Assembly (NCBI GenBank): GCA_019359175.1
Contig: JAHHHU010000004.1
Span: forward strand, 62,001-126,000
Length of the DNA: 64,000 bases
Direction: 5' to 3'
Origin: Phormidium tanganyikae FI6-MK23
GTDB taxonomy: Bacteria > Cyanobacteriota > Cyanobacteriia > Leptolyngbyales > Leptolyngbyaceae
The notes under the pieces were generated by a model. That model saw only the letters and a program-made list of their open reading frames with translations. It made no database searches and was not told where the DNA came from. The translations under genes were made by a program, and so were the position numbers. Each line of letters starts with the position of its first letter. Position 1 is the stretch's first letter. Shown here piece by piece: positions 1 through 64,000 of the stretch.

Positions 1-684
1 CGATCGTACCAAGTTCAAAATGTATTGCTGAAGCGAAGATTCCACCCGAACTTGAGAACACAACGCTTGCAGTTCGCGAATTTCTTCCACACTGATGCAA
101 GGCGGCAAATCCTGAACACGAGTGCCTGATTGCAGCCGTTCTAACATTTGCAGTTCTTCAGATTCAGTTGGATAGCCCAACGATAGCGATAGTGCAAATC
201 GATCCATCTGCGCTTCGGGTAGAGGGAATGTGCCTTGATACTCGGCTGGATTCTGAGTGGCAATCACAAAAAACGGGGTTGACACTTTGCGCGAGACACC
301 ATCGATCGTGACTTGCTGTTCTTCCATGACTTCGAGCAGTGCGGATTGCGTTCTTGGTGTAGCGCGGTTGATTTCATCCGCTAATAGGACATTTGTAAAA
401 ATGGGGCCTGCCATGAATTCAAACTCACCCGTCCGGGGGTTCCAAATATTCGTTCCAGTTACATCGGTTGGGAGTAAATCTGGAGTGCACTGGAGCCGCT
501 GAAACTTGCCGTTAATCGATCGGGCGAGTGACTTTGCCAACAAGGTCTTACCTACGCCTGGAACATCCTCTAATAGCGCGTGACCGCCTGAAAGTAGAGC
601 GACGAGAACGAGCTGGATTGCTTCTTGCTTTCCGACGATCGCTAAACTCAAATGCTCGGTCAGTTGCTCGATCCGCTCTCTCAT
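1..684 (-). CDS. MoxR-family AAA+ ATPase (partial, C-terminus off the left edge)
   Basis: Translating the minus strand from the ATG at 684 gives 228 codons open to the window edge, so the 3' end is missing. Visible are a Walker A region (EDVPGVGKTLLAKSLA, about residue 37 onward), a Walker B/sensor region (NVLLADEINRATPRTQSALL) and the following EVMEEQQVTIDG and ATQNPAEYQGTFPLPEAQ segments, all typical of MoxR ATPases. These are cytoplasmic chaperone-like ATPases that usually act with VWA-domain partners to assemble or activate other proteins. The partner, if adjacent, lies outside the window. The family call is firm; the target is unknown. Confidence 0.93.
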   Translation of the reverse strand, partial: MRERIEQLTEHLSLAIVGKQEAIQLVLVALLSGGHALLEDVPGVGKTLLAKSLARSINGKFQRLQCTPDLLPTDVTGTNIWNPRTGEFEFMAGPIFTNVLLADEINRATPRTQSALLEVMEEQQVTIDGVSRKVSTPFFVIATQNPAEYQGTFPLPEAQMDRFALSLSLGYPTESEELQMLERLQSGTRVQDLPPCISVEEIRELQALCSQVRVESSLQQYILNLVRS

Positions 685-750
685 AAGGACACTCCTACCG
701 GGTTAAGTCCTGTTGATCATACCCACGGTTTTCGATCTGAGCGAACAAAC

Positions 751-1668
751 TCAGGAAATTGCGGTGAGTGCAGTTCTAGCGGTTTCGCAATCGGCGTTAA
801 TCTGTGCTTTCAGGTCTTCTAGAGACACGAACTTCTGTTCTGGGCGGATGAATTCTTCGAGTTCGACGGTCAGCGTTTTGCCGTACAGATCGCCCGCCCA
901 ATCGAGCAAATGAACCTCGATCGTTTGACTCAGACCGTTCACCGTTGGACGATTTCCAATGTTCATCACACCGAGAATCGGATCTGTTCCAACGCCTGAA
1001 ACTCTGACTCCATAGACTCCGCGACAGGGAACAAGCTTATCTGCAAGTATCTGTAGATTCGCAGTTGGAAACCCGATCGTGCGTCCGATCTGCTGTCCTG
1101 TAACGACTTGCCCGATCAATCGATAAGGTCTTCCCAACATTCGATTTGCGGTTTGCAAGTCTCCGGATAACAGAGCCTCTCGAATCGCAGAACTACTAAT
1201 TCGCGTTCCATGCAGCCGTAATAGAGGCACGATCGTCACTCCAATCCCAAAGGTTGCCGCGATCACTTGTAAATTCTCTGCGGTTCCCGTCCGCTTATAC
1301 CCAAAGCAGAAATCCACCCCAACGCTTACTTGCCGCGCTTGAAGCTGATTCACTAAGATCTCTTCGACAAATTGCTGCGGGGTCAAACTCGCTAATTCTC
1401 GATTGAATGGCAATAAAACGAGTTGTTCTACGCCGATTTCTTCGAGATACAGCACCTTTTCTTCTTGGGGAGTGAGCAGTGATCGCGGCTCTCCCGTAAA
1501 AAATTCTTTCGGATGGGGACTAAAGGTGACAACGGTTGCGCGAGAATGTCCGTCGTTGTTCAAAACAGGCAGGATAACTTGTCGATGCCCTAGATGGATA
1601 CCGTCAAAATTTCCTAGAGCAACGGCGGTCGGAGTTAAAGCAGTAATTGGCGATGAAGTAATCCACAC
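751..1668 (-). CDS. ribF: Bifunctional riboflavin kinase / FAD synthetase
   Basis: A 305-residue protein of normal RibF length. The N-terminal half carries the FAD synthetase nucleotidyltransferase signature (ALGNFDGIHLGHRQVI near residue 18, and GTRISSSAIREALLSGD near residue 154). The C-terminal half is the flavokinase domain (GRTIGFPTANLQ, GVYGVRV, GVMNIGNRPTV). It phosphorylates riboflavin to FMN and adenylates FMN to FAD in the cytoplasm. It starts 77 bp downstream of the glycoside hydrolase gene and is separated from it by a hairpin terminator, so it is probably transcribed from its own promoter. Identification is secure. Confidence 0.96.
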   Translation of the reverse strand: MWITSSPITALTPTAVALGNFDGIHLGHRQVILPVLNNDGHSRATVVTFSPHPKEFFTGEPRSLLTPQEEKVLYLEEIGVEQLVLLPFNRELASLTPQQFVEEILVNQLQARQVSVGVDFCFGYKRTGTAENLQVIAATFGIGVTIVPLLRLHGTRISSSAIREALLSGDLQTANRMLGRPYRLIGQVVTGQQIGRTIGFPTANLQILADKLVPCRGVYGVRVSGVGTDPILGVMNIGNRPTVNGLSQTIEVHLLDWAGDLYGKTLTVELEEFIRPEQKFVSLEDLKAQINADCETARTALTAIS

Positions 1669-1712
1669 GCTTCACATTTTGACACATATCGATTCACATA
1701 ATTCGGAAAACA

Positions 1713-1740
1713 CCCTAAAGAAAAGAGGTCTTCCCTCTTT
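1713..1740 (-). terminator. Rho-independent-like terminator after the GHL10 hydrolase gene
   Basis: On the minus strand a 7-bp perfect stem AAAGAGG/CCTCTTT (1722-1728 with 1734-1740) encloses a 5-base loop and is followed at once by a T-rich run (TCTTT, 1721-1717). It begins 5 bases after the hydrolase stop and lies upstream of ribF. The stem is short and AT-rich, so strength is uncertain. Confidence 0.65.
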
Positions 1741-1744
1741 CAGC

Positions 1745-2998
1745 TTATCGAAATGCCGATCGATAAGCGGGAGCCGGAAACAGAGATTGAAATCCTGCTT
1801 GTCGATCACTTACAGGCTCCGGAGCGATGTCCCAAAGGCTTTCGTAATAGAAATACGCTACGCCTAAACCGCGATCGCGTGCCGCTTGGGTCTGCTCCTG
1901 AATTTGGTGAATCGAAACCGGATTCGTTCGCTGTCCGGTGAATACGCCGACTCCGGTTGGAATCTTTTGTTGAGCAATTTGGATCTCTGGGCGCGAGATC
2001 TTCTCGATGAAGCTCTGTAAATTCGGGCGGTATACTTGCACGATTAACTCGTCGGCAATGCCCTGACGCACCCAAGCCAGCCAATCTTGGAGATGAAATT
2101 TGTAGGCAAAGTCGTAATAGTTTGGCGAAATTGAAACGATCGCATTTGGCTTGCAATCTTTGACTGATTTTTTCAATTGCGCCATGAACGCCGTAATTTT
2201 GTTCGCTCTCCAGCGCATCCATGCTTGGTCTGCTGGGTTGGCAGGGACATCTTTTTTCGTTTCTTTTTTATAGAGCGATCGCGTGTACGCATCGTAGCCA
2301 AACTCACGCGGCAGGCTCATATTGTCGTCAAACTGAATGCCGTCCACATTATATTGAGTCATCACTTCCACGACGAGCGAGGTGATAAACTTCTGCACTT
2401 CAGGATGAAACGGATTTAACCAAGCAACTTCACCCGCGCCACTGATCGAGGTTTGATCGCCGTTGCGCTGTTGGGTCAGCCAGTTTGGATGATTCAGCGC
2501 GAGTTCTGAGGTAAAGGGAGTCATAAAACCGAACTCGAACCACGGCACAGCTAGTAACCCTTGACCATGAGCGCGATCGACAACATCCGCTAAGATGTCA
2601 TGTCCATCTGAACCCCGATACACAAACGGTTGAATTCCCTGCTGTTGTGCGATCGCGCTTGGATACGTCACATAGCCAGAATTCCAAATCACCGGATAAA
2701 TCGTATTGAAATTCAAGCGTCCTAATTGATTCATCGCGTCTTGAACCTTGGTGCGGTCTTTCATCACATCAAGATCGTTTAGCGTCAGCCAAACGCCGCG
2801 AATTTCAGGACGAACCACGGGTGAAGTGATTGGAGGAACGATCGGGGAAATAACATTGGGTGTCTCGACTTGCGGCACTTCAATTTGAGCCATTCCAGGC
2901 ATTCCAGTCAGGATCACTGTGAACAAAGACACCAAAAAGAGCGGAATCAGAACCGCTTTTCTCCAATGCTGGAGGCGAGAGCGAAATTGAATAGGCAT
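1745..2998 (-). CDS. Exported GHL10-type (DUF187/YddW-like) glycoside hydrolase
   Basis: About 417 residues. The N-terminus is a basic stretch followed by a hydrophobic segment (VLIPLFLVSLFTVIL) ending in small residues, which fits a signal peptide. After a proline/valine-rich linker comes the GHL10 domain: EIRGVWLTLNDLDVM, GRLNFNTIYPVIWNSGYVTY, LLAVPWFEFGFM, and the barrel strand NVDGIQFDDNMSLP with acidic residues expected at the active site. Known members act on cell-wall or surface glycans in the periplasm. The ATG at 2998 was chosen because it gives a compact signal peptide; an ATG at 3016 and a TTG at 3019 are alternatives and no start has a clear Shine-Dalgarno. Substrate unknown. Confidence 0.85.
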   Translation of the reverse strand: MPIQFRSRLQHWRKAVLIPLFLVSLFTVILTGMPGMAQIEVPQVETPNVISPIVPPITSPVVRPEIRGVWLTLNDLDVMKDRTKVQDAMNQLGRLNFNTIYPVIWNSGYVTYPSAIAQQQGIQPFVYRGSDGHDILADVVDRAHGQGLLAVPWFEFGFMTPFTSELALNHPNWLTQQRNGDQTSISGAGEVAWLNPFHPEVQKFITSLVVEVMTQYNVDGIQFDDNMSLPREFGYDAYTRSLYKKETKKDVPANPADQAWMRWRANKITAFMAQLKKSVKDCKPNAIVSISPNYYDFAYKFHLQDWLAWVRQGIADELIVQVYRPNLQSFIEKISRPEIQIAQQKIPTGVGVFTGQRTNPVSIHQIQEQTQAARDRGLGVAYFYYESLWDIAPEPVSDRQAGFQSLFPAPAYRSAFR

Positions 2999-3019
2999 GA
3001 GAAACTCAATCAACATCAA

Positions 3020-3456
3020 AACAAGCGAAATGCACTAGCCCTACAGTGTACAAGCATCGTGCTACCGTATCGGGACGAGTGCGATCGACCCGTCAAAACT
3101 TTTTATCTCCCGACATAGCGACACTGCATCCACATATTCGCGAGATACGATCGACACTTTGCCAAGACGTAGAATTTCTTCCAAAAGTGCCCGCTTGTTG
3201 AAAGCCTTGCTGCTGTTCTTGTTCAGAACCAGGACTTGCGCGCATTCATGATTTTATGGTTTGTTAAGAAATAAAGCGCTTTCTTTGAGTTGAGAAAAAC
3301 TGAAGTTTGCCGAACGCTTTGTCCTGGTGCAATGAATTTTGTGCGGGAAATCTAACTTTAGGTGAGTGAGAGACTCACCAATACGGGTATGAAATATTGA
3401 ACTCAAATTAGCCACACTGAAGACTAAGGAAATAAATTCAAGGAGCAAAGTCCGAC
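3020..3456. other. Intergenic region between divergent genes, with a small hairpin
   Basis: About 440 bp without a convincing gene; the only open frame of any size lacks family features. It must contain the promoters of the hydrolase (minus) and the SGNH esterase (plus). A perfect 7-bp stem GGTGAGT/ACTCACC with a 5-base loop sits at 3361-3379, about 80 bp before the esterase start. I cannot assign a -10/-35 pair with confidence. AAGGAG near 3439 could act as a distant ribosome site. Confidence 0.5.
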
Positions 3457-4167
3457 ATGAAGCGCTATCTCAAACTCAGTGTTCTAATTGGATTCGCGCT
3501 GCTTGTTGGTTCGCCCTATGTGCTTCCCGCTGCTTCTTCTCCAAAAGTCGATAAGTTGACTTCGGTAGATTGGTGGCGCTCTAAAGTGAAGTCCCAAATT
3601 ACGGCGAGTGCTGGAAAACGATACAGCGGTTGTGTTTTTGGGGATTCGATTTCTTCTGGGTTGGGAAACACCTTGGGGCAATCGAATTTTAATTTCGCGG
3701 TGGGGGGAATGAGTTCGGTTTCGCTACTAGAGCAACTGAAACAACTAAAAGCGGGAAATGTTCAATGCCAAAAAGCCGTGATTGCGATCGGCACAAATGA
3801 CGCGATGTTTTCGATCGGCGATACCACTTTTAAGAACAATTTGCGGCAGATCGTAACGTTATCGCGCGGTTTGGGGGCTTCAGAGATTACGCTGATTCCT
3901 GCGTTTTATTCCACGGTCGAAGCAAGCCACAACCCGGAAGTTGCGGGCACACTCGATCGTGTTGATGAAATTAGCACCTTGATTCGCCAAGTTGCCGCCG
4001 AACAAGATGTAAAACTGCTGAACAATGAGCTTCAACCGTTATTTCGCGATCGCAGTCTGAAGGAAGAACTCACCTTTGATGGGGTTCATCTCAACGACAG
4101 CGGTAAAGGTATCTATCGACAAGTTCTTCTAGGTATTTTCAATAATTCGGCGGTGAGTTCGCGTTAG
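3457..4167 (+). CDS. SGNH/GDSL-family hydrolase, exported
   Basis: 236 residues. The N-terminus has a signal peptide (LKLSVLIGFALLVGSPYVLPAASS). SGNH blocks are visible: block I VFGDSISSGLG with the nucleophile Ser (about residue 66), block III IAIGTNDAMF, and block V FDGVHLNDSGKG with the Asp-x-x-His pair. Such enzymes remove acyl groups from glycans or lipids in the periplasm. It is a single gene whose stop overlaps that of the convergent uraH gene. The substrate cannot be told from sequence. Confidence 0.88.
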   Translation: MKRYLKLSVLIGFALLVGSPYVLPAASSPKVDKLTSVDWWRSKVKSQITASAGKRYSGCVFGDSISSGLGNTLGQSNFNFAVGGMSSVSLLEQLKQLKAGNVQCQKAVIAIGTNDAMFSIGDTTFKNNLRQIVTLSRGLGASEITLIPAFYSTVEASHNPEVAGTLDRVDEISTLIRQVAAEQDVKLLNNELQPLFRDRSLKEELTFDGVHLNDSGKGIYRQVLLGIFNNSAVSSR

Positions 4168-4523
4168 CTGCCCCGGTACGTGCTGTATGACCACGGGGAA
4201 GCGAGAAGCGGCACGTGATAGTGAGCGTTAATATCTGCAATTCCGAATCGAATGGGAACTCGATCGAGAAAGGCAGGTTCCGTTGTGTTTACTGATCTTG
4301 CTGCGAAGTATTCCCCGATCGAAAATACTAACTCATACGTGCCAACTTTGATCTCCGATTCGTTCAACATTGGACTATCGGTGCGTCCGTCAGAGTTGGT
4401 CGTTACTGTTTTAAGTTGCGTTCTCTCTTCTGTTTGCAGATTGATCGACCAAAGTTCAATTTTAAGATTTGCGGCAGGACAGCCGTGAGCTGTATCGAGA
4501 ACGTGAGTCGTTAACTTGCCCAT
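4164..4523 (-). CDS. uraH: 5-hydroxyisourate hydrolase (transthyretin-like)
   Basis: 119 residues from the ATG at 4523. This start reproduces the family N-terminus MGKLTTHVLDTAHGCPAA; an upstream GTG at 4535 would add four residues. The protein ends in YHVPLLASPWSYSTYRGS, including the C-terminal YRGS tetrapeptide that contributes to the active site. HiuH hydrolyses 5-hydroxyisourate in urate degradation to allantoin. No other purine-catabolism gene is adjacent. The stop overlaps the convergent esterase stop by four bases. Confidence 0.95.
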   Translation of the reverse strand: MGKLTTHVLDTAHGCPAANLKIELWSINLQTEERTQLKTVTTNSDGRTDSPMLNESEIKVGTYELVFSIGEYFAARSVNTTEPAFLDRVPIRFGIADINAHYHVPLLASPWSYSTYRGS

Positions 4524-4560
4524 ATGAATCCACACTCTTAGATTTCAGCGGCACAATGAA

Positions 4561-5241
4561 ATGATGGAGAAATTGCCCACGATTCTATTGCCGAAAGTCG
4601 ATCGACTCCCAGTTTCGCCTGTCGGCACTCATCATAAAGCACCACGCGGACGATCGGAAAGCCAATTTGAGCGCGACTTATGGCGTTGTTTTCCCGGCAA
4701 GATTCACACAGGACTGTTAGTGAAACGCTTGGAACTCAATCAGCCGTATGTCCCAGATTTCGCTTACCTCGATCGAGAGATTGCGATCGATATCGAAGTC
4801 GATGAACCGTACACCTACGACACGCGCCAACCGATTCATTTTCTTGACTGTCCGAAAGATCGATCGCGTAATCAGTTCTTTATCGATCACGGTTGGATCG
4901 TGATTCGATTTAGCGAAGCGCAAGTGATTAAGAGCCCCGCAAGTTGTTGTAAAGCGATCGCATCGACGATCGCGCTCATCTCTAGCGATAACACGATCAT
5001 GTCAGCTTTTCGCAATATTCCGACGTTGAAACCCGATCGACGCTGGACAACCGAACAAGCTCAACAACTCGCTGCCAAGAACTATCGGGAGCAATTGCAG
5101 CCCGTATCAGAGCCGACAAAGAAACCGAACTTGATGAACGGCGATTTGAGCTTTCACTGTCCAGCCTGCGGCGAGCTAGTTCGCTGGCAAGGACACTATG
5201 TGAGATGTGCAAACTGCGGTTATGACAAGTTTGTACTCTAG
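4561..5241 (+). CDS. PD-(D/E)XK nuclease-like protein (DUF559/Vsr-like) with C-terminal zinc ribbon
   Basis: 226 residues. The middle resembles the DUF559/very-short-patch-repair endonuclease fold: conserved E near 34 (SESQFERDLW), PDFAY with D66, an IDIEVDEP strand with E79 and D81, then DRSRNQFFIDHGWIVIRFSE, the usual last strand of that fold. The C-terminus has two CxxC pairs (C200/C203 and C216/C219), a zinc ribbon. The expected (D/E)xK lysine is replaced by Asp (E-V-D), as in several DUF559 proteins. Divergent from uraH, convergent with gatC. Nuclease activity is an inference and no restriction partner is nearby. Confidence 0.62.
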   Translation: MMEKLPTILLPKVDRLPVSPVGTHHKAPRGRSESQFERDLWRCFPGKIHTGLLVKRLELNQPYVPDFAYLDREIAIDIEVDEPYTYDTRQPIHFLDCPKDRSRNQFFIDHGWIVIRFSEAQVIKSPASCCKAIASTIALISSDNTIMSAFRNIPTLKPDRRWTTEQAQQLAAKNYREQLQPVSEPTKKPNLMNGDLSFHCPACGELVRWQGHYVRCANCGYDKFVL

Positions 5242-5525
5242 CCCGTCACAATCTTCGGCACTTTGAAGAATTCGCCATCTCGATCGGGTGCGCCTTCTAA
5301 AATCGCTTCTCGCGCCTCACAAGGCTGATGTCGATCGGCGCGCACCACATTACTCACATCGATCGCGCGAGTGGTCGGTTCTACCGCGCTCACGTCTAAC
5401 TCACTCAACTGATCAAAATAGTCGAGAATATTGTTTAACTGTGCAGTAAATCTTTCTTCCTCTTCGGGTGTGAGTTGCAGTCGGGCAAGATGCGCCACTT
5501 TTTGAACTTGTTCGCGATCGATCAT
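5238..5525 (-). CDS. gatC: Asp-tRNA(Asn)/Glu-tRNA(Gln) amidotransferase subunit C
   Basis: 95 residues from the ATG at 5525, which gives the usual GatC N-terminus MIDREQVQKVAHLARLQL; a TTG at 5537 would add four residues. The rest (EEEERFTAQLNNILDYFDQL, ...VEPTTRA, and the C-terminal GEFFKVPKIV) is typical. GatC stabilises the GatCAB complex that converts misacylated Glu-tRNA(Gln) to Gln-tRNA(Gln). gatA and gatB are not adjacent, as is common in cyanobacteria. Its stop codon is the same CTAG tetranucleotide as the stop of the convergent nuclease-like gene. Confidence 0.96.
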   Translation of the reverse strand: MIDREQVQKVAHLARLQLTPEEEERFTAQLNNILDYFDQLSELDVSAVEPTTRAIDVSNVVRADRHQPCEAREAILEGAPDRDGEFFKVPKIVTG

Positions 5526-5546
5526 AAAAAATGCCAAATTAACCGC

Positions 5547-6068
5547 TTAGAAGTATACATCGATGTTCGATCGACCCGTCGTTTTTAGCCAGTTTTGCGC
5601 TTCGATGTAGTTGTTCGGCGCTTGCAAAATTGCCCGCTTCCAATAGTCCGCCGCCTGATCGAGCAGCTTCTCGCCTTCTTCTTCTTTCTCTTCGTCTTTC
5701 GCCTTTTCTCCCATGTAGTGATAAATCACTGCGATGTTATTCAAGGCTTGCGGTAGTCGGGGATTTTCATCGACCGCTTCATGGTACAAGCCCAACGCTT
5801 TTTCATGGTCGCCGTTGCTGGCGTAAATTAGTCCCATGTTGTAGAGAATGTAGCTGCGATCGTTTGAGTCATCTTCGAGTTTTAGGGCTTCTTGATAGTT
5901 CTCTAGCGCTTCTGCGTATTCACCGTCTGCCTGTGCCGACATCCCATCTCGATAATAGGCAAAGGCTTCTTTTTCTTTACGGCTAGCGGGAAACACTTTC
6001 AAAATCAGATCCGCCATCACGGTAAAACTTTTATCGATGAAGTTGTCGTTGCGTTGGGATCTAGACAT
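5547..6068 (-). CDS. ycf3: Photosystem I assembly protein Ycf3 (TPR)
   Basis: 173 residues when started at the ATG at 6068, matching the conserved N-terminus [20 protein letters not shown]. Upstream in-frame codons to 6122 would add 18 residues not found in the family. Three TPR units follow: [40 protein letters not shown], and [20 protein letters not shown]. Ycf3 is a thylakoid-associated chaperone for PsaA/PsaB assembly, so this gene marks an oxygenic phototroph. It lies 21 bp upstream of gatC on the same strand and may be co-transcribed with it. Confidence 0.97.
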
Positions 6069-6213
6069 AAGGCTGGAAAAGTATTTGTTATACGACGAGA
6101 CATTTTTTAGTGTAGCGCTCAATCGATCGCACCTTATAGATCAATCTACAAGACGACACAATTTCTGGAAAACTATACTGGAGAAGGACAAGTCCCGCTA
6201 GGGAGAAAAGGAC

Positions 6214-7476
6214 ATGACCGCTACGCCAAGACCCGATTCTTCGATTCTCAAAGCGATCGAATCTCTTAACTATCGCGCCACAGTCGGAGATGTCGCTGCC
6301 CAAGCTGGCTTGAATATTAATTTGGCTGAGAAAGGATTACTGGCGCTGGCATCTCAAGCCGATGGACAGCTCCAGGTGGCTGAGTCTGGGGAAGTGATTT
6401 ATCAATTTCCGCGCAATTTTCGCAACGTTTTACGCGATAAGGATGCTCGACTGCGCCGCAAAGAAGCTTTAGAGAAAATCTGGCGCGTGTTGTTTTATCT
6501 GATCCGGATGTCGTTTGGGGTTGTGTTGGTGCTGCTGATTTTGGCATCGTTTCTCGCGATTTTGGCACTGACGATCGCGGCAAATTCCAGTCGCGATAAC
6601 GATAACGGCGGCGATTTTTCAATGCCTACAGTCTGGTTTACTCCAGATTTCTTCTGGATTTTCTCGCCAAATTACGATCGTCGTCGCGCCGATCGTCAAA
6701 AGAGCGATCTGAATTTTCTCGAATCGATCTACTCGTTCTTATTCGGGGATGGCAATCCGAATGTAGATCTGGAAGATCGACGCTGGCAATCGATCGCTGC
6801 TGTGATTCGCAATAATCGCGGAGCCGTAATCGCGGAACAGATTGCGCCGTTTTTGGATTCGATTCGCACACCTTCAGATCAGGAATCTGAACAGTATATG
6901 CTTCCGGTTCTAACGCGATTTGATGGACGACCAGAAGTGAGTCCCGAAGGACAGTTCGTCTATCAATTTCCTTCGCTGCAAACTACGGTTTCTAAACAGG
7001 ATCGGCAATGGCTTCCAGCATTTCTACGTGAATCGCTTTACCAGTTCAGTAAAGCAAGCTCTGGACAGATTACGTTAGCGGCGAGTTTGGGAGTCGTGCT
7101 GTTGATTTTGGCGATCGTGCTAACTGCGATGATTGCAGGAGCAGGAGCAGGATTGCTGAAAGCGATCGCGGTTGTTTCACTCGGCTATAGTGCTGCTTAT
7201 CTTTTGATTCCAACGGTTCGACATTTTTGGATCAAAGGGCGCAATCGAAAGATTCTGGAGCGAAACACAGAGCGAGAAATGCGGGCGAAACAGATTGCTC
7301 AAGCGAATGCGATCGTGCAGCAGAAACTCGCTTATGCTCAACAATTTGCGGCTGAAACGGTGATTCAACAATCGGATTTAATCTACTCAACCGATCAAGA
7401 TTTGATTGAGCAAGATATCGATCGTGCTGATCAAATTGATGCAGAGTGGCAACGTCGCTTGGAAGGAAGAGAATAG
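6214..7476 (+). CDS. Conserved cyanobacterial membrane protein of unknown function with repeated winged-helix-like module
   Basis: 420 residues. Residues 1-70 (NYRATVGDVAAQAGLN ... GEVIYQFPRNFR) resemble a small winged-helix module. A similar module recurs near residues 195-265 (RGAVIAEQIAPFLD ... GQFVYQFPSLQ). One or two membrane spans lie at about 95-130 and two at about 285-335. A charged helical tail rich in Gln/Ala/Asp follows. The ATG at 6214 is preceded by AAAGGAC. I recognise a conserved cyanobacterial family, with plastid relatives, but no function. Divergent from ycf3. Confidence 0.75.
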   Translation: MTATPRPDSSILKAIESLNYRATVGDVAAQAGLNINLAEKGLLALASQADGQLQVAESGEVIYQFPRNFRNVLRDKDARLRRKEALEKIWRVLFYLIRMSFGVVLVLLILASFLAILALTIAANSSRDNDNGGDFSMPTVWFTPDFFWIFSPNYDRRRADRQKSDLNFLESIYSFLFGDGNPNVDLEDRRWQSIAAVIRNNRGAVIAEQIAPFLDSIRTPSDQESEQYMLPVLTRFDGRPEVSPEGQFVYQFPSLQTTVSKQDRQWLPAFLRESLYQFSKASSGQITLAASLGVVLLILAIVLTAMIAGAGAGLLKAIAVVSLGYSAAYLLIPTVRHFWIKGRNRKILERNTEREMRAKQIAQANAIVQQKLAYAQQFAAETVIQQSDLIYSTDQDLIEQDIDRADQIDAEWQRRLEGRE

Positions 7477-7501
7477 CGATCGGGCGTTTAAGCTTATTTG
7501 C

Positions 7502-7537
7502 TTCGTTGATCCGAAAATTGACCTCCGGATCAACGAA
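7502..7537. terminator. Perfect 12-bp hairpin between convergent genes
   Basis: TTCGTTGATCCG (7502-7513) pairs perfectly with CGGATCAACGAA (7526-7537) across a 12-base loop. It sits in the short gap between the convergent genes ending at 7476 and 7573, so it probably ends transcription from both sides. No T-tract follows on either strand, so it is not a textbook intrinsic terminator. Confidence 0.55.
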
Positions 7538-7572
7538 CACCTGAATCTACAAGCTACTCTTGAAGGATCGTG

Positions 7573-9462
7573 CTAGTTTGTTTTCTGTTCTTCTCCGGCT
7601 GCGGGTCTGGGTTTGCCGCCCGAATTGCGAACATTCACCAACTTACCGAGCAGATCAAACCAAAACGGCGCACCCATCGCGATCGCAAGCCCACTGACTG
7701 CCCAACCCGATATCATTCGCAACACGCCCAGCGGACGATTCACCATGATTTCTGCCACTTGAACTGGAATCGGAGCCGATGAAACTTGATCTGTGTTGAG
7801 ACAGCCCTTGTAGAGATTGTCCCACTGGGCTTTGAGTTGCGTCGCCTCGGTTGAAGGTTGATTTTGGGAAGGTGTGGCAGAGATTCCACTGCTCGGACAG
7901 CCCAACTGCCGCCCGATGTTGCTCGAATTCCAGCTAATCGGAAACGAAATTTCGCGCAGGACTGCATCGGTTTCGTTTTTCAGTTCTTCAAGCTGTGCTG
8001 AAAATCGTGGCGAATTCTGAGCATTGAGATTCAACTGAGTCGCGCGATCGGTGACAAGCTGCCGCAAACTATCATCGCTCGATAGCCGATTGAAAATATG
8101 AAAGGTGTCTGAATTCGTGGTGGCGGCTAAAAACAAACCCACTAAAATCGCGACCCCTTTTGCGTTGCGTTTGTACACACCAGAAGCGCGAGACATTGAG
8201 CGATCGAACCAAACCGCAACTTCATCGCGAAACTGATTCACTTCGTTTTCTGTACGCTGTACTCGCGATTGTGCCCGTCGCGCCAAAATTGACATACTTT
8301 CTTTTACAGAATCCGGGAGGCGGCTCAAGCCATCTCGAATCTTTTTGTAAGACTGATACTCTTCATACATCTGCCGTTCTTCTGGCGTGAGATCCTTCAG
8401 CGCATTCGCCAGAAAAATCTGCTGCAAATCATAATCGAGGTCTTCAAATCTCGTCGGTTGATCGGGAGAATTCGGATCAAGTCCCATGCGGTAATCTTCG
8501 ATCTGGGATTGCAGCGAAGCATTTACCTGAGCATCGATCGGGCGAGCTTGATTGGCAATGCGATCGTAAGCTCCCGCAACTTCTTGATGCGTTCCTGTGC
8601 CTTGATTGACTAATTCTGCAATTTCAGCAATGCTCGGTCTCAAACCGCCGGAGAGAACTGCCCGATCGTTGTTTTGACCAAACACACTCGCTTTGTAAGA
8701 CTGCAATCGCCGCACAAACAACACGGTATCCGGTGAATCTTGATCGAACCCTGCACACGCTGAAATGTAAGCATCAAGCGCTTCTCCTAACCGCTCAACG
8801 CTGCTTTCGACACTAGCTTGCCCCAACTGATACGCCTTGAGAATCTGATCGTAATCTTCAACCAAGACTCGAAAGTTTTGATCCGCGCTCAGACTCGATC
8901 GATTCGACTTTGCCGCAATTTCTCGAATCGCGCCGCGCTCCCATCCATCCTCAAACGTATCATCCGAGGGCAATCCCACTTCCCCAAACTCATTCACCCA
9001 ATGGTGACCGACAATGCGATCGACAAACTTTTCAAACCGCACCGCCGATAGTTTATCCACCATCGAAGTAATGCCCAATCGCTCGATCAGCGAAGTTGCA
9101 AAAGTTTCTGGGGCAATGTACGACGGACCCGATGCTTGATGGCCAAATGCTCCGGGTCGATTTCCGGAAAATAGCACGCGCGTAACCTGCCGAAAGCCTT
9201 GAGTTATCACGCCTTTTGCTTCTTGATTTACGTTTTTGAGCAGTGGATCATCGTACAATCGCGCCACCAAGTCCCGCACGCGCTGTTCTTCGGGTGTGTT
9301 GATTCCGCCACCGAGCAGCACTTCGATCGAGTCTCTCAGGTGTTTTGCACGCCATTGCAGCACCGTTGCGGTCAACTCCTGCAACTCAGATGCCAACAAG
9401 CTCAAGATCAGATAAGTAAATACTAATCCGATCGCAACATCGAGAACAAAAGGTAAATTCAT
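7573..9462 (-). CDS. Conserved bacterial membrane protein of unknown function
   Basis: 629 residues. An N-terminal membrane span (VLDVAIGLVFTYLILSLLASEL, about 7-28) is followed by about 400 mostly helical, charged residues probably on one side of the membrane. A second span lies near 437-455 (GVAILVGLFLAATT) and a third near 580-605, ending with GAPFWFDLLGKLVNVR. That last motif is shared by a widespread family without a known role. There is no catalytic motif that I recognise. Single gene, with flanking genes convergent (downstream) and divergent (upstream). Confidence 0.75.
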   Translation of the reverse strand: MNLPFVLDVAIGLVFTYLILSLLASELQELTATVLQWRAKHLRDSIEVLLGGGINTPEEQRVRDLVARLYDDPLLKNVNQEAKGVITQGFRQVTRVLFSGNRPGAFGHQASGPSYIAPETFATSLIERLGITSMVDKLSAVRFEKFVDRIVGHHWVNEFGEVGLPSDDTFEDGWERGAIREIAAKSNRSSLSADQNFRVLVEDYDQILKAYQLGQASVESSVERLGEALDAYISACAGFDQDSPDTVLFVRRLQSYKASVFGQNNDRAVLSGGLRPSIAEIAELVNQGTGTHQEVAGAYDRIANQARPIDAQVNASLQSQIEDYRMGLDPNSPDQPTRFEDLDYDLQQIFLANALKDLTPEERQMYEEYQSYKKIRDGLSRLPDSVKESMSILARRAQSRVQRTENEVNQFRDEVAVWFDRSMSRASGVYKRNAKGVAILVGLFLAATTNSDTFHIFNRLSSDDSLRQLVTDRATQLNLNAQNSPRFSAQLEELKNETDAVLREISFPISWNSSNIGRQLGCPSSGISATPSQNQPSTEATQLKAQWDNLYKGCLNTDQVSSAPIPVQVAEIMVNRPLGVLRMISGWAVSGLAIAMGAPFWFDLLGKLVNVRNSGGKPRPAAGEEQKTN

Positions 9463-9636
9463 GCGTGATTCTCCCTGACACCCAGTAAGCGCTTTACATC
9501 ATACACATGACATCGGAAATGTATCGACTTATTCCAGCTTCAGCTAAAAAATTAAGCAAAACGTAAGTCGATCGATTCCGTGTCCGGTATCGATCTCAAC
9601 CTGCTACTCTGAAACATAGAGAGGCAGGATCGGGAC

Positions 9637-11745
9637 ATGAAACGTCGATCTCTATTGCAAGCAGCCGGAATTTTTTGCGGAGCCTGGGGAGCGAATCAAC
9701 TTCTCCTAAATCGTGCGGCTCAAGTTTTGGCGGAGCCGACTTCTCGCAAACTTGCGCTGCTAGTTGGCATCAATCAATATCGCAATATTTCGCTGAATGG
9801 TTGTTTAACCGATATTGAACTACAGAAAGCATTATTAGTTCATCGCTTTGGGTTTCAGCCGAGTGATATTGTCGTTCTCACAAATCAGAAAGCAACGCGA
9901 TCTCAAATCGAAACGGCTTTTACAGAACATTTAATCCGACAAGCAAAGCCGAATGATGTTGTGGTGTTTCACTTCAGCGGATTCGGGAGCCTGCAAAAAC
10001 TGGGCGCGACCGCAGATGATATTCAACCCGTTTTGCTGACTGCCGATGCGCCAAAAGAAGACACGATCGCGAACGTTATTTCTCAAGACACATTGCTTTT
10101 ATTGTTGCGATCGCTGTCTACTTCACAGGTCACAACCATTCTGGATGCTGGATATTTTTATCCGGGGTATTCACAGCGCGGCAATTTGAAACTGAGATCG
10201 CGCCCTAGTGATCCCGCTTCTCAGTTGGTTGTTGAGGAACTCGAATTTCAAGAAACGCTGCTTGCCAATACCGGACTCGATCTCACTCAAGCACGAGTGC
10301 AATGGCGATCGGGACAATTGCCTGGAGTTGTGCTTTCTGCTGCGAATGCTCAACAGTTCACGAGCGAATCTCCGTGGAATGGATTTAATGCAGGATTGTT
10401 TACTTATGCGCTGACCCAGCAATTGTGGCAAGCGATGCCAGAGACGACCTTGCGGGTGAGCTTGCGGCAGGCTGCGGAACTGATTGCAAAGCGCGTCGAT
10501 GCAACCCAACAGCCAATTTTATTGGGACAGAAAAGCCGCGATCGACCGCTCAAACCGTACCAAGTTGCAACGATTCAACCGCCCGCAGATGGGGTGATTA
10601 CTGCAATCGAAGAGAGTGGCAAGATTGCTCAACTTTGGCTTGGAGGCTTGCCGCCACAAGTATTAGAAGCTTACAGTCCGGGTGCAGTATTGAAGGTGGA
10701 TGAGATCGATCAACCTTTGCTGCAAGTTTTTGAGCGCAATGGATTGATTGCAAAAGCGCGATCGCTAGCAGAATCACCAAATTTACAGATTGGGCAACGA
10801 GTTCGAGAAAGCATTCGCACCTTTTCAAAAGAGATTCGGTTAGCGATCGCGATCGATGCTACGTTAAATCGGGTTGAGCGGGTCGATGCGATTAGTGCGC
10901 TGTCTGGATTGCCGCGCGTGTCTGCTGCGATCGCAGGAGAGCAAGCCGCAGACTATTTGTTTAGCAAAGTCGAGGAAACGACTCAAGTTGCATCGCTCAA
11001 TTCTGATGCGATCAAAGGGACGATTCCGCCTGCGGGGTATGGATTGTTTTCGCAGGGACATGACGCGATCGCGAGTACAGCGGGTGAGTCGGGTGAAGCG
11101 GTGAAGCTGGCTGTCCGCCGATTAGCGCCTCGATTGCAGACGCTCTTGGGTGCGAAATTGCTGAACTTAACTGCAAATTCTATGGCTTCTCAATTGGCGA
11201 TTCGGGCATCGCTTGAAGTGGCTGATTCTAAAGTCGAAATTCAGCAAACCGAGAACCTTTCTGATCGTTCAGTGAACGCGATTCCATCGGATGGCAGACT
11301 TTTATCCTTTCCGATTGGTACTCTGATTCGGCTTTGCATTGATAATTGCGATTCTATTCTGGTTCACTTTCTGATTTTGGGACTCGACAACCAGGGATCA
11401 GGGGTGGTGTTAAATCCGATGCAAAACAGTCAGCCGCAGACATCGATCGCATCCAACGAAACTGCGATCGTTCCGCAATCTCCGACAGATTGGATCATTC
11501 AATCTCCGATTGGACTGTCTGAGATTTACTTGATTTGCAGTCGCGCACCGTTTCAGCAAGCTCAAGCTTTGTTGGGTTCGGGAACGGGATTTGTGCGATC
11601 GCTGCCGAATTTTCTCGATGTTGCTCAAGCGGTTTTACAAGATTTGCATCAGACAAGTCAGCCGTCGAACAATGCTTCTGACTTATTGTTTGCGCTGGAT
11701 GTCAACGTTTGGACAACATTCCGGTTTACTTATCAGGTTGTCTAG
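9637..11745 (+). CDS. Tat-exported caspase-fold (peptidase C14-like) protein lacking the catalytic His-Cys dyad
   Basis: 702 residues. The N-terminus MKRRSLLQAAG is a twin-arginine-type signal. Residues about 38-180 match the metacaspase/orthocaspase p20 fold: KLALLVGINQYRN, then PNDVVVFHFSGFG and VTTILDAGYFYPG. The catalytic His of the usual HYSGHG is Phe at 116. The catalytic Cys of DxC is Gly at 172. The long C-terminal part (about 320-700) is unassigned. A peptidase-active function is therefore unlikely; a binding or scaffold role outside the cytoplasm is an inference. The CTAG stop is shared with the convergent acyltransferase gene. Confidence 0.8.
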   Translation: MKRRSLLQAAGIFCGAWGANQLLLNRAAQVLAEPTSRKLALLVGINQYRNISLNGCLTDIELQKALLVHRFGFQPSDIVVLTNQKATRSQIETAFTEHLIRQAKPNDVVVFHFSGFGSLQKLGATADDIQPVLLTADAPKEDTIANVISQDTLLLLLRSLSTSQVTTILDAGYFYPGYSQRGNLKLRSRPSDPASQLVVEELEFQETLLANTGLDLTQARVQWRSGQLPGVVLSAANAQQFTSESPWNGFNAGLFTYALTQQLWQAMPETTLRVSLRQAAELIAKRVDATQQPILLGQKSRDRPLKPYQVATIQPPADGVITAIEESGKIAQLWLGGLPPQVLEAYSPGAVLKVDEIDQPLLQVFERNGLIAKARSLAESPNLQIGQRVRESIRTFSKEIRLAIAIDATLNRVERVDAISALSGLPRVSAAIAGEQAADYLFSKVEETTQVASLNSDAIKGTIPPAGYGLFSQGHDAIASTAGESGEAVKLAVRRLAPRLQTLLGAKLLNLTANSMASQLAIRASLEVADSKVEIQQTENLSDRSVNAIPSDGRLLSFPIGTLIRLCIDNCDSILVHFLILGLDNQGSGVVLNPMQNSQPQTSIASNETAIVPQSPTDWIIQSPIGLSEIYLICSRAPFQQAQALLGSGTGFVRSLPNFLDVAQAVLQDLHQTSQPSNNASDLLFALDVNVWTTFRFTYQVV

Positions 11746-13091
11746 AGAATCATTTTCTCCATCGCAATTTGTAATTCTTGTGTCAGATCAGAAACCGCTT
11801 GTTTTGCAGCGCGACGATTAGACTGATACACAGAAGCGCGATCGCTGATTGAAATCGGATCGCCAACGGTAATTAAAACGGACTGTTTTCCCAATTTAGG
11901 ACGCTTGAACGCATTGCCGCCCTTGATGCGAGTAATCATGTCCCACAGTAAAAGTGTAGTTTCAGAGAAGCGATCGAGCGAGGGTTTTTCGATTACATAT
12001 TTTCCGGTGACTGCGACAAAGCTTTCAACCAATCGCATATGCCAAATTCTTAGACCTGCTTCTTCTGCGACGCGATCGGCAAGTCCTCGATCGACCGGAG
12101 AGATCTGATCAAGTTTGAGATCTTCGCGAAAGATCAAATCCCAGGCGGCTTGTTCTAATCGACGACAGCGATCGATGACATTTCCTTTCGGGAGTAGATT
12201 GAAGTATTGTTCTGCGACGGTTAACGCTGAATCCAATAAGATTTGAAGTCGGAGTGCGAGTCTTGCATTCGGTTCAGCGTCCTCAACCGAAGGGAGATCT
12301 TGATGATAAAACTTTTTATAAAATGATTCCATTACCGTGAGCATATGTTCTGCGATCGTGTACAGTCTTGCATAACGATCTGAATCTTTTGGTGTGATTC
12401 CGGCATCGATTTCTAGTGACTGTAAGAGATGATCAACTTGATTCCAAGTTTGTTTTACATAGCGATACTGAACCCCGATCGGAACGATTACAACTTTTTC
12501 TGTACGATCGGCTTTTTGCAAGTCTTCCACGCACCAAAATCCCATTTGTGCGATGCCGGGTTCTAAGGGACTGACAATCTCGTTGTGTGCATTGGTTGCA
12601 CCTTCGGGAGCTGCCATGAGCGGAAATTGTCCGTTTGCTAAAAGATTGCGAGCAGACCTTAATCCGGTACGATCGAGCTTGCCGCGATGGATAGGAGTGC
12701 CACCTAATTTTGAATAGATCCAGCCGATTGAAGAACCTGCCCATAAGGGAATGCCGCGATCGTAGATAAAGTGGGCGTGGGTTGGCGATTTGAGGTGGAT
12801 TCCTTGGCGGCGGGCGGTGCGCGGAAGGAGATAGTGCATCAGATACATCATGCTGACTGGATCGTCTGCGCTGGGGTGGCGAAATGCTAGGAGTAATCGA
12901 ATTTTGCCGGATTGGAATTGGTGATAGAGTTCCGCGAGTTGTTCGACGTTTGCGGCTTCGATTTTGGCGATCGAAGTTCTGCGACGCATCCACAGTGGGA
13001 GAATCGATCGGGCTAGACGCAGAACATTGAGGTTTAGATCGGGTGGGATGAATTCTAGCGGGGGTTGGACAAACTGAGAAGGACGCGGCAC
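11742..13091 (-). CDS. PlsC-like 1-acyl-glycerol-3-phosphate acyltransferase family protein
   Basis: 449 residues. The LPLAT motif H(x4)D appears as FRHPSADD (about residue 71) and the second motif as LMAAPEGATNAHNE (about residue 157). The C-terminal 250 residues are an extension beyond the usual 240-residue PlsC domain and carry no domain that I recognise. Expected to transfer an acyl chain to a lysophospholipid or related acceptor at the membrane. Single gene; not part of an obvious operon. Confidence 0.82.
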   Translation of the reverse strand: MPRPSQFVQPPLEFIPPDLNLNVLRLARSILPLWMRRRTSIAKIEAANVEQLAELYHQFQSGKIRLLLAFRHPSADDPVSMMYLMHYLLPRTARRQGIHLKSPTHAHFIYDRGIPLWAGSSIGWIYSKLGGTPIHRGKLDRTGLRSARNLLANGQFPLMAAPEGATNAHNEIVSPLEPGIAQMGFWCVEDLQKADRTEKVVIVPIGVQYRYVKQTWNQVDHLLQSLEIDAGITPKDSDRYARLYTIAEHMLTVMESFYKKFYHQDLPSVEDAEPNARLALRLQILLDSALTVAEQYFNLLPKGNVIDRCRRLEQAAWDLIFREDLKLDQISPVDRGLADRVAEEAGLRIWHMRLVESFVAVTGKYVIEKPSLDRFSETTLLLWDMITRIKGGNAFKRPKLGKQSVLITVGDPISISDRASVYQSNRRAAKQAVSDLTQELQIAMEKMIL

Positions 13092-13181
13092 AGTGAGAAG
13101 CTCCAGAAATGTGAGAGATGTCAGTATCTTAGAGGCGGTTTTTTCGGTTGAGTACGATCGCGTTACAGATTGAAAAGCGGC

Positions 13182-14462
13182 TTAAAAAATGAAATTCAGT
13201 TTTAATTGCCATCCGGTGTCGGTGCGAATCAGTTCGATCTGACGAATGAACTCGCGGAAGTAGAATCGACGTTCGGCTTCGGATAAATCAAGCCAGAATT
13301 GCGGGATTGAAACAGTTTGTGCGATCGCTTTTAAATTGACAGGCGGCAGTTGAGATAATTTGGTCTGGAGTTGAGCAATTTCGCTGCGGAGCTTATACGA
13401 TCGTAAATCCGCTGTTTCTGCGTCGAGAATTCCTGTTTCGATGAGGGGTGGAAGTTGATCTAAGATGGCTTGTTTTTGTGCGATCGCGCTTTCGATTCTC
13501 GATTTGATCGCGTCAATATCGGGGGTTCTGGCTTCTGACACTGCACGCGGTAGGTCTTCGCAGATTCTATCGATCGTGCATTGAAGAATTTCTTCGTAAG
13601 CGATCGCTTTGCATTGCTTGGGGCATTGCATCGGACGGAGATATAAGTATTCTTTTTTGGTTTTTCTTCGGGATGTGACTCGTGTTACGGTCATGCCTGA
13701 CTGACATTCGCCGCAAGTCACCAAACCTGCAAGCGATCGAGGAGCGCTTGCAGTTCGCGTAGGCAATCGACGGTTTCGACGGAGTAAGCGATCGATTTGT
13801 GCGGCTTCATCGCGAGATAAAATCGCGGGATGGGTATCGGGAATCGTTTCGCCTGTTTGGTATTCCAAATCGCCTCGATAGACGGGATTCGTTAACCAAC
13901 GTTGCCCCGTGGAGACTGAGATTTTTTTTGCGTATTTCTTTTCTAAGAATCGCACCGCTCCGCGTAAAGAGCCGTACAGCAGGAAATGATCAAAGAATTC
14001 TTTGGCGACTGGTGCGGTTGCACGATCGAGAATATATCGGTTTCGACTGCGCCGATAGCCGTAAGGGGCTTTTCCGGGCGGGGCAAGGGTTTTGACTCGG
14101 TTACGGGCGTGACCTTGCCGAATTCTTCGGCTTTTTTGGTTGTATTGTAAGTCTTGTAGTTGCTGCAATGTCGTTGCAGATAGCTCTTCTGATTCGATTG
14201 TGATCACTTGAATGTTGAGCGATTCGAGTTGAGATAAGCGATCGCGGATTTCTGCGATCGAGTTTCCTAATTCTTCGAGCCGTCGAATCAGCAATTGGGC
14301 GGGTTGATTGTCGCAATCGATGATCAGTTGTTGTAGTTGAGCGCGATCGAGGTTCTCACCCGCAAAATCTTGATAAACGCGATCAATATCCCATCCCCAC
14401 AGCATTGCATCTGGTGTTTCTTCTAGTAATGGATCGCTGTGGAGGTATGCAATCACTTTCAT
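13182..14462 (-). CDS. Large serine recombinase homologue (XisF-like), catalytic residues degenerate
   Basis: 426 residues with large serine recombinase architecture: resolvase-like N-terminus (about 1-100), recombinase domain (APYGYRR, then the RWLTNPVYRGDLEY segment), a zinc ribbon (CGECQSGM ... CPKQC) and a C-terminal coiled coil (SRIESAIAQKQAILDQL). Aligned without gaps to gamma-delta resolvase numbering, the N-terminus reads Y6-L-H-S-D10 where Y-A-R8-V-S10 is expected, and the DRLxR motif is RRLEELGNS. Arg8, Ser10, Arg68 and Arg71 are therefore absent. Related genes occur in many cyanobacteria. No attachment sites are visible. Confidence 0.8.
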   Translation of the reverse strand: MKVIAYLHSDPLLEETPDAMLWGWDIDRVYQDFAGENLDRAQLQQLIIDCDNQPAQLLIRRLEELGNSIAEIRDRLSQLESLNIQVITIESEELSATTLQQLQDLQYNQKSRRIRQGHARNRVKTLAPPGKAPYGYRRSRNRYILDRATAPVAKEFFDHFLLYGSLRGAVRFLEKKYAKKISVSTGQRWLTNPVYRGDLEYQTGETIPDTHPAILSRDEAAQIDRLLRRNRRLPTRTASAPRSLAGLVTCGECQSGMTVTRVTSRRKTKKEYLYLRPMQCPKQCKAIAYEEILQCTIDRICEDLPRAVSEARTPDIDAIKSRIESAIAQKQAILDQLPPLIETGILDAETADLRSYKLRSEIAQLQTKLSQLPPVNLKAIAQTVSIPQFWLDLSEAERRFYFREFIRQIELIRTDTGWQLKLNFIF

Positions 14463-14475
14463 GGTATTGCAGCGA

Positions 14476-14841
14476 TTAGGCTTCTCCTAATTCGATGATG
14501 TTGTGATCGGGATCTTTGACGAATAATGCAGCCCGACCAGAGGCACTCATTTGAAATTCACAGTCATGTGTGATTAATTGCTGCTTTGCTGCTTCTAAAT
14601 CTGCGATGGAGAAGGCTAAATGACGGTTTCGTCCCCATTTTTGCGCGTTCTGAAGCTCTGACGATTGATTAGAATCGGCAATGAGATGAATTTGAAATGT
14701 TCCAACTTCGTACCAAGCACCCGGAAACTTCAGAACTCGATCGATCTTTTGTAATCCCAGTACAGTGCCATAAAAATATTCGGATTTCTCTAGGTCGGAA
14801 ACCGCGATCGCAGCGTGTAGAAATTGCGTCAGTTGGATCAT
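14476..14841 (-). CDS. VOC-family (glyoxalase/dioxygenase-fold) protein
   Basis: 121 residues with a two-module VOC fold: LHAAIAVSDLEKSEYFYGTVLG at the start, HLAFSIADLEAAKQQL in the middle, and FVKDPDHNIIELGE at the end. Possible metal ligands are His9, His52, His74 and Glu118, similar to glyoxalase I-like proteins. The substrate cannot be told. It is 13 bp upstream of the recombinase gene on the same strand, so they may be co-transcribed. The CDS opposite (alpha/beta hydrolase) is divergent. Confidence 0.85.
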   Translation of the reverse strand: MIQLTQFLHAAIAVSDLEKSEYFYGTVLGLQKIDRVLKFPGAWYEVGTFQIHLIADSNQSSELQNAQKWGRNRHLAFSIADLEAAKQQLITHDCEFQMSASGRAALFVKDPDHNIIELGEA

Positions 14842-14945
14842 TGGCTAAAACGGTCGGGCTCTGATCTGGATTATAGGACGCGAGCTTGGATTTGGATGCG
14901 CTCGCGAGTGTATCTTGGAGAAAAGCCACACCGCTCTCTTAACGC

Positions 14946-15566
14946 ATGAGTGTTTCACCACAAACGATTTTATTTGCTCAACATGGCATGACGGATTTGT
15001 CTGGATGTCAGACGATCGCTCGATTGGCTTACGCGCTAAATCTGAAAGATACGCTGGTAGTGGCTCCAGAAGTGCATTGGGTCAGGACATTGTTCTATCT
15101 AGAACCGCTGATTCAGAGCGTGCAAGCGGTGGTGAGTGATACGTTGAGCCAGTATCCTGATGTGCCGATTCGGATTATTGCGACTTCGATGGGCGGCGTG
15201 TTGTGGGTGGAATTGCTCGATCGACATCCGGAGTGGTGGTCGCGTGTTCATTCATTGGTGTTGCTCGGTTCACCGATCGGGGGTTCGCATATTGCGCGAA
15301 TGGTTGATCCGTTTGGGTTAGGGATTGGGATTGCGAGGGATTTGGCGATCGATAGAAGTGCGATCGCGCAGAAGATTACGGCGAAGATTCCCACTTTAGT
15401 CGTGGGGAGTGATTGCGGGAACGGGCATGATGGCGTGGTGAGTGTCGAATCGACTGCCATTCGCGGGGCGGAGTTTGTTTGTCTTTCGGACGTTTCGCAT
15501 CCAGATTTGAGGATTCATTCCGCTGTGATGAAAGAGATTTGGAAATTTTGGGAACGCATGGGTTAG
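14946..15566 (+). CDS. Small alpha/beta hydrolase (lipase-like)
   Basis: 206 residues. The start FAQHGMTDLSGCQTIARLAY resembles the oxyanion region of lipase-class hydrolases. The nucleophile elbow is IIATSMGGVLW with Ser near 80. A later GNGHDGVVSVES supplies an acidic residue and SHPDLRIHSAV a candidate catalytic His. There is no signal peptide, so it is cytoplasmic. The substrate is unknown. Confidence 0.82.
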   Translation: MSVSPQTILFAQHGMTDLSGCQTIARLAYALNLKDTLVVAPEVHWVRTLFYLEPLIQSVQAVVSDTLSQYPDVPIRIIATSMGGVLWVELLDRHPEWWSRVHSLVLLGSPIGGSHIARMVDPFGLGIGIARDLAIDRSAIAQKITAKIPTLVVGSDCGNGHDGVVSVESTAIRGAEFVCLSDVSHPDLRIHSAVMKEIWKFWERMG

Positions 15567-15874
15567 AAAACGGATTTGAACTTCAGAAAGGTTTGACAGA
15601 TTCCCCGATTGAAAGACCTACCGTGTATGCACAAGTCTTTTCTCGCTTCGTTTGGGTCGGCTTCTGCCCCCTAAGTCCCCCAAATTTGGGGGACTTTGAA
15701 TCTGAGAAATTTCTCAGCATTCTGGAAATTCCTTCTGCTCAAAGTCCCCCAGAATGGGGGATTTAGGGGGCGAGAGGTCTAAGCGACAACAGATCCAACC
15801 GACTTGTGTGTACATAGTAGGCTTAAAACACGGGCGCGTGAATGCGATGACAGAGGAATTCTGTCTTAAATTCC
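15567..15874. other. Intergenic region containing the MITE-like repeat
   Basis: Between the hydrolase and the convergent protease gene. The left third holds nothing that I recognise. The centre is the inverted repeat described separately (15666-15771). The rest is a short unassigned stretch before the protease stop. A plus-strand open frame through the repeat has no family features. Confidence 0.6.
15666..15771. repeat. MITE-like inverted repeat with ~33-bp terminal arms
   Basis: The left arm 15666-15699 begins GCCCCCTAAGTCCCCC and ends GGGGGACTTTGA. The right arm 15739-15771 is its near-perfect reverse complement (begins TCAAAGTCCCCC, ends GGGGGATTTAGGGGGC), with differences only in the central few bases. 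Each arm also contains its own CCCCC/GGGGG dyad. Total length is about 106 bp with about 39 bp between arms. Similar C5/G5 palindromic repeats are widespread in cyanobacterial intergenic DNA. It has no coding capacity. Confidence 0.85.
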
Positions 15875-16966
15875 TTACTGGGTCTCAACCGCAGGCAATT
15901 GTTCCGGTGAAACCGTCAGCGCTACAGTTCGATTACTGCGTTTCACGTTCAGATTTATACTGCCATCGAGTCCAGCTTGCTCAACCAATTGCTGAAACGT
16001 TTTCACATTCTGAATCACTTGATCATTTACAGATTCGATCACGTCTCCCGCTTTGAGTCCTGCCTTTGCCGCAGGTGTCCCGCGACCGACTTGAACGACT
16101 AGGATTCCTCGATCGTCTTCAACTTTCATTCGGCTATTCGGTGCGCGATTGATAAAATCTTTCACGTTCGGATCAAGTGCAACCAATTGAACTCCGATAT
16201 AAGGATGCGCGACCGTTCCCGTTTCGATTAGCTGTTGTGCTACATTTTGCGCTGTGTTAATCGGAATCGCAAATCCTAACCCTTGCGTTCCTTGAATGAT
16301 TGCCGTATTAATTCCAATTACATCCCCGTTTGCGTTTAATAAAGGCCCGCCAGAATTTCCTGGATTGATTGCAGCATCGGTCTGAATAAATCCGACTCGC
16401 TTATCTGGAACACCAATATCAACACTCGATCGCTCTGTGCCGCTAATTACTCCGACCGTAACCGTTTCTTGCAGCCCTAGCGGATTTCCAATTGCGATTG
16501 CCCATTGTCCCTGCCGTACAGCATCCGAATTTCCAAGCGTTACTGTGGGTAGATTGTCCGCCTGAACTTGAATCACCGCTACATCTGTCACCGGATCTTT
16601 TCCCAAAACTTTCCCTTCTAGCACTCGTCCATCTTGAAATGTCACGGTCACGGTATCGGCATTATCAACGACGTGCGAATTGGTGAGAATTTTTCCGTCT
16701 TGATCGATCACAAATCCCGATCCCAAGCCTCGTAACACTCGTGACGATCCACCCCCCTGTGGATTTCCCAAAAAAGGTCTTAATGCTCCTGGCACATCGC
16801 CGCCTAGGTTGCGAGACACATTTACCTGAACCACTGCTGCTTCAACTTTATCGATTGCGGCTGTGACAAAGTTGTCCCCTTGCCCAAACGGAGCCGCCCA
16901 AGCAGGCAGCATCCAGCCCAAACTCAGCAAAACAACACTGAAATATCCTAGAAGTCGTTTGATCAT
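15875..16966 (-). CDS. HtrA/Deg-type periplasmic serine protease with PDZ domain
   Basis: 363 residues from the ATG at 16966, preferred because it is preceded by AGGTAG and begins directly with a signal peptide (MIKRLLGYFSVVLLSLGW ... AWA). An ATG at 17026 would add 20 residues. The trypsin-like domain has His88 (LTNSHVV), Asp118 (TDVAVIQV) and Ser195 (NPGNSGGPL). One PDZ domain follows (about 250-355: PYIGVQLV, GTPAAKAGLKAGDVI). It matches the HhoA/HhoB/HtrA group, which degrades misfolded proteins in the cell envelope; which of the three it is cannot be said. Confidence 0.94.
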   Translation of the reverse strand: MIKRLLGYFSVVLLSLGWMLPAWAAPFGQGDNFVTAAIDKVEAAVVQVNVSRNLGGDVPGALRPFLGNPQGGGSSRVLRGLGSGFVIDQDGKILTNSHVVDNADTVTVTFQDGRVLEGKVLGKDPVTDVAVIQVQADNLPTVTLGNSDAVRQGQWAIAIGNPLGLQETVTVGVISGTERSSVDIGVPDKRVGFIQTDAAINPGNSGGPLLNANGDVIGINTAIIQGTQGLGFAIPINTAQNVAQQLIETGTVAHPYIGVQLVALDPNVKDFINRAPNSRMKVEDDRGILVVQVGRGTPAAKAGLKAGDVIESVNDQVIQNVKTFQQLVEQAGLDGSINLNVKRSNRTVALTVSPEQLPAVETQ

Positions 16967-17094
16967 AGCTACCTGTACAATAAAACCACTCAAAATCAAG
17001 CGCGATCTCAGTTCGGTTTGCTTCATGCTTGCGAGGGAAATTTAGAACAGCTTTGTTAAAATAAAGGAGAAACCACAGAATTCATATTACTGAG

Positions 17095-17502
17095 ATGAAC
17101 ACTCAAAACAATTCATTTGAGATCGCTAAAACCGAGGAAGAGTGGAAACAAACGCTTACTCCAGAACAGTTTCGAGTGTTACGGAAACACGGCACAGAGC
17201 GAGCAGGAACCAGCCCACTCGATAAAGAGTACGGCAAGGGAACTTTCAAATGTGCGGGCTGTGGAACGTCGTTATTTTCGTCGGAAACGAAGTTCAACAG
17301 CGGGACAGGATGGCCTAGCTTCTATGCTCCGTTGGAAGATGCGATCGACACGACAACCGATCGATCTTTATTTATGACTCGCGTTGAAGTTCACTGCGCG
17401 AAATGCGGCGGACACTTGGGGCACGTCTTTGGAGATGGCCCGCGCCCAACTGGAAAAAGATACTGCATGAACGGAGTCTCTTTAGAATTCGCTCCAGAAT
17501 AG
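17095..17502 (+). CDS. msrB: Peptide-methionine (R)-S-oxide reductase
   Basis: 135 residues. Zinc cysteines C53/C56 (CAGC) and C101/C104 (CAKC), the FNSGTGWPSFY motif, GHVFGDGP and the catalytic Cys124 in RYCMNGVSLEF are all present. MsrB reduces methionine-R-sulfoxide in proteins using thioredoxin. No signal peptide, so cytoplasmic. It is divergent from the protease gene and followed by a hairpin terminator. Confidence 0.97.
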   Translation: MNTQNNSFEIAKTEEEWKQTLTPEQFRVLRKHGTERAGTSPLDKEYGKGTFKCAGCGTSLFSSETKFNSGTGWPSFYAPLEDAIDTTTDRSLFMTRVEVHCAKCGGHLGHVFGDGPRPTGKRYCMNGVSLEFAPE

Positions 17503-17509
17503 ACGATGT

Positions 17510-17530
17510 GGGATGAGTACTCCTCATCCC
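17510..17530 (+). terminator. Hairpin downstream of msrB
   Basis: GGGATGAG (17510-17517) pairs with CTCATCCC (17523-17530) over a 5-base loop, starting 8 bases after the msrB stop. It is followed by TCTATCT, not a clean T-run, so a terminator role is likely but not certain. Confidence 0.6.
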
Positions 17531-17609
17531 TCTATCTAAAGCTAGGTGTATCGATCCTTCTGTGCATTAGACAATCGGTTGCTGAACGCACGATCGATAG
17601 AAATTAGAA

Positions 17610-20600
17610 ATGTTGAAGCGCTTACGAATTGGCACAAAGATCGGTGCGACATTTGGAATCGGGTTAGCGATCTTTGCGATAATCGGAACGATTTCATATA
17701 GCGGAACCCGACAATTGATCGAGACTTCAGGCTGGGTAACGCACACCTATCAAGTGTTGGGCGAACTCGAAGACATTTTATCTTTGATTAAAGATGCTGA
17801 AAACGGGCAGCGGGGCTACTTGCTCACAGGCGAAGCCTTGTATCTAGATCCATACAACTTAGCAGTCAAGAACATTCAGCAAAAGATCAATAATGCGCGT
17901 CAGTTAACCGCAGACAATCCAACTCAGCAGCAGAGTTTAGGGCGATTAAATGTGCTAGTCAATGAACGTCTGCAAATCATGAAGCAGCGCATTGAACTCA
18001 GGCAAACGCGAGGACTAGAAGCAGCGCTGCAAGATGAAAGTGTTCAGCGTGGTATGCCTGTCATGAATGAGATTCGGCAGATCATCGCGCAGATGAAAGC
18101 ACGAGAACAAGATCTCCTCGATCGACGATCGACAAATGCCAGCAGTGCAGCGCAAAACACTTTGGATAGTATTGCGATCGGAATGCCACTTGGATTTGCT
18201 TTGCTTGCAGTTTTAGGATTCTTGCTCAATCGCCACATTTCAAAGCCTTTAACGAGAGTCTCGCAAACCGCTGAAAAGATTGCAGATGGGGACTTATCCG
18301 CAAAACTGCCTTTGCTCAATCGCCAAGATGAAGTCGGTATCTTGACGCGCACGTTCAATCAAATGGTGGAGAATCTGCGTAATAGTTTGCAAAAGAGCGA
18401 TCGGCAAACTTGGTTACAGTCGAACTTAGCAGAATTTAGCCATCTGATTCAGGGAGAGCGGAACCTAGGGACAGTTTCGCGATTGATGTTATCTCACCTT
18501 GCACCGTTGGTCGGCGCACAGCATGGTGCATTTTACGTAATGGATGTAGAACAGTCTCCGCCCGTTTTGAAGCTATTAAGTAGCTATGCGTATCAAGAGC
18601 GCAAACAGCTTTCTAATCAGTTCCATCTCGGTGAAGGATTAGTTGGACAATGTGCTTTAGAGAAGCAGCGCATTCTTCTAACGAATGTTCCCAGTGACTA
18701 TATTCGGATTCGATCGGGGTTAGGGGATGCAAGCCCGCTGAATTTGATCGTCCTACCTGTGCTGTTTGAAAACGAAGTCGTTTCGGTGATCGAACTAGCA
18801 TCGTTTCAAGCTTTTACAGAGATTCAACTGACGTTATTGGAACGATTGGCGCAGACGATCGGGATTGTGCTAAAAGCGATCGCATCAGATGTGAAAACAC
18901 AGCGGCTCCTTGAAGAATCGCAAACTTTAACAGAAGAGTTGCAAAGTCAGCAAGAAGAGCTTTATCGCAGCAATCGACAGCTTCAAGAACAAGCCCACGC
19001 CTTAGAAGAATCAGAACTTCGGCTGCAGGAACAGCAGGAAGAACTGAAAGTATCTAACGAAGAGCTACAACAACTGAATGAAGAGCTTGAAGAAAAAGCA
19101 GAACTGTTAGCAGCACAAAAGCGCGAAGTCGAGCGGAAAAATGGTGAAATCGATCAAGCAATGCTGGCACTGCAAGAAAAAGCAGAACAGCTAGAAATTT
19201 CATCTCGATACAAATCGGAATTCCTTGCGAATATGTCTCATGAGCTAAGAACACCGTTGAATAGCTTACTGATTTTGGCAAAGATTCTGAGCGACAATGC
19301 AGAGCAGAACTTAACGAATAAGCAAGTGGAATACAGCCGTACGATCTATTCTTCAGGTAACGATTTGCTGACATTGATCAACGACATTCTTGACCTTGCA
19401 AAAATCGAATCAGGAACAATTGCGATCGACATTGAACCGCTCGATCTTACTGATTTGCAGTTGAGCCTTGATCGTACATTTCGCCAGATTGCCAACAGTA
19501 AAGGGCTTACATTCTCGATCGAGCGCGATCCTCAAACGCCAGAAGTGATTTCGACGGATAGCAAACGCCTCCAGCAGATACTAAAGAACCTATTAGCGAA
19601 TGCGTTCAAGTTCACTGAACGAGGAAGCGTTACGATTCAGATTGGCTCCACTCAGGATCAAAAGGTTTTCTTTGCAGTTAGTGATACCGGAATTGGGATT
19701 CCACCCGAAAAGCAGCAGTTAATCTTTGAAGCATTCCAGCAAGTTGATGGCACCACTAGCCGAAAATATGGCGGGACAGGCTTAGGACTGTCGATCAGTC
19801 GAGAGCTAGCGTATCGATTAGGCGGCTCGATTCAAGTCACGAGCGAACTCGATCGCGGAAGTACTTTCACGCTCTATCTTCCTCAAACTCAAAGCGCAGT
19901 TGTCACGACCTCCCAAACCGCTCCCCTTCCCGTTTCTCGCCCCCTGCCGATTCCAAGTCTTGCCGCAGAAGTTCCCGACGATCGTGCTTTGATTGAATCC
20001 GGCGATCGCGTTCTACTCATCATCGAAGACGACGTGAGCTTTGTGAAAATTCTCACAGACATTGCACGACAACGAGGTTTTAAAGTGCTTTCAGCCTTGA
20101 GAAGCCAATCTGGGCTTGCACTCGCTCAACAGTTCAAACCCCGCGCGATTTTGTTAGATCTGCATCTACCTGATCTCGATGGTTGGACAGTTCTCGATCG
20201 CTTAAAACATGATCCAGAACTGCGTCATATTCCAGTCCACATTTTATCGAGTGATGATCAAAGACAGCGCGGATTGCAATTAGGCGCGATCGCATATCTG
20301 CAAAAACCTGTTTCTTCTGAGGATCTAACTCAGTTGTTTGGTGAGATTCAGAGTTTTATCGATCGACGAGTCAAGAATTTACTGGTAATTGAAGACGATA
20401 CGGTACAAGCTAGAAGCATCATTGATTTAATCGGAAATGGTGATGTCAATAGCATCGCTGCTCATACTGCACAAGATGCACTACAAACCTTACAAGTGCA
20501 ACAAATTGATTGCGTTGTGATGGATCTAGGACTGCCGGATATGAGCGGTTTTGAGCTAATCGAACAGATTAAACAAGACGATGCTTTATCTAAAATTCCA

Positions 20601-21176
20601 ATCATCATCTACACCGGCAAGGAACTCACACAACCAGAAGAAACCCAACTGAAACGACTTGCAGAAACGATCATCATCAAAGATGTACGATCGCCCGAAC
20701 GCTTGCTCGATGAAACCGCACTCTTTCTGCATCGCGTTCAAGCCAACTTACCCAAACCCAAACGCCAAATCCTCGAAGACTTGCACCAAGTCGATTCGGT
20801 GTTAGCCAACAAAAAAGTTTTAATCGTTGATGATGATGTGCGAAACATCTTTGCATTAACGAGCTTACTTGAACGTCAGCAGATGGAAGTTCTTTATGCT
20901 GAAAACGGGCGCGAAGGCGTTGAAACACTGCGATCGAACCCAGATATCAATGCAGTGCTAATGGATATTATGATGCCGGAGATGGATGGCTATGAAACGA
21001 CGCGAGCGATTCGACAGCAACAACAATTCCGATCGCTGCCGATCATTGCGCTAACTGCGAAAGCGATGCAAGGCGATCGAGAAAAATGTATCGAAGCAGG
21101 CGCATCCGACTACATCACAAAACCTGTCGATACCGAACAACTCTTGTCACTGCTGCGCGTTTGGCTCTATCGTTGA
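17610..21176 (+). CDS. Hybrid histidine kinase: CHASE3-HAMP-GAF-HisKA-HATPase with three receiver domains
   Basis: 1188 residues. A membrane span at about 13-33 is followed by a CHASE3 sensor ([18 protein letters not shown]). A second span near 190-208 precedes HAMP ([10 protein letters not shown]), then GAF (about 265-430) and a long coiled coil (about 430-530). The HisKA box is [10 protein letters not shown] with His544; HATPase motifs are GTGLGLSIS and [10 protein letters not shown]. Three receiver domains end the protein, with phosphoacceptors near Asp850, Asp972 and Asp1119. REC2 lacks the usual TxxA/K spacing (YTGKEL ... IIIKDV). Ligand and partner are unknown. A close downstream gene (24 bp) encodes an Rpn-type nuclease. 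Confidence 0.93.
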
Positions 21177-21200
21177 CGCATCGCTATTTTTTGCTGATGA

Positions 21201-22010
21201 ATGCCGTTCGATAATCTGTGTAAACTCATTGCGGAAAAACATCCCGATCGCTTTGTCACTTGGATTCTGGGATCAACACCAACTTCTGTCAAAATTCTCA
21301 AATCTGAACTCAGCATCGAACCTATTCGAGCGGATTCTGTTACTTTTTTACAAACCGCTGGCAGAATTTTACATCTGGAATTTCAAACAACTTGGACTTC
21401 TGATCCACCTATGCCCTTGAGATTACTAGATTACTGGGTAAGACTACATCGCCTTTACCGTCTTCCAATCACTCAGGTTGTTGTTGTCCTGCTACCTCCC
21501 TCAGAAGACACCACGATCGAAAGTAGCTTCCAACTTGAGTCAACTCGTCACGAATTCCAAGTTATCAAACTTTGGGAACAAGACCCTACTGAGTTTTTGC
21601 AAGATCCAGTGTTGCTTCCTTTTGCCGTTCTCGCCCAAACTCAGAATTCAGAGGCACTACTGACTCAAGTTGCACAGCAAGTCAGAGAAATTGCGCCAAT
21701 TCAACAGCGGCAGGAAGTCTCATCCTATGTGCAACTCATGGCAGGACTGAAGTACGATAAAAGAGAAGTTCGACGGATTTTTCGAGAGGGAATGATGCGA
21801 GAATCTGTGATTTTTCAAGAAATTCTGCAAGAGGGACGGCAAGAGGGACGGCAAGAGGGACGGCAAGAGGGACGGCAAGAGGGTGAACAGCTTGCGATCG
21901 AGCGAATTGCTGGAAATATGCTGCTCAAAGAGATGTCGCCAGACACGATCGCTGAACTTACTGGGCTATCTCTTGAACAGATTGAACAACTGCGATCGCA
22001 ATACTCTTAA
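21201..22010 (+). CDS. Rpn-type PD-(D/E)XK nuclease/putative transposase family protein
   Basis: 269 residues. Features of the Rpn/PDDEXK-transposase family are present: an N-terminal FDNLCKLIAEKHPDRF, the core strand RILHLEFQTTW giving the E-x-Q version of the nuclease motif, and PLRLLDYWVRLHRLY. The tail has the typical EGRQ repeats (four perfect 12-bp copies at 21831-21878) and a helical AIERIAGNMLLKEMSPDTIAEL segment. Relatives promote recombination or are phage-defence linked; the role here is unknown. Confidence 0.82.
   Translation: MPFDNLCKLIAEKHPDRFVTWILGSTPTSVKILKSELSIEPIRADSVTFLQTAGRILHLEFQTTWTSDPPMPLRLLDYWVRLHRLYRLPITQVVVVLLPPSEDTTIESSFQLESTRHEFQVIKLWEQDPTEFLQDPVLLPFAVLAQTQNSEALLTQVAQQVREIAPIQQRQEVSSYVQLMAGLKYDKREVRRIFREGMMRESVIFQEILQEGRQEGRQEGRQEGRQEGEQLAIERIAGNMLLKEMSPDTIAELTGLSLEQIEQLRSQYS
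21831..21878 (+). repeat. Four tandem copies of a 12-bp unit inside the Rpn-type gene
   Basis: GAGGGACGGCAA is repeated four times with no mismatch, encoding (EGRQ)4, followed by a partial fifth copy GAGGGTGAACAG. The unit is a multiple of three, so copy-number change by slippage would keep the frame. Confidence 0.95.
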
Positions 22011-22014
22011 CTCA

Positions 22015-23844
22015 TCATTGATAGCCTGCGGCTTGAATTGCGAATAGATGCGCGTATCGCCCTTCTAGAGTCACTAACTGTTCGTGGCTGCCTTGTTCCA
22101 CGACTGCACCCGCTGACATCACGAGAATGCGATCTGCCATTCGCACCGTTGAAAAGCGGTGTGAAATCAGAATTGCCATTTGATTTGGAGTCATTTCGCG
22201 AAAGCGATCGAAGATTTGCACTTCTGATTCTGCATCCATCGCGGAAGTCGGTTCATCGAGTACCAAAATGTCTGCACTCGTTCGCATGAAGGCACGGGAT
22301 AGTGCAATTCGCTGCCATTGTCCGCCCGATAGTTCTCGCCCAGTTTTGAACCATCGCCCCAAGCGAGTATCGAATGTTTCCGGTAGTTCTTTGATGAATG
22401 AGAGCGCGTTGCCTTTATCGGATGCAATCTTCCAGCGATCGCGATCCTCTAGGTTCAACACATCCCCGACACCGACGTTTTCACCCACGCTAAATTGATA
22501 GCGCATAAAGTTCTGAAAAATCACGCCGATTCGACGCTGTAAAGCTTGTAACTCCCAAGCTTGAAGGTCTAAACCATCGAGCAGAATTCTTCCCGAAGTG
22601 GGAGTGTAAAGGCGCGTTAGGAGTTTGATTAGCGTTGTTTTACCAGAGCCGTTTTCACCCACGATCGCTAATTTCTCCCCTGGTTTGAGATGAAAGGAAA
22701 CGCGATCGAGAGCGGGTTTCTCTGATTCAGGATAGTAGAATGTTACCTCTTCAAAGCGCAATCCATCACCGGATAAGGTTCCGCGCGTTTCACTACCTTG
22801 CGATCGCGGAATGTCTTGACCTAAAAATTCGTAGAGATTTGAGAGATAAAGCGAATCTTCGTACATTCCCCCGATCGAGCTTAGAATCGATGCAAATGCG
22901 CCTTGCCCTTGCCGGAACACCACTAAGTACATCGTGAGTTCGCCGAGTGAGATCTTGCCTGCGATCGTTTCCCAAACAATCCATACATACGCGCCATAGA
23001 ACGCTAAAGAGCTAACTAAACCGAGAAAATAGCTCGAAACCCCGCGTCGAACCGTGAGATCGCGATCTTCGGCATACAATCGGCGAAAAATCGCACGATA
23101 GCGATCGAGCAACAATCCGCCCAACTGATACAGCCGAATCTCCATCGCGGGTGCTTCGTTTGCAATCAACCATTCGAGATAGTTCTGTTCGCGAGTTTCA
23201 GGAGTTCGCCAGCGAAACAATCGAAATGCTTCTCCTGCAAAGCGTGTCTCTGCGACAAAGGCTGGAACCGCTGCGACCATGAGCATCAAAACCGCCCAGA
23301 ACGAAAACTGAATCAACAATCCACCATAGGTAATCAGCGTGAGCGAATCTTGCACAATCCCAAACGTGCGACCGACCAAACTCAGCGGACGACTAGAAGC
23401 TTCACGTCTTGCCCGCGTCATTTTGTCGTAAAACTCCGAATCCTCGAAGTGCGTCAAATTCAGCGTTAGCGCCTTTTCGAGAATTAACTCATTCACTTTC
23501 TGACCGAGCAACACTCTCAGCAGCGATTGCACCAAAGCGAGTCCTTGCTTGCTGCCCGCCTGAATCGCCACCAGCACCGCTTCAAACCCTAAATACGTCA
23601 AAGCCATCCAGCGATCGCTGTCTGATCCCGTCCGCGATGCCATCACAACCGCATCGACAATCAGTTTGCCCGCATATGCGACCATCGCAGGCACAAGCCC
23701 GCCAATCAGCGTAAACAGAGCCAGCACGATCGTTAAACGTCGGTTTGTTGTCCAAACCAGTTCGATCGCCCGCCCACAATAGCGAAAAATCGATAAAAAT
23801 TGGGTAGCGCTTCCAAATAAGCGCTGAAGTCGTCGAATCTGCAT
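22015..23844 (-). CDS. ABC exporter, fused permease-ATPase
   Basis: About 609 residues from the ATG at 23844; an upstream TTG at 23904 would overlap the divergent wzm start. The N-terminal half has six membrane spans (for example TIVLALFTLIGGLVPAMVAY). The ATPase has Walker A GENGSGKTTLIKLL, signature LSGGQWQRIALSRAF, Walker B ADILVLDEPTSAMD and the H-loop ISHRFSTVR. It is a type IV exporter half-transporter that acts as a dimer in the plasma membrane. Its place next to glycan export genes suggests lipid or glycan-precursor export, but the substrate cannot be read. Confidence 0.9.
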   Translation of the reverse strand: MQIRRLQRLFGSATQFLSIFRYCGRAIELVWTTNRRLTIVLALFTLIGGLVPAMVAYAGKLIVDAVVMASRTGSDSDRWMALTYLGFEAVLVAIQAGSKQGLALVQSLLRVLLGQKVNELILEKALTLNLTHFEDSEFYDKMTRARREASSRPLSLVGRTFGIVQDSLTLITYGGLLIQFSFWAVLMLMVAAVPAFVAETRFAGEAFRLFRWRTPETREQNYLEWLIANEAPAMEIRLYQLGGLLLDRYRAIFRRLYAEDRDLTVRRGVSSYFLGLVSSLAFYGAYVWIVWETIAGKISLGELTMYLVVFRQGQGAFASILSSIGGMYEDSLYLSNLYEFLGQDIPRSQGSETRGTLSGDGLRFEEVTFYYPESEKPALDRVSFHLKPGEKLAIVGENGSGKTTLIKLLTRLYTPTSGRILLDGLDLQAWELQALQRRIGVIFQNFMRYQFSVGENVGVGDVLNLEDRDRWKIASDKGNALSFIKELPETFDTRLGRWFKTGRELSGGQWQRIALSRAFMRTSADILVLDEPTSAMDAESEVQIFDRFREMTPNQMAILISHRFSTVRMADRILVMSAGAVVEQGSHEQLVTLEGRYAHLFAIQAAGYQ

Positions 23845-23874
23845 TCTTTTACGATAGCGTTTGATGGTGAAGTT

Positions 23875-23880
23875 GAGGAG
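23875..23880 (+). promoter_or_regulatory. Shine-Dalgarno site of the first wzm gene
   Basis: GAGGAG lies 8 bases before the ATG at 23889 and supports that start. Confidence 0.8.
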
Positions 23881-23888
23881 AACCGGGA

Positions 23889-24725
23889 ATGCAGCGATCG
23901 TCAAAACCTCGATTTGTGATTGAAGCGGGACGTTCTGAAAAACAATACTGGCGAGACTTGTGGCAGTACCGCGAGTTGTTTTACTTTCTATCGTGGCGCG
24001 ATATTTTAGTGAGATATAAGCAAACTGCGATCGGGATTGCTTGGGCGATCATTCGACCGTTTCTCACGATGATTGTGTTTACCGTGATCTTTAGCAATTT
24101 GGCGAACTTGCCAACTCAAGGCACAACCCCTTATCCGATTTTGGTGCTGTCTGCGCTGTTACCGTGGCAATTTTTCGCGAGTTCGCTTGCCCAGACGAGT
24201 AATAGTTTGGTGAGCAACGCGAATTTGATTTCTAAAATTTACTTCCCGCGATTGATTGTTCCAGCAAGTGCGATCGTGGTAAATTTTGTTGATTTTCTTG
24301 TGTCTGGGATGTTGCTGCTGGCGTTGATGATTTGGTATCACTACGCTCCGTCTTGGCGAATCATCACGCTACCTTTTTTCACGCTCATGGCGGCGTTGAC
24401 AGCGTTTGGTTTTGGATTGTGGTTTGCATCCATTTACGTTAAATTTCGCGATGTGGCTCAAGTGATTCCATTTATCATTCAGCTTGGACAATATATTTCT
24501 CCAGTGGGTTATAGCAGTGATATTATTCCTGAGCGCTGGCGGTTGTTGTATTCGCTAAATCCGATGGTCGGTGTGATTGATGGATTTCGCTGGGCGATTC
24601 TCAGTGGTGATCAATCCTTGTATTTGCCAGGATTGATTTTAGCGTTGGTCGTTACGTTGCTGTTTGTGTGGACGGGAATATATTATTTTCGAGGTGTTGA
24701 GCGGACTTTTGCCGATATTATCTAG
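23889..24725 (+). CDS. wzm: ABC-2 polysaccharide export permease (Wzm type), first copy
   Basis: 278 residues with the family layout: a cytoplasmic N-terminus with YRELFYFLSWRDILVRYKQT, then six membrane spans (first IGIAWAIIRPFLTMIVFTVIF), the loop ISPVGYSSDIIPERWRLLYSLNPM and the C-terminal YYFRGVERTFADII. It forms the membrane channel for a lipid-linked glycan chain. It is followed after 9 bp by its ATPase gene and starts a run of co-directional genes to 32914 with overlaps or short gaps, a clear operon. Confidence 0.93.
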   Translation: MQRSSKPRFVIEAGRSEKQYWRDLWQYRELFYFLSWRDILVRYKQTAIGIAWAIIRPFLTMIVFTVIFSNLANLPTQGTTPYPILVLSALLPWQFFASSLAQTSNSLVSNANLISKIYFPRLIVPASAIVVNFVDFLVSGMLLLALMIWYHYAPSWRIITLPFFTLMAALTAFGFGLWFASIYVKFRDVAQVIPFIIQLGQYISPVGYSSDIIPERWRLLYSLNPMVGVIDGFRWAILSGDQSLYLPGLILALVVTLLFVWTGIYYFRGVERTFADII

Positions 24726-24734
24726 GTGCGTGGA

Positions 24735-25982
24735 ATGCCAATATTACGAGTCGAAAATTTGGGGAAATGCTACCAGGTCGCGCGGCAATCTCGCAGCAAT
24801 ACGGCGACGCTGAGAGATGCGATCGTTGAAACGGCTCGATCGATCGTGCAGCGGAAATCGAAACTGAGATCGGAGGATTTTTGGGCGCTGAATGAAGTGT
24901 CTTTTACGATCGAGCAAGGCGAACGAGTTGGAATTATTGGACGCAACGGAGCCGGAAAATCGACGCTGTTAAAAATCTTGAGCCGCATCACGGAACCGAC
25001 GCGCGGCAGAATCGAAGGCTGGGGACGGGTGGCGAGTTTGCTTGAAGTGGGCACAGGATTTCACCCGGAACTGACGGGGCGCGAGAATATTTATCTCAAT
25101 GGCGCGATTTTGGGCATGAGTCGATCGGAGATTGCGAGGAAGTTTGATGAGATTGTTGATTTTGCAGAGGTGGAACGGTTTTTAGATACGCCTGTGAAGC
25201 GATATTCTTCGGGGATGTATGTCCGGTTGGCGTTTGCGGTTGCGGCACATTTGGAGCCGGAAATTTTGATTGTGGATGAGGTTTTGGCGGTTGGAGATGT
25301 GCAGTTTCAGAAGAAATGTTTGAACAAAATGGAGGATGTGGGGAAGGCGGGTCGGACGGTTTTGTTTGTGAGCCATAATTTGAGTACGGTGGAGGCGTTG
25401 TGTACTCGCGGGATTGTGCTACAGCAGGGAGCTTTGCGCTTTGATGGGACAGCGCACGAAGCGGTGCAGTACTATCTCGATGCTGCTTACGAGTTGGCGA
25501 ATTCTACTGCGCTGCATCTGAGACGCGATCGCAGTGGAAATGGTAAGGTTCGCGCATCGCATTTCCGTATTCTCGATCTGAATGAAACTGAAGTCAGCGT
25601 GATGCAATCGGGCGGAGATTATTTCTTTGAAATTGGCTATCACAGCACGATCGATCATGCTCTACATGATGTTGCAATTAGCTTAGATGTGTTTGACGAT
25701 CGAGCAAATCGATTGTTGCTGTTTCGCAGCAATTTCACGAATGAGAATGTATCGCTTTCCCCGTCGGGCGGTGCGATTCGATGCTGTGTTCGAGATTTAC
25801 CTTTGGCGAATGGTTCTTACCGCTTTTCGGTTTTTCTATCTCATGCCAATGCTGAGGTTTTGGATTACATTACAGATGTTGCACCTTCGATCGTGGAAGG
25901 GGGCGATTTTTTTGGTACGGGAAGCGGTGGGCTACCGACTCACTGCAAAATTCTGAAAAGAGCAGAGTGGTCAACGATTTAG
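24735..25982 (+). CDS. wzt: ABC polysaccharide export ATPase (Wzt type) with C-terminal glycan-binding domain, first copy
   Basis: 415 residues from the ATG at 24735; an in-frame GTG at 24726 adjoins the wzm stop. The ATPase half shows Walker A GRNGAGKSTLLK, the Q-loop GRVASLLEVGTGFHPELTGREN, signature YSSGMYVRLAFA and Walker B ILIVDEVLAVGD. Residues about 255-410 form a beta-rich Wzt C-terminal domain (for example YFFEIGYHSTIDHALHDVAI). In characterised systems this domain binds the modified end of the glycan and sets export specificity. Only partly similar to the second Wzt in this window. Confidence 0.93.
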   Translation: MPILRVENLGKCYQVARQSRSNTATLRDAIVETARSIVQRKSKLRSEDFWALNEVSFTIEQGERVGIIGRNGAGKSTLLKILSRITEPTRGRIEGWGRVASLLEVGTGFHPELTGRENIYLNGAILGMSRSEIARKFDEIVDFAEVERFLDTPVKRYSSGMYVRLAFAVAAHLEPEILIVDEVLAVGDVQFQKKCLNKMEDVGKAGRTVLFVSHNLSTVEALCTRGIVLQQGALRFDGTAHEAVQYYLDAAYELANSTALHLRRDRSGNGKVRASHFRILDLNETEVSVMQSGGDYFFEIGYHSTIDHALHDVAISLDVFDDRANRLLLFRSNFTNENVSLSPSGGAIRCCVRDLPLANGSYRFSVFLSHANAEVLDYITDVAPSIVEGGDFFGTGSGGLPTHCKILKRAEWSTI

Positions 25983-25991
25983 GAATAGCGT

Positions 25992-26780
25992 ATGAGCAAT
26001 CGAATTCGAGTGTTTATTGGCTCAGGAGAAGCAAGTTTAGTCGAGCGCAAGGTTGCAATCTATTCATTGCAAAAGCATACTCAGCGCGATTTAGATATCT
26101 ATGTACTTAACGGAACACATAATGCGATCGAGCTAAATAATCAAGATCCGATTCTGGCTCCTATGTCGCTTAAAACTAAGTATCGAAATGTCACTGAATT
26201 TAGTTTGTATCGCTATTTGATTCCGCAAATTTGTAGCTATCAAGGACGAGCAATTTATATCGATTCTGACACTGTTTGCTTATCAGATATTAGCAAATTA
26301 TTTGAGGCTGATTTGGCTGGAAGTGATTTTTTGGCAAAACGAGAATCAGAAGAGATATGGGGATTAAGCGTGATGCTAATTGATTGCGAAAAATGCCGAT
26401 TCGATTTAGAAACTTACTGTAATGAGATTGATCAAGATCTTTACAGTTATTCTGATTTTAATCAGATGAATTCTCGATTTTTGCGGTATCATTCTTTCTC
26501 GATCGCTGAACTCGATCCCAACTGGAATCAATTCGACTTTTGCGATTCTGATACTAAATTAATTCACTACACGAATCTCTATACTCAGCCTTGGAAGTCT
26601 ATAAATCATCCGTTTGGTGAACTATGGTCTCAGTACTTTGATGAAGCTTTAGAAGCAGGAATTTTAACTGGAAGAGATATTGAGTTAAGTATTCTTCGAT
26701 CGTATGTTCGCCCTGATATTCGTCAAGGTAATCTTTCTAAAAAATCGCTGCGTTCTTTACTCAAGGATCTGCTGAGATGA
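25992..26780 (+). CDS. GT8-like glycosyltransferase
   Basis: 262 residues. Begins NRIRVFIGSGEASLVERKVA and has a DxD motif in RAIYIDSDTVCLSDI (about residue 93), then LIDCEKC and a C-terminal HYTNLYTQPWKSINHPFGELW, typical of GT8-type retaining transferases. No membrane span. It shares its N-terminal framework with the 325-residue protein at 49685-50662 and the remnant at 46932. It follows wzt by 9 bp. Sugar donor unknown. Confidence 0.82.
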   Translation: MSNRIRVFIGSGEASLVERKVAIYSLQKHTQRDLDIYVLNGTHNAIELNNQDPILAPMSLKTKYRNVTEFSLYRYLIPQICSYQGRAIYIDSDTVCLSDISKLFEADLAGSDFLAKRESEEIWGLSVMLIDCEKCRFDLETYCNEIDQDLYSYSDFNQMNSRFLRYHSFSIAELDPNWNQFDFCDSDTKLIHYTNLYTQPWKSINHPFGELWSQYFDEALEAGILTGRDIELSILRSYVRPDIRQGNLSKKSLRSLLKDLLR

Positions 26781-27694
26781 AAACTTCTATTCTTATTAAT
26801 AATTATAATTATCAGGATTATGTGGTTGATGCGATCGAGAGTGCATTAAATCAAATCGTTCCTGCTGATGAGATTGTTGTTGTTGATGATTTTTCTTCAG
26901 ATCTATCGGCTGAAATCCTTAAGAATAAATTTGCTCAATCTCATCAAGTTAAGCTTGTTTTGAAAAACGCAAACGAGGGACAGCTTGCTGCATTCCAAGA
27001 CGGATTGAGTGCATCAACTGGAGATATTATCTTCTTTTTAGATGCAGATGATTTATACCAGAATGATTATATTAAAATTGCTCTCAAGTTCTATCAAGAT
27101 CATTCAGATTGCGACTTTCTCTTTACCAGTGCAGAACTCTTTGGAAACGAAGAACGGATTGCAACTTGCTACGATCGTACTCGCGATCTCGGCTACTCAA
27201 AAATCAGCACAATTTATCGCAGGACTTGGATTGGTCATCGCACTTCTACCCTTTCAATGAAGCGACAGGTATTAAATCAAATCTTCCCAATTCCTTATCT
27301 AGAAGATTGGCGAATTCGGGCAGATGATTGTTTAGCTTATGGAGCCTCGATCGCAAATGCTCATAAATACTATCTCAATACACCGCTCGTTAAATATCGA
27401 GTGCATGGAAGCAACGGATTTTATGGAAAAGCGCGATCGACGGAATATTTCCAGCAATACGATCGAGCCATCGATCGCTTATTCAAATTCTGGATCAACA
27501 AATTCAACTACCCTGAAAACTTAGATCAATTCGCTGCTGAAGAATTTCGCTCTATTCCACGTCCAACACAGCAAGAATTTGAAACATTCTATTCAATCAC
27601 TCGGTGCGCTCATTTTTCCAAGCCGCGCAAAGCTCTCATGTTAATGTTGACCTACCTCTATTTTCTCCGTCATCGCAATTCTTCCGAATGTTGA
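26777..27694 (+). CDS. Family 2 glycosyltransferase
   Basis: 305 residues, GT-A fold. Start KTSILINNYNYQDYVVDAIE, nucleotide-binding IVVVDDFSSDLSAE and a DxD-type motif IFFLDADDLYQND (about residue 93). The C-terminal half includes RTWIGHRTSTLSM and a cytoplasmic helix. Overlaps the upstream gene by four bases (ATGA), so translation is probably coupled. Donor and acceptor unknown. Confidence 0.87.
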   Translation: MKTSILINNYNYQDYVVDAIESALNQIVPADEIVVVDDFSSDLSAEILKNKFAQSHQVKLVLKNANEGQLAAFQDGLSASTGDIIFFLDADDLYQNDYIKIALKFYQDHSDCDFLFTSAELFGNEERIATCYDRTRDLGYSKISTIYRRTWIGHRTSTLSMKRQVLNQIFPIPYLEDWRIRADDCLAYGASIANAHKYYLNTPLVKYRVHGSNGFYGKARSTEYFQQYDRAIDRLFKFWINKFNYPENLDQFAAEEFRSIPRPTQQEFETFYSITRCAHFSKPRKALMLMLTYLYFLRHRNSSEC

Positions 27695-29331
27695 CACCCA
27701 AGGAACTAATTCTACGCCCCAAGCCCGTTCCGCTCTCAGAATTTGACCTTACTCAAACGAATCCATCGCGCATTATTGCCTGTCTCAATCCTCCCGCTGA
27801 AGCAGTTGAGGCAGGACACGCGATCGCAATTCCTGATAGTACTTTCGATGTTGGGCAGATTATCAAACAGCTTTCAACTGAGTTTCAGCCCGACCTTGTT
27901 AGCTTGTCTGCGCGTGTGATGAGCTTCCGACCTCGTGGACTTTACACGCTCAATTGTCCCACTGTCATGAAGTTAGGCGATACTTTTCACCTAGGGGATG
28001 GTGGATTGAGCCAGATGATTCGATACTGTCAGCAACTCGATTGTGATTATCATTGGACATACCAAAGCGCACAGCATTTACATTTCTTTGCTGAAGCAAG
28101 ACTGAAAAATGCGTTTTGGTTACCCGCTTCGATCGTGCTTGATTTGTACGTTCCACAGGCTTTCGAGAAGTCGTATGACGTAATTTTTCGAGGTTCAAAA
28201 TCACAGCTACATTGCTACCGTAATCAAATTTTAGATAAGCTTTGTCGCTCTAAAATTAACATTGATATTCAGACAAAAGACTATATTAACTCTCTACAAG
28301 ATTATGTAAAAGCACACATTGTTGTGAACACAAGCCTAAACGGTGATTTGAATCGACGAGTGTTTGAAGTGTTGATGGCAGGAGGATTTTTGCTTACCGA
28401 TCACATTCGTTCTCAGACAGGTTTATTTGAACTTTTTGAAGAAGGGATTCACTTTGAATGTTACGGCAATGAAGCTGAACTACTCGAAAAAATTCAGTTC
28501 TATCTCGCACACCCTGAACAAGCTGCCCAAATCGCTGTTGCAGGACATCAACAGTTCACCGATCTCTATTCGCCTCAATCAATCCAACAAAAGCTATATC
28601 ACTATATTTTCAACAATGAGATCGAAGCGCCATTTCGACGAGAACACGATCAACGATCGCAAACCCAACTCAAACTTAAAACGCGAATTAAGCTATACGA
28701 ACTGATTCAAGAGCTTCATCGCCTTTATTCAACACTCAGCATTCTGTGTTATCAAATTCAATCTGAGATTGTGGCAGATCTGGTTGATTTACCGCGATCG
28801 GACTTAACCCACATTGTTAAACCGGACAATATCGCGCAAATCAAAACAGCATATACACAAGCTGGAATTCAAGACCAGATTGCTTTACGGTGTGACTTGC
28901 CAACAGATTCTAGCTTCCAACTGATTCTACTTGATGGGGCTCAATCCGTTGATTCATTGCAGCGACAGATTGAAGCCACTGTGCCTTACTTGAGTCAGTT
29001 TGGATTTCTAATCATTGTGCAGCCTCGCTTAAATACGATTCAGCGATTGAATCAGTACTTAGAAAACCATCACTGTTTTCCGATTCAGTTATCAGTAAAC
29101 TTATTTGAGCAAACATACTTTTTAGAACTTGGCAAACACGGACTAATTTATCAAAAAACTATGCCTGAAGGGTATACCGAAACTGTCGATCGTGTGGCAA
29201 ATTTAGCAATAAATCGAATTTCTTCAAAAGAATTGATACAACAACACTTAAAAAACTTGTCGATCGTTCGTGCCTCAATCAATTTTTTGCGCCCGATTCG
29301 CTCTTTGTTGCGTCGATACACCCGCCCATGA
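27688..29331 (+). CDS. CgeB-like glycosyltransferase with methyltransferase-like C-terminal extension
   Basis: 547 residues from the ATG at 27688, which overlaps the upstream stop by seven bases; an open frame extending further upstream (27604) would lie inside the GT2 gene. Residues about 60-310 resemble the GT1/CgeB group: a sugar-nucleotide site near RRVFEVLMAGGFLLTD, followed by HPEQAAQIAVAGHQQF. The last 160 residues (HIVKPDNIAQIKTAYTQAG, then FQLILLDGAQSVDSL) look like a degenerate Rossmann methyltransferase fold. Part of the wzm/wzt operon. Confidence 0.68.
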   Translation: MLTPKELILRPKPVPLSEFDLTQTNPSRIIACLNPPAEAVEAGHAIAIPDSTFDVGQIIKQLSTEFQPDLVSLSARVMSFRPRGLYTLNCPTVMKLGDTFHLGDGGLSQMIRYCQQLDCDYHWTYQSAQHLHFFAEARLKNAFWLPASIVLDLYVPQAFEKSYDVIFRGSKSQLHCYRNQILDKLCRSKINIDIQTKDYINSLQDYVKAHIVVNTSLNGDLNRRVFEVLMAGGFLLTDHIRSQTGLFELFEEGIHFECYGNEAELLEKIQFYLAHPEQAAQIAVAGHQQFTDLYSPQSIQQKLYHYIFNNEIEAPFRREHDQRSQTQLKLKTRIKLYELIQELHRLYSTLSILCYQIQSEIVADLVDLPRSDLTHIVKPDNIAQIKTAYTQAGIQDQIALRCDLPTDSSFQLILLDGAQSVDSLQRQIEATVPYLSQFGFLIIVQPRLNTIQRLNQYLENHHCFPIQLSVNLFEQTYFLELGKHGLIYQKTMPEGYTETVDRVANLAINRISSKELIQQHLKNLSIVRASINFLRPIRSLLRRYTRP

Positions 29332-30866
29332 ACATAAAGCCGATTCAACATTGGAACAGTCTAAACAGCGCGTTCAAAGCCCTGGTTGTGCTCCTGTTGA
29401 TGCTTGGCATCTTTTTCCGGTTTGCATCGCTCGCAGAACGCCCTTACTGGCACGACGAAACCTACACGCTCTTGAGAGTATCGGGATATACGATCGCAGA
29501 TATCACTACACAGCTATTTAACGGACAACTTATCGATCGCTCAGAACTCCTCAAATTTCAGCAAATTGCACCAGAGAAAAATTGGCTAGATATGATTCGC
29601 TCACTGATCACAGAGGAGCCGCATCGTGCGCCACTGTATTACACGATCGTGCAGGGTTGGATGAGATGGTTTGGAAGCGATGTAATTGTTATGCGATCGC
29701 TTTCTGCTTTGATTAGCTTGCTTGTGTTTCCCGCGCTTTATTGGCTTTGTGTTGAACTATTCATGCAGCCGTTCACAGCGTGGATTGCAATCCTATTGAT
29801 GGCTGTTTCTCCGTTTCACGTTTATTATGCTCAGGAAGTTCGAGAATATTCATTGTGGACAGTGACAATCTTGCTGATGTCTGCAGCACTCCTTCGAGCA
29901 ATTCGAGTGCAAACAAAAGCAGCTTGGAGCGTTTACAGTATCACTATCATTTCATCGCTCTACACCTTGATTTTATCGGCTCCTTTAGTAGCTAGTCACC
30001 TTATCCATGTATTGCAGACGCAAAAAAAACGAGCTTTTCTAAAAGCGCTTTTGTTGAGTGAAAGCATTGCTCTACCTTGGTTATCATTTACGCTAATCAA
30101 TTATTCTCAAGTCAAATTGATGAGTGCTTGGATGTTTCAACCCATTCCGATTCAGGAACTACTCAGACACTGGCTCACAAATTTTCAGTTTGTTTTTCTC
30201 ACAGAGAATCTTACTGGAAGGCTAAATTGGCTGTTTGTAAGCGCGCTCGTACTTCTCGTTACCTTAGCTATCAAATCTCTCATTCAACACTCACCAAAAG
30301 CGATTTGGGGCTTTGTTGTTCTATTGACTCTGCCCTTATTTCTCAGTGTTGCAATTCCTGATTTAGTTTGGGGCGGACTTCGATCGACAAACAGCCGCTA
30401 TTTTGTACCGAGCTATCTAGGAATTCAGCTTGCGGTTGCTCATTGGTTCGCTACTCGGATTCAACTGCAAAACCGTCTCCAGCAGATTTATTGGAAGTTT
30501 GTGCTGTTCGCAGTTCTGACAGCAGGAGTCTTGTCCTGCTCGGTGCAAGTGTTTCAAAATCAGATGAGTGAAGATAAAGTCATGGCGAGTTTGATTAATC
30601 GATCGCAAAGCGCGATCGTCATCAGTAACGAAGTCTCTTATCAAGGTGGGGGAACGATCGGTGATATCCTAGCACTTAGCCATTTAGTACACCCTAAAAC
30701 TCAATTCCAGCTTGTAATTCAGCCACAAGTTCCATTGATTCCAAATCAGCCAAATATCTATCTTTATAAGCCTCTAACTTATCTCAAACAAGAACTTCAA
30801 CAGTCTTACCAACTTCAAGCGATTTACAAAGATAAACTATTCCGCCTTTTACCAAATCCGAAATGA
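29328..30866 (+). CDS. GT39-like polytopic membrane glycosyltransferase
   Basis: 512 residues with about ten membrane spans. After the first span comes SLAERPYWHDETYTLLRVS, the first-loop acidic pair (D-E) typical of GT-C enzymes that use polyprenyl-phosphate sugars. Later: SPFHVYYAQEVREYSLW, and a C-terminal soluble tail. It would transfer a sugar on the periplasmic side from a lipid-linked donor. Overlaps both neighbours by four bases, as a coupled operon member. Confidence 0.85.
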   Translation: MNIKPIQHWNSLNSAFKALVVLLLMLGIFFRFASLAERPYWHDETYTLLRVSGYTIADITTQLFNGQLIDRSELLKFQQIAPEKNWLDMIRSLITEEPHRAPLYYTIVQGWMRWFGSDVIVMRSLSALISLLVFPALYWLCVELFMQPFTAWIAILLMAVSPFHVYYAQEVREYSLWTVTILLMSAALLRAIRVQTKAAWSVYSITIISSLYTLILSAPLVASHLIHVLQTQKKRAFLKALLLSESIALPWLSFTLINYSQVKLMSAWMFQPIPIQELLRHWLTNFQFVFLTENLTGRLNWLFVSALVLLVTLAIKSLIQHSPKAIWGFVVLLTLPLFLSVAIPDLVWGGLRSTNSRYFVPSYLGIQLAVAHWFATRIQLQNRLQQIYWKFVLFAVLTAGVLSCSVQVFQNQMSEDKVMASLINRSQSAIVISNEVSYQGGGTIGDILALSHLVHPKTQFQLVIQPQVPLIPNQPNIYLYKPLTYLKQELQQSYQLQAIYKDKLFRLLPNPK

Positions 30867-32035
30867 AGCGCATTATCACTTGTCAGGGAAGTATCCAGTT
30901 TGTTGCTGCGCTGTCAGCGATGTTTTATCGCGATCGCGCTCAGAGTGCAACTTATCAAAACTATCTTGTGATCTACGAGCTTTATGCACCGGAGCAACAG
31001 CACCATGAGTTTGCTGCATTCATTCAGAGCATGGCAGAATCGGTCTGTGATTGGGAAGCGATCGTGTATCTCACGCCAGAGCAACGCGATACGATCGGGC
31101 ATCAGCTAGATTCCACGCCGCCTCACCGCATCTATAACACTGTTCATCAATGGATTGGCTTAGATTACACTGACGAACTTTATCTCTGTCGCAATTGGCA
31201 ATTTACCAATCAATTGCTAATTAATGCTTATCCTACTGCAAGTCGGATTTGTTACGGTGATGGGATTGGGCTGTATTTCTCAGAGCATTCCGCGATCGTG
31301 CGTCGCCCTTTCATACCGCCGCCCACGCCTGACCAATTGTTCGATTGGACTTGGTGGAAAGCGCGATCGCTGTGGCATCGAATCCGCGAACGATTGCAGC
31401 TAAAAACAAAGCTGTATTCGCTGCCGTTTGATGTCGGTTATTTTGTGTTGCCAGATATCTTTGATGAAACGCCACCGATGCCGATCATCAAACTAGATTC
31501 TTCTGAGTTACTCGCACGATTCGAGCAGTTCACATCTTTCGTCGATGTTGCTCAAGTTGCAGAAGTCCAAACCGCGATCGAGCATTCACCCGTTTCGATT
31601 CTGTTGACCTCTAACTTTTCAGAAGGCGATCGCATCTCACAAGACAATGAACTTAAAGCCTACCGAGACTTTCTAACTTCCTATGAAATTCCACCCAATA
31701 GCGTTTTAGTGATCAAACCTCATCCCAGAGACGATCTCAGCAAGATTTATCGCTTGAAAGAAAGCCTATCTGATCTATATCAAAATATTATTCTACTTAC
31801 TGATCTAAATCTATTCTTTCTTCCGTTTGAGGTTTTCTTTCTAAAAGCATTTCAATCTTCTAATATTCGTGTGTTCGCAGTCAGTTCCGCTTGTCTATCA
31901 TTAAAGCTACTCTTTGATGTTCCTAGCCTCATTGGCTTTAATGCTGACATCACGACTCGTTACTTTGATCCAGAATTTGTTGCAGCCCGATTAGAACATG
32001 AGCAGACCTTACACAACGCGATCGCGCGACTTTGA
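30863..32035 (+). CDS. Glycosyltransferase related to the alpha-2,8-polysialyltransferase/GT52 group
   Basis: 390 residues. N-terminal KRIITCQGSIQFVAALSAM, the strand RICYGDGIGLYFS (about residue 128) and VLVIKPHPRDDLSKIYRL near residue 283 are hallmarks of the POLYST/GT52-like GT-B enzymes, with the HP pair expected to bind the nucleotide-sugar phosphate. Cytoplasmic. These enzymes often use CMP-sugars, and a CMP-KDO synthetase is encoded in this window, so CMP-KDO is a possible donor (inference). Confidence 0.65.
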   Translation: MKRIITCQGSIQFVAALSAMFYRDRAQSATYQNYLVIYELYAPEQQHHEFAAFIQSMAESVCDWEAIVYLTPEQRDTIGHQLDSTPPHRIYNTVHQWIGLDYTDELYLCRNWQFTNQLLINAYPTASRICYGDGIGLYFSEHSAIVRRPFIPPPTPDQLFDWTWWKARSLWHRIRERLQLKTKLYSLPFDVGYFVLPDIFDETPPMPIIKLDSSELLARFEQFTSFVDVAQVAEVQTAIEHSPVSILLTSNFSEGDRISQDNELKAYRDFLTSYEIPPNSVLVIKPHPRDDLSKIYRLKESLSDLYQNIILLTDLNLFFLPFEVFFLKAFQSSNIRVFAVSSACLSLKLLFDVPSLIGFNADITTRYFDPEFVAARLEHEQTLHNAIARL

Positions 32036-32086
32036 ATTCTCAGCACAACATGATATGAATCGACTATCAGGTTTTGTGCATCGATT

Positions 32087-32914
32087 ATGATTAGCATTGT
32101 TACACCCATCTATAACGGGGAAAGATTTATTGAATCGTGCCTTCAAACCGTGATCGCGCAGCAGTGTAGCGAAGCTGAGCATCTTCTGATTGATGGAGGT
32201 TCGACTGATAATACAGTGCAGATCATCAAAAGATATGCACAACAATATCCACACATTCGATGGATTTCTGAACCCGATCGCGGTCAATCCGATGCCATGA
32301 ACAAAGGCATTAGACTCGCAAACGGGAATATCATCACCTTTCTGAATGTGGATGACTACTACGAACCCAATGTTCTCAACCAGGTAAGCCAACTGTTTGA
32401 AACGCTACCAGAGCCGAGTTTTGTCGTTGGGAACTGTCAAATTTGGAACGATCAAAACCAAGTGATTGATCTCAACAAGCCTACAAAGCTGAGATTGCTT
32501 GATCTCGTTCTCGGACTAAATGTAAATCCTTACCCTTGTAATCCCTGCGCTTACTTTTACCATCGATCGCTGCATCAGCAAATTGGAGAATACTCGATCG
32601 ACGATCATCACGCGATGGATCTCGATTTCATTCTCCGCGCTGTGCAAGTTGCTCATATTAAATATGTCGATCGTATCTGGGGCAACTATCGCAGAATCGA
32701 AGGCACAAAAACCTTTATCGCAATGGCAGACGGAACCGCCGATCGACGAGTGCGCCAACTACTCCGAAAATATCGCCAGTTTCTTACTCCCATCCAACGC
32801 CTCGAATGGATCGGTTGGAAGTTCTGGCATCAACTCACTACGCTAGCATTGCGCTTACTCAGAGCAATCCGAAAGCTCCTACTCCATATTGTTCTCAATA
32901 ATCCAGCGCGATAG
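32087..32914 (+). CDS. Family 2 glycosyltransferase
   Basis: 275 residues, GT-A fold: ISIVTPIYNGERFIESCLQT, EHLLIDGGSTDNTVQIIKRY, SEPDRGQSDAMNKGIRLANG, and the acidic motif FLNVDDYYEPN. The C-terminus is basic and hydrophobic (LTTLALRLLRAIRKLLLHIV), suggesting membrane association. Last gene of the first export operon. It overlaps the convergent response regulator gene by 36 bp. Confidence 0.88.
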   Translation: MISIVTPIYNGERFIESCLQTVIAQQCSEAEHLLIDGGSTDNTVQIIKRYAQQYPHIRWISEPDRGQSDAMNKGIRLANGNIITFLNVDDYYEPNVLNQVSQLFETLPEPSFVVGNCQIWNDQNQVIDLNKPTKLRLLDLVLGLNVNPYPCNPCAYFYHRSLHQQIGEYSIDDHHAMDLDFILRAVQVAHIKYVDRIWGNYRRIEGTKTFIAMADGTADRRVRQLLRKYRQFLTPIQRLEWIGWKFWHQLTTLALRLLRAIRKLLLHIVLNNPAR

Positions 32915-33517
32915 TTCCGTCCGATTGCTCAATAGCGTCTTTTTCAACATATGGCTGATATGACTCTCGATCGTGCGTTTACTCGCATTCAACCGTTGAG
33001 CAATCTCCAAATTCGATAATCCTTGCGCCACCAATCGCGCCACCGTTAACTCTGTATTCGTCAACTTCACCCCATCCGGTACAGCAATCTTAGATTCCGC
33101 CCGCTTGGTTCGATTTTGCTGCATCAAGTGAGACGATCGCAGCGCCGATTCAATCTGTGCGGTCAACTCGGTTAATTCAAACGGCTTGATCATATAAACC
33201 GTTGCACCAGACCCTAAACCGCGCACTCGATCGTGACTTTGATCCCGCGCCGACAGAAAAATAATCGGAATCCAATTAATCTCTGGCGACTTCCGTACCG
33301 TCTCCGCAAACTTGTACCCATTCATTTCGGGCATGACAATATCCGAGATGATCAAATCCGGTTTCACATCACCCAATAGCTCGATCGCTTGTATTCCCGT
33401 TTCAGCCGTCGTGACTTCATAACCCTGATATGCCAGATATCCAGACATCAATGTCACGAAATTAACATCGTCATCGACCAACAGGATCGCCCCTTTCGTC
33501 TCTGCGTCCAAAGCCAT
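32879..33517 (-). CDS. NarL/FixJ-type response regulator with LuxR HTH
   Basis: 212 residues. Receiver domain: ILLVDDDVNFVTLM, phosphoacceptor in PDLIISDIVMPEMNGY (about Asp55), IFLSARDQ and the switch Lys in VYMIKPFE. The LuxR HTH lies near residues 148-205 (LTNTELTVARLVAQGLSNLEIAQ, then SKRTIESHISHMLKKT). It has no adjacent kinase. Position between two glycan export operons suggests, without proving, local control of them. Confidence 0.92.
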   Translation of the reverse strand: MALDAETKGAILLVDDDVNFVTLMSGYLAYQGYEVTTAETGIQAIELLGDVKPDLIISDIVMPEMNGYKFAETVRKSPEINWIPIIFLSARDQSHDRVRGLGSGATVYMIKPFELTELTAQIESALRSSHLMQQNRTKRAESKIAVPDGVKLTNTELTVARLVAQGLSNLEIAQRLNASKRTIESHISHMLKKTLLSNRTELSRWIIENNME

Positions 33518-34104
33518 AATTGCCGCCGTTCCTAAATTAATTCAAGTCTTACGCAAATTCTCGGACTTCGTTCCTTTCCTTCATACTGCGGTTCTTGCTG
33601 AGTTGTCATCAGCACAAATGTCTGTCCTAAATTTTCCCAGTACCCTGGATTCTACGGAGGCACTTCCGCGTGTTATCCGTAATCCTACGAAGGGCTTCAA
33701 TTCGTATTTTTTTGTTTGAAGTCTATTCTATAGGTTGCTATCAGTTGATTCTTGGCTAAAGCCTTGCAACCTAATTTTTGTTTATTGCGAATTTCTATGT
33801 GTAAATACGGGTTTCTTTCGGCATTCACCTCCGTGTTAATCGTGAAAGCCGCAGCAGCGCTGATTCAGTGGGGGTATAGTTTTCAGTGTTTGGATGTCCG
33901 AGTCGCAGGATAATGCAGCGATTGCAATGGGAAGTAGCGCCAAAACGCTACATAGTAAAGTTTTAGAGCCGCAATTTTACATAAAAATCTTAAAGATTAA
34001 GTTATGCAGGTCATATTCGTTTCTTCCTGATATCAGTATTCACGGTCGTAGTTTTATATAGCTTGATTAAAAAACTTAACGATAGCTTGATGGAGCGGAC
34101 TTCG
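33518..34104. other. Long divergent intergenic region
   Basis: About 590 bp, AT-richer than its surroundings by eye, with no open frame worth calling. It should hold promoters for the response regulator (minus) and the small protein at 34105 (plus). A 6-bp stem GTAGCG/CGCTAC lies at 33934-33951. I see no tRNA, no repeat array and no clear riboswitch-like structure. Confidence 0.5.
34092..34095 (+). promoter_or_regulatory. Shine-Dalgarno site deciding the start at 34105
   Basis: GGAG lies 9 bases before the ATG at 34105. Neither the ATG at 34090 nor the TTG at 34063 has such a site. Confidence 0.55.
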
Positions 34105-34596
34105 ATGGTCAAATCTGATCTCAGTCCCTCCGCCGTAACCTTCAGATTGGTGTTTAGGGAGGTCGAATTGCAGAAGAGGTGTGACCGAAATCGGAATCGT
34201 TCTAAACGGCGGAGTATTTACTGCCCAAAGCATGGCTGTTATTTAGACAGTGTGAGCCAAAAGCATTCTCTTTACGTCGATCGTGCAGAACAGTTACAGG
34301 AACGCGGTCTCGCCCGCCGCCAAGCGCTTCTCGCGGTTGCCGCACATACGACGATTACGCTGAGCGGTGAATGGCTCGAAGCGTTTTGGTGTGACGAATG
34401 CCAATCGCGCCATTGGTATCATGTGCGGCGCTTAGAAAATAATCACTATGAGGCATCGATCGCACCACCAGAGCTATGGCAACAAGCGATCGGAGTCATT
34501 CATCCGCAAGGCAACCCGTCCGTGAGCGAGTTTACTCGCAAAAGTTCTCGCAGAACGACTTATCAAGGGGTCGGAGACTTTAGCTGTCTCCAGTAG
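34105..34596 (+). CDS. Conserved protein of unknown function with Cys pairs
   Basis: 163 residues from the ATG at 34105 (alternatives 34090 and TTG 34063). Visible: YCPKHGCYLDSVSQKH and FWCDECQSRHWYHVRRLE, four cysteines in a zinc-finger-like arrangement, separated by the helical EQLQERGLARRQALLAVAAH and a TTITLSGEWLEAF strand. The C-terminus is basic. I do not recognise the family beyond resemblance to conserved cyanobacterial proteins. It precedes the second wzm gene by about 150 bp. Confidence 0.65.
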   Translation: MVKSDLSPSAVTFRLVFREVELQKRCDRNRNRSKRRSIYCPKHGCYLDSVSQKHSLYVDRAEQLQERGLARRQALLAVAAHTTITLSGEWLEAFWCDECQSRHWYHVRRLENNHYEASIAPPELWQQAIGVIHPQGNPSVSEFTRKSSRRTTYQGVGDFSCLQ

Positions 34597-34749
34597 TTCC
34601 AGTTTGAATGTTCACGCAATCTTTGCGATCGATTCAAAGCACGCAAACTATCTTGAGAACGGAACAGCAAGATCGTCTTTCATCCTTTCAAAATCAACTC
34701 CGAAGATCTTCAGAGCGAGTTGAGTAGTGCAGAGATTTATTGATTACTC

Positions 34750-35652
34750 ATGCGAAGAAACCGACCACGATCGAGACCCACCAGAAACTTACAAGCCGCA
34801 CGATCGCTGCCGCAAGTGGCGGTCTATCACCCCGATAGTCAAATGCTGCATCCACTCCGCTTGGTGAGGGAAATGTGGCGCGATTTATTGATGTCGCGGG
34901 ACTTAGCATGGCAACTGATGCGGCGCGATATTAGCGCGAAGTATCGTCAATCTGTTTTGGGTATTCTTTGGGCATTCTTGCCTGCTTTGATTATGGCAGT
35001 TGGCTTTACTGCTGCTAAAGGAAGCGGTGTCGTCAATATTGGCAATACTGATCTGCCTTACCCGGCTTATATTATGTTCAGCATGACGTTGTGGCAAACG
35101 TTTGTCGAAGCGTTAAATGCACCCGTTCAAGCCGTAGCAACTGCTAAATCAATGCTTTCTCGAATCAACTTTCCGCGTGAAGCATTAATCCTCGCAAAGC
35201 TGGGTGAGATAGGGTTTAACTTTGGCATTAAGTTCGTGTTTATTGTTGCTTTGTTTCTCTGGTTTCAGATTCCCGTGACTTGGAGTGTACTTCTGGCTCC
35301 TGTTGCGCTGATTCACTTGATCGCGTTTGGCACATTTTTAGGATTGCTGTTAGCTCCGATCGGGGCGTTGTATCAAGATGTTTCGATGGGATTAACGCTA
35401 ATCACTGGGCTGTGGCTGTTTATCACGCCTGTGGTGTATCCGATTCCTCAAACTGGGCCTTTTGCGGAGATTGTGAAATTAAATCCGGTTACTCCACTGT
35501 TAGTCACGGTGCGAGAGTTGGCAACGACTGGAATCATTTCCAATCCCACTGGGTTTTGGGTTTGCAGTGCGATCGCGCTTTTTGGCTTACTGTTTGCTTG
35601 GGTCGTTTATCGACTGGCACTCCCGTTTGTTGTTGAGAGGATTAGTTCTTGA
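34750..35652 (+). CDS. wzm: ABC-2 polysaccharide export permease (Wzm type), second copy
   Basis: 300 residues. A basic N-terminus (MRRNRPRSRPTRNLQAAR) precedes the family core RDLAWQLMRRDISAKYRQSV and six membrane spans (LGILWAFLPALIMAVGFTAA, IGFNFGIKFVFIVALFLWF). The C-terminal part has TPVVYPIPQTGPFAEIVKLNPVTP. It is clearly a paralogue of the permease at 23889 but strongly diverged. Paired with the following ATPase gene, whose TTG start overlaps this stop. Confidence 0.92.
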   Translation: MRRNRPRSRPTRNLQAARSLPQVAVYHPDSQMLHPLRLVREMWRDLLMSRDLAWQLMRRDISAKYRQSVLGILWAFLPALIMAVGFTAAKGSGVVNIGNTDLPYPAYIMFSMTLWQTFVEALNAPVQAVATAKSMLSRINFPREALILAKLGEIGFNFGIKFVFIVALFLWFQIPVTWSVLLAPVALIHLIAFGTFLGLLLAPIGALYQDVSMGLTLITGLWLFITPVVYPIPQTGPFAEIVKLNPVTPLLVTVRELATTGIISNPTGFWVCSAIALFGLLFAWVVYRLALPFVVERISS

Positions 35653-36950
35653 AAAGTATGCCTGTCACCGATCAGACTCCTACCGCTTCGACTCCCGCGA
35701 TTCAGTCAGACGTGATCCTCTCTGTCGATGGACTGTCTAAGAAGTTTTGCCGAGACTTGAAGCGATCGCTCTTTTACGGTACGCAAGATATTGCATCAGA
35801 ATTAATCGGCAGACGGCGATCGAGTTCATCGCTGCGTCCGGGTGAGTTTTGGGCATTGCAAGATGTCAACTTTCAGCTTCGACGCGGGGAAGCTTTGGGA
35901 TTAGTCGGCAAAAATGGCAGCGGAAAATCAACGCTGTTGCGGATTATTTCCGGCTTGATCAAGCCAGATCAAGGACGAGTCGAGGTTCACGGTCGCGTTG
36001 CACCTTTAATTGCACTCGGAGCAGGATTCAATCCAATTCTGACTGGGCGAGAAAATATCTACGCAAACATGTCGATTTTGGGATTAACCAAGCAGCAAAT
36101 CGATCGCACGTTTGATCAAGTGCTAGATTTTGCAGAAATTAATGACGCGATCGATGCTCCGGTGCAAAGTTATAGTTCAGGAATGGCAGCAAGATTGGGC
36201 TTTGCCTGCGCGATTCATACCGAACCGGATATTTTGCTGATTGATGAAGTGTTAGCGGTTGGAGATTTGAGATTTCGCGCTAAATGCTACCGCCGACTTT
36301 CAGAACTTCGCGATCGAGGGGTCGCGTTCGTCTTGGTTTCCCATAGTTCAAACTCGATTTTATCGAAATGCGAGACCGCGGTTTACCTGTCGAAAGGCAA
36401 GCTAATGATGGCGGGTGATGCAGTAGCGGTAACGCGGCGTTATGAAAATGATTTGTTTCTAGAAGGCGCACCTCCTGCAACCGGAGAAATTCACCGCCCG
36501 CAGCGATCGACTCAGGAGAGTTCTGGATTAGATATTACCGGAGTCTTTTTTCGCGATCGTAATGCCACTAAAATTGCAACTCCGGTCAGCGGAGAAAAGC
36601 TCGATCTCTGTATTCAGTCGAAAGCGCAGCACTCGATTCCTGAAACGAACATGGTCGTCACGATTCGGGAGCGGGCAGGAGAAGGAGATAAAGTTTTAGT
36701 GCTAAGTACACTACACGATAAAACTCCGATCAGCGTCACTGCTGGAGTCAATGAGCTTCGAGTTGAGCTTCCCTACCTTGGTCTAAAACCTGGCTCATAC
36801 TTACTAGATTTACATATCTATCAGGGAAACTACATTTTGCTCGATTCGATCAAGGAATTTAGCTTTGCAGTAGAAGGAACAGGCAGCATGAGCGAGTGTT
36901 CATTTTTTCAACCCCGATGCTGGACTGCAACGCAGACTAAGCCTGATTAA
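35649..36950 (+). CDS. wzt: ABC polysaccharide export ATPase (Wzt type) with C-terminal domain, second copy
   Basis: 433 residues from the TTG at 35649, chosen because GAGAGG lies 8 bases upstream; the ATG at 35658 would remove three residues. Walker A GKNGSGKSTLLR, signature YSSGMAARLGFACA, Walker B ILLIDEVLAVGD. Residues about 285-420 form a beta-sandwich Wzt C-domain (LDLCIQSKAQHSIPETNMVV, LKPGSYLLDLHIYQGNYIL). That domain has little in common with the one in the first Wzt, so the two pairs probably export different glycans. Confidence 0.92.
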   Translation: MKSMPVTDQTPTASTPAIQSDVILSVDGLSKKFCRDLKRSLFYGTQDIASELIGRRRSSSSLRPGEFWALQDVNFQLRRGEALGLVGKNGSGKSTLLRIISGLIKPDQGRVEVHGRVAPLIALGAGFNPILTGRENIYANMSILGLTKQQIDRTFDQVLDFAEINDAIDAPVQSYSSGMAARLGFACAIHTEPDILLIDEVLAVGDLRFRAKCYRRLSELRDRGVAFVLVSHSSNSILSKCETAVYLSKGKLMMAGDAVAVTRRYENDLFLEGAPPATGEIHRPQRSTQESSGLDITGVFFRDRNATKIATPVSGEKLDLCIQSKAQHSIPETNMVVTIRERAGEGDKVLVLSTLHDKTPISVTAGVNELRVELPYLGLKPGSYLLDLHIYQGNYILLDSIKEFSFAVEGTGSMSECSFFQPRCWTATQTKPD

Positions 36951-36980
36951 ACAAAAGACTCAATAACCTGAATGTTTTTT

Positions 36981-36985
36981 GGAGG
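36981..36985 (+). promoter_or_regulatory. Shine-Dalgarno site of the first 2OG oxygenase gene
   Basis: GGAGG lies 5 bases before the ATG at 36991 and rules out the in-frame TTG at 36979 as start. Confidence 0.8.
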
Positions 36986-36990
36986 ATGTG

Positions 36991-37821
36991 ATGAAATCGT
37001 TGTTTGATGCGGTAGAAGAGCATGAAGTGTTCACTGATCCTTTTCCGCACGTGGTGATTCGAGATGCGTTAGACGAAGAACTTTGCAGTCAATTGATCGC
37101 TGAATTTCCCACAATCAGCACTGTCACTCAAAGTTCTCAGTTTGTGAGCAACGAGCGGTACAGCTATCCAGCACGCGATGTGTTTACCAATCCAGCAATC
37201 AGCGACCTCTGGAAATCTTTTATTCAGCTTCATACCTCCGATCGATTCCTTGCACAGTTTGGCGCTTTGTTTGAAGACCAGATTCGGCAGTATCATCCAG
37301 AGTTTGAGCAGGTAATCGGTGAGATTCGCGCGCTGAAAGCAGGGGTTCGCAAAATCGATGACTTTTCTAGTGCTGATGTGTTAATGGATGCCCAAATTTG
37401 CATTAATGCTCCGGTCACAGAAGTTCCGAAGCCGATTAAACAAGCCCACATCGATCGTCCTCAAGTTTTATTTGCTGGACTTTACTACTTGCGACATCCA
37501 GACGATCGTTCATCGGGCGGCGATCTCGAAATTTATCGCTTTAAGTCTGGTAAACCTTATGGGTTTCAGGGACAATTTATCGACGATCGCTATGTCGAAC
37601 TCGTGAAGACCGTGAAATACGATCGCAATGTCTTGGTGCTTTTTCTCAATTCGATTCATTCTTTACATGGTGTAACGGCTCGATCGATCACGAACTCACC
37701 TCGCTGCTTTGTCAACTTAATCGGAGAAGTAAAGCAGCCTTTATTTAACTACCGACTTCATGAAGAACAGAAGAACTTAGTGCAACAGTTTACGCGGAAG
37801 TTGCGGGGATTAGTAACGTAA
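36991..37821 (+). CDS. 2-oxoglutarate/Fe(II)-dependent oxygenase family protein, first copy
   Basis: 276 residues. The N-terminus TDPFPHVVIRDALDEELCSQL is typical of prolyl-4-hydroxylase-like and 2OG-Fe(II) oxygenases. The iron ligands appear as His153 and Asp155 (QAHIDRPQVL) and His226 (SIHSLHGVTAR); Arg231 is a candidate 2-oxoglutarate ligand. SGGDLEIYRF lies between. It follows the second wzt by 40 bp. A paralogue sits at 56722. Target unknown; hydroxylation of a glycan, lipid or peptide is possible. Confidence 0.8.
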   Translation: MKSLFDAVEEHEVFTDPFPHVVIRDALDEELCSQLIAEFPTISTVTQSSQFVSNERYSYPARDVFTNPAISDLWKSFIQLHTSDRFLAQFGALFEDQIRQYHPEFEQVIGEIRALKAGVRKIDDFSSADVLMDAQICINAPVTEVPKPIKQAHIDRPQVLFAGLYYLRHPDDRSSGGDLEIYRFKSGKPYGFQGQFIDDRYVELVKTVKYDRNVLVLFLNSIHSLHGVTARSITNSPRCFVNLIGEVKQPLFNYRLHEEQKNLVQQFTRKLRGLVT

Positions 37822-38054
37822 GAAAAGCACTAAGATTGACGAATGAATGCAGTTTGTCGTTCGTAGTCTTTGTCAGGGATGCCTGAGTGAAAGTAGCGGT
37901 TCCGCTTTCATGGCTAAAACAGATGGCTCAGATTTGAAGAGAACAGCATCAGGGTAGGTCATCATCGCATCAAACCAAAGGTATGCGTTTGTCTCAGCAG
38001 CCTTAACCTCATGTTCGTTTGTATCAAAAATTATTCTGTTGCTAAACGACTTTC

Positions 38055-40211
38055 ATGCTGATTAACTATAGTACTTTCTCAGGCGCGACAGGACTCGCCC
38101 TGAACGGCAATGCGTCGCTAAACAGCGGCGCGCTGCAATTAACCCCCGATGCCTCGCTTCAACGAGGCAGTGCTTTTTGGAATACGCCTTTAACACTGAG
38201 CGGAAACGCATCATTTTCCACGAATTTTCAGCTTCAAATTACGGGTAGTAAAGGGACAAATGGTGGAGACGGCATGACCTTCATGCTGCAAAATAGCAGC
38301 CAAGGTACAACTGCTCTGGGTGGAATTGCTGGGCTATTGGGCTATAGCTCGATCGACAACAGCCTAGCCATCAAGTTTGATACTTGGGCAAACACAGACG
38401 AAGTTAGTAATAACTATGTCGGAGTTAACCTCAACGGTGTGTCCTACGGCGCGGTTGCTGGGGCTGTCGCTCCAGTCGATCTTAACGGTGGCAAAGCGGT
38501 TAACGTTTGGATTGATTACAACGGTCAGACTGATATTCTCTCAGTCTTTGTCGCAGGCGATACGGTGACAGACAAGCCAACGAATCCTCTATTTAGCTAC
38601 GGCGTTGATCTTGCTAGTCGGCTCGGCTCTCAAGCCTTCGTCGGTTTTAGTGCAGCAACGGGAGGGGCATCGAATATTCATCGTGTGACAAAGTGGCAAC
38701 TAGATACTTCAGCGGTGTCTCCTCCTCCGCCCCCGCTGCCCCCACCTCCCACACCTGGGTATTCAACTTCATTTAATTACAGCGATTTCTCTACGATCGA
38801 CGGCATTAAAACAAACGGTAGCACTACCAAATCTGGCAATGCGCTGCGATTGACATCGGATCAACAGTTACAGGCGGGAACTGCCTTTACAACGACTCCG
38901 ATTGATATTTACGGTGATACTTCATTCAACACAAACTTCAAACTCCAGTTTTCGGGAGTTCGAGGAACCAACGGCGGCGATGGCATCACCTTTATGCTGC
39001 AAAATAATGGTGCAGGAGCAAATGCGATCGGCGGCGTAGGTGGCGGATTGGGCTATAACGGCATCACCGACAGCTTGGCGATTAAGTTTGATACTTGGCA
39101 AGGAGCAGGAGAGTTAAGCAACAATTATGTTGCGGTGTTGACGAATGGAGATGGCACTAAAACGTATGACTGGGCTGATCAAAACAACGTGACGTATCGC
39201 GCTCAAGCGCAAGCACCCTTTGATCTTAATGGGAACGGCACCATCTTGAACGCCTGGGTTGACTATAACGGGGTCACGGACAACCTACAGGTCTATCTGT
39301 CGAATACATCGACAAAGCCGACGACCGCCCTCTTTAGCACGAAGATACAACTCTCGAATATTGTGGGATCGCAAGCATTTGTTGGATTTAGCGGGGCGAC
39401 AGGTGGAGCAACCAGCATTCAGGATGTATTGAACTGGAGTTTTTCGTCTTCGACTCCTACTCCTCCCGCTCCTCAGTCTGGAGTCGCTCGCATCCTCGCG
39501 CTCGGAGACTCGATCACACTCGGTGTCACGTCGAAAACCGACGACAAAAATCGAACTGCCATTCCGGGTGGATATCGTCGAGTGTTGTGGAATAAGTTCG
39601 TCAATGCTGGGATTGCGGTCGATTTTGTCGGCAGTGAAACCGATGGAACTTCTGCGAATCCAGCTTATCAGTGGACAAACGGCGGCGATAAGAACAATCA
39701 AGGCATGTCAGGCTGGAGAATCGAAAAAATCATTGCCAATGTGGAGAACTATCTCAAGCGAGAAAAGCCAGATATCATCACGCTGATGATTGGAACGAAC
39801 AATCTGTTTACGGATACTTCGGGAGCGCAGATGCTCAGCAGGCTCAACACTCTGATTGATAAGATTACCGCATTCTCGCCGAATACGAAGGTACTGGTTG
39901 GCTCAATCCCACCTGCTTATTCTGATATCGATCGATTTGCGACTCCTGAACGAAGTCAACAACAGATGCAAATGATTGTTGACTACAACAATGGCATACC
40001 AGGAGTGATCAGCGATGACCGTGCAGCGGGTAAGAAGGTCTACTTTGTCGATATGAGATCGTTAACGCTGAATGATCTTGCGCCGCGCAATGATGACAAT
40101 GGGCTGCATCCTTCGATGGCGGGCTACGACAAGATTGGCACGCTTTGGTACAACGCTCTGCTCGATCCCAACGTCGTCGGAACCGCTGGGAACACGCTCA
40201 AGACCGTATAG
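38055..40211 (+). CDS. Two L-type lectin domains fused to an SGNH/GDSL hydrolase
   Basis: 718 residues. Domain 1 (about 1-215) and domain 2 (about 245-460) are related L-type lectin folds, each with TNGGDG(M/I)TFMLQN, a GLGY-type turn and DSLAIKFDTW followed by SNNYV. A Pro-rich linker (PPPPPLPPPPTPG) and a second (STPTPPAPQSG) join them. The C-terminal SGNH domain has LALGDSITLGVT, MIGTNNLF and DDNGLHPSMAGY. No signal peptide is seen: the lectin begins at residue 1. Probably binds and deacylates a surface glycan; the export route is unclear. Confidence 0.87.
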   Translation: MLINYSTFSGATGLALNGNASLNSGALQLTPDASLQRGSAFWNTPLTLSGNASFSTNFQLQITGSKGTNGGDGMTFMLQNSSQGTTALGGIAGLLGYSSIDNSLAIKFDTWANTDEVSNNYVGVNLNGVSYGAVAGAVAPVDLNGGKAVNVWIDYNGQTDILSVFVAGDTVTDKPTNPLFSYGVDLASRLGSQAFVGFSAATGGASNIHRVTKWQLDTSAVSPPPPPLPPPPTPGYSTSFNYSDFSTIDGIKTNGSTTKSGNALRLTSDQQLQAGTAFTTTPIDIYGDTSFNTNFKLQFSGVRGTNGGDGITFMLQNNGAGANAIGGVGGGLGYNGITDSLAIKFDTWQGAGELSNNYVAVLTNGDGTKTYDWADQNNVTYRAQAQAPFDLNGNGTILNAWVDYNGVTDNLQVYLSNTSTKPTTALFSTKIQLSNIVGSQAFVGFSGATGGATSIQDVLNWSFSSSTPTPPAPQSGVARILALGDSITLGVTSKTDDKNRTAIPGGYRRVLWNKFVNAGIAVDFVGSETDGTSANPAYQWTNGGDKNNQGMSGWRIEKIIANVENYLKREKPDIITLMIGTNNLFTDTSGAQMLSRLNTLIDKITAFSPNTKVLVGSIPPAYSDIDRFATPERSQQQMQMIVDYNNGIPGVISDDRAAGKKVYFVDMRSLTLNDLAPRNDDNGLHPSMAGYDKIGTLWYNALLDPNVVGTAGNTLKTV

Positions 40212-40336
40212 GTTTCAACTTGCTCGGATTTGACCCTCCAGAGGTGACAAGCCCTTGGAGGGGTTTATCGAAGTTAGGCTAGAAAATCTTAGATTGACAC
40301 GTGGTTTCGCTCAGACCCGAATGCCTTGATACAAGG

Positions 40337-40368
40337 TAAGTAGATGGACAAATAAGTAGATGGACAAA
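40337..40368 (+). repeat. Perfect tandem duplication of 16 bp
   Basis: TAAGTAGATGGACAAA occurs at 40337-40352 and again directly at 40353-40368 without mismatch. Confidence 0.95.
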
Positions 40369-40393
40369 ATTAAATTCCACGTTGGGTTTGGGC

Positions 40394-40449
40394 TTCGGCT
40401 GCGCTCAGCCCCCGATGATTTTGGCTTTTGAGCGTTGAGCGCAGCCGAA
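40394..40449. repeat. 14-bp inverted repeat with 28-bp spacer
   Basis: TTCGGCTGCGCTCA at 40394-40407 is the exact reverse complement of TGAGCGCAGCCGAA at 40436-40449. It lies upstream of the UbiA-like gene. It could be a hairpin or the remains of a repetitive element of the kind common in cyanobacterial intergenic DNA. Confidence 0.8.
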
Positions 40450-40514
40450 ACGCGGCAACCCATTCTGTCTACCTACTTATTGATTCAACGGCTCTTCCTA
40501 TTTTTATCCACACA

Positions 40515-41474
40515 ATGAAGACACCTCCGCTTGAGCCAAGAGTCGAAAAAGCGCAGCGCACCTCGAATCACAGTGTTGTTCCTTATGTGATGGCGCTGCG
40601 CCCGCATCAATGGACAAAAAATCTGGTAGTGTTTGCGGCTCCGCTGTTTGCCTTCTCAATCCGTTTCGAGACGATTCTCGCCAGCTTGCTTGCGTTTGCA
40701 CTGTTTTGCTGTGTTTCGAGTAGTTTTTACTTGATCAATGACATTGCCGATGTGAAAGACGATCGCGCTCATCCTGTAAAGTGCAAACGTCCGATCGCTT
40801 CTGGACTCGTCAAGATTCCGATCGCGGTCTTAATGGCAGGGTCGCTGCTCAGTAGTGCTTTGTTTTTTGGATTTCTGCACTCAACCGATTTGGGTTTGAC
40901 GATCGTGAGCTATGCCGCCTTGCAGATGGCATACAATCTTCGACTCAAGCGCATGGTGATCCTCGATGTGATTGCGATCTCAGTGGGGTTTGTATTGCGC
41001 GCTTATGCAGGCGCAAATTCAACGCAGATCAAATTGTCGATTTGGTTTGTGCTGTGTACAGCAATGCTGGCGTTGTTTCTAGGAATTGAAAAACGTAAGG
41101 CAGAGTTGCGGCTCCTGCAACGTAAAGGTGGAAAAACGCGATCGGTGTTACGCAAGTATTCGCTATCGCTACTAACCCGAATGGAAAGTACGGTGGTGAC
41201 AGGAACCGTTTTGACTTATGCCTTGTGGAGTGCCGGACCAAAATTAAGTGGGGCTTCAACACCCTGGATGGTCGCAACCTTACCCTTTGTGCTGTACGGC
41301 GTATTTCGGTATCAACTCCTGAGTGAGTTGACCGACGACGATCCCGATCGACATAGAACTGAGCGACCCGATGAAGTTTTACTCACTGATCTACCCATTT
41401 TGCTCACGGTGCTGTGTTGGGTTGCGACTGTCTTTACGATTTTATTGCTCAAACACAATGACCTGATTCAATAG
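40515..41474 (+). CDS. UbiA-family decaprenyl-phosphate phosphoribosyltransferase-like protein
   Basis: 319 residues from the ATG at 40515. The N-terminal ALRPHQWTKNLVVFAAPLF is the hallmark of the decaprenyl-phosphate phosphoribosyltransferase branch of UbiA. The first Asp-rich motif is NDIADVKDDRAHPVKCKRPI. A second, weaker region is GIEKRKAELRLL, and about nine membrane spans follow the usual pattern. Family members transfer 5-phosphoribose from PRPP to polyprenyl phosphate. First gene of a tight operon to 47210, with a phosphatase gene 27 bp downstream. Confidence 0.85.
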   Translation: MKTPPLEPRVEKAQRTSNHSVVPYVMALRPHQWTKNLVVFAAPLFAFSIRFETILASLLAFALFCCVSSSFYLINDIADVKDDRAHPVKCKRPIASGLVKIPIAVLMAGSLLSSALFFGFLHSTDLGLTIVSYAALQMAYNLRLKRMVILDVIAISVGFVLRAYAGANSTQIKLSIWFVLCTAMLALFLGIEKRKAELRLLQRKGGKTRSVLRKYSLSLLTRMESTVVTGTVLTYALWSAGPKLSGASTPWMVATLPFVLYGVFRYQLLSELTDDDPDRHRTERPDEVLLTDLPILLTVLCWVATVFTILLLKHNDLIQ

Positions 41475-41501
41475 CGCACGAGCGTCAAGGTTTGAAAACA
41501 G

Positions 41502-42086
41502 ATGGCAAAACTTGGATTTTGGCTTGAAGGGATCAGGTGGAAGCTGTTTCATCCCGCCCGATTTTCTAAAAGTTCACTTTCGCTGCCTCACGCCGATATT
41601 TTGGCAGATATTAACTTAAAGATGCTGCACCGCTATGGAATTCGAGGTGTCATTCTGGATTTAGATAACACGATCGTGTCGGAAGACGATCGCTATCTTT
41701 CTCCAGAGGCAGAAGCTTGGATTGAGAACGCAAAACGATCGGCGTTTAAGCTTGTGATCTTGACCAACGGGCATCGCCAAGCTCGAATTCGGTTATGGTC
41801 GGATCGATTGGGAGTCTCAGCGATTCATCCAGCGCGCAAGCCCTTTCCAAAAGCATTCCGTCAAGCCTTGAACAGGATGAAACTAAAACCGCATCAAGTC
41901 GTGGTGATCGGGGATAGTTTTCACACCGATCAAGTCGGGGCGTGGCTCGTCGGTTGTCCGATGATTCAAGTCGCTTCTTTGCCGCATCCGAAGCGATCGT
42001 GGGAGCGGATCATCGGGCGATTTGTGCATCGATCGTATCCGCGCGATCGCCCGCTTTGGACGGTGAACGATGTCGATATCACATAG
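41502..42086 (+). CDS. YqeG-family HAD phosphatase
   Basis: 194 residues. HAD motif I GVILDLDNTIVSEDD (about residue 52), motif II KLVILTNGHR, and motif III/IV VVVIGDSFHTDQVGAW identify the YqeG/GEP4-like class. Eukaryotic GEP4 and plastid relatives dephosphorylate phosphatidylglycerol phosphate, so a lipid-phosphate substrate is plausible. Here it directly follows the UbiA-like gene and precedes a small transporter by 5 bp. It could be the phosphatase for the polyprenyl-linked phosphoribose (inference) or simply the housekeeping PGP phosphatase. Confidence 0.85.
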   Translation: MAKLGFWLEGIRWKLFHPARFSKSSLSLPHADILADINLKMLHRYGIRGVILDLDNTIVSEDDRYLSPEAEAWIENAKRSAFKLVILTNGHRQARIRLWSDRLGVSAIHPARKPFPKAFRQALNRMKLKPHQVVVIGDSFHTDQVGAWLVGCPMIQVASLPHPKRSWERIIGRFVHRSYPRDRPLWTVNDVDIT

Positions 42087-42091
42087 AATAA

Positions 42092-42427
42092 ATGCACTTA
42101 CTGTATTCTGCCTTAATTCTGCTGACGGTTGCACTGAATACCGCTGCCCAACTGCTTCTAAAGCTTGGCTCTGGTCAGACATTGCTCAATCCTTATTTGC
42201 TTGGAGGAGTAGCCTGCTATGGCTTGAGTACAGTTTGTTATGTGGGCATTCTCGGTAAATTTAATGTTTCATTTGCTTATCCACTCCTGATTGGATTGAG
42301 TGTGATTGCAACGACTCTCGCGGGAGCTACTTATCTGCATGAAAAGGTTCCGTTTCTTAGCCTGATCGGAATTGGACTGATGTTAAGTGGCATCGGTGCG
42401 ATCGCGTTTGGCAAAGCCCTAAGTTAG
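42092..42427 (+). CDS. Small EamA/ArnE-like transporter (four membrane spans)
   Basis: 111 residues, four hydrophobic spans: LLYSALILLTVALNTAAQLLL, LLGGVACYGLSTVCYVGIL, FAYPLLIGLSVIATTLAGATY and FLSLIGIGLMLSGIGAIAFG, with YLHEKVPF before the last span, as in SMR/ArnE proteins. ArnE/ArnF flip undecaprenyl-phosphate aminoarabinose, so this protein may flip a lipid-linked sugar to the periplasmic face. It sits 5 bp after the phosphatase gene. Confidence 0.8.
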   Translation: MHLLYSALILLTVALNTAAQLLLKLGSGQTLLNPYLLGGVACYGLSTVCYVGILGKFNVSFAYPLLIGLSVIATTLAGATYLHEKVPFLSLIGIGLMLSGIGAIAFGKALS

Positions 42428-42452
42428 ACCTCATCTATCAAACGACTTGACT

Positions 42453-43268
42453 ATGAAGTGTGTTTCAGAACTCTACGATCGCCATCCCGATAGCGATATC
42501 TATGTGATTGGTACAGGTGCGAGTCTACGAGTCTTTCCGCTCTCGCTGTTAGAAAACAAAATCACAATCGGATTAAACCAAGCTTGGAAAACCGTTCCCG
42601 TTCAATACAGCATCACGATTCACCCTGAGCTGAGTGTTCCGGAGTTTCTTCCGGATCAACCTCCGCATCCAGAGATTAGTTGGATTACCAAGTACGAAAA
42701 AACCAAGAGCCTCGTCACACCTGAGCAGCTTCGATATGCCGAAGAACACTTCTACTTTTTTGAAATGGCTGGGCGGGTAAACACTCAGCCCCCGAATAAA
42801 CCCTCGGATACGGGACGAGTTTTAGACTGGGTGCGCCAACCGACCGACGACAAACTTTATCTCTGGACATCGATCGCCCAAGCAGGCGTGAATTTAGCTG
42901 CGAATTTGGGAGCCAAAAATATCTTTCTGATCGGCTGTGATAACTGTGCGCTGCTCGGCAATAATCACGCACATCAGCAACACACTCGCTGGCGAGATGC
43001 CTCAGCCGATAGCCGTTACCGCGAATATTATGAAGGACTAGCAGAAATGCGTCCAGTGTTGCGAGAGCGGGGAGTAAATTTAGTCAGTCTCACGCCCTTT
43101 ATGAGTTTAGAAGCTCCGAATCAGGATTTTGAACGACTTTGTCAAGAACTCGATCAGCCCACCCGGATCGAAAGTGCCCCCGATATTTCTCCCAAATTGG
43201 ACTATAAGAGCTTTTACGTCAATCGATTCAAGCAGATGGCTCGAAAAATGATTTCAGGTACATCTTGA
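42453..43268 (+). CDS. DUF115/MptE-like protein of unknown function
   Basis: 271 residues from the ATG at 42453 (TTG at 42447 possible). Pattern: SDIYVIGTGASLRVFPLSLL, ITIGLNQAWKTVPVQYSITIHP, and LAANLGAKNIFLIGCDNCALLGNNH. The Rossmann-like first strand with VIGTGAS and the later IGCDN resemble the DUF115/MptE-like sugar- or pterin-binding fold found in glycan and flagellar-glycosylation clusters. Cytoplasmic, with no membrane span. The role is unassigned. In the same operon as the UbiA-like gene. Confidence 0.6.
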   Translation: MKCVSELYDRHPDSDIYVIGTGASLRVFPLSLLENKITIGLNQAWKTVPVQYSITIHPELSVPEFLPDQPPHPEISWITKYEKTKSLVTPEQLRYAEEHFYFFEMAGRVNTQPPNKPSDTGRVLDWVRQPTDDKLYLWTSIAQAGVNLAANLGAKNIFLIGCDNCALLGNNHAHQQHTRWRDASADSRYREYYEGLAEMRPVLRERGVNLVSLTPFMSLEAPNQDFERLCQELDQPTRIESAPDISPKLDYKSFYVNRFKQMARKMISGTS

Positions 43269-43288
43269 GCAGCAGGAAGATACCGAAT

Positions 43289-44551
43289 ATGAAGGTCTTG
43301 AAGATGCCTTTTCTGGCTAAATTTCAAATAAGCCAGACTGTCCGACTAGATATCATCATTGGAGCCGCCCTTGCCGTTTTAATTGGAGTCGGAATTTATC
43401 AAGGGCAACTTCTGCTCGATCCCTCGTTGTTTAGAGAGCAAGGGCAAGATATTTGGTTTGATGCAGATGTTCCGAATGTTTTTCAACTCATGACCGAACG
43501 GCACAACCTGCGCGCACACAGCCGAACAGAACGGCATCCTTTGTTGTCTTTGGTAGTATTTTCAGCAACGTTTATTACGAAGACTGGTTTACGAACTTCC
43601 TCACTGACAGCGGTGCAAATGGTCAATTCTGCGATCGCAGCGCTCTGGGTCGGAACACTCTACACACTGCTTCGGACAATCAGTTGTGTTCGATTAGACT
43701 CGATTATCTTTAGTTTGTTAGGGGCAACGAGTGCTGCTGCGGTATTTGGATTAGTTATTCCAGAAAGCTTTCCTCTAGGTTCACTCACGATCCTCGCAGC
43801 ATTGATGCTTGTAGCTTGGGGGCAGTATCAGCCAGTATCTTCTATTGGATACGTCATAGTTAGCGTGATGACCTTGAGTATCACAGTCACAAACTGGATG
43901 TTTGGGCTGCTTGCCTCGATCGTATTTCACTCCTGGAAACAAGCTCTACAAATCACGACCAATGCCTTTCTGCTCGTTCAAGTTCTATGGTTTGTCCAGA
44001 AGAAGATTTTTCCGAGCGCGCGTTTCTTTTTAGATCAGTCGGGCACTAAGGAGGACACTGTATTCCCTAGCATTTTCTCCGCGTTATCAACGCTTCGATC
44101 TTTCTTCGCGCACAGTTTGGTGATGCCATCGATCCAGAGGATTGACAAACCTGGATTGCCTTACCCGGTTATGTCAGTTCAGACTTCAGTTGCCGGGTCA
44201 GGAAGCGCCTTTGGCGGCATTGCACTGGTTTTATGGCTGCTCGTTTTGGGACTTGGCATTTATACCTTGTTTACGTTGCAGACCCATTCCAAACTTCGAT
44301 TGATTTTAGGGATAACCTTAATTGCTCAGGTTCTACTACATTTGGCGTTTGGATCTGAAACCTTTCTATATTCACTCCACTTTGTGCCGTTGTTGATTGT
44401 CTGTGCTGCGTTGACGACATTAACACGACTTCGCTTGCTATCTTTAACCCTAACCGGAATCCTGGTGCTAGCGCTGATGATTAACAATGGTACGCAATTT
44501 AACCGAGCGATCGTATTTCTAAAATCCCCTGATCTTTTCATAACGCGATGA
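43289..44551 (+). CDS. Polytopic membrane protein of unknown family, tandem paralogue A
   Basis: 420 residues from the ATG at 43289, about ten membrane spans. Motifs shared with the next gene: D(I/V)WF near the N-terminus (QGQDIWFDADV), VIPESFPLGSL, LSITVTNWMFG, GSGSAFGGIALVLW and LHLAFGSETFLYSLHFVPLL. An acidic pair in the first periplasmic loop recalls GT-C enzymes (inference). I cannot name the family. Position after a possible lipid-pentose pathway suggests a periplasmic glycosyltransferase or a polymerase. Confidence 0.65.
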   Translation: MKVLKMPFLAKFQISQTVRLDIIIGAALAVLIGVGIYQGQLLLDPSLFREQGQDIWFDADVPNVFQLMTERHNLRAHSRTERHPLLSLVVFSATFITKTGLRTSSLTAVQMVNSAIAALWVGTLYTLLRTISCVRLDSIIFSLLGATSAAAVFGLVIPESFPLGSLTILAALMLVAWGQYQPVSSIGYVIVSVMTLSITVTNWMFGLLASIVFHSWKQALQITTNAFLLVQVLWFVQKKIFPSARFFLDQSGTKEDTVFPSIFSALSTLRSFFAHSLVMPSIQRIDKPGLPYPVMSVQTSVAGSGSAFGGIALVLWLLVLGLGIYTLFTLQTHSKLRLILGITLIAQVLLHLAFGSETFLYSLHFVPLLIVCAALTTLTRLRLLSLTLTGILVLALMINNGTQFNRAIVFLKSPDLFITR

Positions 44552-44558
44552 GCCTTCC

Positions 44559-45893
44559 ATGAAAGTTAGAGCTATGCGGGCACTCTCACCTGTTTCAATT
44601 GTTACGTATCGTTTGGATCTGATCATCATCACGCTCTTAGCAGTATTGACTAGCATCATTACCTACACGAGCGGTCAAATGATTGATCCGGTTCTATTTC
44701 AGCATTTTACCGAGGATGTTTGGTTTGGATCAGATATTGAGCGGGTGATCTCGAATATGAGTCTCCGTGGTGCACCGAACTACCGAGCAAAAGTTCACCC
44801 ATTATTTACATTGTTAACCTTCCCGATCGTGAAAGGCGTTCGACTAATTACAGGAATGCCTCCTAACACTGCGGTTAGTCTGCTGCTGGCAGGAACAACG
44901 GCGCTTTGGGTTGGGTTACTGTACGCAACACTTCGACTGATGGGATGCCGCCGCTTTGATGCTGCCGTCTTTAGTGTCTTGGCGCTGTCTAGTGCAGCGT
45001 TGATTTTTTGGACAACGGTTCCAGAAACTTATCTATTCGGATCGCTGAGCCTGCTAGTGTGTTTATTTCTAGTCGCACTCGCTCAGATCAAAGTGCTGCC
45101 TGTTTGGAGCTACATTTTGATGAGTATCTTCTCGCTCAGCATCACGACGACAAATTGGATGGTTGGGATTGCTGCGACGGTTGTGAATCACTCGCGTAAA
45201 CGAGCGATCGCGATTACGGGAACGGCACTCGCAATCACGCTGCTGCTGTGGGGAGTACAAAATCGCATTTTTGTGAGTACGACTTTTATTACAGATTTTG
45301 CGGAAGAAACAAACTATCTCTTTCCAAAGACATCAGGTGGTCCCATTCGAGTTTTCTTGGGTTTTTTCTTTCATCCGATGGTAGTGCCATCGCTCCAAGT
45401 CATTCCCAGCACTCGCAATCAGCCTGAGTGGCCGCTGCTTAGTGTTCAGCATTCGCTTCCGGGTTCGGGAAGTTTAGCGGGAGGAATTGCGATCGGGCTG
45501 TGGGTGATATTGCTAGGAATCGGCGCGATCGCGTGTTGGACAGAGAGAAAGAATCTAAAATTGCGGCTTGTCGTCGGGTTCGGATTGCTCGGACAGCTTG
45601 CGTTGCATCTGGTTTACGGTGAAGAAACCTTTCTCTATGCGATTCATCTGATTCCGTTCTTGCTAATCGTTTGTGCAATGGCGACGTTAACGCGCTGGCG
45701 ATCAATGGCGATCGGACTTGCGATGCTGCTGATTGTTTTTGCAGGATGGCATAATCATGATCAGTTTTTTCAAGCGACTGAGTTTCTGAAAAATCGCGGT
45801 CCTTTACGTCAGCAAACGCTAGAAGTGAGATCGAGCCTTCCTCCCGCATCTTTGGTCGGGGTAGGTTTCCAGCATTCTGATATTCACTCATGA
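44559..45893 (+). CDS. Polytopic membrane protein of unknown family, tandem paralogue B
   Basis: 444 residues, the same architecture as the gene just upstream: TEDVWFGSDIER, TVPETYLFGSLSL, LSITTTNWMVG, LPGSGSLAGGIAIGLW and LHLVYGEETFLYAIHLIPFL. By eye the two are about 30-40% identical, so the duplication is old. Seven bp separate them. Same inference for function: a GT-C-like or other membrane glycan enzyme. Confidence 0.68.
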   Translation: MKVRAMRALSPVSIVTYRLDLIIITLLAVLTSIITYTSGQMIDPVLFQHFTEDVWFGSDIERVISNMSLRGAPNYRAKVHPLFTLLTFPIVKGVRLITGMPPNTAVSLLLAGTTALWVGLLYATLRLMGCRRFDAAVFSVLALSSAALIFWTTVPETYLFGSLSLLVCLFLVALAQIKVLPVWSYILMSIFSLSITTTNWMVGIAATVVNHSRKRAIAITGTALAITLLLWGVQNRIFVSTTFITDFAEETNYLFPKTSGGPIRVFLGFFFHPMVVPSLQVIPSTRNQPEWPLLSVQHSLPGSGSLAGGIAIGLWVILLGIGAIACWTERKNLKLRLVVGFGLLGQLALHLVYGEETFLYAIHLIPFLLIVCAMATLTRWRSMAIGLAMLLIVFAGWHNHDQFFQATEFLKNRGPLRQQTLEVRSSLPPASLVGVGFQHSDIHS

Positions 45894-46924
45894 CAATGAT
45901 TTTTGGAAAATTCTGGAAGCGTGGGTTCGCGATTGAGAATCAGCATCAAATTAAATCCGTGCTATTCCAAAGACTGAGCAAGCTGAAAAAACTCCTCCTA
46001 CACCGCTGGCAGTGGATCAACAGTCCTAGATTTGATCTGGTCTTTGTCGGCTATGAAGGCAATAAAGGATGGATTCTAGATGCAATTTGTAAGGAGATTG
46101 CTGCTTACTTTCCAGGAAAGACATACTTTCACTATTCTGGATCGTTTCTGCCGCCTGCAAAAGCGTATTTCTTTTCTCACCACTCGCTTTATCCGACTGC
46201 GATCGCAACGACACCGCAGATTGCAACGGCAACGACCCTGATTTGGTACACACATCCTAAAGAATTAGAGATTAGCACTCAGAAACTAATTTCTGCTCTA
46301 AATCAAGCAACAACGGTGATTTGTACGTGTTCTCGCTATGAAAAATTGCTTCATTCACAAGGTTTAGATCCAAGCAAGACCACATTTATTCTCGGAGCCG
46401 CTGATCCTGAACTGTTTCGACCTCACGCGAGAGCAAATGGGGCAGTTGGGTTTTGCACAGCGTACTATTCGCGCAAAGATCCCGATCGCATTTTGAACAT
46501 TATTCAGGCGATGCCGCATCGATCGTTTATCTTATTAGGAAGAAACTGGGATCAATATGAGCAGTATGAAACATTAAAAAGCTTAGCGAATTTAACTTAT
46601 GTTGAAGCCGCTTATCAAGACTATCCTCTATATTATGCTCAGATGGATGTGTTTGTTTCGGCATCGAAGTTAGAAGGAGGTCCGATTCCCTTGATCGAAA
46701 CGATGATGTGCAATGTGTTTCCGGTTGCAAGTGATACCGGATTTAGCACTGATATTATTCGTCATGGAGAAAATGGATTCATTTTTGATGTTGAAGCATC
46801 GATCGGAGAAATCTGTGCTTACATCGAACAAGCTTTCACAATGGATGTCGATGTTCACACAACCGTAAAGCATCTCAGTTGGCAGAACTTCTCACTTGAT
46901 GTTCAAAAGTTACTCAAGGAGTAG
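45890..46924 (+). CDS. Glycosyltransferase family 4/1 (GT-B)
   Basis: 344 residues. The donor-binding half is recognisable: RANGAVGFCTAYYSRKDPDR, FILLGRNWDQYEQ, DVFVSASKLEGGPIPLIETM with the E-x7-E type motif, and GFSTDIIRHGENGFIF. ATG overlaps the upstream stop by four bases. A truncated second copy of its last third lies at 49353-49670, with a tract of about 181 bp that is nearly identical at the DNA level (46619-46799). Confidence 0.88.
   Translation: MTMIFGKFWKRGFAIENQHQIKSVLFQRLSKLKKLLLHRWQWINSPRFDLVFVGYEGNKGWILDAICKEIAAYFPGKTYFHYSGSFLPPAKAYFFSHHSLYPTAIATTPQIATATTLIWYTHPKELEISTQKLISALNQATTVICTCSRYEKLLHSQGLDPSKTTFILGAADPELFRPHARANGAVGFCTAYYSRKDPDRILNIIQAMPHRSFILLGRNWDQYEQYETLKSLANLTYVEAAYQDYPLYYAQMDVFVSASKLEGGPIPLIETMMCNVFPVASDTGFSTDIIRHGENGFIFDVEASIGEICAYIEQAFTMDVDVHTTVKHLSWQNFSLDVQKLLKE
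46619..46799 (+). repeat. Direct repeat, copy 1 (~181 bp, ~97% identical to 49368-49548)
   Basis: By direct comparison the two tracts differ at five positions. Flanking sequence of the same genes is far less similar. Copy 1 is inside the intact glycosyltransferase gene. Confidence 0.9.
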
Positions 46925-46931
46925 AAAATTT

Positions 46932-47210
46932 ATGTCTTTCTCAAACTCTGAGCCAATTCGAATTTTTATCGGTTCCAGCCCCAGAAATTTGATTGAAGAG
47001 CAGGTTTTTTGCCACACACTGCTAAAACATGCGAGTCAACCGCTTGAAATCTATTCGATCGATGGCCTAACAGGTTCAGCGCAGTTTGGGCAGTCCGTCC
47101 ATCCAGAGTTGGGTGGGATTGATCATCATGATGGGGGTGAAACGGGGCGACATTGGGTTCCACAGATTGTCCTAACAGTTGAGGCGACGAAGCTACTTGT
47201 GAAGAATTGA
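46932..47210 (+). pseudogene. In-frame chimera: GT8-like N-terminus joined to a methyltransferase C-terminus
   Basis: 92 codons. Residues 1 to about 50 (IRIFIGSSPRNLIEEQ, then LEIYSIDGLTGSA) match the start of the GT8-like protein at 49685. Residues about 51-92 (FGQSVHPEL, then HDGGETGRHWVPQIVLTVEA) match the end of the methyltransferase at 52222-52983. The junction is near 47082. The frame is preserved, but no catalytic motif of either enzyme remains, so it is a deletion remnant. It follows the GT gene by 7 bp. Confidence 0.85.
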
Positions 47211-47257
47211 AAAATAAGTAGGTTGGCAGGAGTAAGCTAGAGAGACTAGACATAAGC

Positions 47258-49306
47258 ATGAGAAGCACTCTATCGATTGACAACGAAATTAATCAGTCCA
47301 TCTCCAAATCCCATTACCGATCTGAAATTAACGGTTTGAGGGCGATGGCGGTTGTTGCTGTCATTATCAACCACTTCAACAAAAAACTGTTGCCTAGCGG
47401 TTATTTGGGTGTAGACATCTTCTTCCTGATTTCTGGGTTTGTGATTATGTCCTCGGTTTCAGGGCATGCTAGCAGAAACTTGGGCAACTTTCTAGTAGAG
47501 TTTTACATTAGGCGAGTCAAACGATTAGCACCTGCACTGATTTTGTTCGTTCTCACTCAGAGTTCTTTGATTTGTCTATTTGATCCGCTCCCACAGGTTT
47601 CGCTAACAACTGGGATGAAATCCTTATTTGGTCTCTCTAATCTTTATCTGCTGGAGCAGTCTACTGACTACTTCGCAGACTCCACAACGCTGAATGTCTT
47701 TACTCATACCTGGTCGTTGGGAGTAGAACAGCAATTCTATGTTCTGTTCCCGTTTTTGACATGGTTGACTGGTTTCAGTCGTCAAAGTGCCAAGGGAGCT
47801 AGAAATCTGTTTTGGGTAACAGTAGCACTATTGATTGCTTCTCTAATTGGGTTTATTTCTCTCTACTCAAGCAATCAATCTGCGGCTTATTTTTTGATGC
47901 TCACCCGTCTATGGGAAATGAGTGCGGGCTGCTTGTTATTTTTGGGACTACAGCATTCCAATCGATTTATTTGCGGCGTGAAGAATTTGCCGCCTGCGGC
48001 AGTGACGATAGCAATCATTGCTGTGCTGTTCATTCCTCTTCAGTTTGCTGTGTTCTCTACTGTTGCAGTAGTCATGCTATCTGCAATCTTGATTGCTTGT
48101 TTACGTCCTGAAACCCCTAGCTATAACCTCTTTACCCGTCAGAGCATTGTTTACATCGGTCTGATTTCTTATTCTCTGTATCTGTGGCATTGGGGTGTAC
48201 TGTCACTAAGTCGTTGGACGATCGGCATTCACTGGTGGACGGTTCCCTTCCAGGTTGCCGTGATACTGCTGCTTGCGGTCGTTTCCTATCGATATGTTGA
48301 AACACCTCTTCGTCAGGCTCAGTGGTCTGCTGTGCGCTGGCGAAACCTTGCGTACGGGATAGTAGCACTAATCATTGCTGCGCTAGTGATTACGGGTTTA
48401 TCGACGAAGCTTTACAGCAAGTTGTTTTTGGATAAGCCAGCCTTTGCATCAAGAATAGCGGCTATTTCTCCACAAAATGCCTCATGGAATGAAGCAGCTT
48501 GTACCACCGATAGAGCATCATCTCGTGCAATTGGAGTTAACTTTGATCAATGCAATATTTTAGAATCAGGGCGATCGCAACTCGATAAAAAGCATTTATT
48601 TTGGTATGGTGACTCCTACGCTGGGCAACTCTCACTCGTCCTCAGCGTCATCTCTAATGAGGCACAACTCCCGACTAACCTATTTACTGCCCTTGGCTGC
48701 CCAGCGTCTCAATTTGCGTCTACTGCTGGAGAGACAGAAAAGGGGTATTGTTCAGGGGTGTTTAGGAAATATCTTGCCTACTTTTTAGGAAAGAGCAAGG
48801 CAGGGGATGTCCTCGTTTTGAATAACGCGTTCCACTATTGGAAGCCAGAAGATTTCTTGATCGATCCAGAGGGTGGTTTGAACTTTCAGAATGGAACAAC
48901 GTCTTTCAAGCATTACGTTCAAGAAATTACTCAGCTCAGTGATGAACTTAAGCAGAAAGGGCGCAGGCTAGCTTTAGTTTCAGACATTCCAGTACTTTAC
49001 AGAAATCCCAATATTTGCTCATACTGGTTTGCACAAATGAATAACGAGTGTACCTCAGAAGAGCTAATCAACGTCAAAGCAAATGAATATAGGCGAAGTG
49101 TTTCAAACACAATCCAAAGTAATCATCACTTCAATCAGAAGGGGGGATTTTTAGATATTTACACACCAACTAGAGATCTACTTTCATACGCGCCAGACAA
49201 CTACGCTGAAATCTACAGAGATAAGGCACACTTGAGTAAAATAGGCGCGCTTCGCCTAAAGAACAGCATTCTTGCTTTCCTTCGTCAAAATCAGCTATTG
49301 AGCTAG
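47258..49306 (+). CDS. OafA/YrhL-type acyltransferase 3 with C-terminal SGNH domain
   Basis: 682 residues. N-terminal acyltransferase-3 motif SEINGLRAMAVVAVIINHF, then the GYLGVDIFFLISGFVI strand and ten membrane spans. TWSLGVEQQFYVLFP carries a conserved Glu. The C-terminal extracytoplasmic SGNH domain has HLFWYGDSYAGQLS and a late DKAHLSKIGALRL (Asp-x-x-His). Such proteins O-acetylate exported glycans. CGATCG sites look sparser than in neighbours, suggesting later arrival. It lies between the chimera and the truncated GT copy. Confidence 0.92.
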   Translation: MRSTLSIDNEINQSISKSHYRSEINGLRAMAVVAVIINHFNKKLLPSGYLGVDIFFLISGFVIMSSVSGHASRNLGNFLVEFYIRRVKRLAPALILFVLTQSSLICLFDPLPQVSLTTGMKSLFGLSNLYLLEQSTDYFADSTTLNVFTHTWSLGVEQQFYVLFPFLTWLTGFSRQSAKGARNLFWVTVALLIASLIGFISLYSSNQSAAYFLMLTRLWEMSAGCLLFLGLQHSNRFICGVKNLPPAAVTIAIIAVLFIPLQFAVFSTVAVVMLSAILIACLRPETPSYNLFTRQSIVYIGLISYSLYLWHWGVLSLSRWTIGIHWWTVPFQVAVILLLAVVSYRYVETPLRQAQWSAVRWRNLAYGIVALIIAALVITGLSTKLYSKLFLDKPAFASRIAAISPQNASWNEAACTTDRASSRAIGVNFDQCNILESGRSQLDKKHLFWYGDSYAGQLSLVLSVISNEAQLPTNLFTALGCPASQFASTAGETEKGYCSGVFRKYLAYFLGKSKAGDVLVLNNAFHYWKPEDFLIDPEGGLNFQNGTTSFKHYVQEITQLSDELKQKGRRLALVSDIPVLYRNPNICSYWFAQMNNECTSEELINVKANEYRRSVSNTIQSNHHFNQKGGFLDIYTPTRDLLSYAPDNYAEIYRDKAHLSKIGALRLKNSILAFLRQNQLLS

Positions 49307-49334
49307 ATGCTCTAAGCTCGATTTTATCCAGTCG

Positions 49335-49670
49335 GTGAGTAGAAAAGGTAGTGAAGCAGCTTACCAGGACTATCCTCTATATTATGCTCAGATGGATGTG
49401 TTTGTTTCGGCATCGAAGTTAGGAGGAGGTCCAATTCCCTTGATCGAAGCGATGATGTGCAATGTGTTTCCGGTTGCAAGTGATACCAGATTTAGCACTG
49501 ATATTATTCGTCATGGAGAAAATGGATTCATTTTTGATGTTGAGGCATTGGTCAACACAATTTGTGATCTAATCGCTCAAGCGTTTGATCAGTTGATCTA
49601 CGTTCATGAAACTGTTAAGCATTTAAGCTGGAGAAACTACTCTCTCGCGGTTCAGGTACTCCTTGATTAA
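49335..49670 (+). pseudogene. Truncated glycosyltransferase (C-terminal third only)
   Basis: An open frame of 111 codons. From about residue 7 onward it matches the last third of the GT at 45890 (AAYQDYPLYYAQMDVFVSAS, SDTRFSTDIIRHGENGF, HLSWRNYSLAVQVLL). The first residues and the upstream DNA are unrelated. The nucleotide-sugar half is missing, so it is not an active transferase. It ends 14 bp before the GT8-like gene, the same order as in the intact copy. Confidence 0.85.
49368..49548 (+). repeat. Direct repeat, copy 2 (~181 bp, ~97% identical to 46619-46799)
   Basis: Partner of the tract in the intact glycosyltransferase gene. Identity drops to roughly 60% immediately downstream and to nothing upstream of about 49350. 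Confidence 0.9.
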
Positions 49671-49684
49671 TAGACACTTCTGTA

Positions 49685-50662
49685 ATGATTACTCAATCTG
49701 TTTCTCTGCCCATTCGGGTTTTTATTGGTTCAAGTCCAAAAAATCTGATCGAAGAGCAAGTGTTTTGCCACACGCTGCTAAAGAATATAAGTCAGTCGCT
49801 CGAAATTTATTCAATCGATGGAACTACAGGCTCAGCAACCTGTCTGAATACCAGAGAAGTGAAAACTTTACCGCCTGAAGTCCTTCCTCGAATTTCTGGA
49901 CAAACAGCGTTTTCTTTGGCGCGATGGGCAATTCCAGAATGGTGTAACTATCAAGGTCGAGCCATCTATTGTGACTCAGATCAACTGTGTCTAGCTGACA
50001 TGGCGGAACTGTGGAATTCCGATCTTTCTGGCAGCACGATCGCGGCTGTTTCTTTGAAGCAAGCTCGAAGTCACAAACACTACATCGAAACTTTCATGAG
50101 TGAATTCTACAAGTCAAACGAGGACTATTATCTTGCCAGCGTGATGCTGCTCGACTGTGAAAAAGTGACATGGCGCTTAGAATCTTTAATTGATTTGATA
50201 GAGCAGAATGTTTTTTCTCGTTCTAATCTAATGTTTGTCGGCTCAGACTTCAGAACCTATTTCAACTTGAAAGTGACTCCACTTGCTCCAGAATGGAATC
50301 ATCTAGATTGCGCTACATCACAGTCCAAAATTGTCCACTTTACAGATACGACTCGTCAGCCGTGGCTGTTTCATCATCATCCACTTACGCCATTTTGGGA
50401 GCAGTTTTACTTATCCGCAATTCAAGAAGGCTATCTTTCGCTTGAAACCATTCGCAAATCTTATGAGAAAGGGTGGATTACTCATCGCACTTATGCGATC
50501 GCGCAAATGAATCCAATGTTGCGTTCGATAATTAATCCGTTCTGGAGGGCATGGAATGCTTGCGGCAATTTACTGGCTGAAGCGATCAGCAAACAGATTC
50601 AGCAAGCAAAAGCTCTGCGCTCCCGTTTTAGTACTCGACTTAACCCGACGCACAATTCTTAG
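49685..50662 (+). CDS. GT8-like glycosyltransferase
   Basis: 325 residues. IRVFIGSSPKNLIEEQVFCH, a DxD motif in RAIYCDSDQLCLADMAEL (about residue 97), MLLDCEKVTWRLE, and the C-terminal KIVHFTDTTRQPWLFHHHPL. Same family as the 262-residue protein at 25992 and parent of the chimera at 46932. No membrane span. The C-terminal tail is basic. Donor unknown. Confidence 0.84.
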   Translation: MITQSVSLPIRVFIGSSPKNLIEEQVFCHTLLKNISQSLEIYSIDGTTGSATCLNTREVKTLPPEVLPRISGQTAFSLARWAIPEWCNYQGRAIYCDSDQLCLADMAELWNSDLSGSTIAAVSLKQARSHKHYIETFMSEFYKSNEDYYLASVMLLDCEKVTWRLESLIDLIEQNVFSRSNLMFVGSDFRTYFNLKVTPLAPEWNHLDCATSQSKIVHFTDTTRQPWLFHHHPLTPFWEQFYLSAIQEGYLSLETIRKSYEKGWITHRTYAIAQMNPMLRSIINPFWRAWNACGNLLAEAISKQIQQAKALRSRFSTRLNPTHNS

Positions 50663-50695
50663 TTTTGTACAACTGATTCAACGGTAAATCGTATT

Positions 50696-52225
50696 GTGTC
50701 TCTTCTCACTGATTGGCAAGAAAATTCGGTTGAAGCACAAGATCTGAGATCGTGGTTAGCAATTTGTCGCTGGAAGAACTATAGCTCAGTCAACACGATT
50801 GATCAGGGAATTGACTATGCTGAGCTAACACGCTCTTTCTTATGGGACAAAGTGCCGAGAGCCATCCGCAAGCAACTTCACCCAAAATCCTTTGAGTTTG
50901 AAGAAAATCTTCTTGCTGCTTCTGACATCCAATCTAATGTTATTATCAGAAAACCTTCTCTTAAACTGAAGGCAAAGCGCTTCTTGCAGCAATCTCAAAC
51001 TTATCGAGATGCTTTATCCATTCGAGCCAATGCGGCACGACATCAACGCCCTATTCTTTATATTCCAATTGCTCATTCCAAACTAACAGCGACTGTAAAG
51101 GGTCTCAGCCAGCAAAAGACGATCGAGATTGTGGCTCCCCGAAATGATTTTTTCAGTCATTTACCGATTCATGTACTGTATCTGTCGAGTGAACACGTCT
51201 TCATTCCAAATTTTGATGCCGTTAATCGTCTGCATCAGGGCACTTTAAAGGGACTCGAAGCACAGGGTATTGAATTACTGAAACGCGATCGCCAAGTTCT
51301 CTTACACCAGCTTCTTCAGCAAAATGCCCATCTACAGCGAGTAAACGCTGAGCTTTCAATCCTGCGTCCTCAAGCAATTCTTGTCTTCGCTGATAACCAC
51401 TATCCGATACAGAATTATGTATTTGCGGCGAAACAACAGTCGATCCCGGTGATTATGTTACAGCATGGACTAGATTGCGAGCACTACTGTTTAGATGAAG
51501 CCTATGCTGATGCCATAGCCGTTTGGGGTAATGCTCGACTTCAGCGATACCAACAGTATTCGATTCGCCAACCTGGTCATATTCAAGTTACAGGCAATCC
51601 AGGGTATGACGCGTTTTGCCTGCCGAAGCACTTAAATCTGGACGGTGAATACTGGCTGTGGACGACTCGACCTCATGCCCCTGAGAAATGCTATGCCCCT
51701 TCTCGTCATCCTGAGGAAGGATTGGCAATCTTAGACGCACTGCTAAGTGAACTACAGCGCTCTCCACACCAACGCTTAATTATCAAGCCACATCCATTAG
51801 ATCGAAGTGAGTTATATCAAGAGAGAATTACAGCAATGGGGCTGTGCGATCGAGTAGAGCTTACTCAAACTGATATCCTAGAGCTTCTTGCTCATGCCAG
51901 TTTAGTGATTGCGGAAGATTCTACGAGCGGACTAGAAGCTATGTTTTTTGGCAAAGTCGTGATTCATGCTCATTTTGCCCAATCTCAACCCGTCATGCCG
52001 TTTGTTCAAGAGGGTGCTGCCCTTCCTGCAACCTCTGCTACCTCGTTACACGCTGCGATTCAGCGCGCTCAACGTCTTACTCCGATCGAGCAGCAGCAGC
52101 TTTTAGAAGGGCAATGGCGCTGCTTGAGCAAACAAGCGGGACTCTGCGATGGTCAGTCGGGTCAACGAGTGATTGATTTTGTAATGGATGTATTGCTCAA
52201 GAAAAATTGGAGGAAGTACGCGTGA
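50696..52225 (+). CDS. GT-B-type surface polysaccharide transferase (capsule synthesis-like)
   Basis: 509 residues from a GTG start. Key patches: VIMLQHGLDCEHYCLDEAYAD, HIQVTGNPGYDAF, LIIKPHPLDRSELYQERI and LVIAEDSTSGLEAMFFGK, the arrangement of QHG, GxPxxD, KPHP and E-D-S-T-S motifs found in capsule/teichoic-acid-like and Kdo-transferase-like GT-B enzymes. The first 200 residues are unassigned. It may add a phosphorylated or acidic sugar, KDO being one candidate (inference). It overlaps the methyltransferase start by four bases. Confidence 0.68.
   Translation: MSLLTDWQENSVEAQDLRSWLAICRWKNYSSVNTIDQGIDYAELTRSFLWDKVPRAIRKQLHPKSFEFEENLLAASDIQSNVIIRKPSLKLKAKRFLQQSQTYRDALSIRANAARHQRPILYIPIAHSKLTATVKGLSQQKTIEIVAPRNDFFSHLPIHVLYLSSEHVFIPNFDAVNRLHQGTLKGLEAQGIELLKRDRQVLLHQLLQQNAHLQRVNAELSILRPQAILVFADNHYPIQNYVFAAKQQSIPVIMLQHGLDCEHYCLDEAYADAIAVWGNARLQRYQQYSIRQPGHIQVTGNPGYDAFCLPKHLNLDGEYWLWTTRPHAPEKCYAPSRHPEEGLAILDALLSELQRSPHQRLIIKPHPLDRSELYQERITAMGLCDRVELTQTDILELLAHASLVIAEDSTSGLEAMFFGKVVIHAHFAQSQPVMPFVQEGAALPATSATSLHAAIQRAQRLTPIEQQQLLEGQWRCLSKQAGLCDGQSGQRVIDFVMDVLLKKNWRKYA
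52209..52213 (+). promoter_or_regulatory. Shine-Dalgarno site deciding the GTG start at 52222
   Basis: GGAGG lies 8 bases before the GTG at 52222, which also overlaps the upstream stop (GTGA). The in-frame TTG at 52207 has no such site. Confidence 0.75.
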
Positions 52226-52983
52226 TTGGATTGCTTAAACTACGAACGAAACAAGCTTTAAAGGTGTATCACGCCAATCCTTTGAATCGAGGAATCGCTT
52301 ATCGACGAGAAGTACAAAAACTCAAACAAGCTGATTTAACAAAGCTCAATTTTGGCTGTGGACATTTTGCGCTAGAAGGATGGACTAATACCGATGGTGG
52401 CGATGGGAAGTTCTGGATCGCTCCCCCTAATCCAAAAGTCATCAAACTGAACGTATGGGATTTTTTACACCATTGTCCAGATCAAGTGGCAGAATTCATC
52501 ATTTCTGAGCAGTTCTTTGAACACTTCGATCGACAAGAAGGACATCGCATGCTCCGCGAGTGGTTTCGCATTCTCAAACCGGGCGGAGTTGTCCGGATAC
52601 AGATGCCAGATTTAGAAAAAGAAGTGCGGCTGTATTTAGGTCAGTTAGAGGGAGTGACTTGGGAGAAAGATTTGCTGCCCCACAAGCTGAGCCACGTTCA
52701 AGGAACTTGTGATCCTTATGGCAAGTTATTGCAGGACGAGCAGTATCTCCCGTCTATGTTGCTCAATAACAGTATGCACATGGACGGACATCGCTTTCTG
52801 TACGACTTTGAAACGATTACTCAATCGCTAACGATGGCAGGATTTTGTGATGTGAAGCGAGAAAAGTTCGGGCAATCCGTTCATTCAGATTTACAGCAAG
52901 TTGATCGTCATGATGGCGGTGACACAGGGCGGCACTGGGTTCCGCAAATTGTTTTAACTGTTGAGGCAACGAAGCCGATTTAA
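52222..52983 (+). CDS. Class I SAM-dependent methyltransferase
   Basis: 253 residues from the GTG at 52222. SAM-binding motif I LTKLNFGCGHFALEGWTNTD, a middle strand QVAEFIISEQFFEHFD, and FRILKPGGVVRIQMPDLEKE are typical of methyltransferases in glycan clusters. The end HDGGDTGRHWVPQIVLTVEA is copied in the chimera at 46932-47210. In some ABC-exported O-antigens, chain-end methylation stops growth and is read by Wzt; whether this enzyme acts so is open. Confidence 0.85.
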   Translation: MIGLLKLRTKQALKVYHANPLNRGIAYRREVQKLKQADLTKLNFGCGHFALEGWTNTDGGDGKFWIAPPNPKVIKLNVWDFLHHCPDQVAEFIISEQFFEHFDRQEGHRMLREWFRILKPGGVVRIQMPDLEKEVRLYLGQLEGVTWEKDLLPHKLSHVQGTCDPYGKLLQDEQYLPSMLLNNSMHMDGHRFLYDFETITQSLTMAGFCDVKREKFGQSVHSDLQQVDRHDGGDTGRHWVPQIVLTVEATKPI

Positions 52984-53026
52984 ATTGCAAAGTGAGTTGC
53001 AGCATTATTACTAAGCCTAAATCTTG

Positions 53027-54139
53027 ATGAAAAAGATCGCGTTTATTGCTATCAACAACACATCTCCTTGGGGCGGCAGTGAAGAGCTTTGGGCGCAGAC
53101 TGCGATTCGGATGGCGCAATCTGGAATTTCAGTTAGCGTCAATGTCAAAGGCTGGAACAACACGCCTAAGCCAATTCAAGCAGTCGCAGCAGTCTGTTCA
53201 ACCACTTATCGCTACTACGATCGCAATCTCATCGAAAAGCTCGCGTTCATGGCACAGCGAGGAAAGCAGTTTTACCGCTGGCTCGATCGCGTTCGTCCTG
53301 ATCTTGCGGTGATTTCACAGTCGGCAAACAATGATGGACTGTACTGGATGGAAGCTTGCCAAGCGAGAAACATTCCTTATGTCACTATCTCGCATATTGC
53401 TTCTGAAAATTATTGGTATCCGGATGCGTTGAACCAGCGATTAGCGATCGCGTATATCCAAGCGAAACGCTGTTATTTTGTTTCGCAAAACACACTAGAC
53501 GTAACAGTCAAGCAAATTGCAGCGAACTTGCCGCAGGCTCGAATTGTGAGAAACCCATTTAATGTTTCTTACACCGCTGCTCCCACTTGGAAGCCGACCG
53601 ATGAAGGCTACAAACTTGCGTGCGTCGGGCGGTTAAATCCGGTGAGTAAAGGGCAGGATATCTTGTTTGAAGTGTTGCGATCGCCCAAGTGGAAAAATCG
53701 CCCGCTCACCGTGACGCTGTTTGGTGAAGGTGGACATCTTGAAACGTTGAAACGACTGCGCGATCTCTGGGACATTCAGACTGTTGAATTCGGGCAATTT
53801 ACGCCCAATGTCGAATCGATTTGGCAGACGCATCACGGGTTAATTTTGCCATCGCGATATGAAGGATTACCGCTAGTGGTTGTCGAGGCGATGCTGTGCG
53901 GTCGAACCTGTATTGTCACGGATGTTGCGGGGAATACGGAGCTTGTGGACGATGACGTGAATGGGTTTGTTGCGAAAGCGCCAACCGCAGCGTTTTTAGA
54001 TGAAGCACTTGAGCGGGCTTGGCAGCGACGAGAATCTTGGTACGAAATGGGAAAATCCGCCGCTCAAAAAGCTCGCGAGATGATTCCAACTGATCCGATC
54101 GCGGTTTTTGCGGAAGAACTCGAATCGCTCCTGAAATAA
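53027..54139 (+). CDS. Glycosyltransferase family 4
   Basis: 370 residues from the ATG at 53027. The N-terminus IAFINNTSPWGGSEEL-like segment (residues 5-20, NNTSPWGGSEELWAQ) is an acceptor-side glycine loop. The donor domain has LACVGRLNPVSKGQDILFEV, VTLFGEGGHLETLKRL and GLILPSRYEGLPLVVVEAML with the E-x7-E motif. No membrane span. It ends the GT run before a 300-bp gap and the KDO genes. Confidence 0.9.
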   Translation: MKKIAFIAINNTSPWGGSEELWAQTAIRMAQSGISVSVNVKGWNNTPKPIQAVAAVCSTTYRYYDRNLIEKLAFMAQRGKQFYRWLDRVRPDLAVISQSANNDGLYWMEACQARNIPYVTISHIASENYWYPDALNQRLAIAYIQAKRCYFVSQNTLDVTVKQIAANLPQARIVRNPFNVSYTAAPTWKPTDEGYKLACVGRLNPVSKGQDILFEVLRSPKWKNRPLTVTLFGEGGHLETLKRLRDLWDIQTVEFGQFTPNVESIWQTHHGLILPSRYEGLPLVVVEAMLCGRTCIVTDVAGNTELVDDDVNGFVAKAPTAAFLDEALERAWQRRESWYEMGKSAAQKAREMIPTDPIAVFAEELESLLK

Positions 54140-54455
54140 AGCTAATCAACCGATTACGCAGCCTCTCGCTGTGCTTCCGGGAAAATGCCCGAATTTTCAC
54201 CGAGACTTCACTCAAATACAAAATTTACTCGAAATCTACGAAATTTCCCTGAATTGAGCATTGATACCCGTATGGAGAGGTAGTTTAATTCTGTATTTGT
54301 GCTTGGAGTCGAGCTTCGAGGGTCGCTTTTGATCTCAGTTCCTCCTGCCCGTTCTTCTTTCACGACTAAGAAGGCGCTGACAGATTTTGTATGTGCGTTT
54401 AATTTGTTAATCAAAGAATTTATCCTTAACCTGTTGTTTGCTGGAGACTGCCGTT
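54140..54455. other. Intergenic region upstream of kdsD
   Basis: About 315 bp with no gene that I can support. It separates the glycosyltransferase operon from the KDO genes and should hold the kdsD promoter. GGAG at 54443-54446 is the probable ribosome site. No repeats or strong hairpins seen. Confidence 0.5.
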
Positions 54456-55442
54456 GTGCCCTTAACTCAAACCGAGCTTTACTCGTCTCAAGTCCGATCG
54501 CTGTTACAGCTTGAAGCCGATGCGATCGCAAGAACTGCTCAATCCCTTGATTCTCAAGCTGTAGATGGCGCGATGAATATCCTGCTGAACTGTAGCGGAA
54601 AGGTCGTTCTTTCAGGAGTCGGTAAATCTGGAATTGTAGCTCAAAAAATTGCTGCGACACTCAATAGCATCGGAACAATGGCAGTGTTTCTACATCCTTG
54701 CGATGCGTTACATGGTGACTTAGGCATTGTGAATTCAGCAGATGTCGGAATCGTGTTGAGCAATAGTGGTGAAACAGGCGAATTAATTCAGATGATGCCG
54801 CATTTGAAACATCGCAATGTTCCTGTGATCGCAATTTTAGGCAATCTCAGTTCCACGTTGGCAAAACAAGCCACGGTTACGCTAGATGCTTCGGTGAATC
54901 GCGAAGCTTGTCCTTTAAACCTAGCGCCGACGACAAGTACAACGGTCGCTTTAGCGATCGGAGATGCTTTAGCGATGAGCTTGATGCAGATTAAAGGCAT
55001 TACGCCTGAAGCTTTCGCGTTTAATCACCCAGCGGGACGGCTTGGAAAACGACTGACGCTGACGGTAGGTGATTTAGTTTGTCTTGAACGTCCTACACTC
55101 CTACCGCACGCCTCTTGGTTGGAAGTGCTACAAGCAATTAGCCAAGGTGGAGTTGGGGCGGTGAATGTAGTAGATGAGCGAGGCTATTTATTGGGGTTGA
55201 TTACCGATGGCGATCTGCGGCGTTGGGTACAGAAAACAAATGCAGTTGAGCTAGAAGCCTTGACCGCTCACAGCATTATGACTCATGAGCCAGTCGCGAT
55301 TACCTCAGAGGTTTTAGCGTATGACGCGCTGAAACTGATGGAAGAGCGATCGTCACAAATCTCAGTGTTGCCTGTTGTGGATTCGGAGCAGCGTTGTATG
55401 GGAATTTTGCGCCTGCATGACCTATTCCAAAGTGGACTATGA
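54456..55442 (+). CDS. kdsD: D-arabinose-5-phosphate isomerase (KpsF/GutQ family)
   Basis: About 328 residues from the GTG at 54456, with GGAG 9 bases upstream; a TTG at 54438 is possible. The SIS domain has VVLSGVGKSGIVAQKIAATL, FLHPCDALHGDLGIV and LSNSGETGELIQM. Two CBS domains follow (about residues 210-328: GYLLGLITDGDLRRWV, SVLPVVDSEQRCMGILRLHDL). It converts ribulose-5-phosphate to arabinose-5-phosphate, the KDO precursor. The stop overlaps the next gene start by four bases. Confidence 0.94.
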   Translation: MPLTQTELYSSQVRSLLQLEADAIARTAQSLDSQAVDGAMNILLNCSGKVVLSGVGKSGIVAQKIAATLNSIGTMAVFLHPCDALHGDLGIVNSADVGIVLSNSGETGELIQMMPHLKHRNVPVIAILGNLSSTLAKQATVTLDASVNREACPLNLAPTTSTTVALAIGDALAMSLMQIKGITPEAFAFNHPAGRLGKRLTLTVGDLVCLERPTLLPHASWLEVLQAISQGGVGAVNVVDERGYLLGLITDGDLRRWVQKTNAVELEALTAHSIMTHEPVAITSEVLAYDALKLMEERSSQISVLPVVDSEQRCMGILRLHDLFQSGL

Positions 55443-56623
55443 CAATAGAACAGCAAAACGTAGAACAATCAATCGATCGACGCAGTACTTACATTGATTT
55501 TTTTGATCCACTGCGCGGAATCGCGATCGTTGGCGTGTTCATTTTTCATGCCTTAGATTTTCTGGCTCGAAATTACGCTCAGCTTCCTTGGGATGGCTGG
55601 TTTCGGACGCTGCCAACTCCGCGCTGGTTGGTTCTTGTTTTTCCGGGAACTTTGGGCTGGGCAGGAGTCGCGCTGTTTTTTGTAATCAGCGGTTTTTGTA
55701 TTCATCTCAGCTTTTCTCGAAGTCGCCAACCGAGTTTTACGAACTTTTATCTACGGCGATTTTTTCGGATTTACCCGCCTTATCTGTTCGCGCTCTTGCT
55801 CTTTGCCTTTGTGATTCCTCGGCATGAGTTAGCGTTTGGTCCGTTTTCGACTTGGCAGCAATTGGGTCTCCATCTAGCGCTGATTAATAACATTGATATT
55901 CACTCGATTTATCGGGTGAATAACTCTTTTTGGAGTATTGCGATCGAGGCTCAGCTTTATGTGATTTACCCGGTGCTACTCTTTCTCGCATCGAAGCTGG
56001 GCTGGCGTAAGTCTCTCGCAGTCTTGGCAGTTCTGGAAGTCTTTCTGCGGCTCGTCGCTCCGGTTCTCTATCTCGATGCAACTCAGCAAGCAAAAATTCC
56101 GACTTGGATCGAATTCTCGCCGCTGACCTACTGGTATAGCTGGTCGATCGGGGCATGGCTGGCAGATGCTTATTTGCTGAAAAAGCCTTTACCGTTTGTG
56201 AAGGCTCCGCTTTGGCTGTGGGCTGCTTTTGCGATCGGAACTTACTTGATTAAGCCGTTGTACCCGCTTTCTTTTCTGTTTTTTGCGATTCTTACAACAG
56301 CCTGGATCGCAAAGCGACTGAACGGAGAGGTCTCTTTGTTGCGATTGCCTAACTTTTGCACCGCTTATCTCAGTCGAATTGGGGTATTGAGCTATAGCAT
56401 CTATCTCTTGCACCAGCCGCTTATGGATCAGGCTGTGATATTAATGATTAAACTGCGCCCTAGTTTATTTGCAGCCCCTCTTCCGAAGTTCTTAGTCGCG
56501 TTATCTGCTTGGCTATTTATTGTTCCGCTGTCCGCATTACTGTATCGATATTGTGAGTTACCTAGCATTCGATTGGGCAAGATTGTAATCGAAAAAATGA
56601 GAATGGCGAAACAGTCTAGCTAA
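55439..56623 (+). CDS. Acyltransferase 3 family membrane protein
   Basis: 394 residues, ten membrane spans. Motifs: YIDFFDPLRGIAIVGVFIFHA with the conserved R-G and H, GWAGVALFFVISGFCIHLSF, YLRRFFRIYPPYLFALL, and NSFWSIAIEAQLYVIYPVLL with the conserved Glu. No SGNH domain, unlike the protein at 47258. Expected to move acyl groups across the membrane onto a glycan. Translationally coupled to kdsD. Confidence 0.92.
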   Translation: MTIEQQNVEQSIDRRSTYIDFFDPLRGIAIVGVFIFHALDFLARNYAQLPWDGWFRTLPTPRWLVLVFPGTLGWAGVALFFVISGFCIHLSFSRSRQPSFTNFYLRRFFRIYPPYLFALLLFAFVIPRHELAFGPFSTWQQLGLHLALINNIDIHSIYRVNNSFWSIAIEAQLYVIYPVLLFLASKLGWRKSLAVLAVLEVFLRLVAPVLYLDATQQAKIPTWIEFSPLTYWYSWSIGAWLADAYLLKKPLPFVKAPLWLWAAFAIGTYLIKPLYPLSFLFFAILTTAWIAKRLNGEVSLLRLPNFCTAYLSRIGVLSYSIYLLHQPLMDQAVILMIKLRPSLFAAPLPKFLVALSAWLFIVPLSALLYRYCELPSIRLGKIVIEKMRMAKQSS

Positions 56624-56721
56624 ACGCAATCTCTGCGACATCAGGGGCGCATTTACAACAATAAGATACTCAGTCCCAGCTGCTCCGAGGTTAGCTGTGA
56701 AAATTAAACTACTTCAAAATC

Positions 56722-57585
56722 ATGATGCAATCCTTACTGCCTTCAAATGTAGAGCGGAACATTGTTACTGACCCTTTTCCCTATTTCAGTACTCAAAGCG
56801 CGATCGCTCCAGAAGTTTGCGCCCAGCTAATTTCTGAGTTTCCGTCTCTAGAAACTGTCACTCAAGGGCTGCCTACTGCTAGCAACGAACGTTTCAGCTA
56901 TCCAGCAAGACTCGCGTTATTTAACGAGAGTTTAAGTCCGCTTTGGCGCGAATTTGTCGAGTACCATGTTTCTCAAGCGTTTTTAGATCAATTTGTTCAG
57001 TTATTCCAGAATCAGATTAGAGCTTGTTATCCGAATTTTGAAGCTGATTTTGGTCGTTTAGATCAGTTAAGGGCAGGCGTTCGCGGTCTTGATGATTTCT
57101 CGAATGCCGATGTGCTACTCGATGCTCAGATTTGCGTGAACACACCCGTTGTTGGAGTTCCTTGCTCGGTACGGCGTGGGCATGTCGATGCCACAAACAA
57201 GCTGCTTTTCGGACTCTTCTATCTTCGCCCTGAAACGGATTCTACAAGCGGCGGTGATTTAGAAATCTATCGGCTAAAAAACAAGGAACAGGTTTATCGA
57301 GGTGGCTTTGTAGACGATCGCTATCTCAAAGTTGTTCAAACGATTCCTTATCAAGCGAATCACTGTGTGATCGGAATCAATAGTATTCGCTCTCTACATG
57401 GTGTGACTGTTCGCAATGTCACACCTCAGCCGAGATTATTTTTTAATCTTGTCGGTGAAGTCAACCGTCCGCTGTTTGATACGAGTCTGTATGCCTTGTC
57501 GCCCACCTGGGTCGATCGCACGATCGAGCAATCAGCGAAAGCCGTCAAAAAGCTTGCTAGAGTAGTTCGGTCAAGGGCTGCTTAA
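56722..57585 (+). CDS. 2-oxoglutarate/Fe(II)-dependent oxygenase family protein, second copy
   Basis: 287 residues, a paralogue of the protein at 36991 along its whole length (shared TDPFP, SNERFSYPAR, DDFSNADVLLDAQICVN, TSGGDLEIYRL, FVDDRYLKVVQ). Iron ligands: His154, Asp156 (RRGHVDATN) and His226 (RSLHGVTVR). By eye about 45% identical, so an old duplication. It lies between an acyltransferase and kdsB, again in a glycan setting. Confidence 0.8.
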   Translation: MMQSLLPSNVERNIVTDPFPYFSTQSAIAPEVCAQLISEFPSLETVTQGLPTASNERFSYPARLALFNESLSPLWREFVEYHVSQAFLDQFVQLFQNQIRACYPNFEADFGRLDQLRAGVRGLDDFSNADVLLDAQICVNTPVVGVPCSVRRGHVDATNKLLFGLFYLRPETDSTSGGDLEIYRLKNKEQVYRGGFVDDRYLKVVQTIPYQANHCVIGINSIRSLHGVTVRNVTPQPRLFFNLVGEVNRPLFDTSLYALSPTWVDRTIEQSAKAVKKLARVVRSRAA

Positions 57586-57671
57586 GGCGGTTCAAGATGC
57601 TCAGACTAAACTCAGGAACGGTCTATAGTTTGGTCTGAGTCTTTTCAATTGTTTCTTTACCAAGGCTCCAG

Positions 57672-58424
57672 ATGATGCAAATTCTTGCGGTGATTCCTGC
57701 TCGATACAGTTCTCAACGCCTCCCCGGAAAAGTATTGCTCCCAATTGGCGATCGACCCATGGTGCAATGGGTGTATGAAGCAGCGCTTCAGTGTCCAGCT
57801 TTCTCAAAAGTGGTCGTTGCAACCGATAACGAAATGGTTGCCGATTGTGTTCGGGGCTTCGGAGGTGCAGTTGAAATGACATCAGATCAACATGAAACGG
57901 GAACTGATCGGGTTGCAGAAGTGGCAAGCCGCTATTCTGATATGGATGTCGTTGTGAATGTACAAGGCGATCAGCCCTTTGTCACGGCTGAGATGCTATT
58001 AAAGCTCGTACAGCCTTATCTTGAAGGGGAAACGCCGGAGATGACCACGTTGGCGACTCCGCTTGACCACGAGGCGGGATATCTTGATCCCAATGTGGTG
58101 AAGGTTTTGTGCGATCGCAATCATCATGCTTTGTATTTTTCTCGCTCTCCGATTCCTTATTTTCGCAATCCCGGTGAAGTTCCAGTACATCATCATCTAG
58201 GGCTATACGCATTTCGCCGTGATTTTTTGGCGAACTATGCAGAACTTCCAGCGACACCGCTCGAACAATGCGAAGCACTCGAACAACTGAGAGTGCTAGA
58301 AAATGGGTTTCGGATTCGAGTTTGCTATTCCGAAAAGATGGTCTTGGAAGTGAATACGCCTGAAGATTTACAAGCCGCAAAAGCGCTAGTTCAGAGTCCT
58401 GCCAATCTTATGCCGCAATGCTAG
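57672..58424 (+). CDS. kdsB: 3-deoxy-manno-octulosonate cytidylyltransferase (CMP-KDO synthetase)
   Basis: 250 residues. ILAVIPARYSSQRLPGKVLL, the CTP-binding N-terminal loop, is diagnostic. VVVATDNEMVADCV, TSDQHETGTDRVAEV, VVNVQGDQPFV and YFSRSPIPYFRN follow. It activates KDO with CTP. No signal peptide; cytoplasmic. It overlaps the downstream membrane protein gene by seven bases. Confidence 0.96.
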   Translation: MMQILAVIPARYSSQRLPGKVLLPIGDRPMVQWVYEAALQCPAFSKVVVATDNEMVADCVRGFGGAVEMTSDQHETGTDRVAEVASRYSDMDVVVNVQGDQPFVTAEMLLKLVQPYLEGETPEMTTLATPLDHEAGYLDPNVVKVLCDRNHHALYFSRSPIPYFRNPGEVPVHHHLGLYAFRRDFLANYAELPATPLEQCEALEQLRVLENGFRIRVCYSEKMVLEVNTPEDLQAAKALVQSPANLMPQC

Positions 58425-60088
58425 ATTATGCTATTGCCCAAAAGACTTGCAGATTTGAGCAAATCTGTTTTTCTTTAGGTGCAACCTTACTTACGTTTGG
58501 GTTTGCTGTGTTCGCGCTAGACAGTCTGACTTTAATTTGTCATGGCTCGATCGCGGCTTGGCAGGGTTGGGTTGCATTGGGCATCAGCGGTGGATTCTGT
58601 GTGATTCAACCGGGACGAAATTCGACCCGGAGCCAAATCGTTGTTCTTGCGATCGCGCTCGGTGTAATCGGGTTGAGTCTCCTGATCAGTGGCGCTTTTT
58701 ACGACCTTTCTTGGGATGGGCAAACTTATCATCAAGAAGCGATTTTGCAATTGGGCGCGGGCTGGAATCCCTTCTGTCAGACGTTAGCAGACTCTGTTGA
58801 ACACAGTGTGTGGCTCAATCACTATCCCAGAACATCCTGGATTTTGGCGACAAGCCTTTATCAAATCACGCATCGGCTTGAGACAGCTAAAGCGTTCAAC
58901 CCGCTCTTTCTTGCTAGTTCCTTTTTCCTATCGGTCGGAGCGCTGCGAGCTTTAACGTCGGTCACGAAACTTCAAGCAGGCATCATTGCAGCGCTTCTCG
59001 CTTTTAATCCGATCGTCATTGCTCAGGTTCTAAACTTCACGATCGACGGACAAGTTGCCTCTTTACTTTTGATATTGGGGATCATTCTTTGTTTGATCGG
59101 TGCTGAGGTGGAGCATTTTCCGCTTTTACTGTTGTTTGCTGCGTTTAGTACAGTGCTTTTACTCAATGAGAAATTCACCGCTCTTATTTATGCAACTGTA
59201 TTTATTCTCAGCTTGTTAGGTTGGCTATTCTACAAAAATCGCAAAGCATTTTATCGAGCGACAATCAGCCTGATGCTTTGTATATTCACAAGCGTGATCG
59301 GGTTTGGATTCAATCCGTATGTGACCAATGTTCTCAATCATGGCACTCCGTTCTATCCACTGATGGGACGCAACAAAATTGATATTATCTCTGACCACAT
59401 TCCAGCAAATTTTTTTGGAAAAAGCAGAGTCGAGAAGTTGTTTGTTTCGCTTTTGGCGCAGTCCGATGCCAAGTTAAATACGATCGCGCAGCTCAAAATC
59501 CCGTTTTCGGTGCAGCGACGTGAACTACTGGCTGTCCAAGACGCTAGAGTTGGAGGATTTGGAGTCTTGTTTAGTGGCGCACTTTGCCTGAGTTTGGTTG
59601 TATTTGGCATGAGTTGGCTGCAACCGTTTCGGTTAGGCTTAATTAGTGCCTTGACGATTTTGGCTTCAACCTTGATCAATCCTGAAGCTTGGTGGGCGAG
59701 ATATGTACCTCAATTCTGGTTTTTAGCACCGATCTCGATTCTGCCGGGGTTTATGATCCACACATCCATTCCGAATCGGAAAGTTTTGCGATTTTGCAGT
59801 TACGCCTTAGTTCTCGTTCTGTCGCTCAACTGTTTCGCGATCGGTGCGGCTGTAACTTATCGCGCTGTACAGGGAAATCGTATGATTCAGCAACAGTTAC
59901 ACCAGCTTGCACAGCTTAATGTTAAACAAGTCGTCGTCAAATATGGATTATTTCGAGGAAACCGATCGAGATTTACGGAACAAGGCATTACCTGGACTGA
60001 AGTAAAAGCAGAACAACTGCTTCCCTGTCGGAAGCCTTTGAATTTTTACCAGTCTCAAACTGTGTTTTGTCCGATTTCTAAGCTATAA
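58418..60088 (+). CDS. Polytopic membrane protein, possible GT-C-like glycosyltransferase
   Basis: 556 residues with about eleven membrane spans. After the third span comes FYDLSWDGQTYHQEAILQLGAGWNPF (written here in parts: SWDGQTYHQEA near residue 105), with an Asp in a periplasmic loop as in GT-C proteins. Another motif is NHYPRTSWILAT. A soluble tail of about 60 residues ends the protein. I do not recognise a named family. It is coupled to kdsB, so a KDO- or glycan-related membrane step is plausible. Confidence 0.68.
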   Translation: MLDYAIAQKTCRFEQICFSLGATLLTFGFAVFALDSLTLICHGSIAAWQGWVALGISGGFCVIQPGRNSTRSQIVVLAIALGVIGLSLLISGAFYDLSWDGQTYHQEAILQLGAGWNPFCQTLADSVEHSVWLNHYPRTSWILATSLYQITHRLETAKAFNPLFLASSFFLSVGALRALTSVTKLQAGIIAALLAFNPIVIAQVLNFTIDGQVASLLLILGIILCLIGAEVEHFPLLLLFAAFSTVLLLNEKFTALIYATVFILSLLGWLFYKNRKAFYRATISLMLCIFTSVIGFGFNPYVTNVLNHGTPFYPLMGRNKIDIISDHIPANFFGKSRVEKLFVSLLAQSDAKLNTIAQLKIPFSVQRRELLAVQDARVGGFGVLFSGALCLSLVVFGMSWLQPFRLGLISALTILASTLINPEAWWARYVPQFWFLAPISILPGFMIHTSIPNRKVLRFCSYALVLVLSLNCFAIGAAVTYRAVQGNRMIQQQLHQLAQLNVKQVVVKYGLFRGNRSRFTEQGITWTEVKAEQLLPCRKPLNFYQSQTVFCPISKL

Positions 60089-60119
60089 AGATTGCAGCCA
60101 ACTCTATCCGCAATGCTAA

Positions 60120-61504
<1,385 letters not shown>

Positions 61505-62702
61505 TACTTTTGGCGGGGCGGGGATCGCGGGACACAATCTTCATCAAGGCTTACTCAAACAGGGAACAGAGTCCGATCTCTTGGTCGGTCGAATGGAAAC
61601 GAATAGCGATCGAGTCGCCCTCGTTCCCAAAGCATCTGAAGCTGAAAAACGCCTCTCTCGCTTTACTCAACGCCTAGGCTTCAATCATGTTCATCTGCTT
61701 TCGACTGCCCAGATCAAGCATCATCCGTTTTATCAATCTGCTGATCTCGTTAACTTTCACAACCTACACACAGGCTATTTCAACTATCTCGCGATCTCTG
61801 AACTCGCTCAAATTAAGCCTGCGGTTGTGACAATGCACGATATGTGGTGGCTTACCGGACATTGTGCATTTAGCTATAACTGCGATCGCTGGAAAATCGG
61901 CTGCGGAAATTGTCCTGATTTAACTATCTTTCCGCCGATGCGTCGAGATAGTACCCGCTGGGAATGGAAGCTAAAAGATTGGGTTTACGATCGAGCAAAA
62001 CTGACTTTTATTGCACCGAGTCGATGGCTTGCAGATTTAACCAAACAGCGATTTCAGGAGCGCTTTCCAATCTACTACATTCCAAATGGCATTGATCTAG
62101 AAACCTATCAGCCGATCGAGATGGCAAAGTGTCGCGATCGACTCAACATCCCGCAGCACAAAAAAGTTTTGCTGTTTGTGTCCCACGATCTACAAGAGCG
62201 ACGCAAGGGAGGAGACTTGTTCTTAGCTGCATTAGAACGATTACCTGCCTCACTCAAAGCAGAGATTGTGATGCTGACGCTTGGAGAAGGTGATCCGACG
62301 CTAGCTGAGAAAGTGGGCGTTCAGGCGGTCAATCTAGGTTATGTGCGGGATGATGATTTAAAGGCGATCGCATATTCTGCCGCTGATTTATTTGTGTTTC
62401 CAACCCGCGCAGACAATCTACCGCTGGTGTTACAAGAAAGCATGGCTTGTGGAACACCGATGGTTTCTTGTGATGTGGGTGGTGTGTCTGATTTGGTTCG
62501 TCCGGATGTCACAGGGTATCTTGCGAAAGCAGAAGATGTAGATGATCTGAGCAATGGCATTAAGACATTGCTTGAGCATAAAGAACAGCTTCAGAAAATG
62601 CGAGAAAACTGTCGAACGATCGCAGTCCTAGAATATTCGATCGCTCTCCAAGCAAAACGATACCTCGAACTCTATCAGCAAGTCTTACAGCCTTAATGTT
62701 TT

Positions 62703-63284
62703 ATGAGCGATAGCATTCCCGTTAGACCGTTCTCAACCTTTTCCTTACCGTCGAAACGATATCTCTATGATTCACTCAAATTTAGTGTATTACAGTGGAT
62801 CGGAAAGATTCCTTTGCAACTGTTGAGACACTTTTTGTACACCAAGCTGTATCACTTAACGATCGGTGAAGGCACGGTGATTTACAACAGTTGTCATCTG
62901 CGCGCACCGGAGAAAACGACGATCGGCGATCATACCAGCATCGGGGATCAGTGTGTTTTAGATGGGCGGGGCGGATTGACGATCGGGAATTCTGTCAATT
63001 TATCGACAGCGGCTTGGATTTGGACGGCGCAGCATGATCTCAACGATTCAGGGTTTGCGGGAGTGTCGGCTCCGGTGACCATTGAAGATTATGCTTGGAT
63101 TAGCTCACGCGCCACGATTTTACCAGGTGTGACGATCGGGCGAGGTGCAGTCGTGGCAGCAGGCGCAGTCGTCACAAAATCGGTTGCACCTTATGAAATC
63201 GTCGGCGGTGTACCTGCGAAAAAGATCGGAGAGCGTAGTCAAAATCTCGATTACAAGCTCACATCCTGTATTGCATTCTGGTAA
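62703..63284 (+). CDS. Left-handed beta-helix acyltransferase (WcaF/serine acetyltransferase-like)
   Basis: 193 residues. Hexapeptide repeats run from about residue 58 to 170: TIGEGTVIYNS, TTIGDHTSIGDQCVLDG, LTIGNSVNLS, and VTIEDYAWISSRATILPGVT followed by IGRGAVVAAGAVVTKSV. The C-terminal EIVGGVPAKKIGERS is a standard ending. It transfers acetyl or other acyl groups from CoA to a sugar. It begins 6 bp after the glycosyltransferase gene. Confidence 0.9.
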   Translation: MSDSIPVRPFSTFSLPSKRYLYDSLKFSVLQWIGKIPLQLLRHFLYTKLYHLTIGEGTVIYNSCHLRAPEKTTIGDHTSIGDQCVLDGRGGLTIGNSVNLSTAAWIWTAQHDLNDSGFAGVSAPVTIEDYAWISSRATILPGVTIGRGAVVAAGAVVTKSVAPYEIVGGVPAKKIGERSQNLDYKLTSCIAFW

Positions 63285-63291
63285 GGTCTGG

Positions 63292-64000
63292 ATGAAGCAT
63301 TCTAGAAAAAAGTGCGTGGTCTTCGCAAACTGCCAAGCGGATCTGATCAAAACCTGTTTACAGCTATCAAAAGAATTTGTTGAGCAGTATGAAATGGTTG
63401 AGGTTCCGCTGAATTTTCAAGCGATCGCTCAAAATTTTGTGTTCTCGGATGAACTCTTAAGGGATATCGATCTGTTTATTTATCAACCTTTGAAGGATCA
63501 GCATGGTTCCCTCAGCACTAATTCGCTGTTACCAAGACTGCACGATCGCTGCGTTCAGATTGGCTTTCCTTATCTCTATTTCAAAGGTTACTATCCGCAA
63601 ACGGTGGATAATCCATTAGCGAAACCGAGCGCGCAGTATCCGTATGGTCGATTTCCTTATGGTGATCGCTTTATCATCGAGTGGGTCGAAGCTGGAAAGT
63701 CGTATCAGCAGATCGTTGACCAACTGAGCCAAACTGATTTCTATGAGAAAGACTTTCTGCTGAATCAAGTGGAACAAAGCTTAAAAGAGTTAGCAAAGCG
63801 TGAAAGCTCGATCGAAATAAAAATCTCAGCGTTTATTCGACAGAACTATCAGCAAAGGCTTTTATTTGATACGCTCAATCATCCCACGAGCATCATTGGC
63901 ATCGAAGTAACGAATCAGATTCTTCAGATTCTAAACTTGCCGCTCTTACCTCAGTCGATTTGCGATCGTTATCATAGTAAAACAGCACCACTTCTCAATA
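63292..64000 (+). CDS. WcbI-type polysaccharide biosynthesis putative acetyltransferase (partial)
   Basis: Read directly from the sequence: the ATG at 63292 opens 236 codons with no stop to the right edge, so the C-terminus is missing. The start KKCVVFANCQADLIKTCL carries the GNCQA-like motif typical of WcbI proteins. IDLFIYQPLKDQHG and IGFPYLYFKGYYPQ follow. WcbI proteins have an SGNH-like fold, bind CoA and modify capsule sugars. It follows the beta-helix acyltransferase gene by 7 bp. Confidence 0.8.
   Translation, partial: MKHSRKKCVVFANCQADLIKTCLQLSKEFVEQYEMVEVPLNFQAIAQNFVFSDELLRDIDLFIYQPLKDQHGSLSTNSLLPRLHDRCVQIGFPYLYFKGYYPQTVDNPLAKPSAQYPYGRFPYGDRFIIEWVEAGKSYQQIVDQLSQTDFYEKDFLLNQVEQSLKELAKRESSIEIKISAFIRQNYQQRLLFDTLNHPTSIIGIEVTNQILQILNLPLLPQSICDRYHSKTAPLLN

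What the first reader, a model, noticed from the sequence alone, without database searches (positions are those of the whole stretch)
40515..45893. Possible lipid-linked pentose pathway: DPPR-synthase homologue, phosphatase, small flippase and two GT-C-like membrane proteins in one operon
Seen: five genes in tight co-directional order (UbiA-type with RPHQWTKNLVVFAAP and NDxxDxxxD, YqeG-type HAD, four-span ArnE/EamA-like protein, then two paralogous polytopic proteins), with one DUF115-like gene among them. Known: in mycobacteria UbiA makes decaprenyl-phosphoryl-5-phosphoribose, a phosphatase removes the phosphate, a small protein flips the lipid, and GT-C enzymes use it outside. Inference: this cluster makes polyprenyl-phosphate ribose (or arabinose) for periplasmic decoration of an exported glycan. 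No DprE-type epimerase was seen in this window, so ribofuranose is the simpler guess. This is the best candidate here for an undescribed system.
Basis: partly seen in the sequence, partly recalled or inferred. Interest (0 to 1): 0.72.

Follow-up and report, generated by a model that had tools for sequence, protein, structure and literature searches.

The report
Cyanobacterial lipid-linked ribose decoration cluster
A cyanobacterium carries a gene set that very probably makes a ribose-carrying lipid, flips it across the membrane and uses it to decorate an exported sugar coat, a cousin of a pathway recently shown in Citrobacter but with its own phosphatase and an unnamed family of sugar-attaching enzymes.

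Summary
The UbiA protein scores as a polyprenyl-phosphate phosphoribosyltransferase (PPPRS; NCBIfam NF008978, 252 bits, cut-off 207) and keeps 11 of 13 checked active-site residues of Rv3806c. The YqeG-type HAD is a second copy in a clade of its own, found just downstream of UbiA in 28 of 40 other stand-alone UbiA loci. The two paralogues have the GT-C fold (best Z 23.4) and match no Pfam, NCBIfam or PDB sequence. In 291 genomes, 24 of the 25 with this GT-C family also carry the PPPRS. DprE1, which leads to arabinose, was not found in this genome, so ribose is the simplest product. The same kind of pathway was shown biochemically in Citrobacter youngae (PMC11127046), so this is a new variant: stand-alone YqeG-clade phosphatase, unnamed GT-C family, cyanobacterial host. 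In relatives the GT-C is fused to a glycosidase-like domain. Reactions, sugar, lipid and acceptor are inferred; no glycan data exist here.

The parts
40515..41474 (+). UbiA-fold polyprenyl-phosphate phosphoribosyltransferase (PPPRS)
   Evidence: NF008978 252 bits over cut-off 207; Rv3806c 8j8j 2.3e-44; 11 of 13 checked Rv3806c positions kept
41502..42086 (+). YqeG-clade HAD phosphatase, proposed 5-phosphatase for polyprenyl-P-ribose-5-P
   Evidence: TIGR01668 149 bits; second copy in genome; own clade; linkage
42092..42427 (+). SMR/ArnE-like four-span protein, proposed flippase
   Evidence: PF00893 over cut-off; ArnE best NCBIfam hit but below its cut-off; Asn at the EmrE Glu14 place in 19 of 19
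42453..43268 (+). DUF115/MptE-like protein, role unknown
   Evidence: weak PF01973 match; 74-93% identical in 6 relatives
43265..44551 (+). GT-C family protein, copy 1
   Evidence: 39% identical to copy 2; family profile
44559..45893 (+). GT-C family protein, copy 2, proposed pentofuranosyltransferase
   Evidence: AlphaFold2 model pLDDT 88; GT-C fold Z up to 23.4; co-occurrence with PPPRS
45890..46924 (+). GT4 glycosyltransferase, linked to the set in 5 loci
   Evidence: PF00534 over cut-off
38055..40211 (+). two legume-lectin domains plus SGNH hydrolase, linked to the set in 5 loci
   Evidence: Pfam
34750..36950 (+). ABC-2 polysaccharide exporter (membrane protein and ATPase with a Wzt_C-like tail below cut-off), context
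54438..61504 (+). Kdo gene set, context: KdsD 54438-55442, KdsB 57672-58424, KdsA 60132-60959, KdsC 60956-61504
   Evidence: NCBIfam over cut-off for each

Best explanation
The cluster is a lipid-linked pentofuranose decoration system, most likely for ribofuranose. [quoted passage not shown] The YqeG-clade HAD phosphatase removes the 5-phosphate. The SMR/ArnE-like protein flips the polyprenyl-P-ribose. One or both GT-C enzymes then transfer the ribose, outside the cytoplasmic membrane, to a glycan made by the same locus (ABC-exported, perhaps with Kdo). Shown here: UbiA family and PRPP-site residues, the separate YqeG clade, conserved linkage, GT-C fold, co-occurrence, no DprE1 found. Inferred: each reaction, the sugar, the lipid, the acceptor.
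For: UbiA family and residues. YqeG: 2 or more copies in 11 of 11 chosen cluster genomes, 1 copy in 7 of 7 chosen others; own clade, 12 of 12, 100/100; downstream of UbiA in 28 of 35 stand-alone loci without DprE1 against 0 of 15 loci with DprE1. SMR within 2.5 kb in 27 of 40. GT-C fold. 24 of 25 GT-C genomes carry PPPRS, against 26 of 266 without GT-C. From the GT-C side 18 of 37 loci have UbiA in the held flank and 30 of 33 genomes have a PPPRS. DprE1 in 15 of 291 genomes, none of them G000. A pathway of the same design works in Citrobacter youngae (PMC11127046).
Against: No enzyme was assayed and no glycan is known. 16 of 37 GT-C loci have no UbiA, YqeG, SMR or DprE gene in the held flank, 10 of the 24 genomes with both carry the GT-C outside the fetched 10 kb around UbiA, and G105 has the GT-C without PPPRS. 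Five stand-alone UbiA loci (L055, L067, L073, L074, L076) have none of the expected partners downstream. The GT-C family also sits with DprE1 in two loci (L071/L123 of one genome, L120), so it does not by itself fix the sugar. Foldseek alone gave only one PDB match at E 0.001 or better. Loci are not independent: 9 of the 15 DprE1 loci come from one genus.
Confidence: 0.75

Rival explanations
1. Same route, but the lipid-linked ribose is epimerised before transfer (to arabinofuranose, or to xylofuranose as in C. youngae O2) by an epimerase encoded elsewhere in the genome.
For: C. youngae O2 needs only one SDR epimerase (ORF13) for xylose (PMC11127046, section 11). SDR epimerase-like genes (component 7) lie in 10 of the 52 fetched loci. 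DprE2 and ORF13-like genes were not searched genome-wide.
Against: No DprE1 in G000 at E 1e-30; DprE1 and DprE2 profiles find nothing in the window; no SDR among 38 of the 53 window ORFs of 150 aa or more scanned with Pfam. G000 has one weak ALO-domain match on C50 (27.6 bits), not named further.
Confidence: 0.15
2. UbiA, YqeG and SMR make and flip lipid-linked ribose, but the two GT-C proteins use another lipid-linked sugar and only share the polysaccharide locus.
For: 25 loci have the UbiA-YqeG-SMR trio and only 11 of these have this GT-C family in the fetched stretch; GT-C loci without the trio exist.
Against: 24 of 25 GT-C genomes carry the PPPRS; a 486-aa UbiA lies beside the GT-C in Candidatus Jettenia, another phylum.
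Confidence: 0.07
3. The UbiA protein is an ordinary prenyltransferase and YqeG a housekeeping phosphatase, joined by chance.
For: The genome has five other UbiA-family proteins.
Against: Family scores, PRPP-site residues, separate YqeG clade, conserved linkage.
Confidence: 0.03

Closest known systems
Citrobacter youngae O1/O2 three-component pentofuranose system (ORF15, ORF14, ORF12 = GT136; PMC11127046)
   Same: PPPRS of the UbiA fold, HAD phosphatase, four-span EmrE/ArnE-like flippase, GT-C enzyme, in a locus with an ABC polysaccharide exporter, and no DprE pair for ribose
   Different: There the phosphatase is the N-terminal domain of ORF15; here it is a separate YqeG-clade protein. The GT-C family here has no named family; kinship to GT136 was not tested. 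Host is a cyanobacterium; two GT-C copies.
Mycobacterial arabinan pathway (Rv3806c, Rv3807c, DprE1/DprE2, Rv3789, Emb/Aft)
   Same: First enzyme, and the GT-C fold of the last one (AftB Z 20.4, AftD 18.2, AftA 15.7, EmbB 15.1)
   Different: No DprE1 found here; different phosphatase type (Rv3807c is unrelated to HAD, PMC11127046) and ArnE-like flippase
PRPP-dependent ribofuranosyltransferases (gPRT-PRP, as described in the introduction of PMC11127046)
   Same: Ribofuranose from PRPP with a HAD phosphatase
   Different: Cytoplasmic, no lipid-linked ribose, no GT-C
ArnT/ArnE-F lipid A modification
   Same: Small SMR-like flippase and GT-C fold (ArnT Z 19.8)
   Different: Other sugar; no PPPRS

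Membership tests
Polyprenyl-phosphate phosphoribosyltransferase (Rv3806c type) | Score over the curated family cut-off | tested here: met
   NF008978 252 against 207 bits; two sister models not over their cut-offs (229/234, 195/474)
Polyprenyl-phosphate phosphoribosyltransferase (Rv3806c type) | PRPP- and Mg-binding residues | tested here: met
   10 of the 12 residues named in PMC10994848 section 10 kept, plus D81; Y157 is Phe, K208 is Ser
Polyprenyl-phosphate phosphoribosyltransferase (Rv3806c type) | Makes polyprenyl-P-ribose-5-P from PRPP | not testable with these tools
   needs an assay
Three-component pentofuranose system (C. youngae type) | PPPRS, HAD phosphatase, four-span flippase and GT-C encoded together | tested here: met
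   the phosphatase is not fused to UbiA
Three-component pentofuranose system (C. youngae type) | Adds pentofuranose to an exported glycan | not testable with these tools
   no glycan data
GT136 | Sequence kinship to ORF12 | not tested
   no ORF12 sequence was fetched; only residue numbers in the paper were read
GT-C superfamily | GT-C fold | tested here: met
   model pLDDT 88; ALG12, Pmt, AftB, OST, ArnT, PglB Z 19.6-23.4
Mycobacterial DPA pathway | DprE1 | tested here: not met
   no match in G000 at E 1e-30; none in the window
Housekeeping YqeG | Groups with the single-copy YqeG of related genomes | tested here: not met
   12 operon-type against 18 other copies, 100/100
EmrE-type drug exporter | Coupling Glu14 (recalled) | tested here: not met
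   Asn16 in 19 of 19 aligned; place found by extending the EmrE alignment three residues without gap

The most novel reading that the evidence does not exclude
The GT-C proteins found a new glycosyltransferase family, users of lipid-linked pentofuranose in cyanobacteria and a few other phyla. Its widespread, perhaps ancestral, form is one polypeptide of about 1,010-1,130 residues: a GT-C transferase joined to an extracytoplasmic domain with the fold of (alpha/alpha)6 glycosidases and phosphorylases. Such a protein could add pentofuranose and trim, sense or remodel the same chain; the window's genome has only short copies without that domain.
Probability: 0.4. Interest if true: 0.75.

Novelty: new variant of a known kind. 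Interest (0 to 1): 0.6.

Why it matters
It predicts ribofuranose in cyanobacterial surface glycans and names the enzymes to test it. It offers a candidate stand-alone phosphatase for polyprenyl-P-ribose-5-P and a candidate new GT family with no library match for the window proteins and no solved relative by sequence. In 50 of the 51 other fetched loci the two outfits of one first enzyme (YqeG and/or SMR; or DprE1/DprE2) never mix (5 loci have neither; the 51st, L081, is a cut contig), so sugar identity may be readable from gene content. The GT-C to glycosidase-like fusion in relatives raises a direct question about coupled synthesis and trimming.

Tried and rejected
Rejected: quinone-type prenyltransferase; housekeeping YqeG; a local DprE1/DprE2 route; EmrE-type drug export as the role of the SMR gene.

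Led nowhere: Rfam found nothing in the window. Promoter- and terminator-like sites were below the shuffled means (7 against 11.6; 8 against 9.7), so operon limits rest on spacing. The DUF115-like profile has no informative PDB match. The long-form profile gave only weak PDB hits to a mitochondrial transcription factor (E 0.07 or worse). Sequence kinship to GT136 stays open. Catalytic residues of the glycosidase-like domain were not mapped. Paper searches showed no listed paper on such a pathway in cyanobacteria; this covers only the held open library. One search listed two drug-screening reviews, nine papers and one, seen as listings only. I cannot say that PMC11127046's supplement lacks cyanobacterial examples (its main text has none by word search). 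Ribose in Nostoc commune slime is recalled; one search found no held paper.

Rows dropped or against: the window's own L092 left out of the 40-locus counts; L081 (3-kb contig, 494-aa frame, no DprE1) left out of the 28/35 against 0/15 test; one of 31 YqeG matches (G258 C153) had no locus and is not in the tree; that tree used stretches cut to the operon profile, shorter for the other copies (111-127 against 165-183 aa), which may widen the split, and row L169 is a long branch. The 18 genomes were chosen by me. L049 and L064 were reached only by the iterated profile and are not among the 25 genomes. A7 holds 19 of 31 SMR hits. The scan used patterns from members found near UbiA, and several genomes are the same as. 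G105 has the long GT-C, and G253 a fragment of its C-terminal part, without a PPPRS match at 1e-30.
Full report
WHAT IS THERE. On the + strand from 40515 to 45893 lie six genes with gaps of at most 27 bases: UbiA, YqeG-type HAD, four-span SMR protein, DUF115/MptE-like protein and two polytopic paralogues (39% identical); a GT4 gene follows at 45890. Four other loci from genomes of the same genus (L066, L068, L069, L075) show this order with the lectin/SGNH gene in front and the GT4 gene behind, with a YqeG or SMR gene missing in L068 and L075. The nearest named relatives by GT-C copy 2 are Cyanobacteria bacterium FACHB-63 (88%), Leptolyngbya sp. Prado105 (72%) and Pseudanabaenaceae cyanobacterium LEGE 13415 (64%).

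THE FIRST ENZYME. UbiA scores 252 bits on NCBIfam NF008978, decaprenyl-phosphate phosphoribosyltransferase (cut-off 207). Two sister models of the same name give 229 and 195 bits and the UbiA-family model PRK08238 174 bits, all below their cut-offs; the next model has 43 bits. In the PDB, Rv3806c is found at 2.3e-44, 4-hydroxybenzoate octaprenyltransferase only at 0.78. Section 10 of PMC10994848 (read) names 12 residues at the PRPP/Mg site. Mapped through the alignment, R22, K28, Y70, N73, D77, K87, R90, Q135, Y138 and K143 are kept, as is D81 of the same motif; Y157 is Phe and K208 is Ser. Ten of these positions are the same in all 53 rows (52 loci plus the query, which is the window's own protein again); Q135 is kept in 42 of 53.

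THE PHOSPHATASE. TIGR01668 matches twice over cut-off in G000, the second copy on another contig. In 18 genomes that I chose, the 11 with a UbiA-YqeG cluster have 2 to 4 copies and the 7 others (4 without UbiA, 3 of the DprE1 kind) exactly one. A tree of 30 of the 31 matches puts the 12 operon-type copies on one side of a branch with 100/100 support; 10 of the 12 lie beside UbiA, the other two (G258) fit the YqeG-SMR-GT-C loci L134 and L139. In the fetched loci YqeG lies within 900 bases downstream of UbiA in 28 of 40 other stand-alone loci; no locus with DprE1 has it (0 of 15). Ten of 11 long UbiA frames go with DprE1; nine of these ten are from one genus, so the loci are far from independent. 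That the long frames carry a HAD domain is inferred from their length and from PRK08238 and ORF15; I did not scan their extra part.

THE FLIPPASE. The SMR protein passes the Pfam SMR cut-off (28.3 against 23.7) and is nearest to ArnE in NCBIfam, below that cut-off. At the place of EmrE Glu14 the family has Asn in 19 of 19. Flipping is inferred.

THE GT-C PROTEINS. The window copies match no Pfam or NCBIfam family at E 0.1, and the family profile no PDB sequence. Some long relatives touch DUF6080 (4 of 19, best E 2e-6). The model of copy 2 (pLDDT 88.0, pTM 0.87) matches GT-C enzymes: ALG12 Z 23.4 (3.2 A, 322 aligned), Pmt1-Pmt2 chain B 21.6, AftB 20.4, OST-A 20.1, ArnT 19.8, PglB 19.6, AftD 18.2, AftA 15.7, EmbB 15.1; Foldseek alone has one match at E 0.001 or better, also a Pmt4. 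Trp55, Phe56, Asp59, Arg76, Pro81, Arg126, Asn199, Glu356-Thr357-Phe358 and Arg381 are among the columns invariant in 37 members. Asp59 as the catalytic Asp is inferred from its place after the first span. The family was found in 25 of 291 genomes; 24 are among the 50 with the PPPRS, the exception being G105; Fisher p 3e-20, not corrected for kinship. In 14 of the 24 the GT-C lies within the fetched 10 kb. From the GT-C side, 37 loci: 18 have UbiA in the held flank, 2 more have YqeG and SMR at a contig edge, 1 more has DprE1 and DprE2, 16 have none. 30 of 33 genomes with such loci have a PPPRS match. Outside cyanobacteria the family occurs in Candidatus Jettenia (486-aa UbiA beside it), Phycisphaerae, an Armatimonadetes, a Bdellovibrionales and a Methylibium genome.

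RIBOSE OR ARABINOSE. DprE1 was found in 15 of 291 genomes, all among the 50 PPPRS carriers; the other 35, G000 included, show none at E 1e-30. A representative scores 401 bits on the DprE1 model (cut-off 500), a neighbouring SDR 204 on the DprE2 model (cut-off 250) and 363 on another SDR model (cut-off 267). G015 has both outfits: UbiA-YqeG-SMR on C16 and a long UbiA with DprE1 on C3. So the window's set most simply stops at ribose; an epimerase elsewhere is not excluded. Two GT-C loci go with DprE1 (L071/L123 from one genome, L120), so the GT-C family may accept more than one pentose, as ORF12 does (PMC11127046).

THE LONG FORM. In 20 of 37 loci the GT-C frame is 1,011-1,104 residues long. 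The model of one (L112; pLDDT 72.6, pTM 0.52) has a beta domain and a helical barrel after the GT-C part. Residues of about 450-1084 match GH78 rhamnosidase 2okx (Z 24.9, 4.2 A, 367 aligned), a GH65 glucosidase (22.6), bacterial glucoamylase 1lf6 (22.1) and cellobiose phosphorylase (21.6). Pfam sees a trace of GH15 (9 of 19, best E 0.0024; the one listed score is below cut-off). The C-terminal profile hits 18 of 291 genomes, in 16 inside a frame of 1,013 aa or more; G253 has a 585-aa frame near a contig start and G061 a 49-residue stretch; G000 has none. Model confidence is moderate and catalytic competence unknown.

THE ACCEPTOR. Two ABC-2 exporters (23889-25982 and 34750-36950), several glycosyltransferases and KdsA, B, C and D homologues lie in the window. 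C. youngae O1 also decorates an ABC-exported polysaccharide (PMC11127046: parts 1-4 of 8 of the text, part 1 of the discussion and section 11 read). A Kdo-containing, ABC-exported polysaccharide is the natural candidate acceptor; this is inference.

VERDICT. The cluster works like the Citrobacter three-component system and shares its first enzyme with mycobacteria. It differs by a stand-alone YqeG-clade phosphatase, an unnamed GT-C family, its duplication, glycosidase-like fusions in relatives, and its host group. New variant of a known kind, interest 0.6.

Noticed in passing
L112:9896-13150 and 19 other loci of L108-L144: GT-C proteins fused to a beta domain plus helical barrel folded like GH78/GH65/GH15/GH94 enzymes.
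   Followed up: partly
window 54438-61504: KdsD, KdsB, KdsA and KdsC homologues, a complete CMP-Kdo gene set, in a cyanobacterial polysaccharide locus.
   Followed up: partly
window 46603-46836 and 49352-49585: A 234-base direct repeat (90%) duplicates the 3' part of the GT4 gene on both sides of an acyltransferase-SGNH gene (47258-49306); the start of the GT8 gene at 49685 also seems repeated near 46933 (by eye).
   Followed up: partly
window 47069-47205 and the end of 52207-52983: Translations share a stretch ending in GRHWVPQIVLTVEATK in unrelated ORFs; looks like a small repeated element (by eye).
   Followed up: no
window 42453-43268; L111, L114: The DUF115-like protein is 74-93% identical across seven rows, more conserved than the GT-C proteins, and lies near a GT-C in L111 and L114, which have no UbiA in the held flank.
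   Followed up: partly
L059 and L091 (genome G015): One genome carries both outfits: UbiA-YqeG-SMR on one contig and a 507-aa UbiA with DprE1 on another.
   Followed up: partly
   Followed up: no
window 38055-40211: Protein with two legume-lectin domains and an SGNH hydrolase domain, linked to the UbiA cluster in 5 loci.
   Followed up: no
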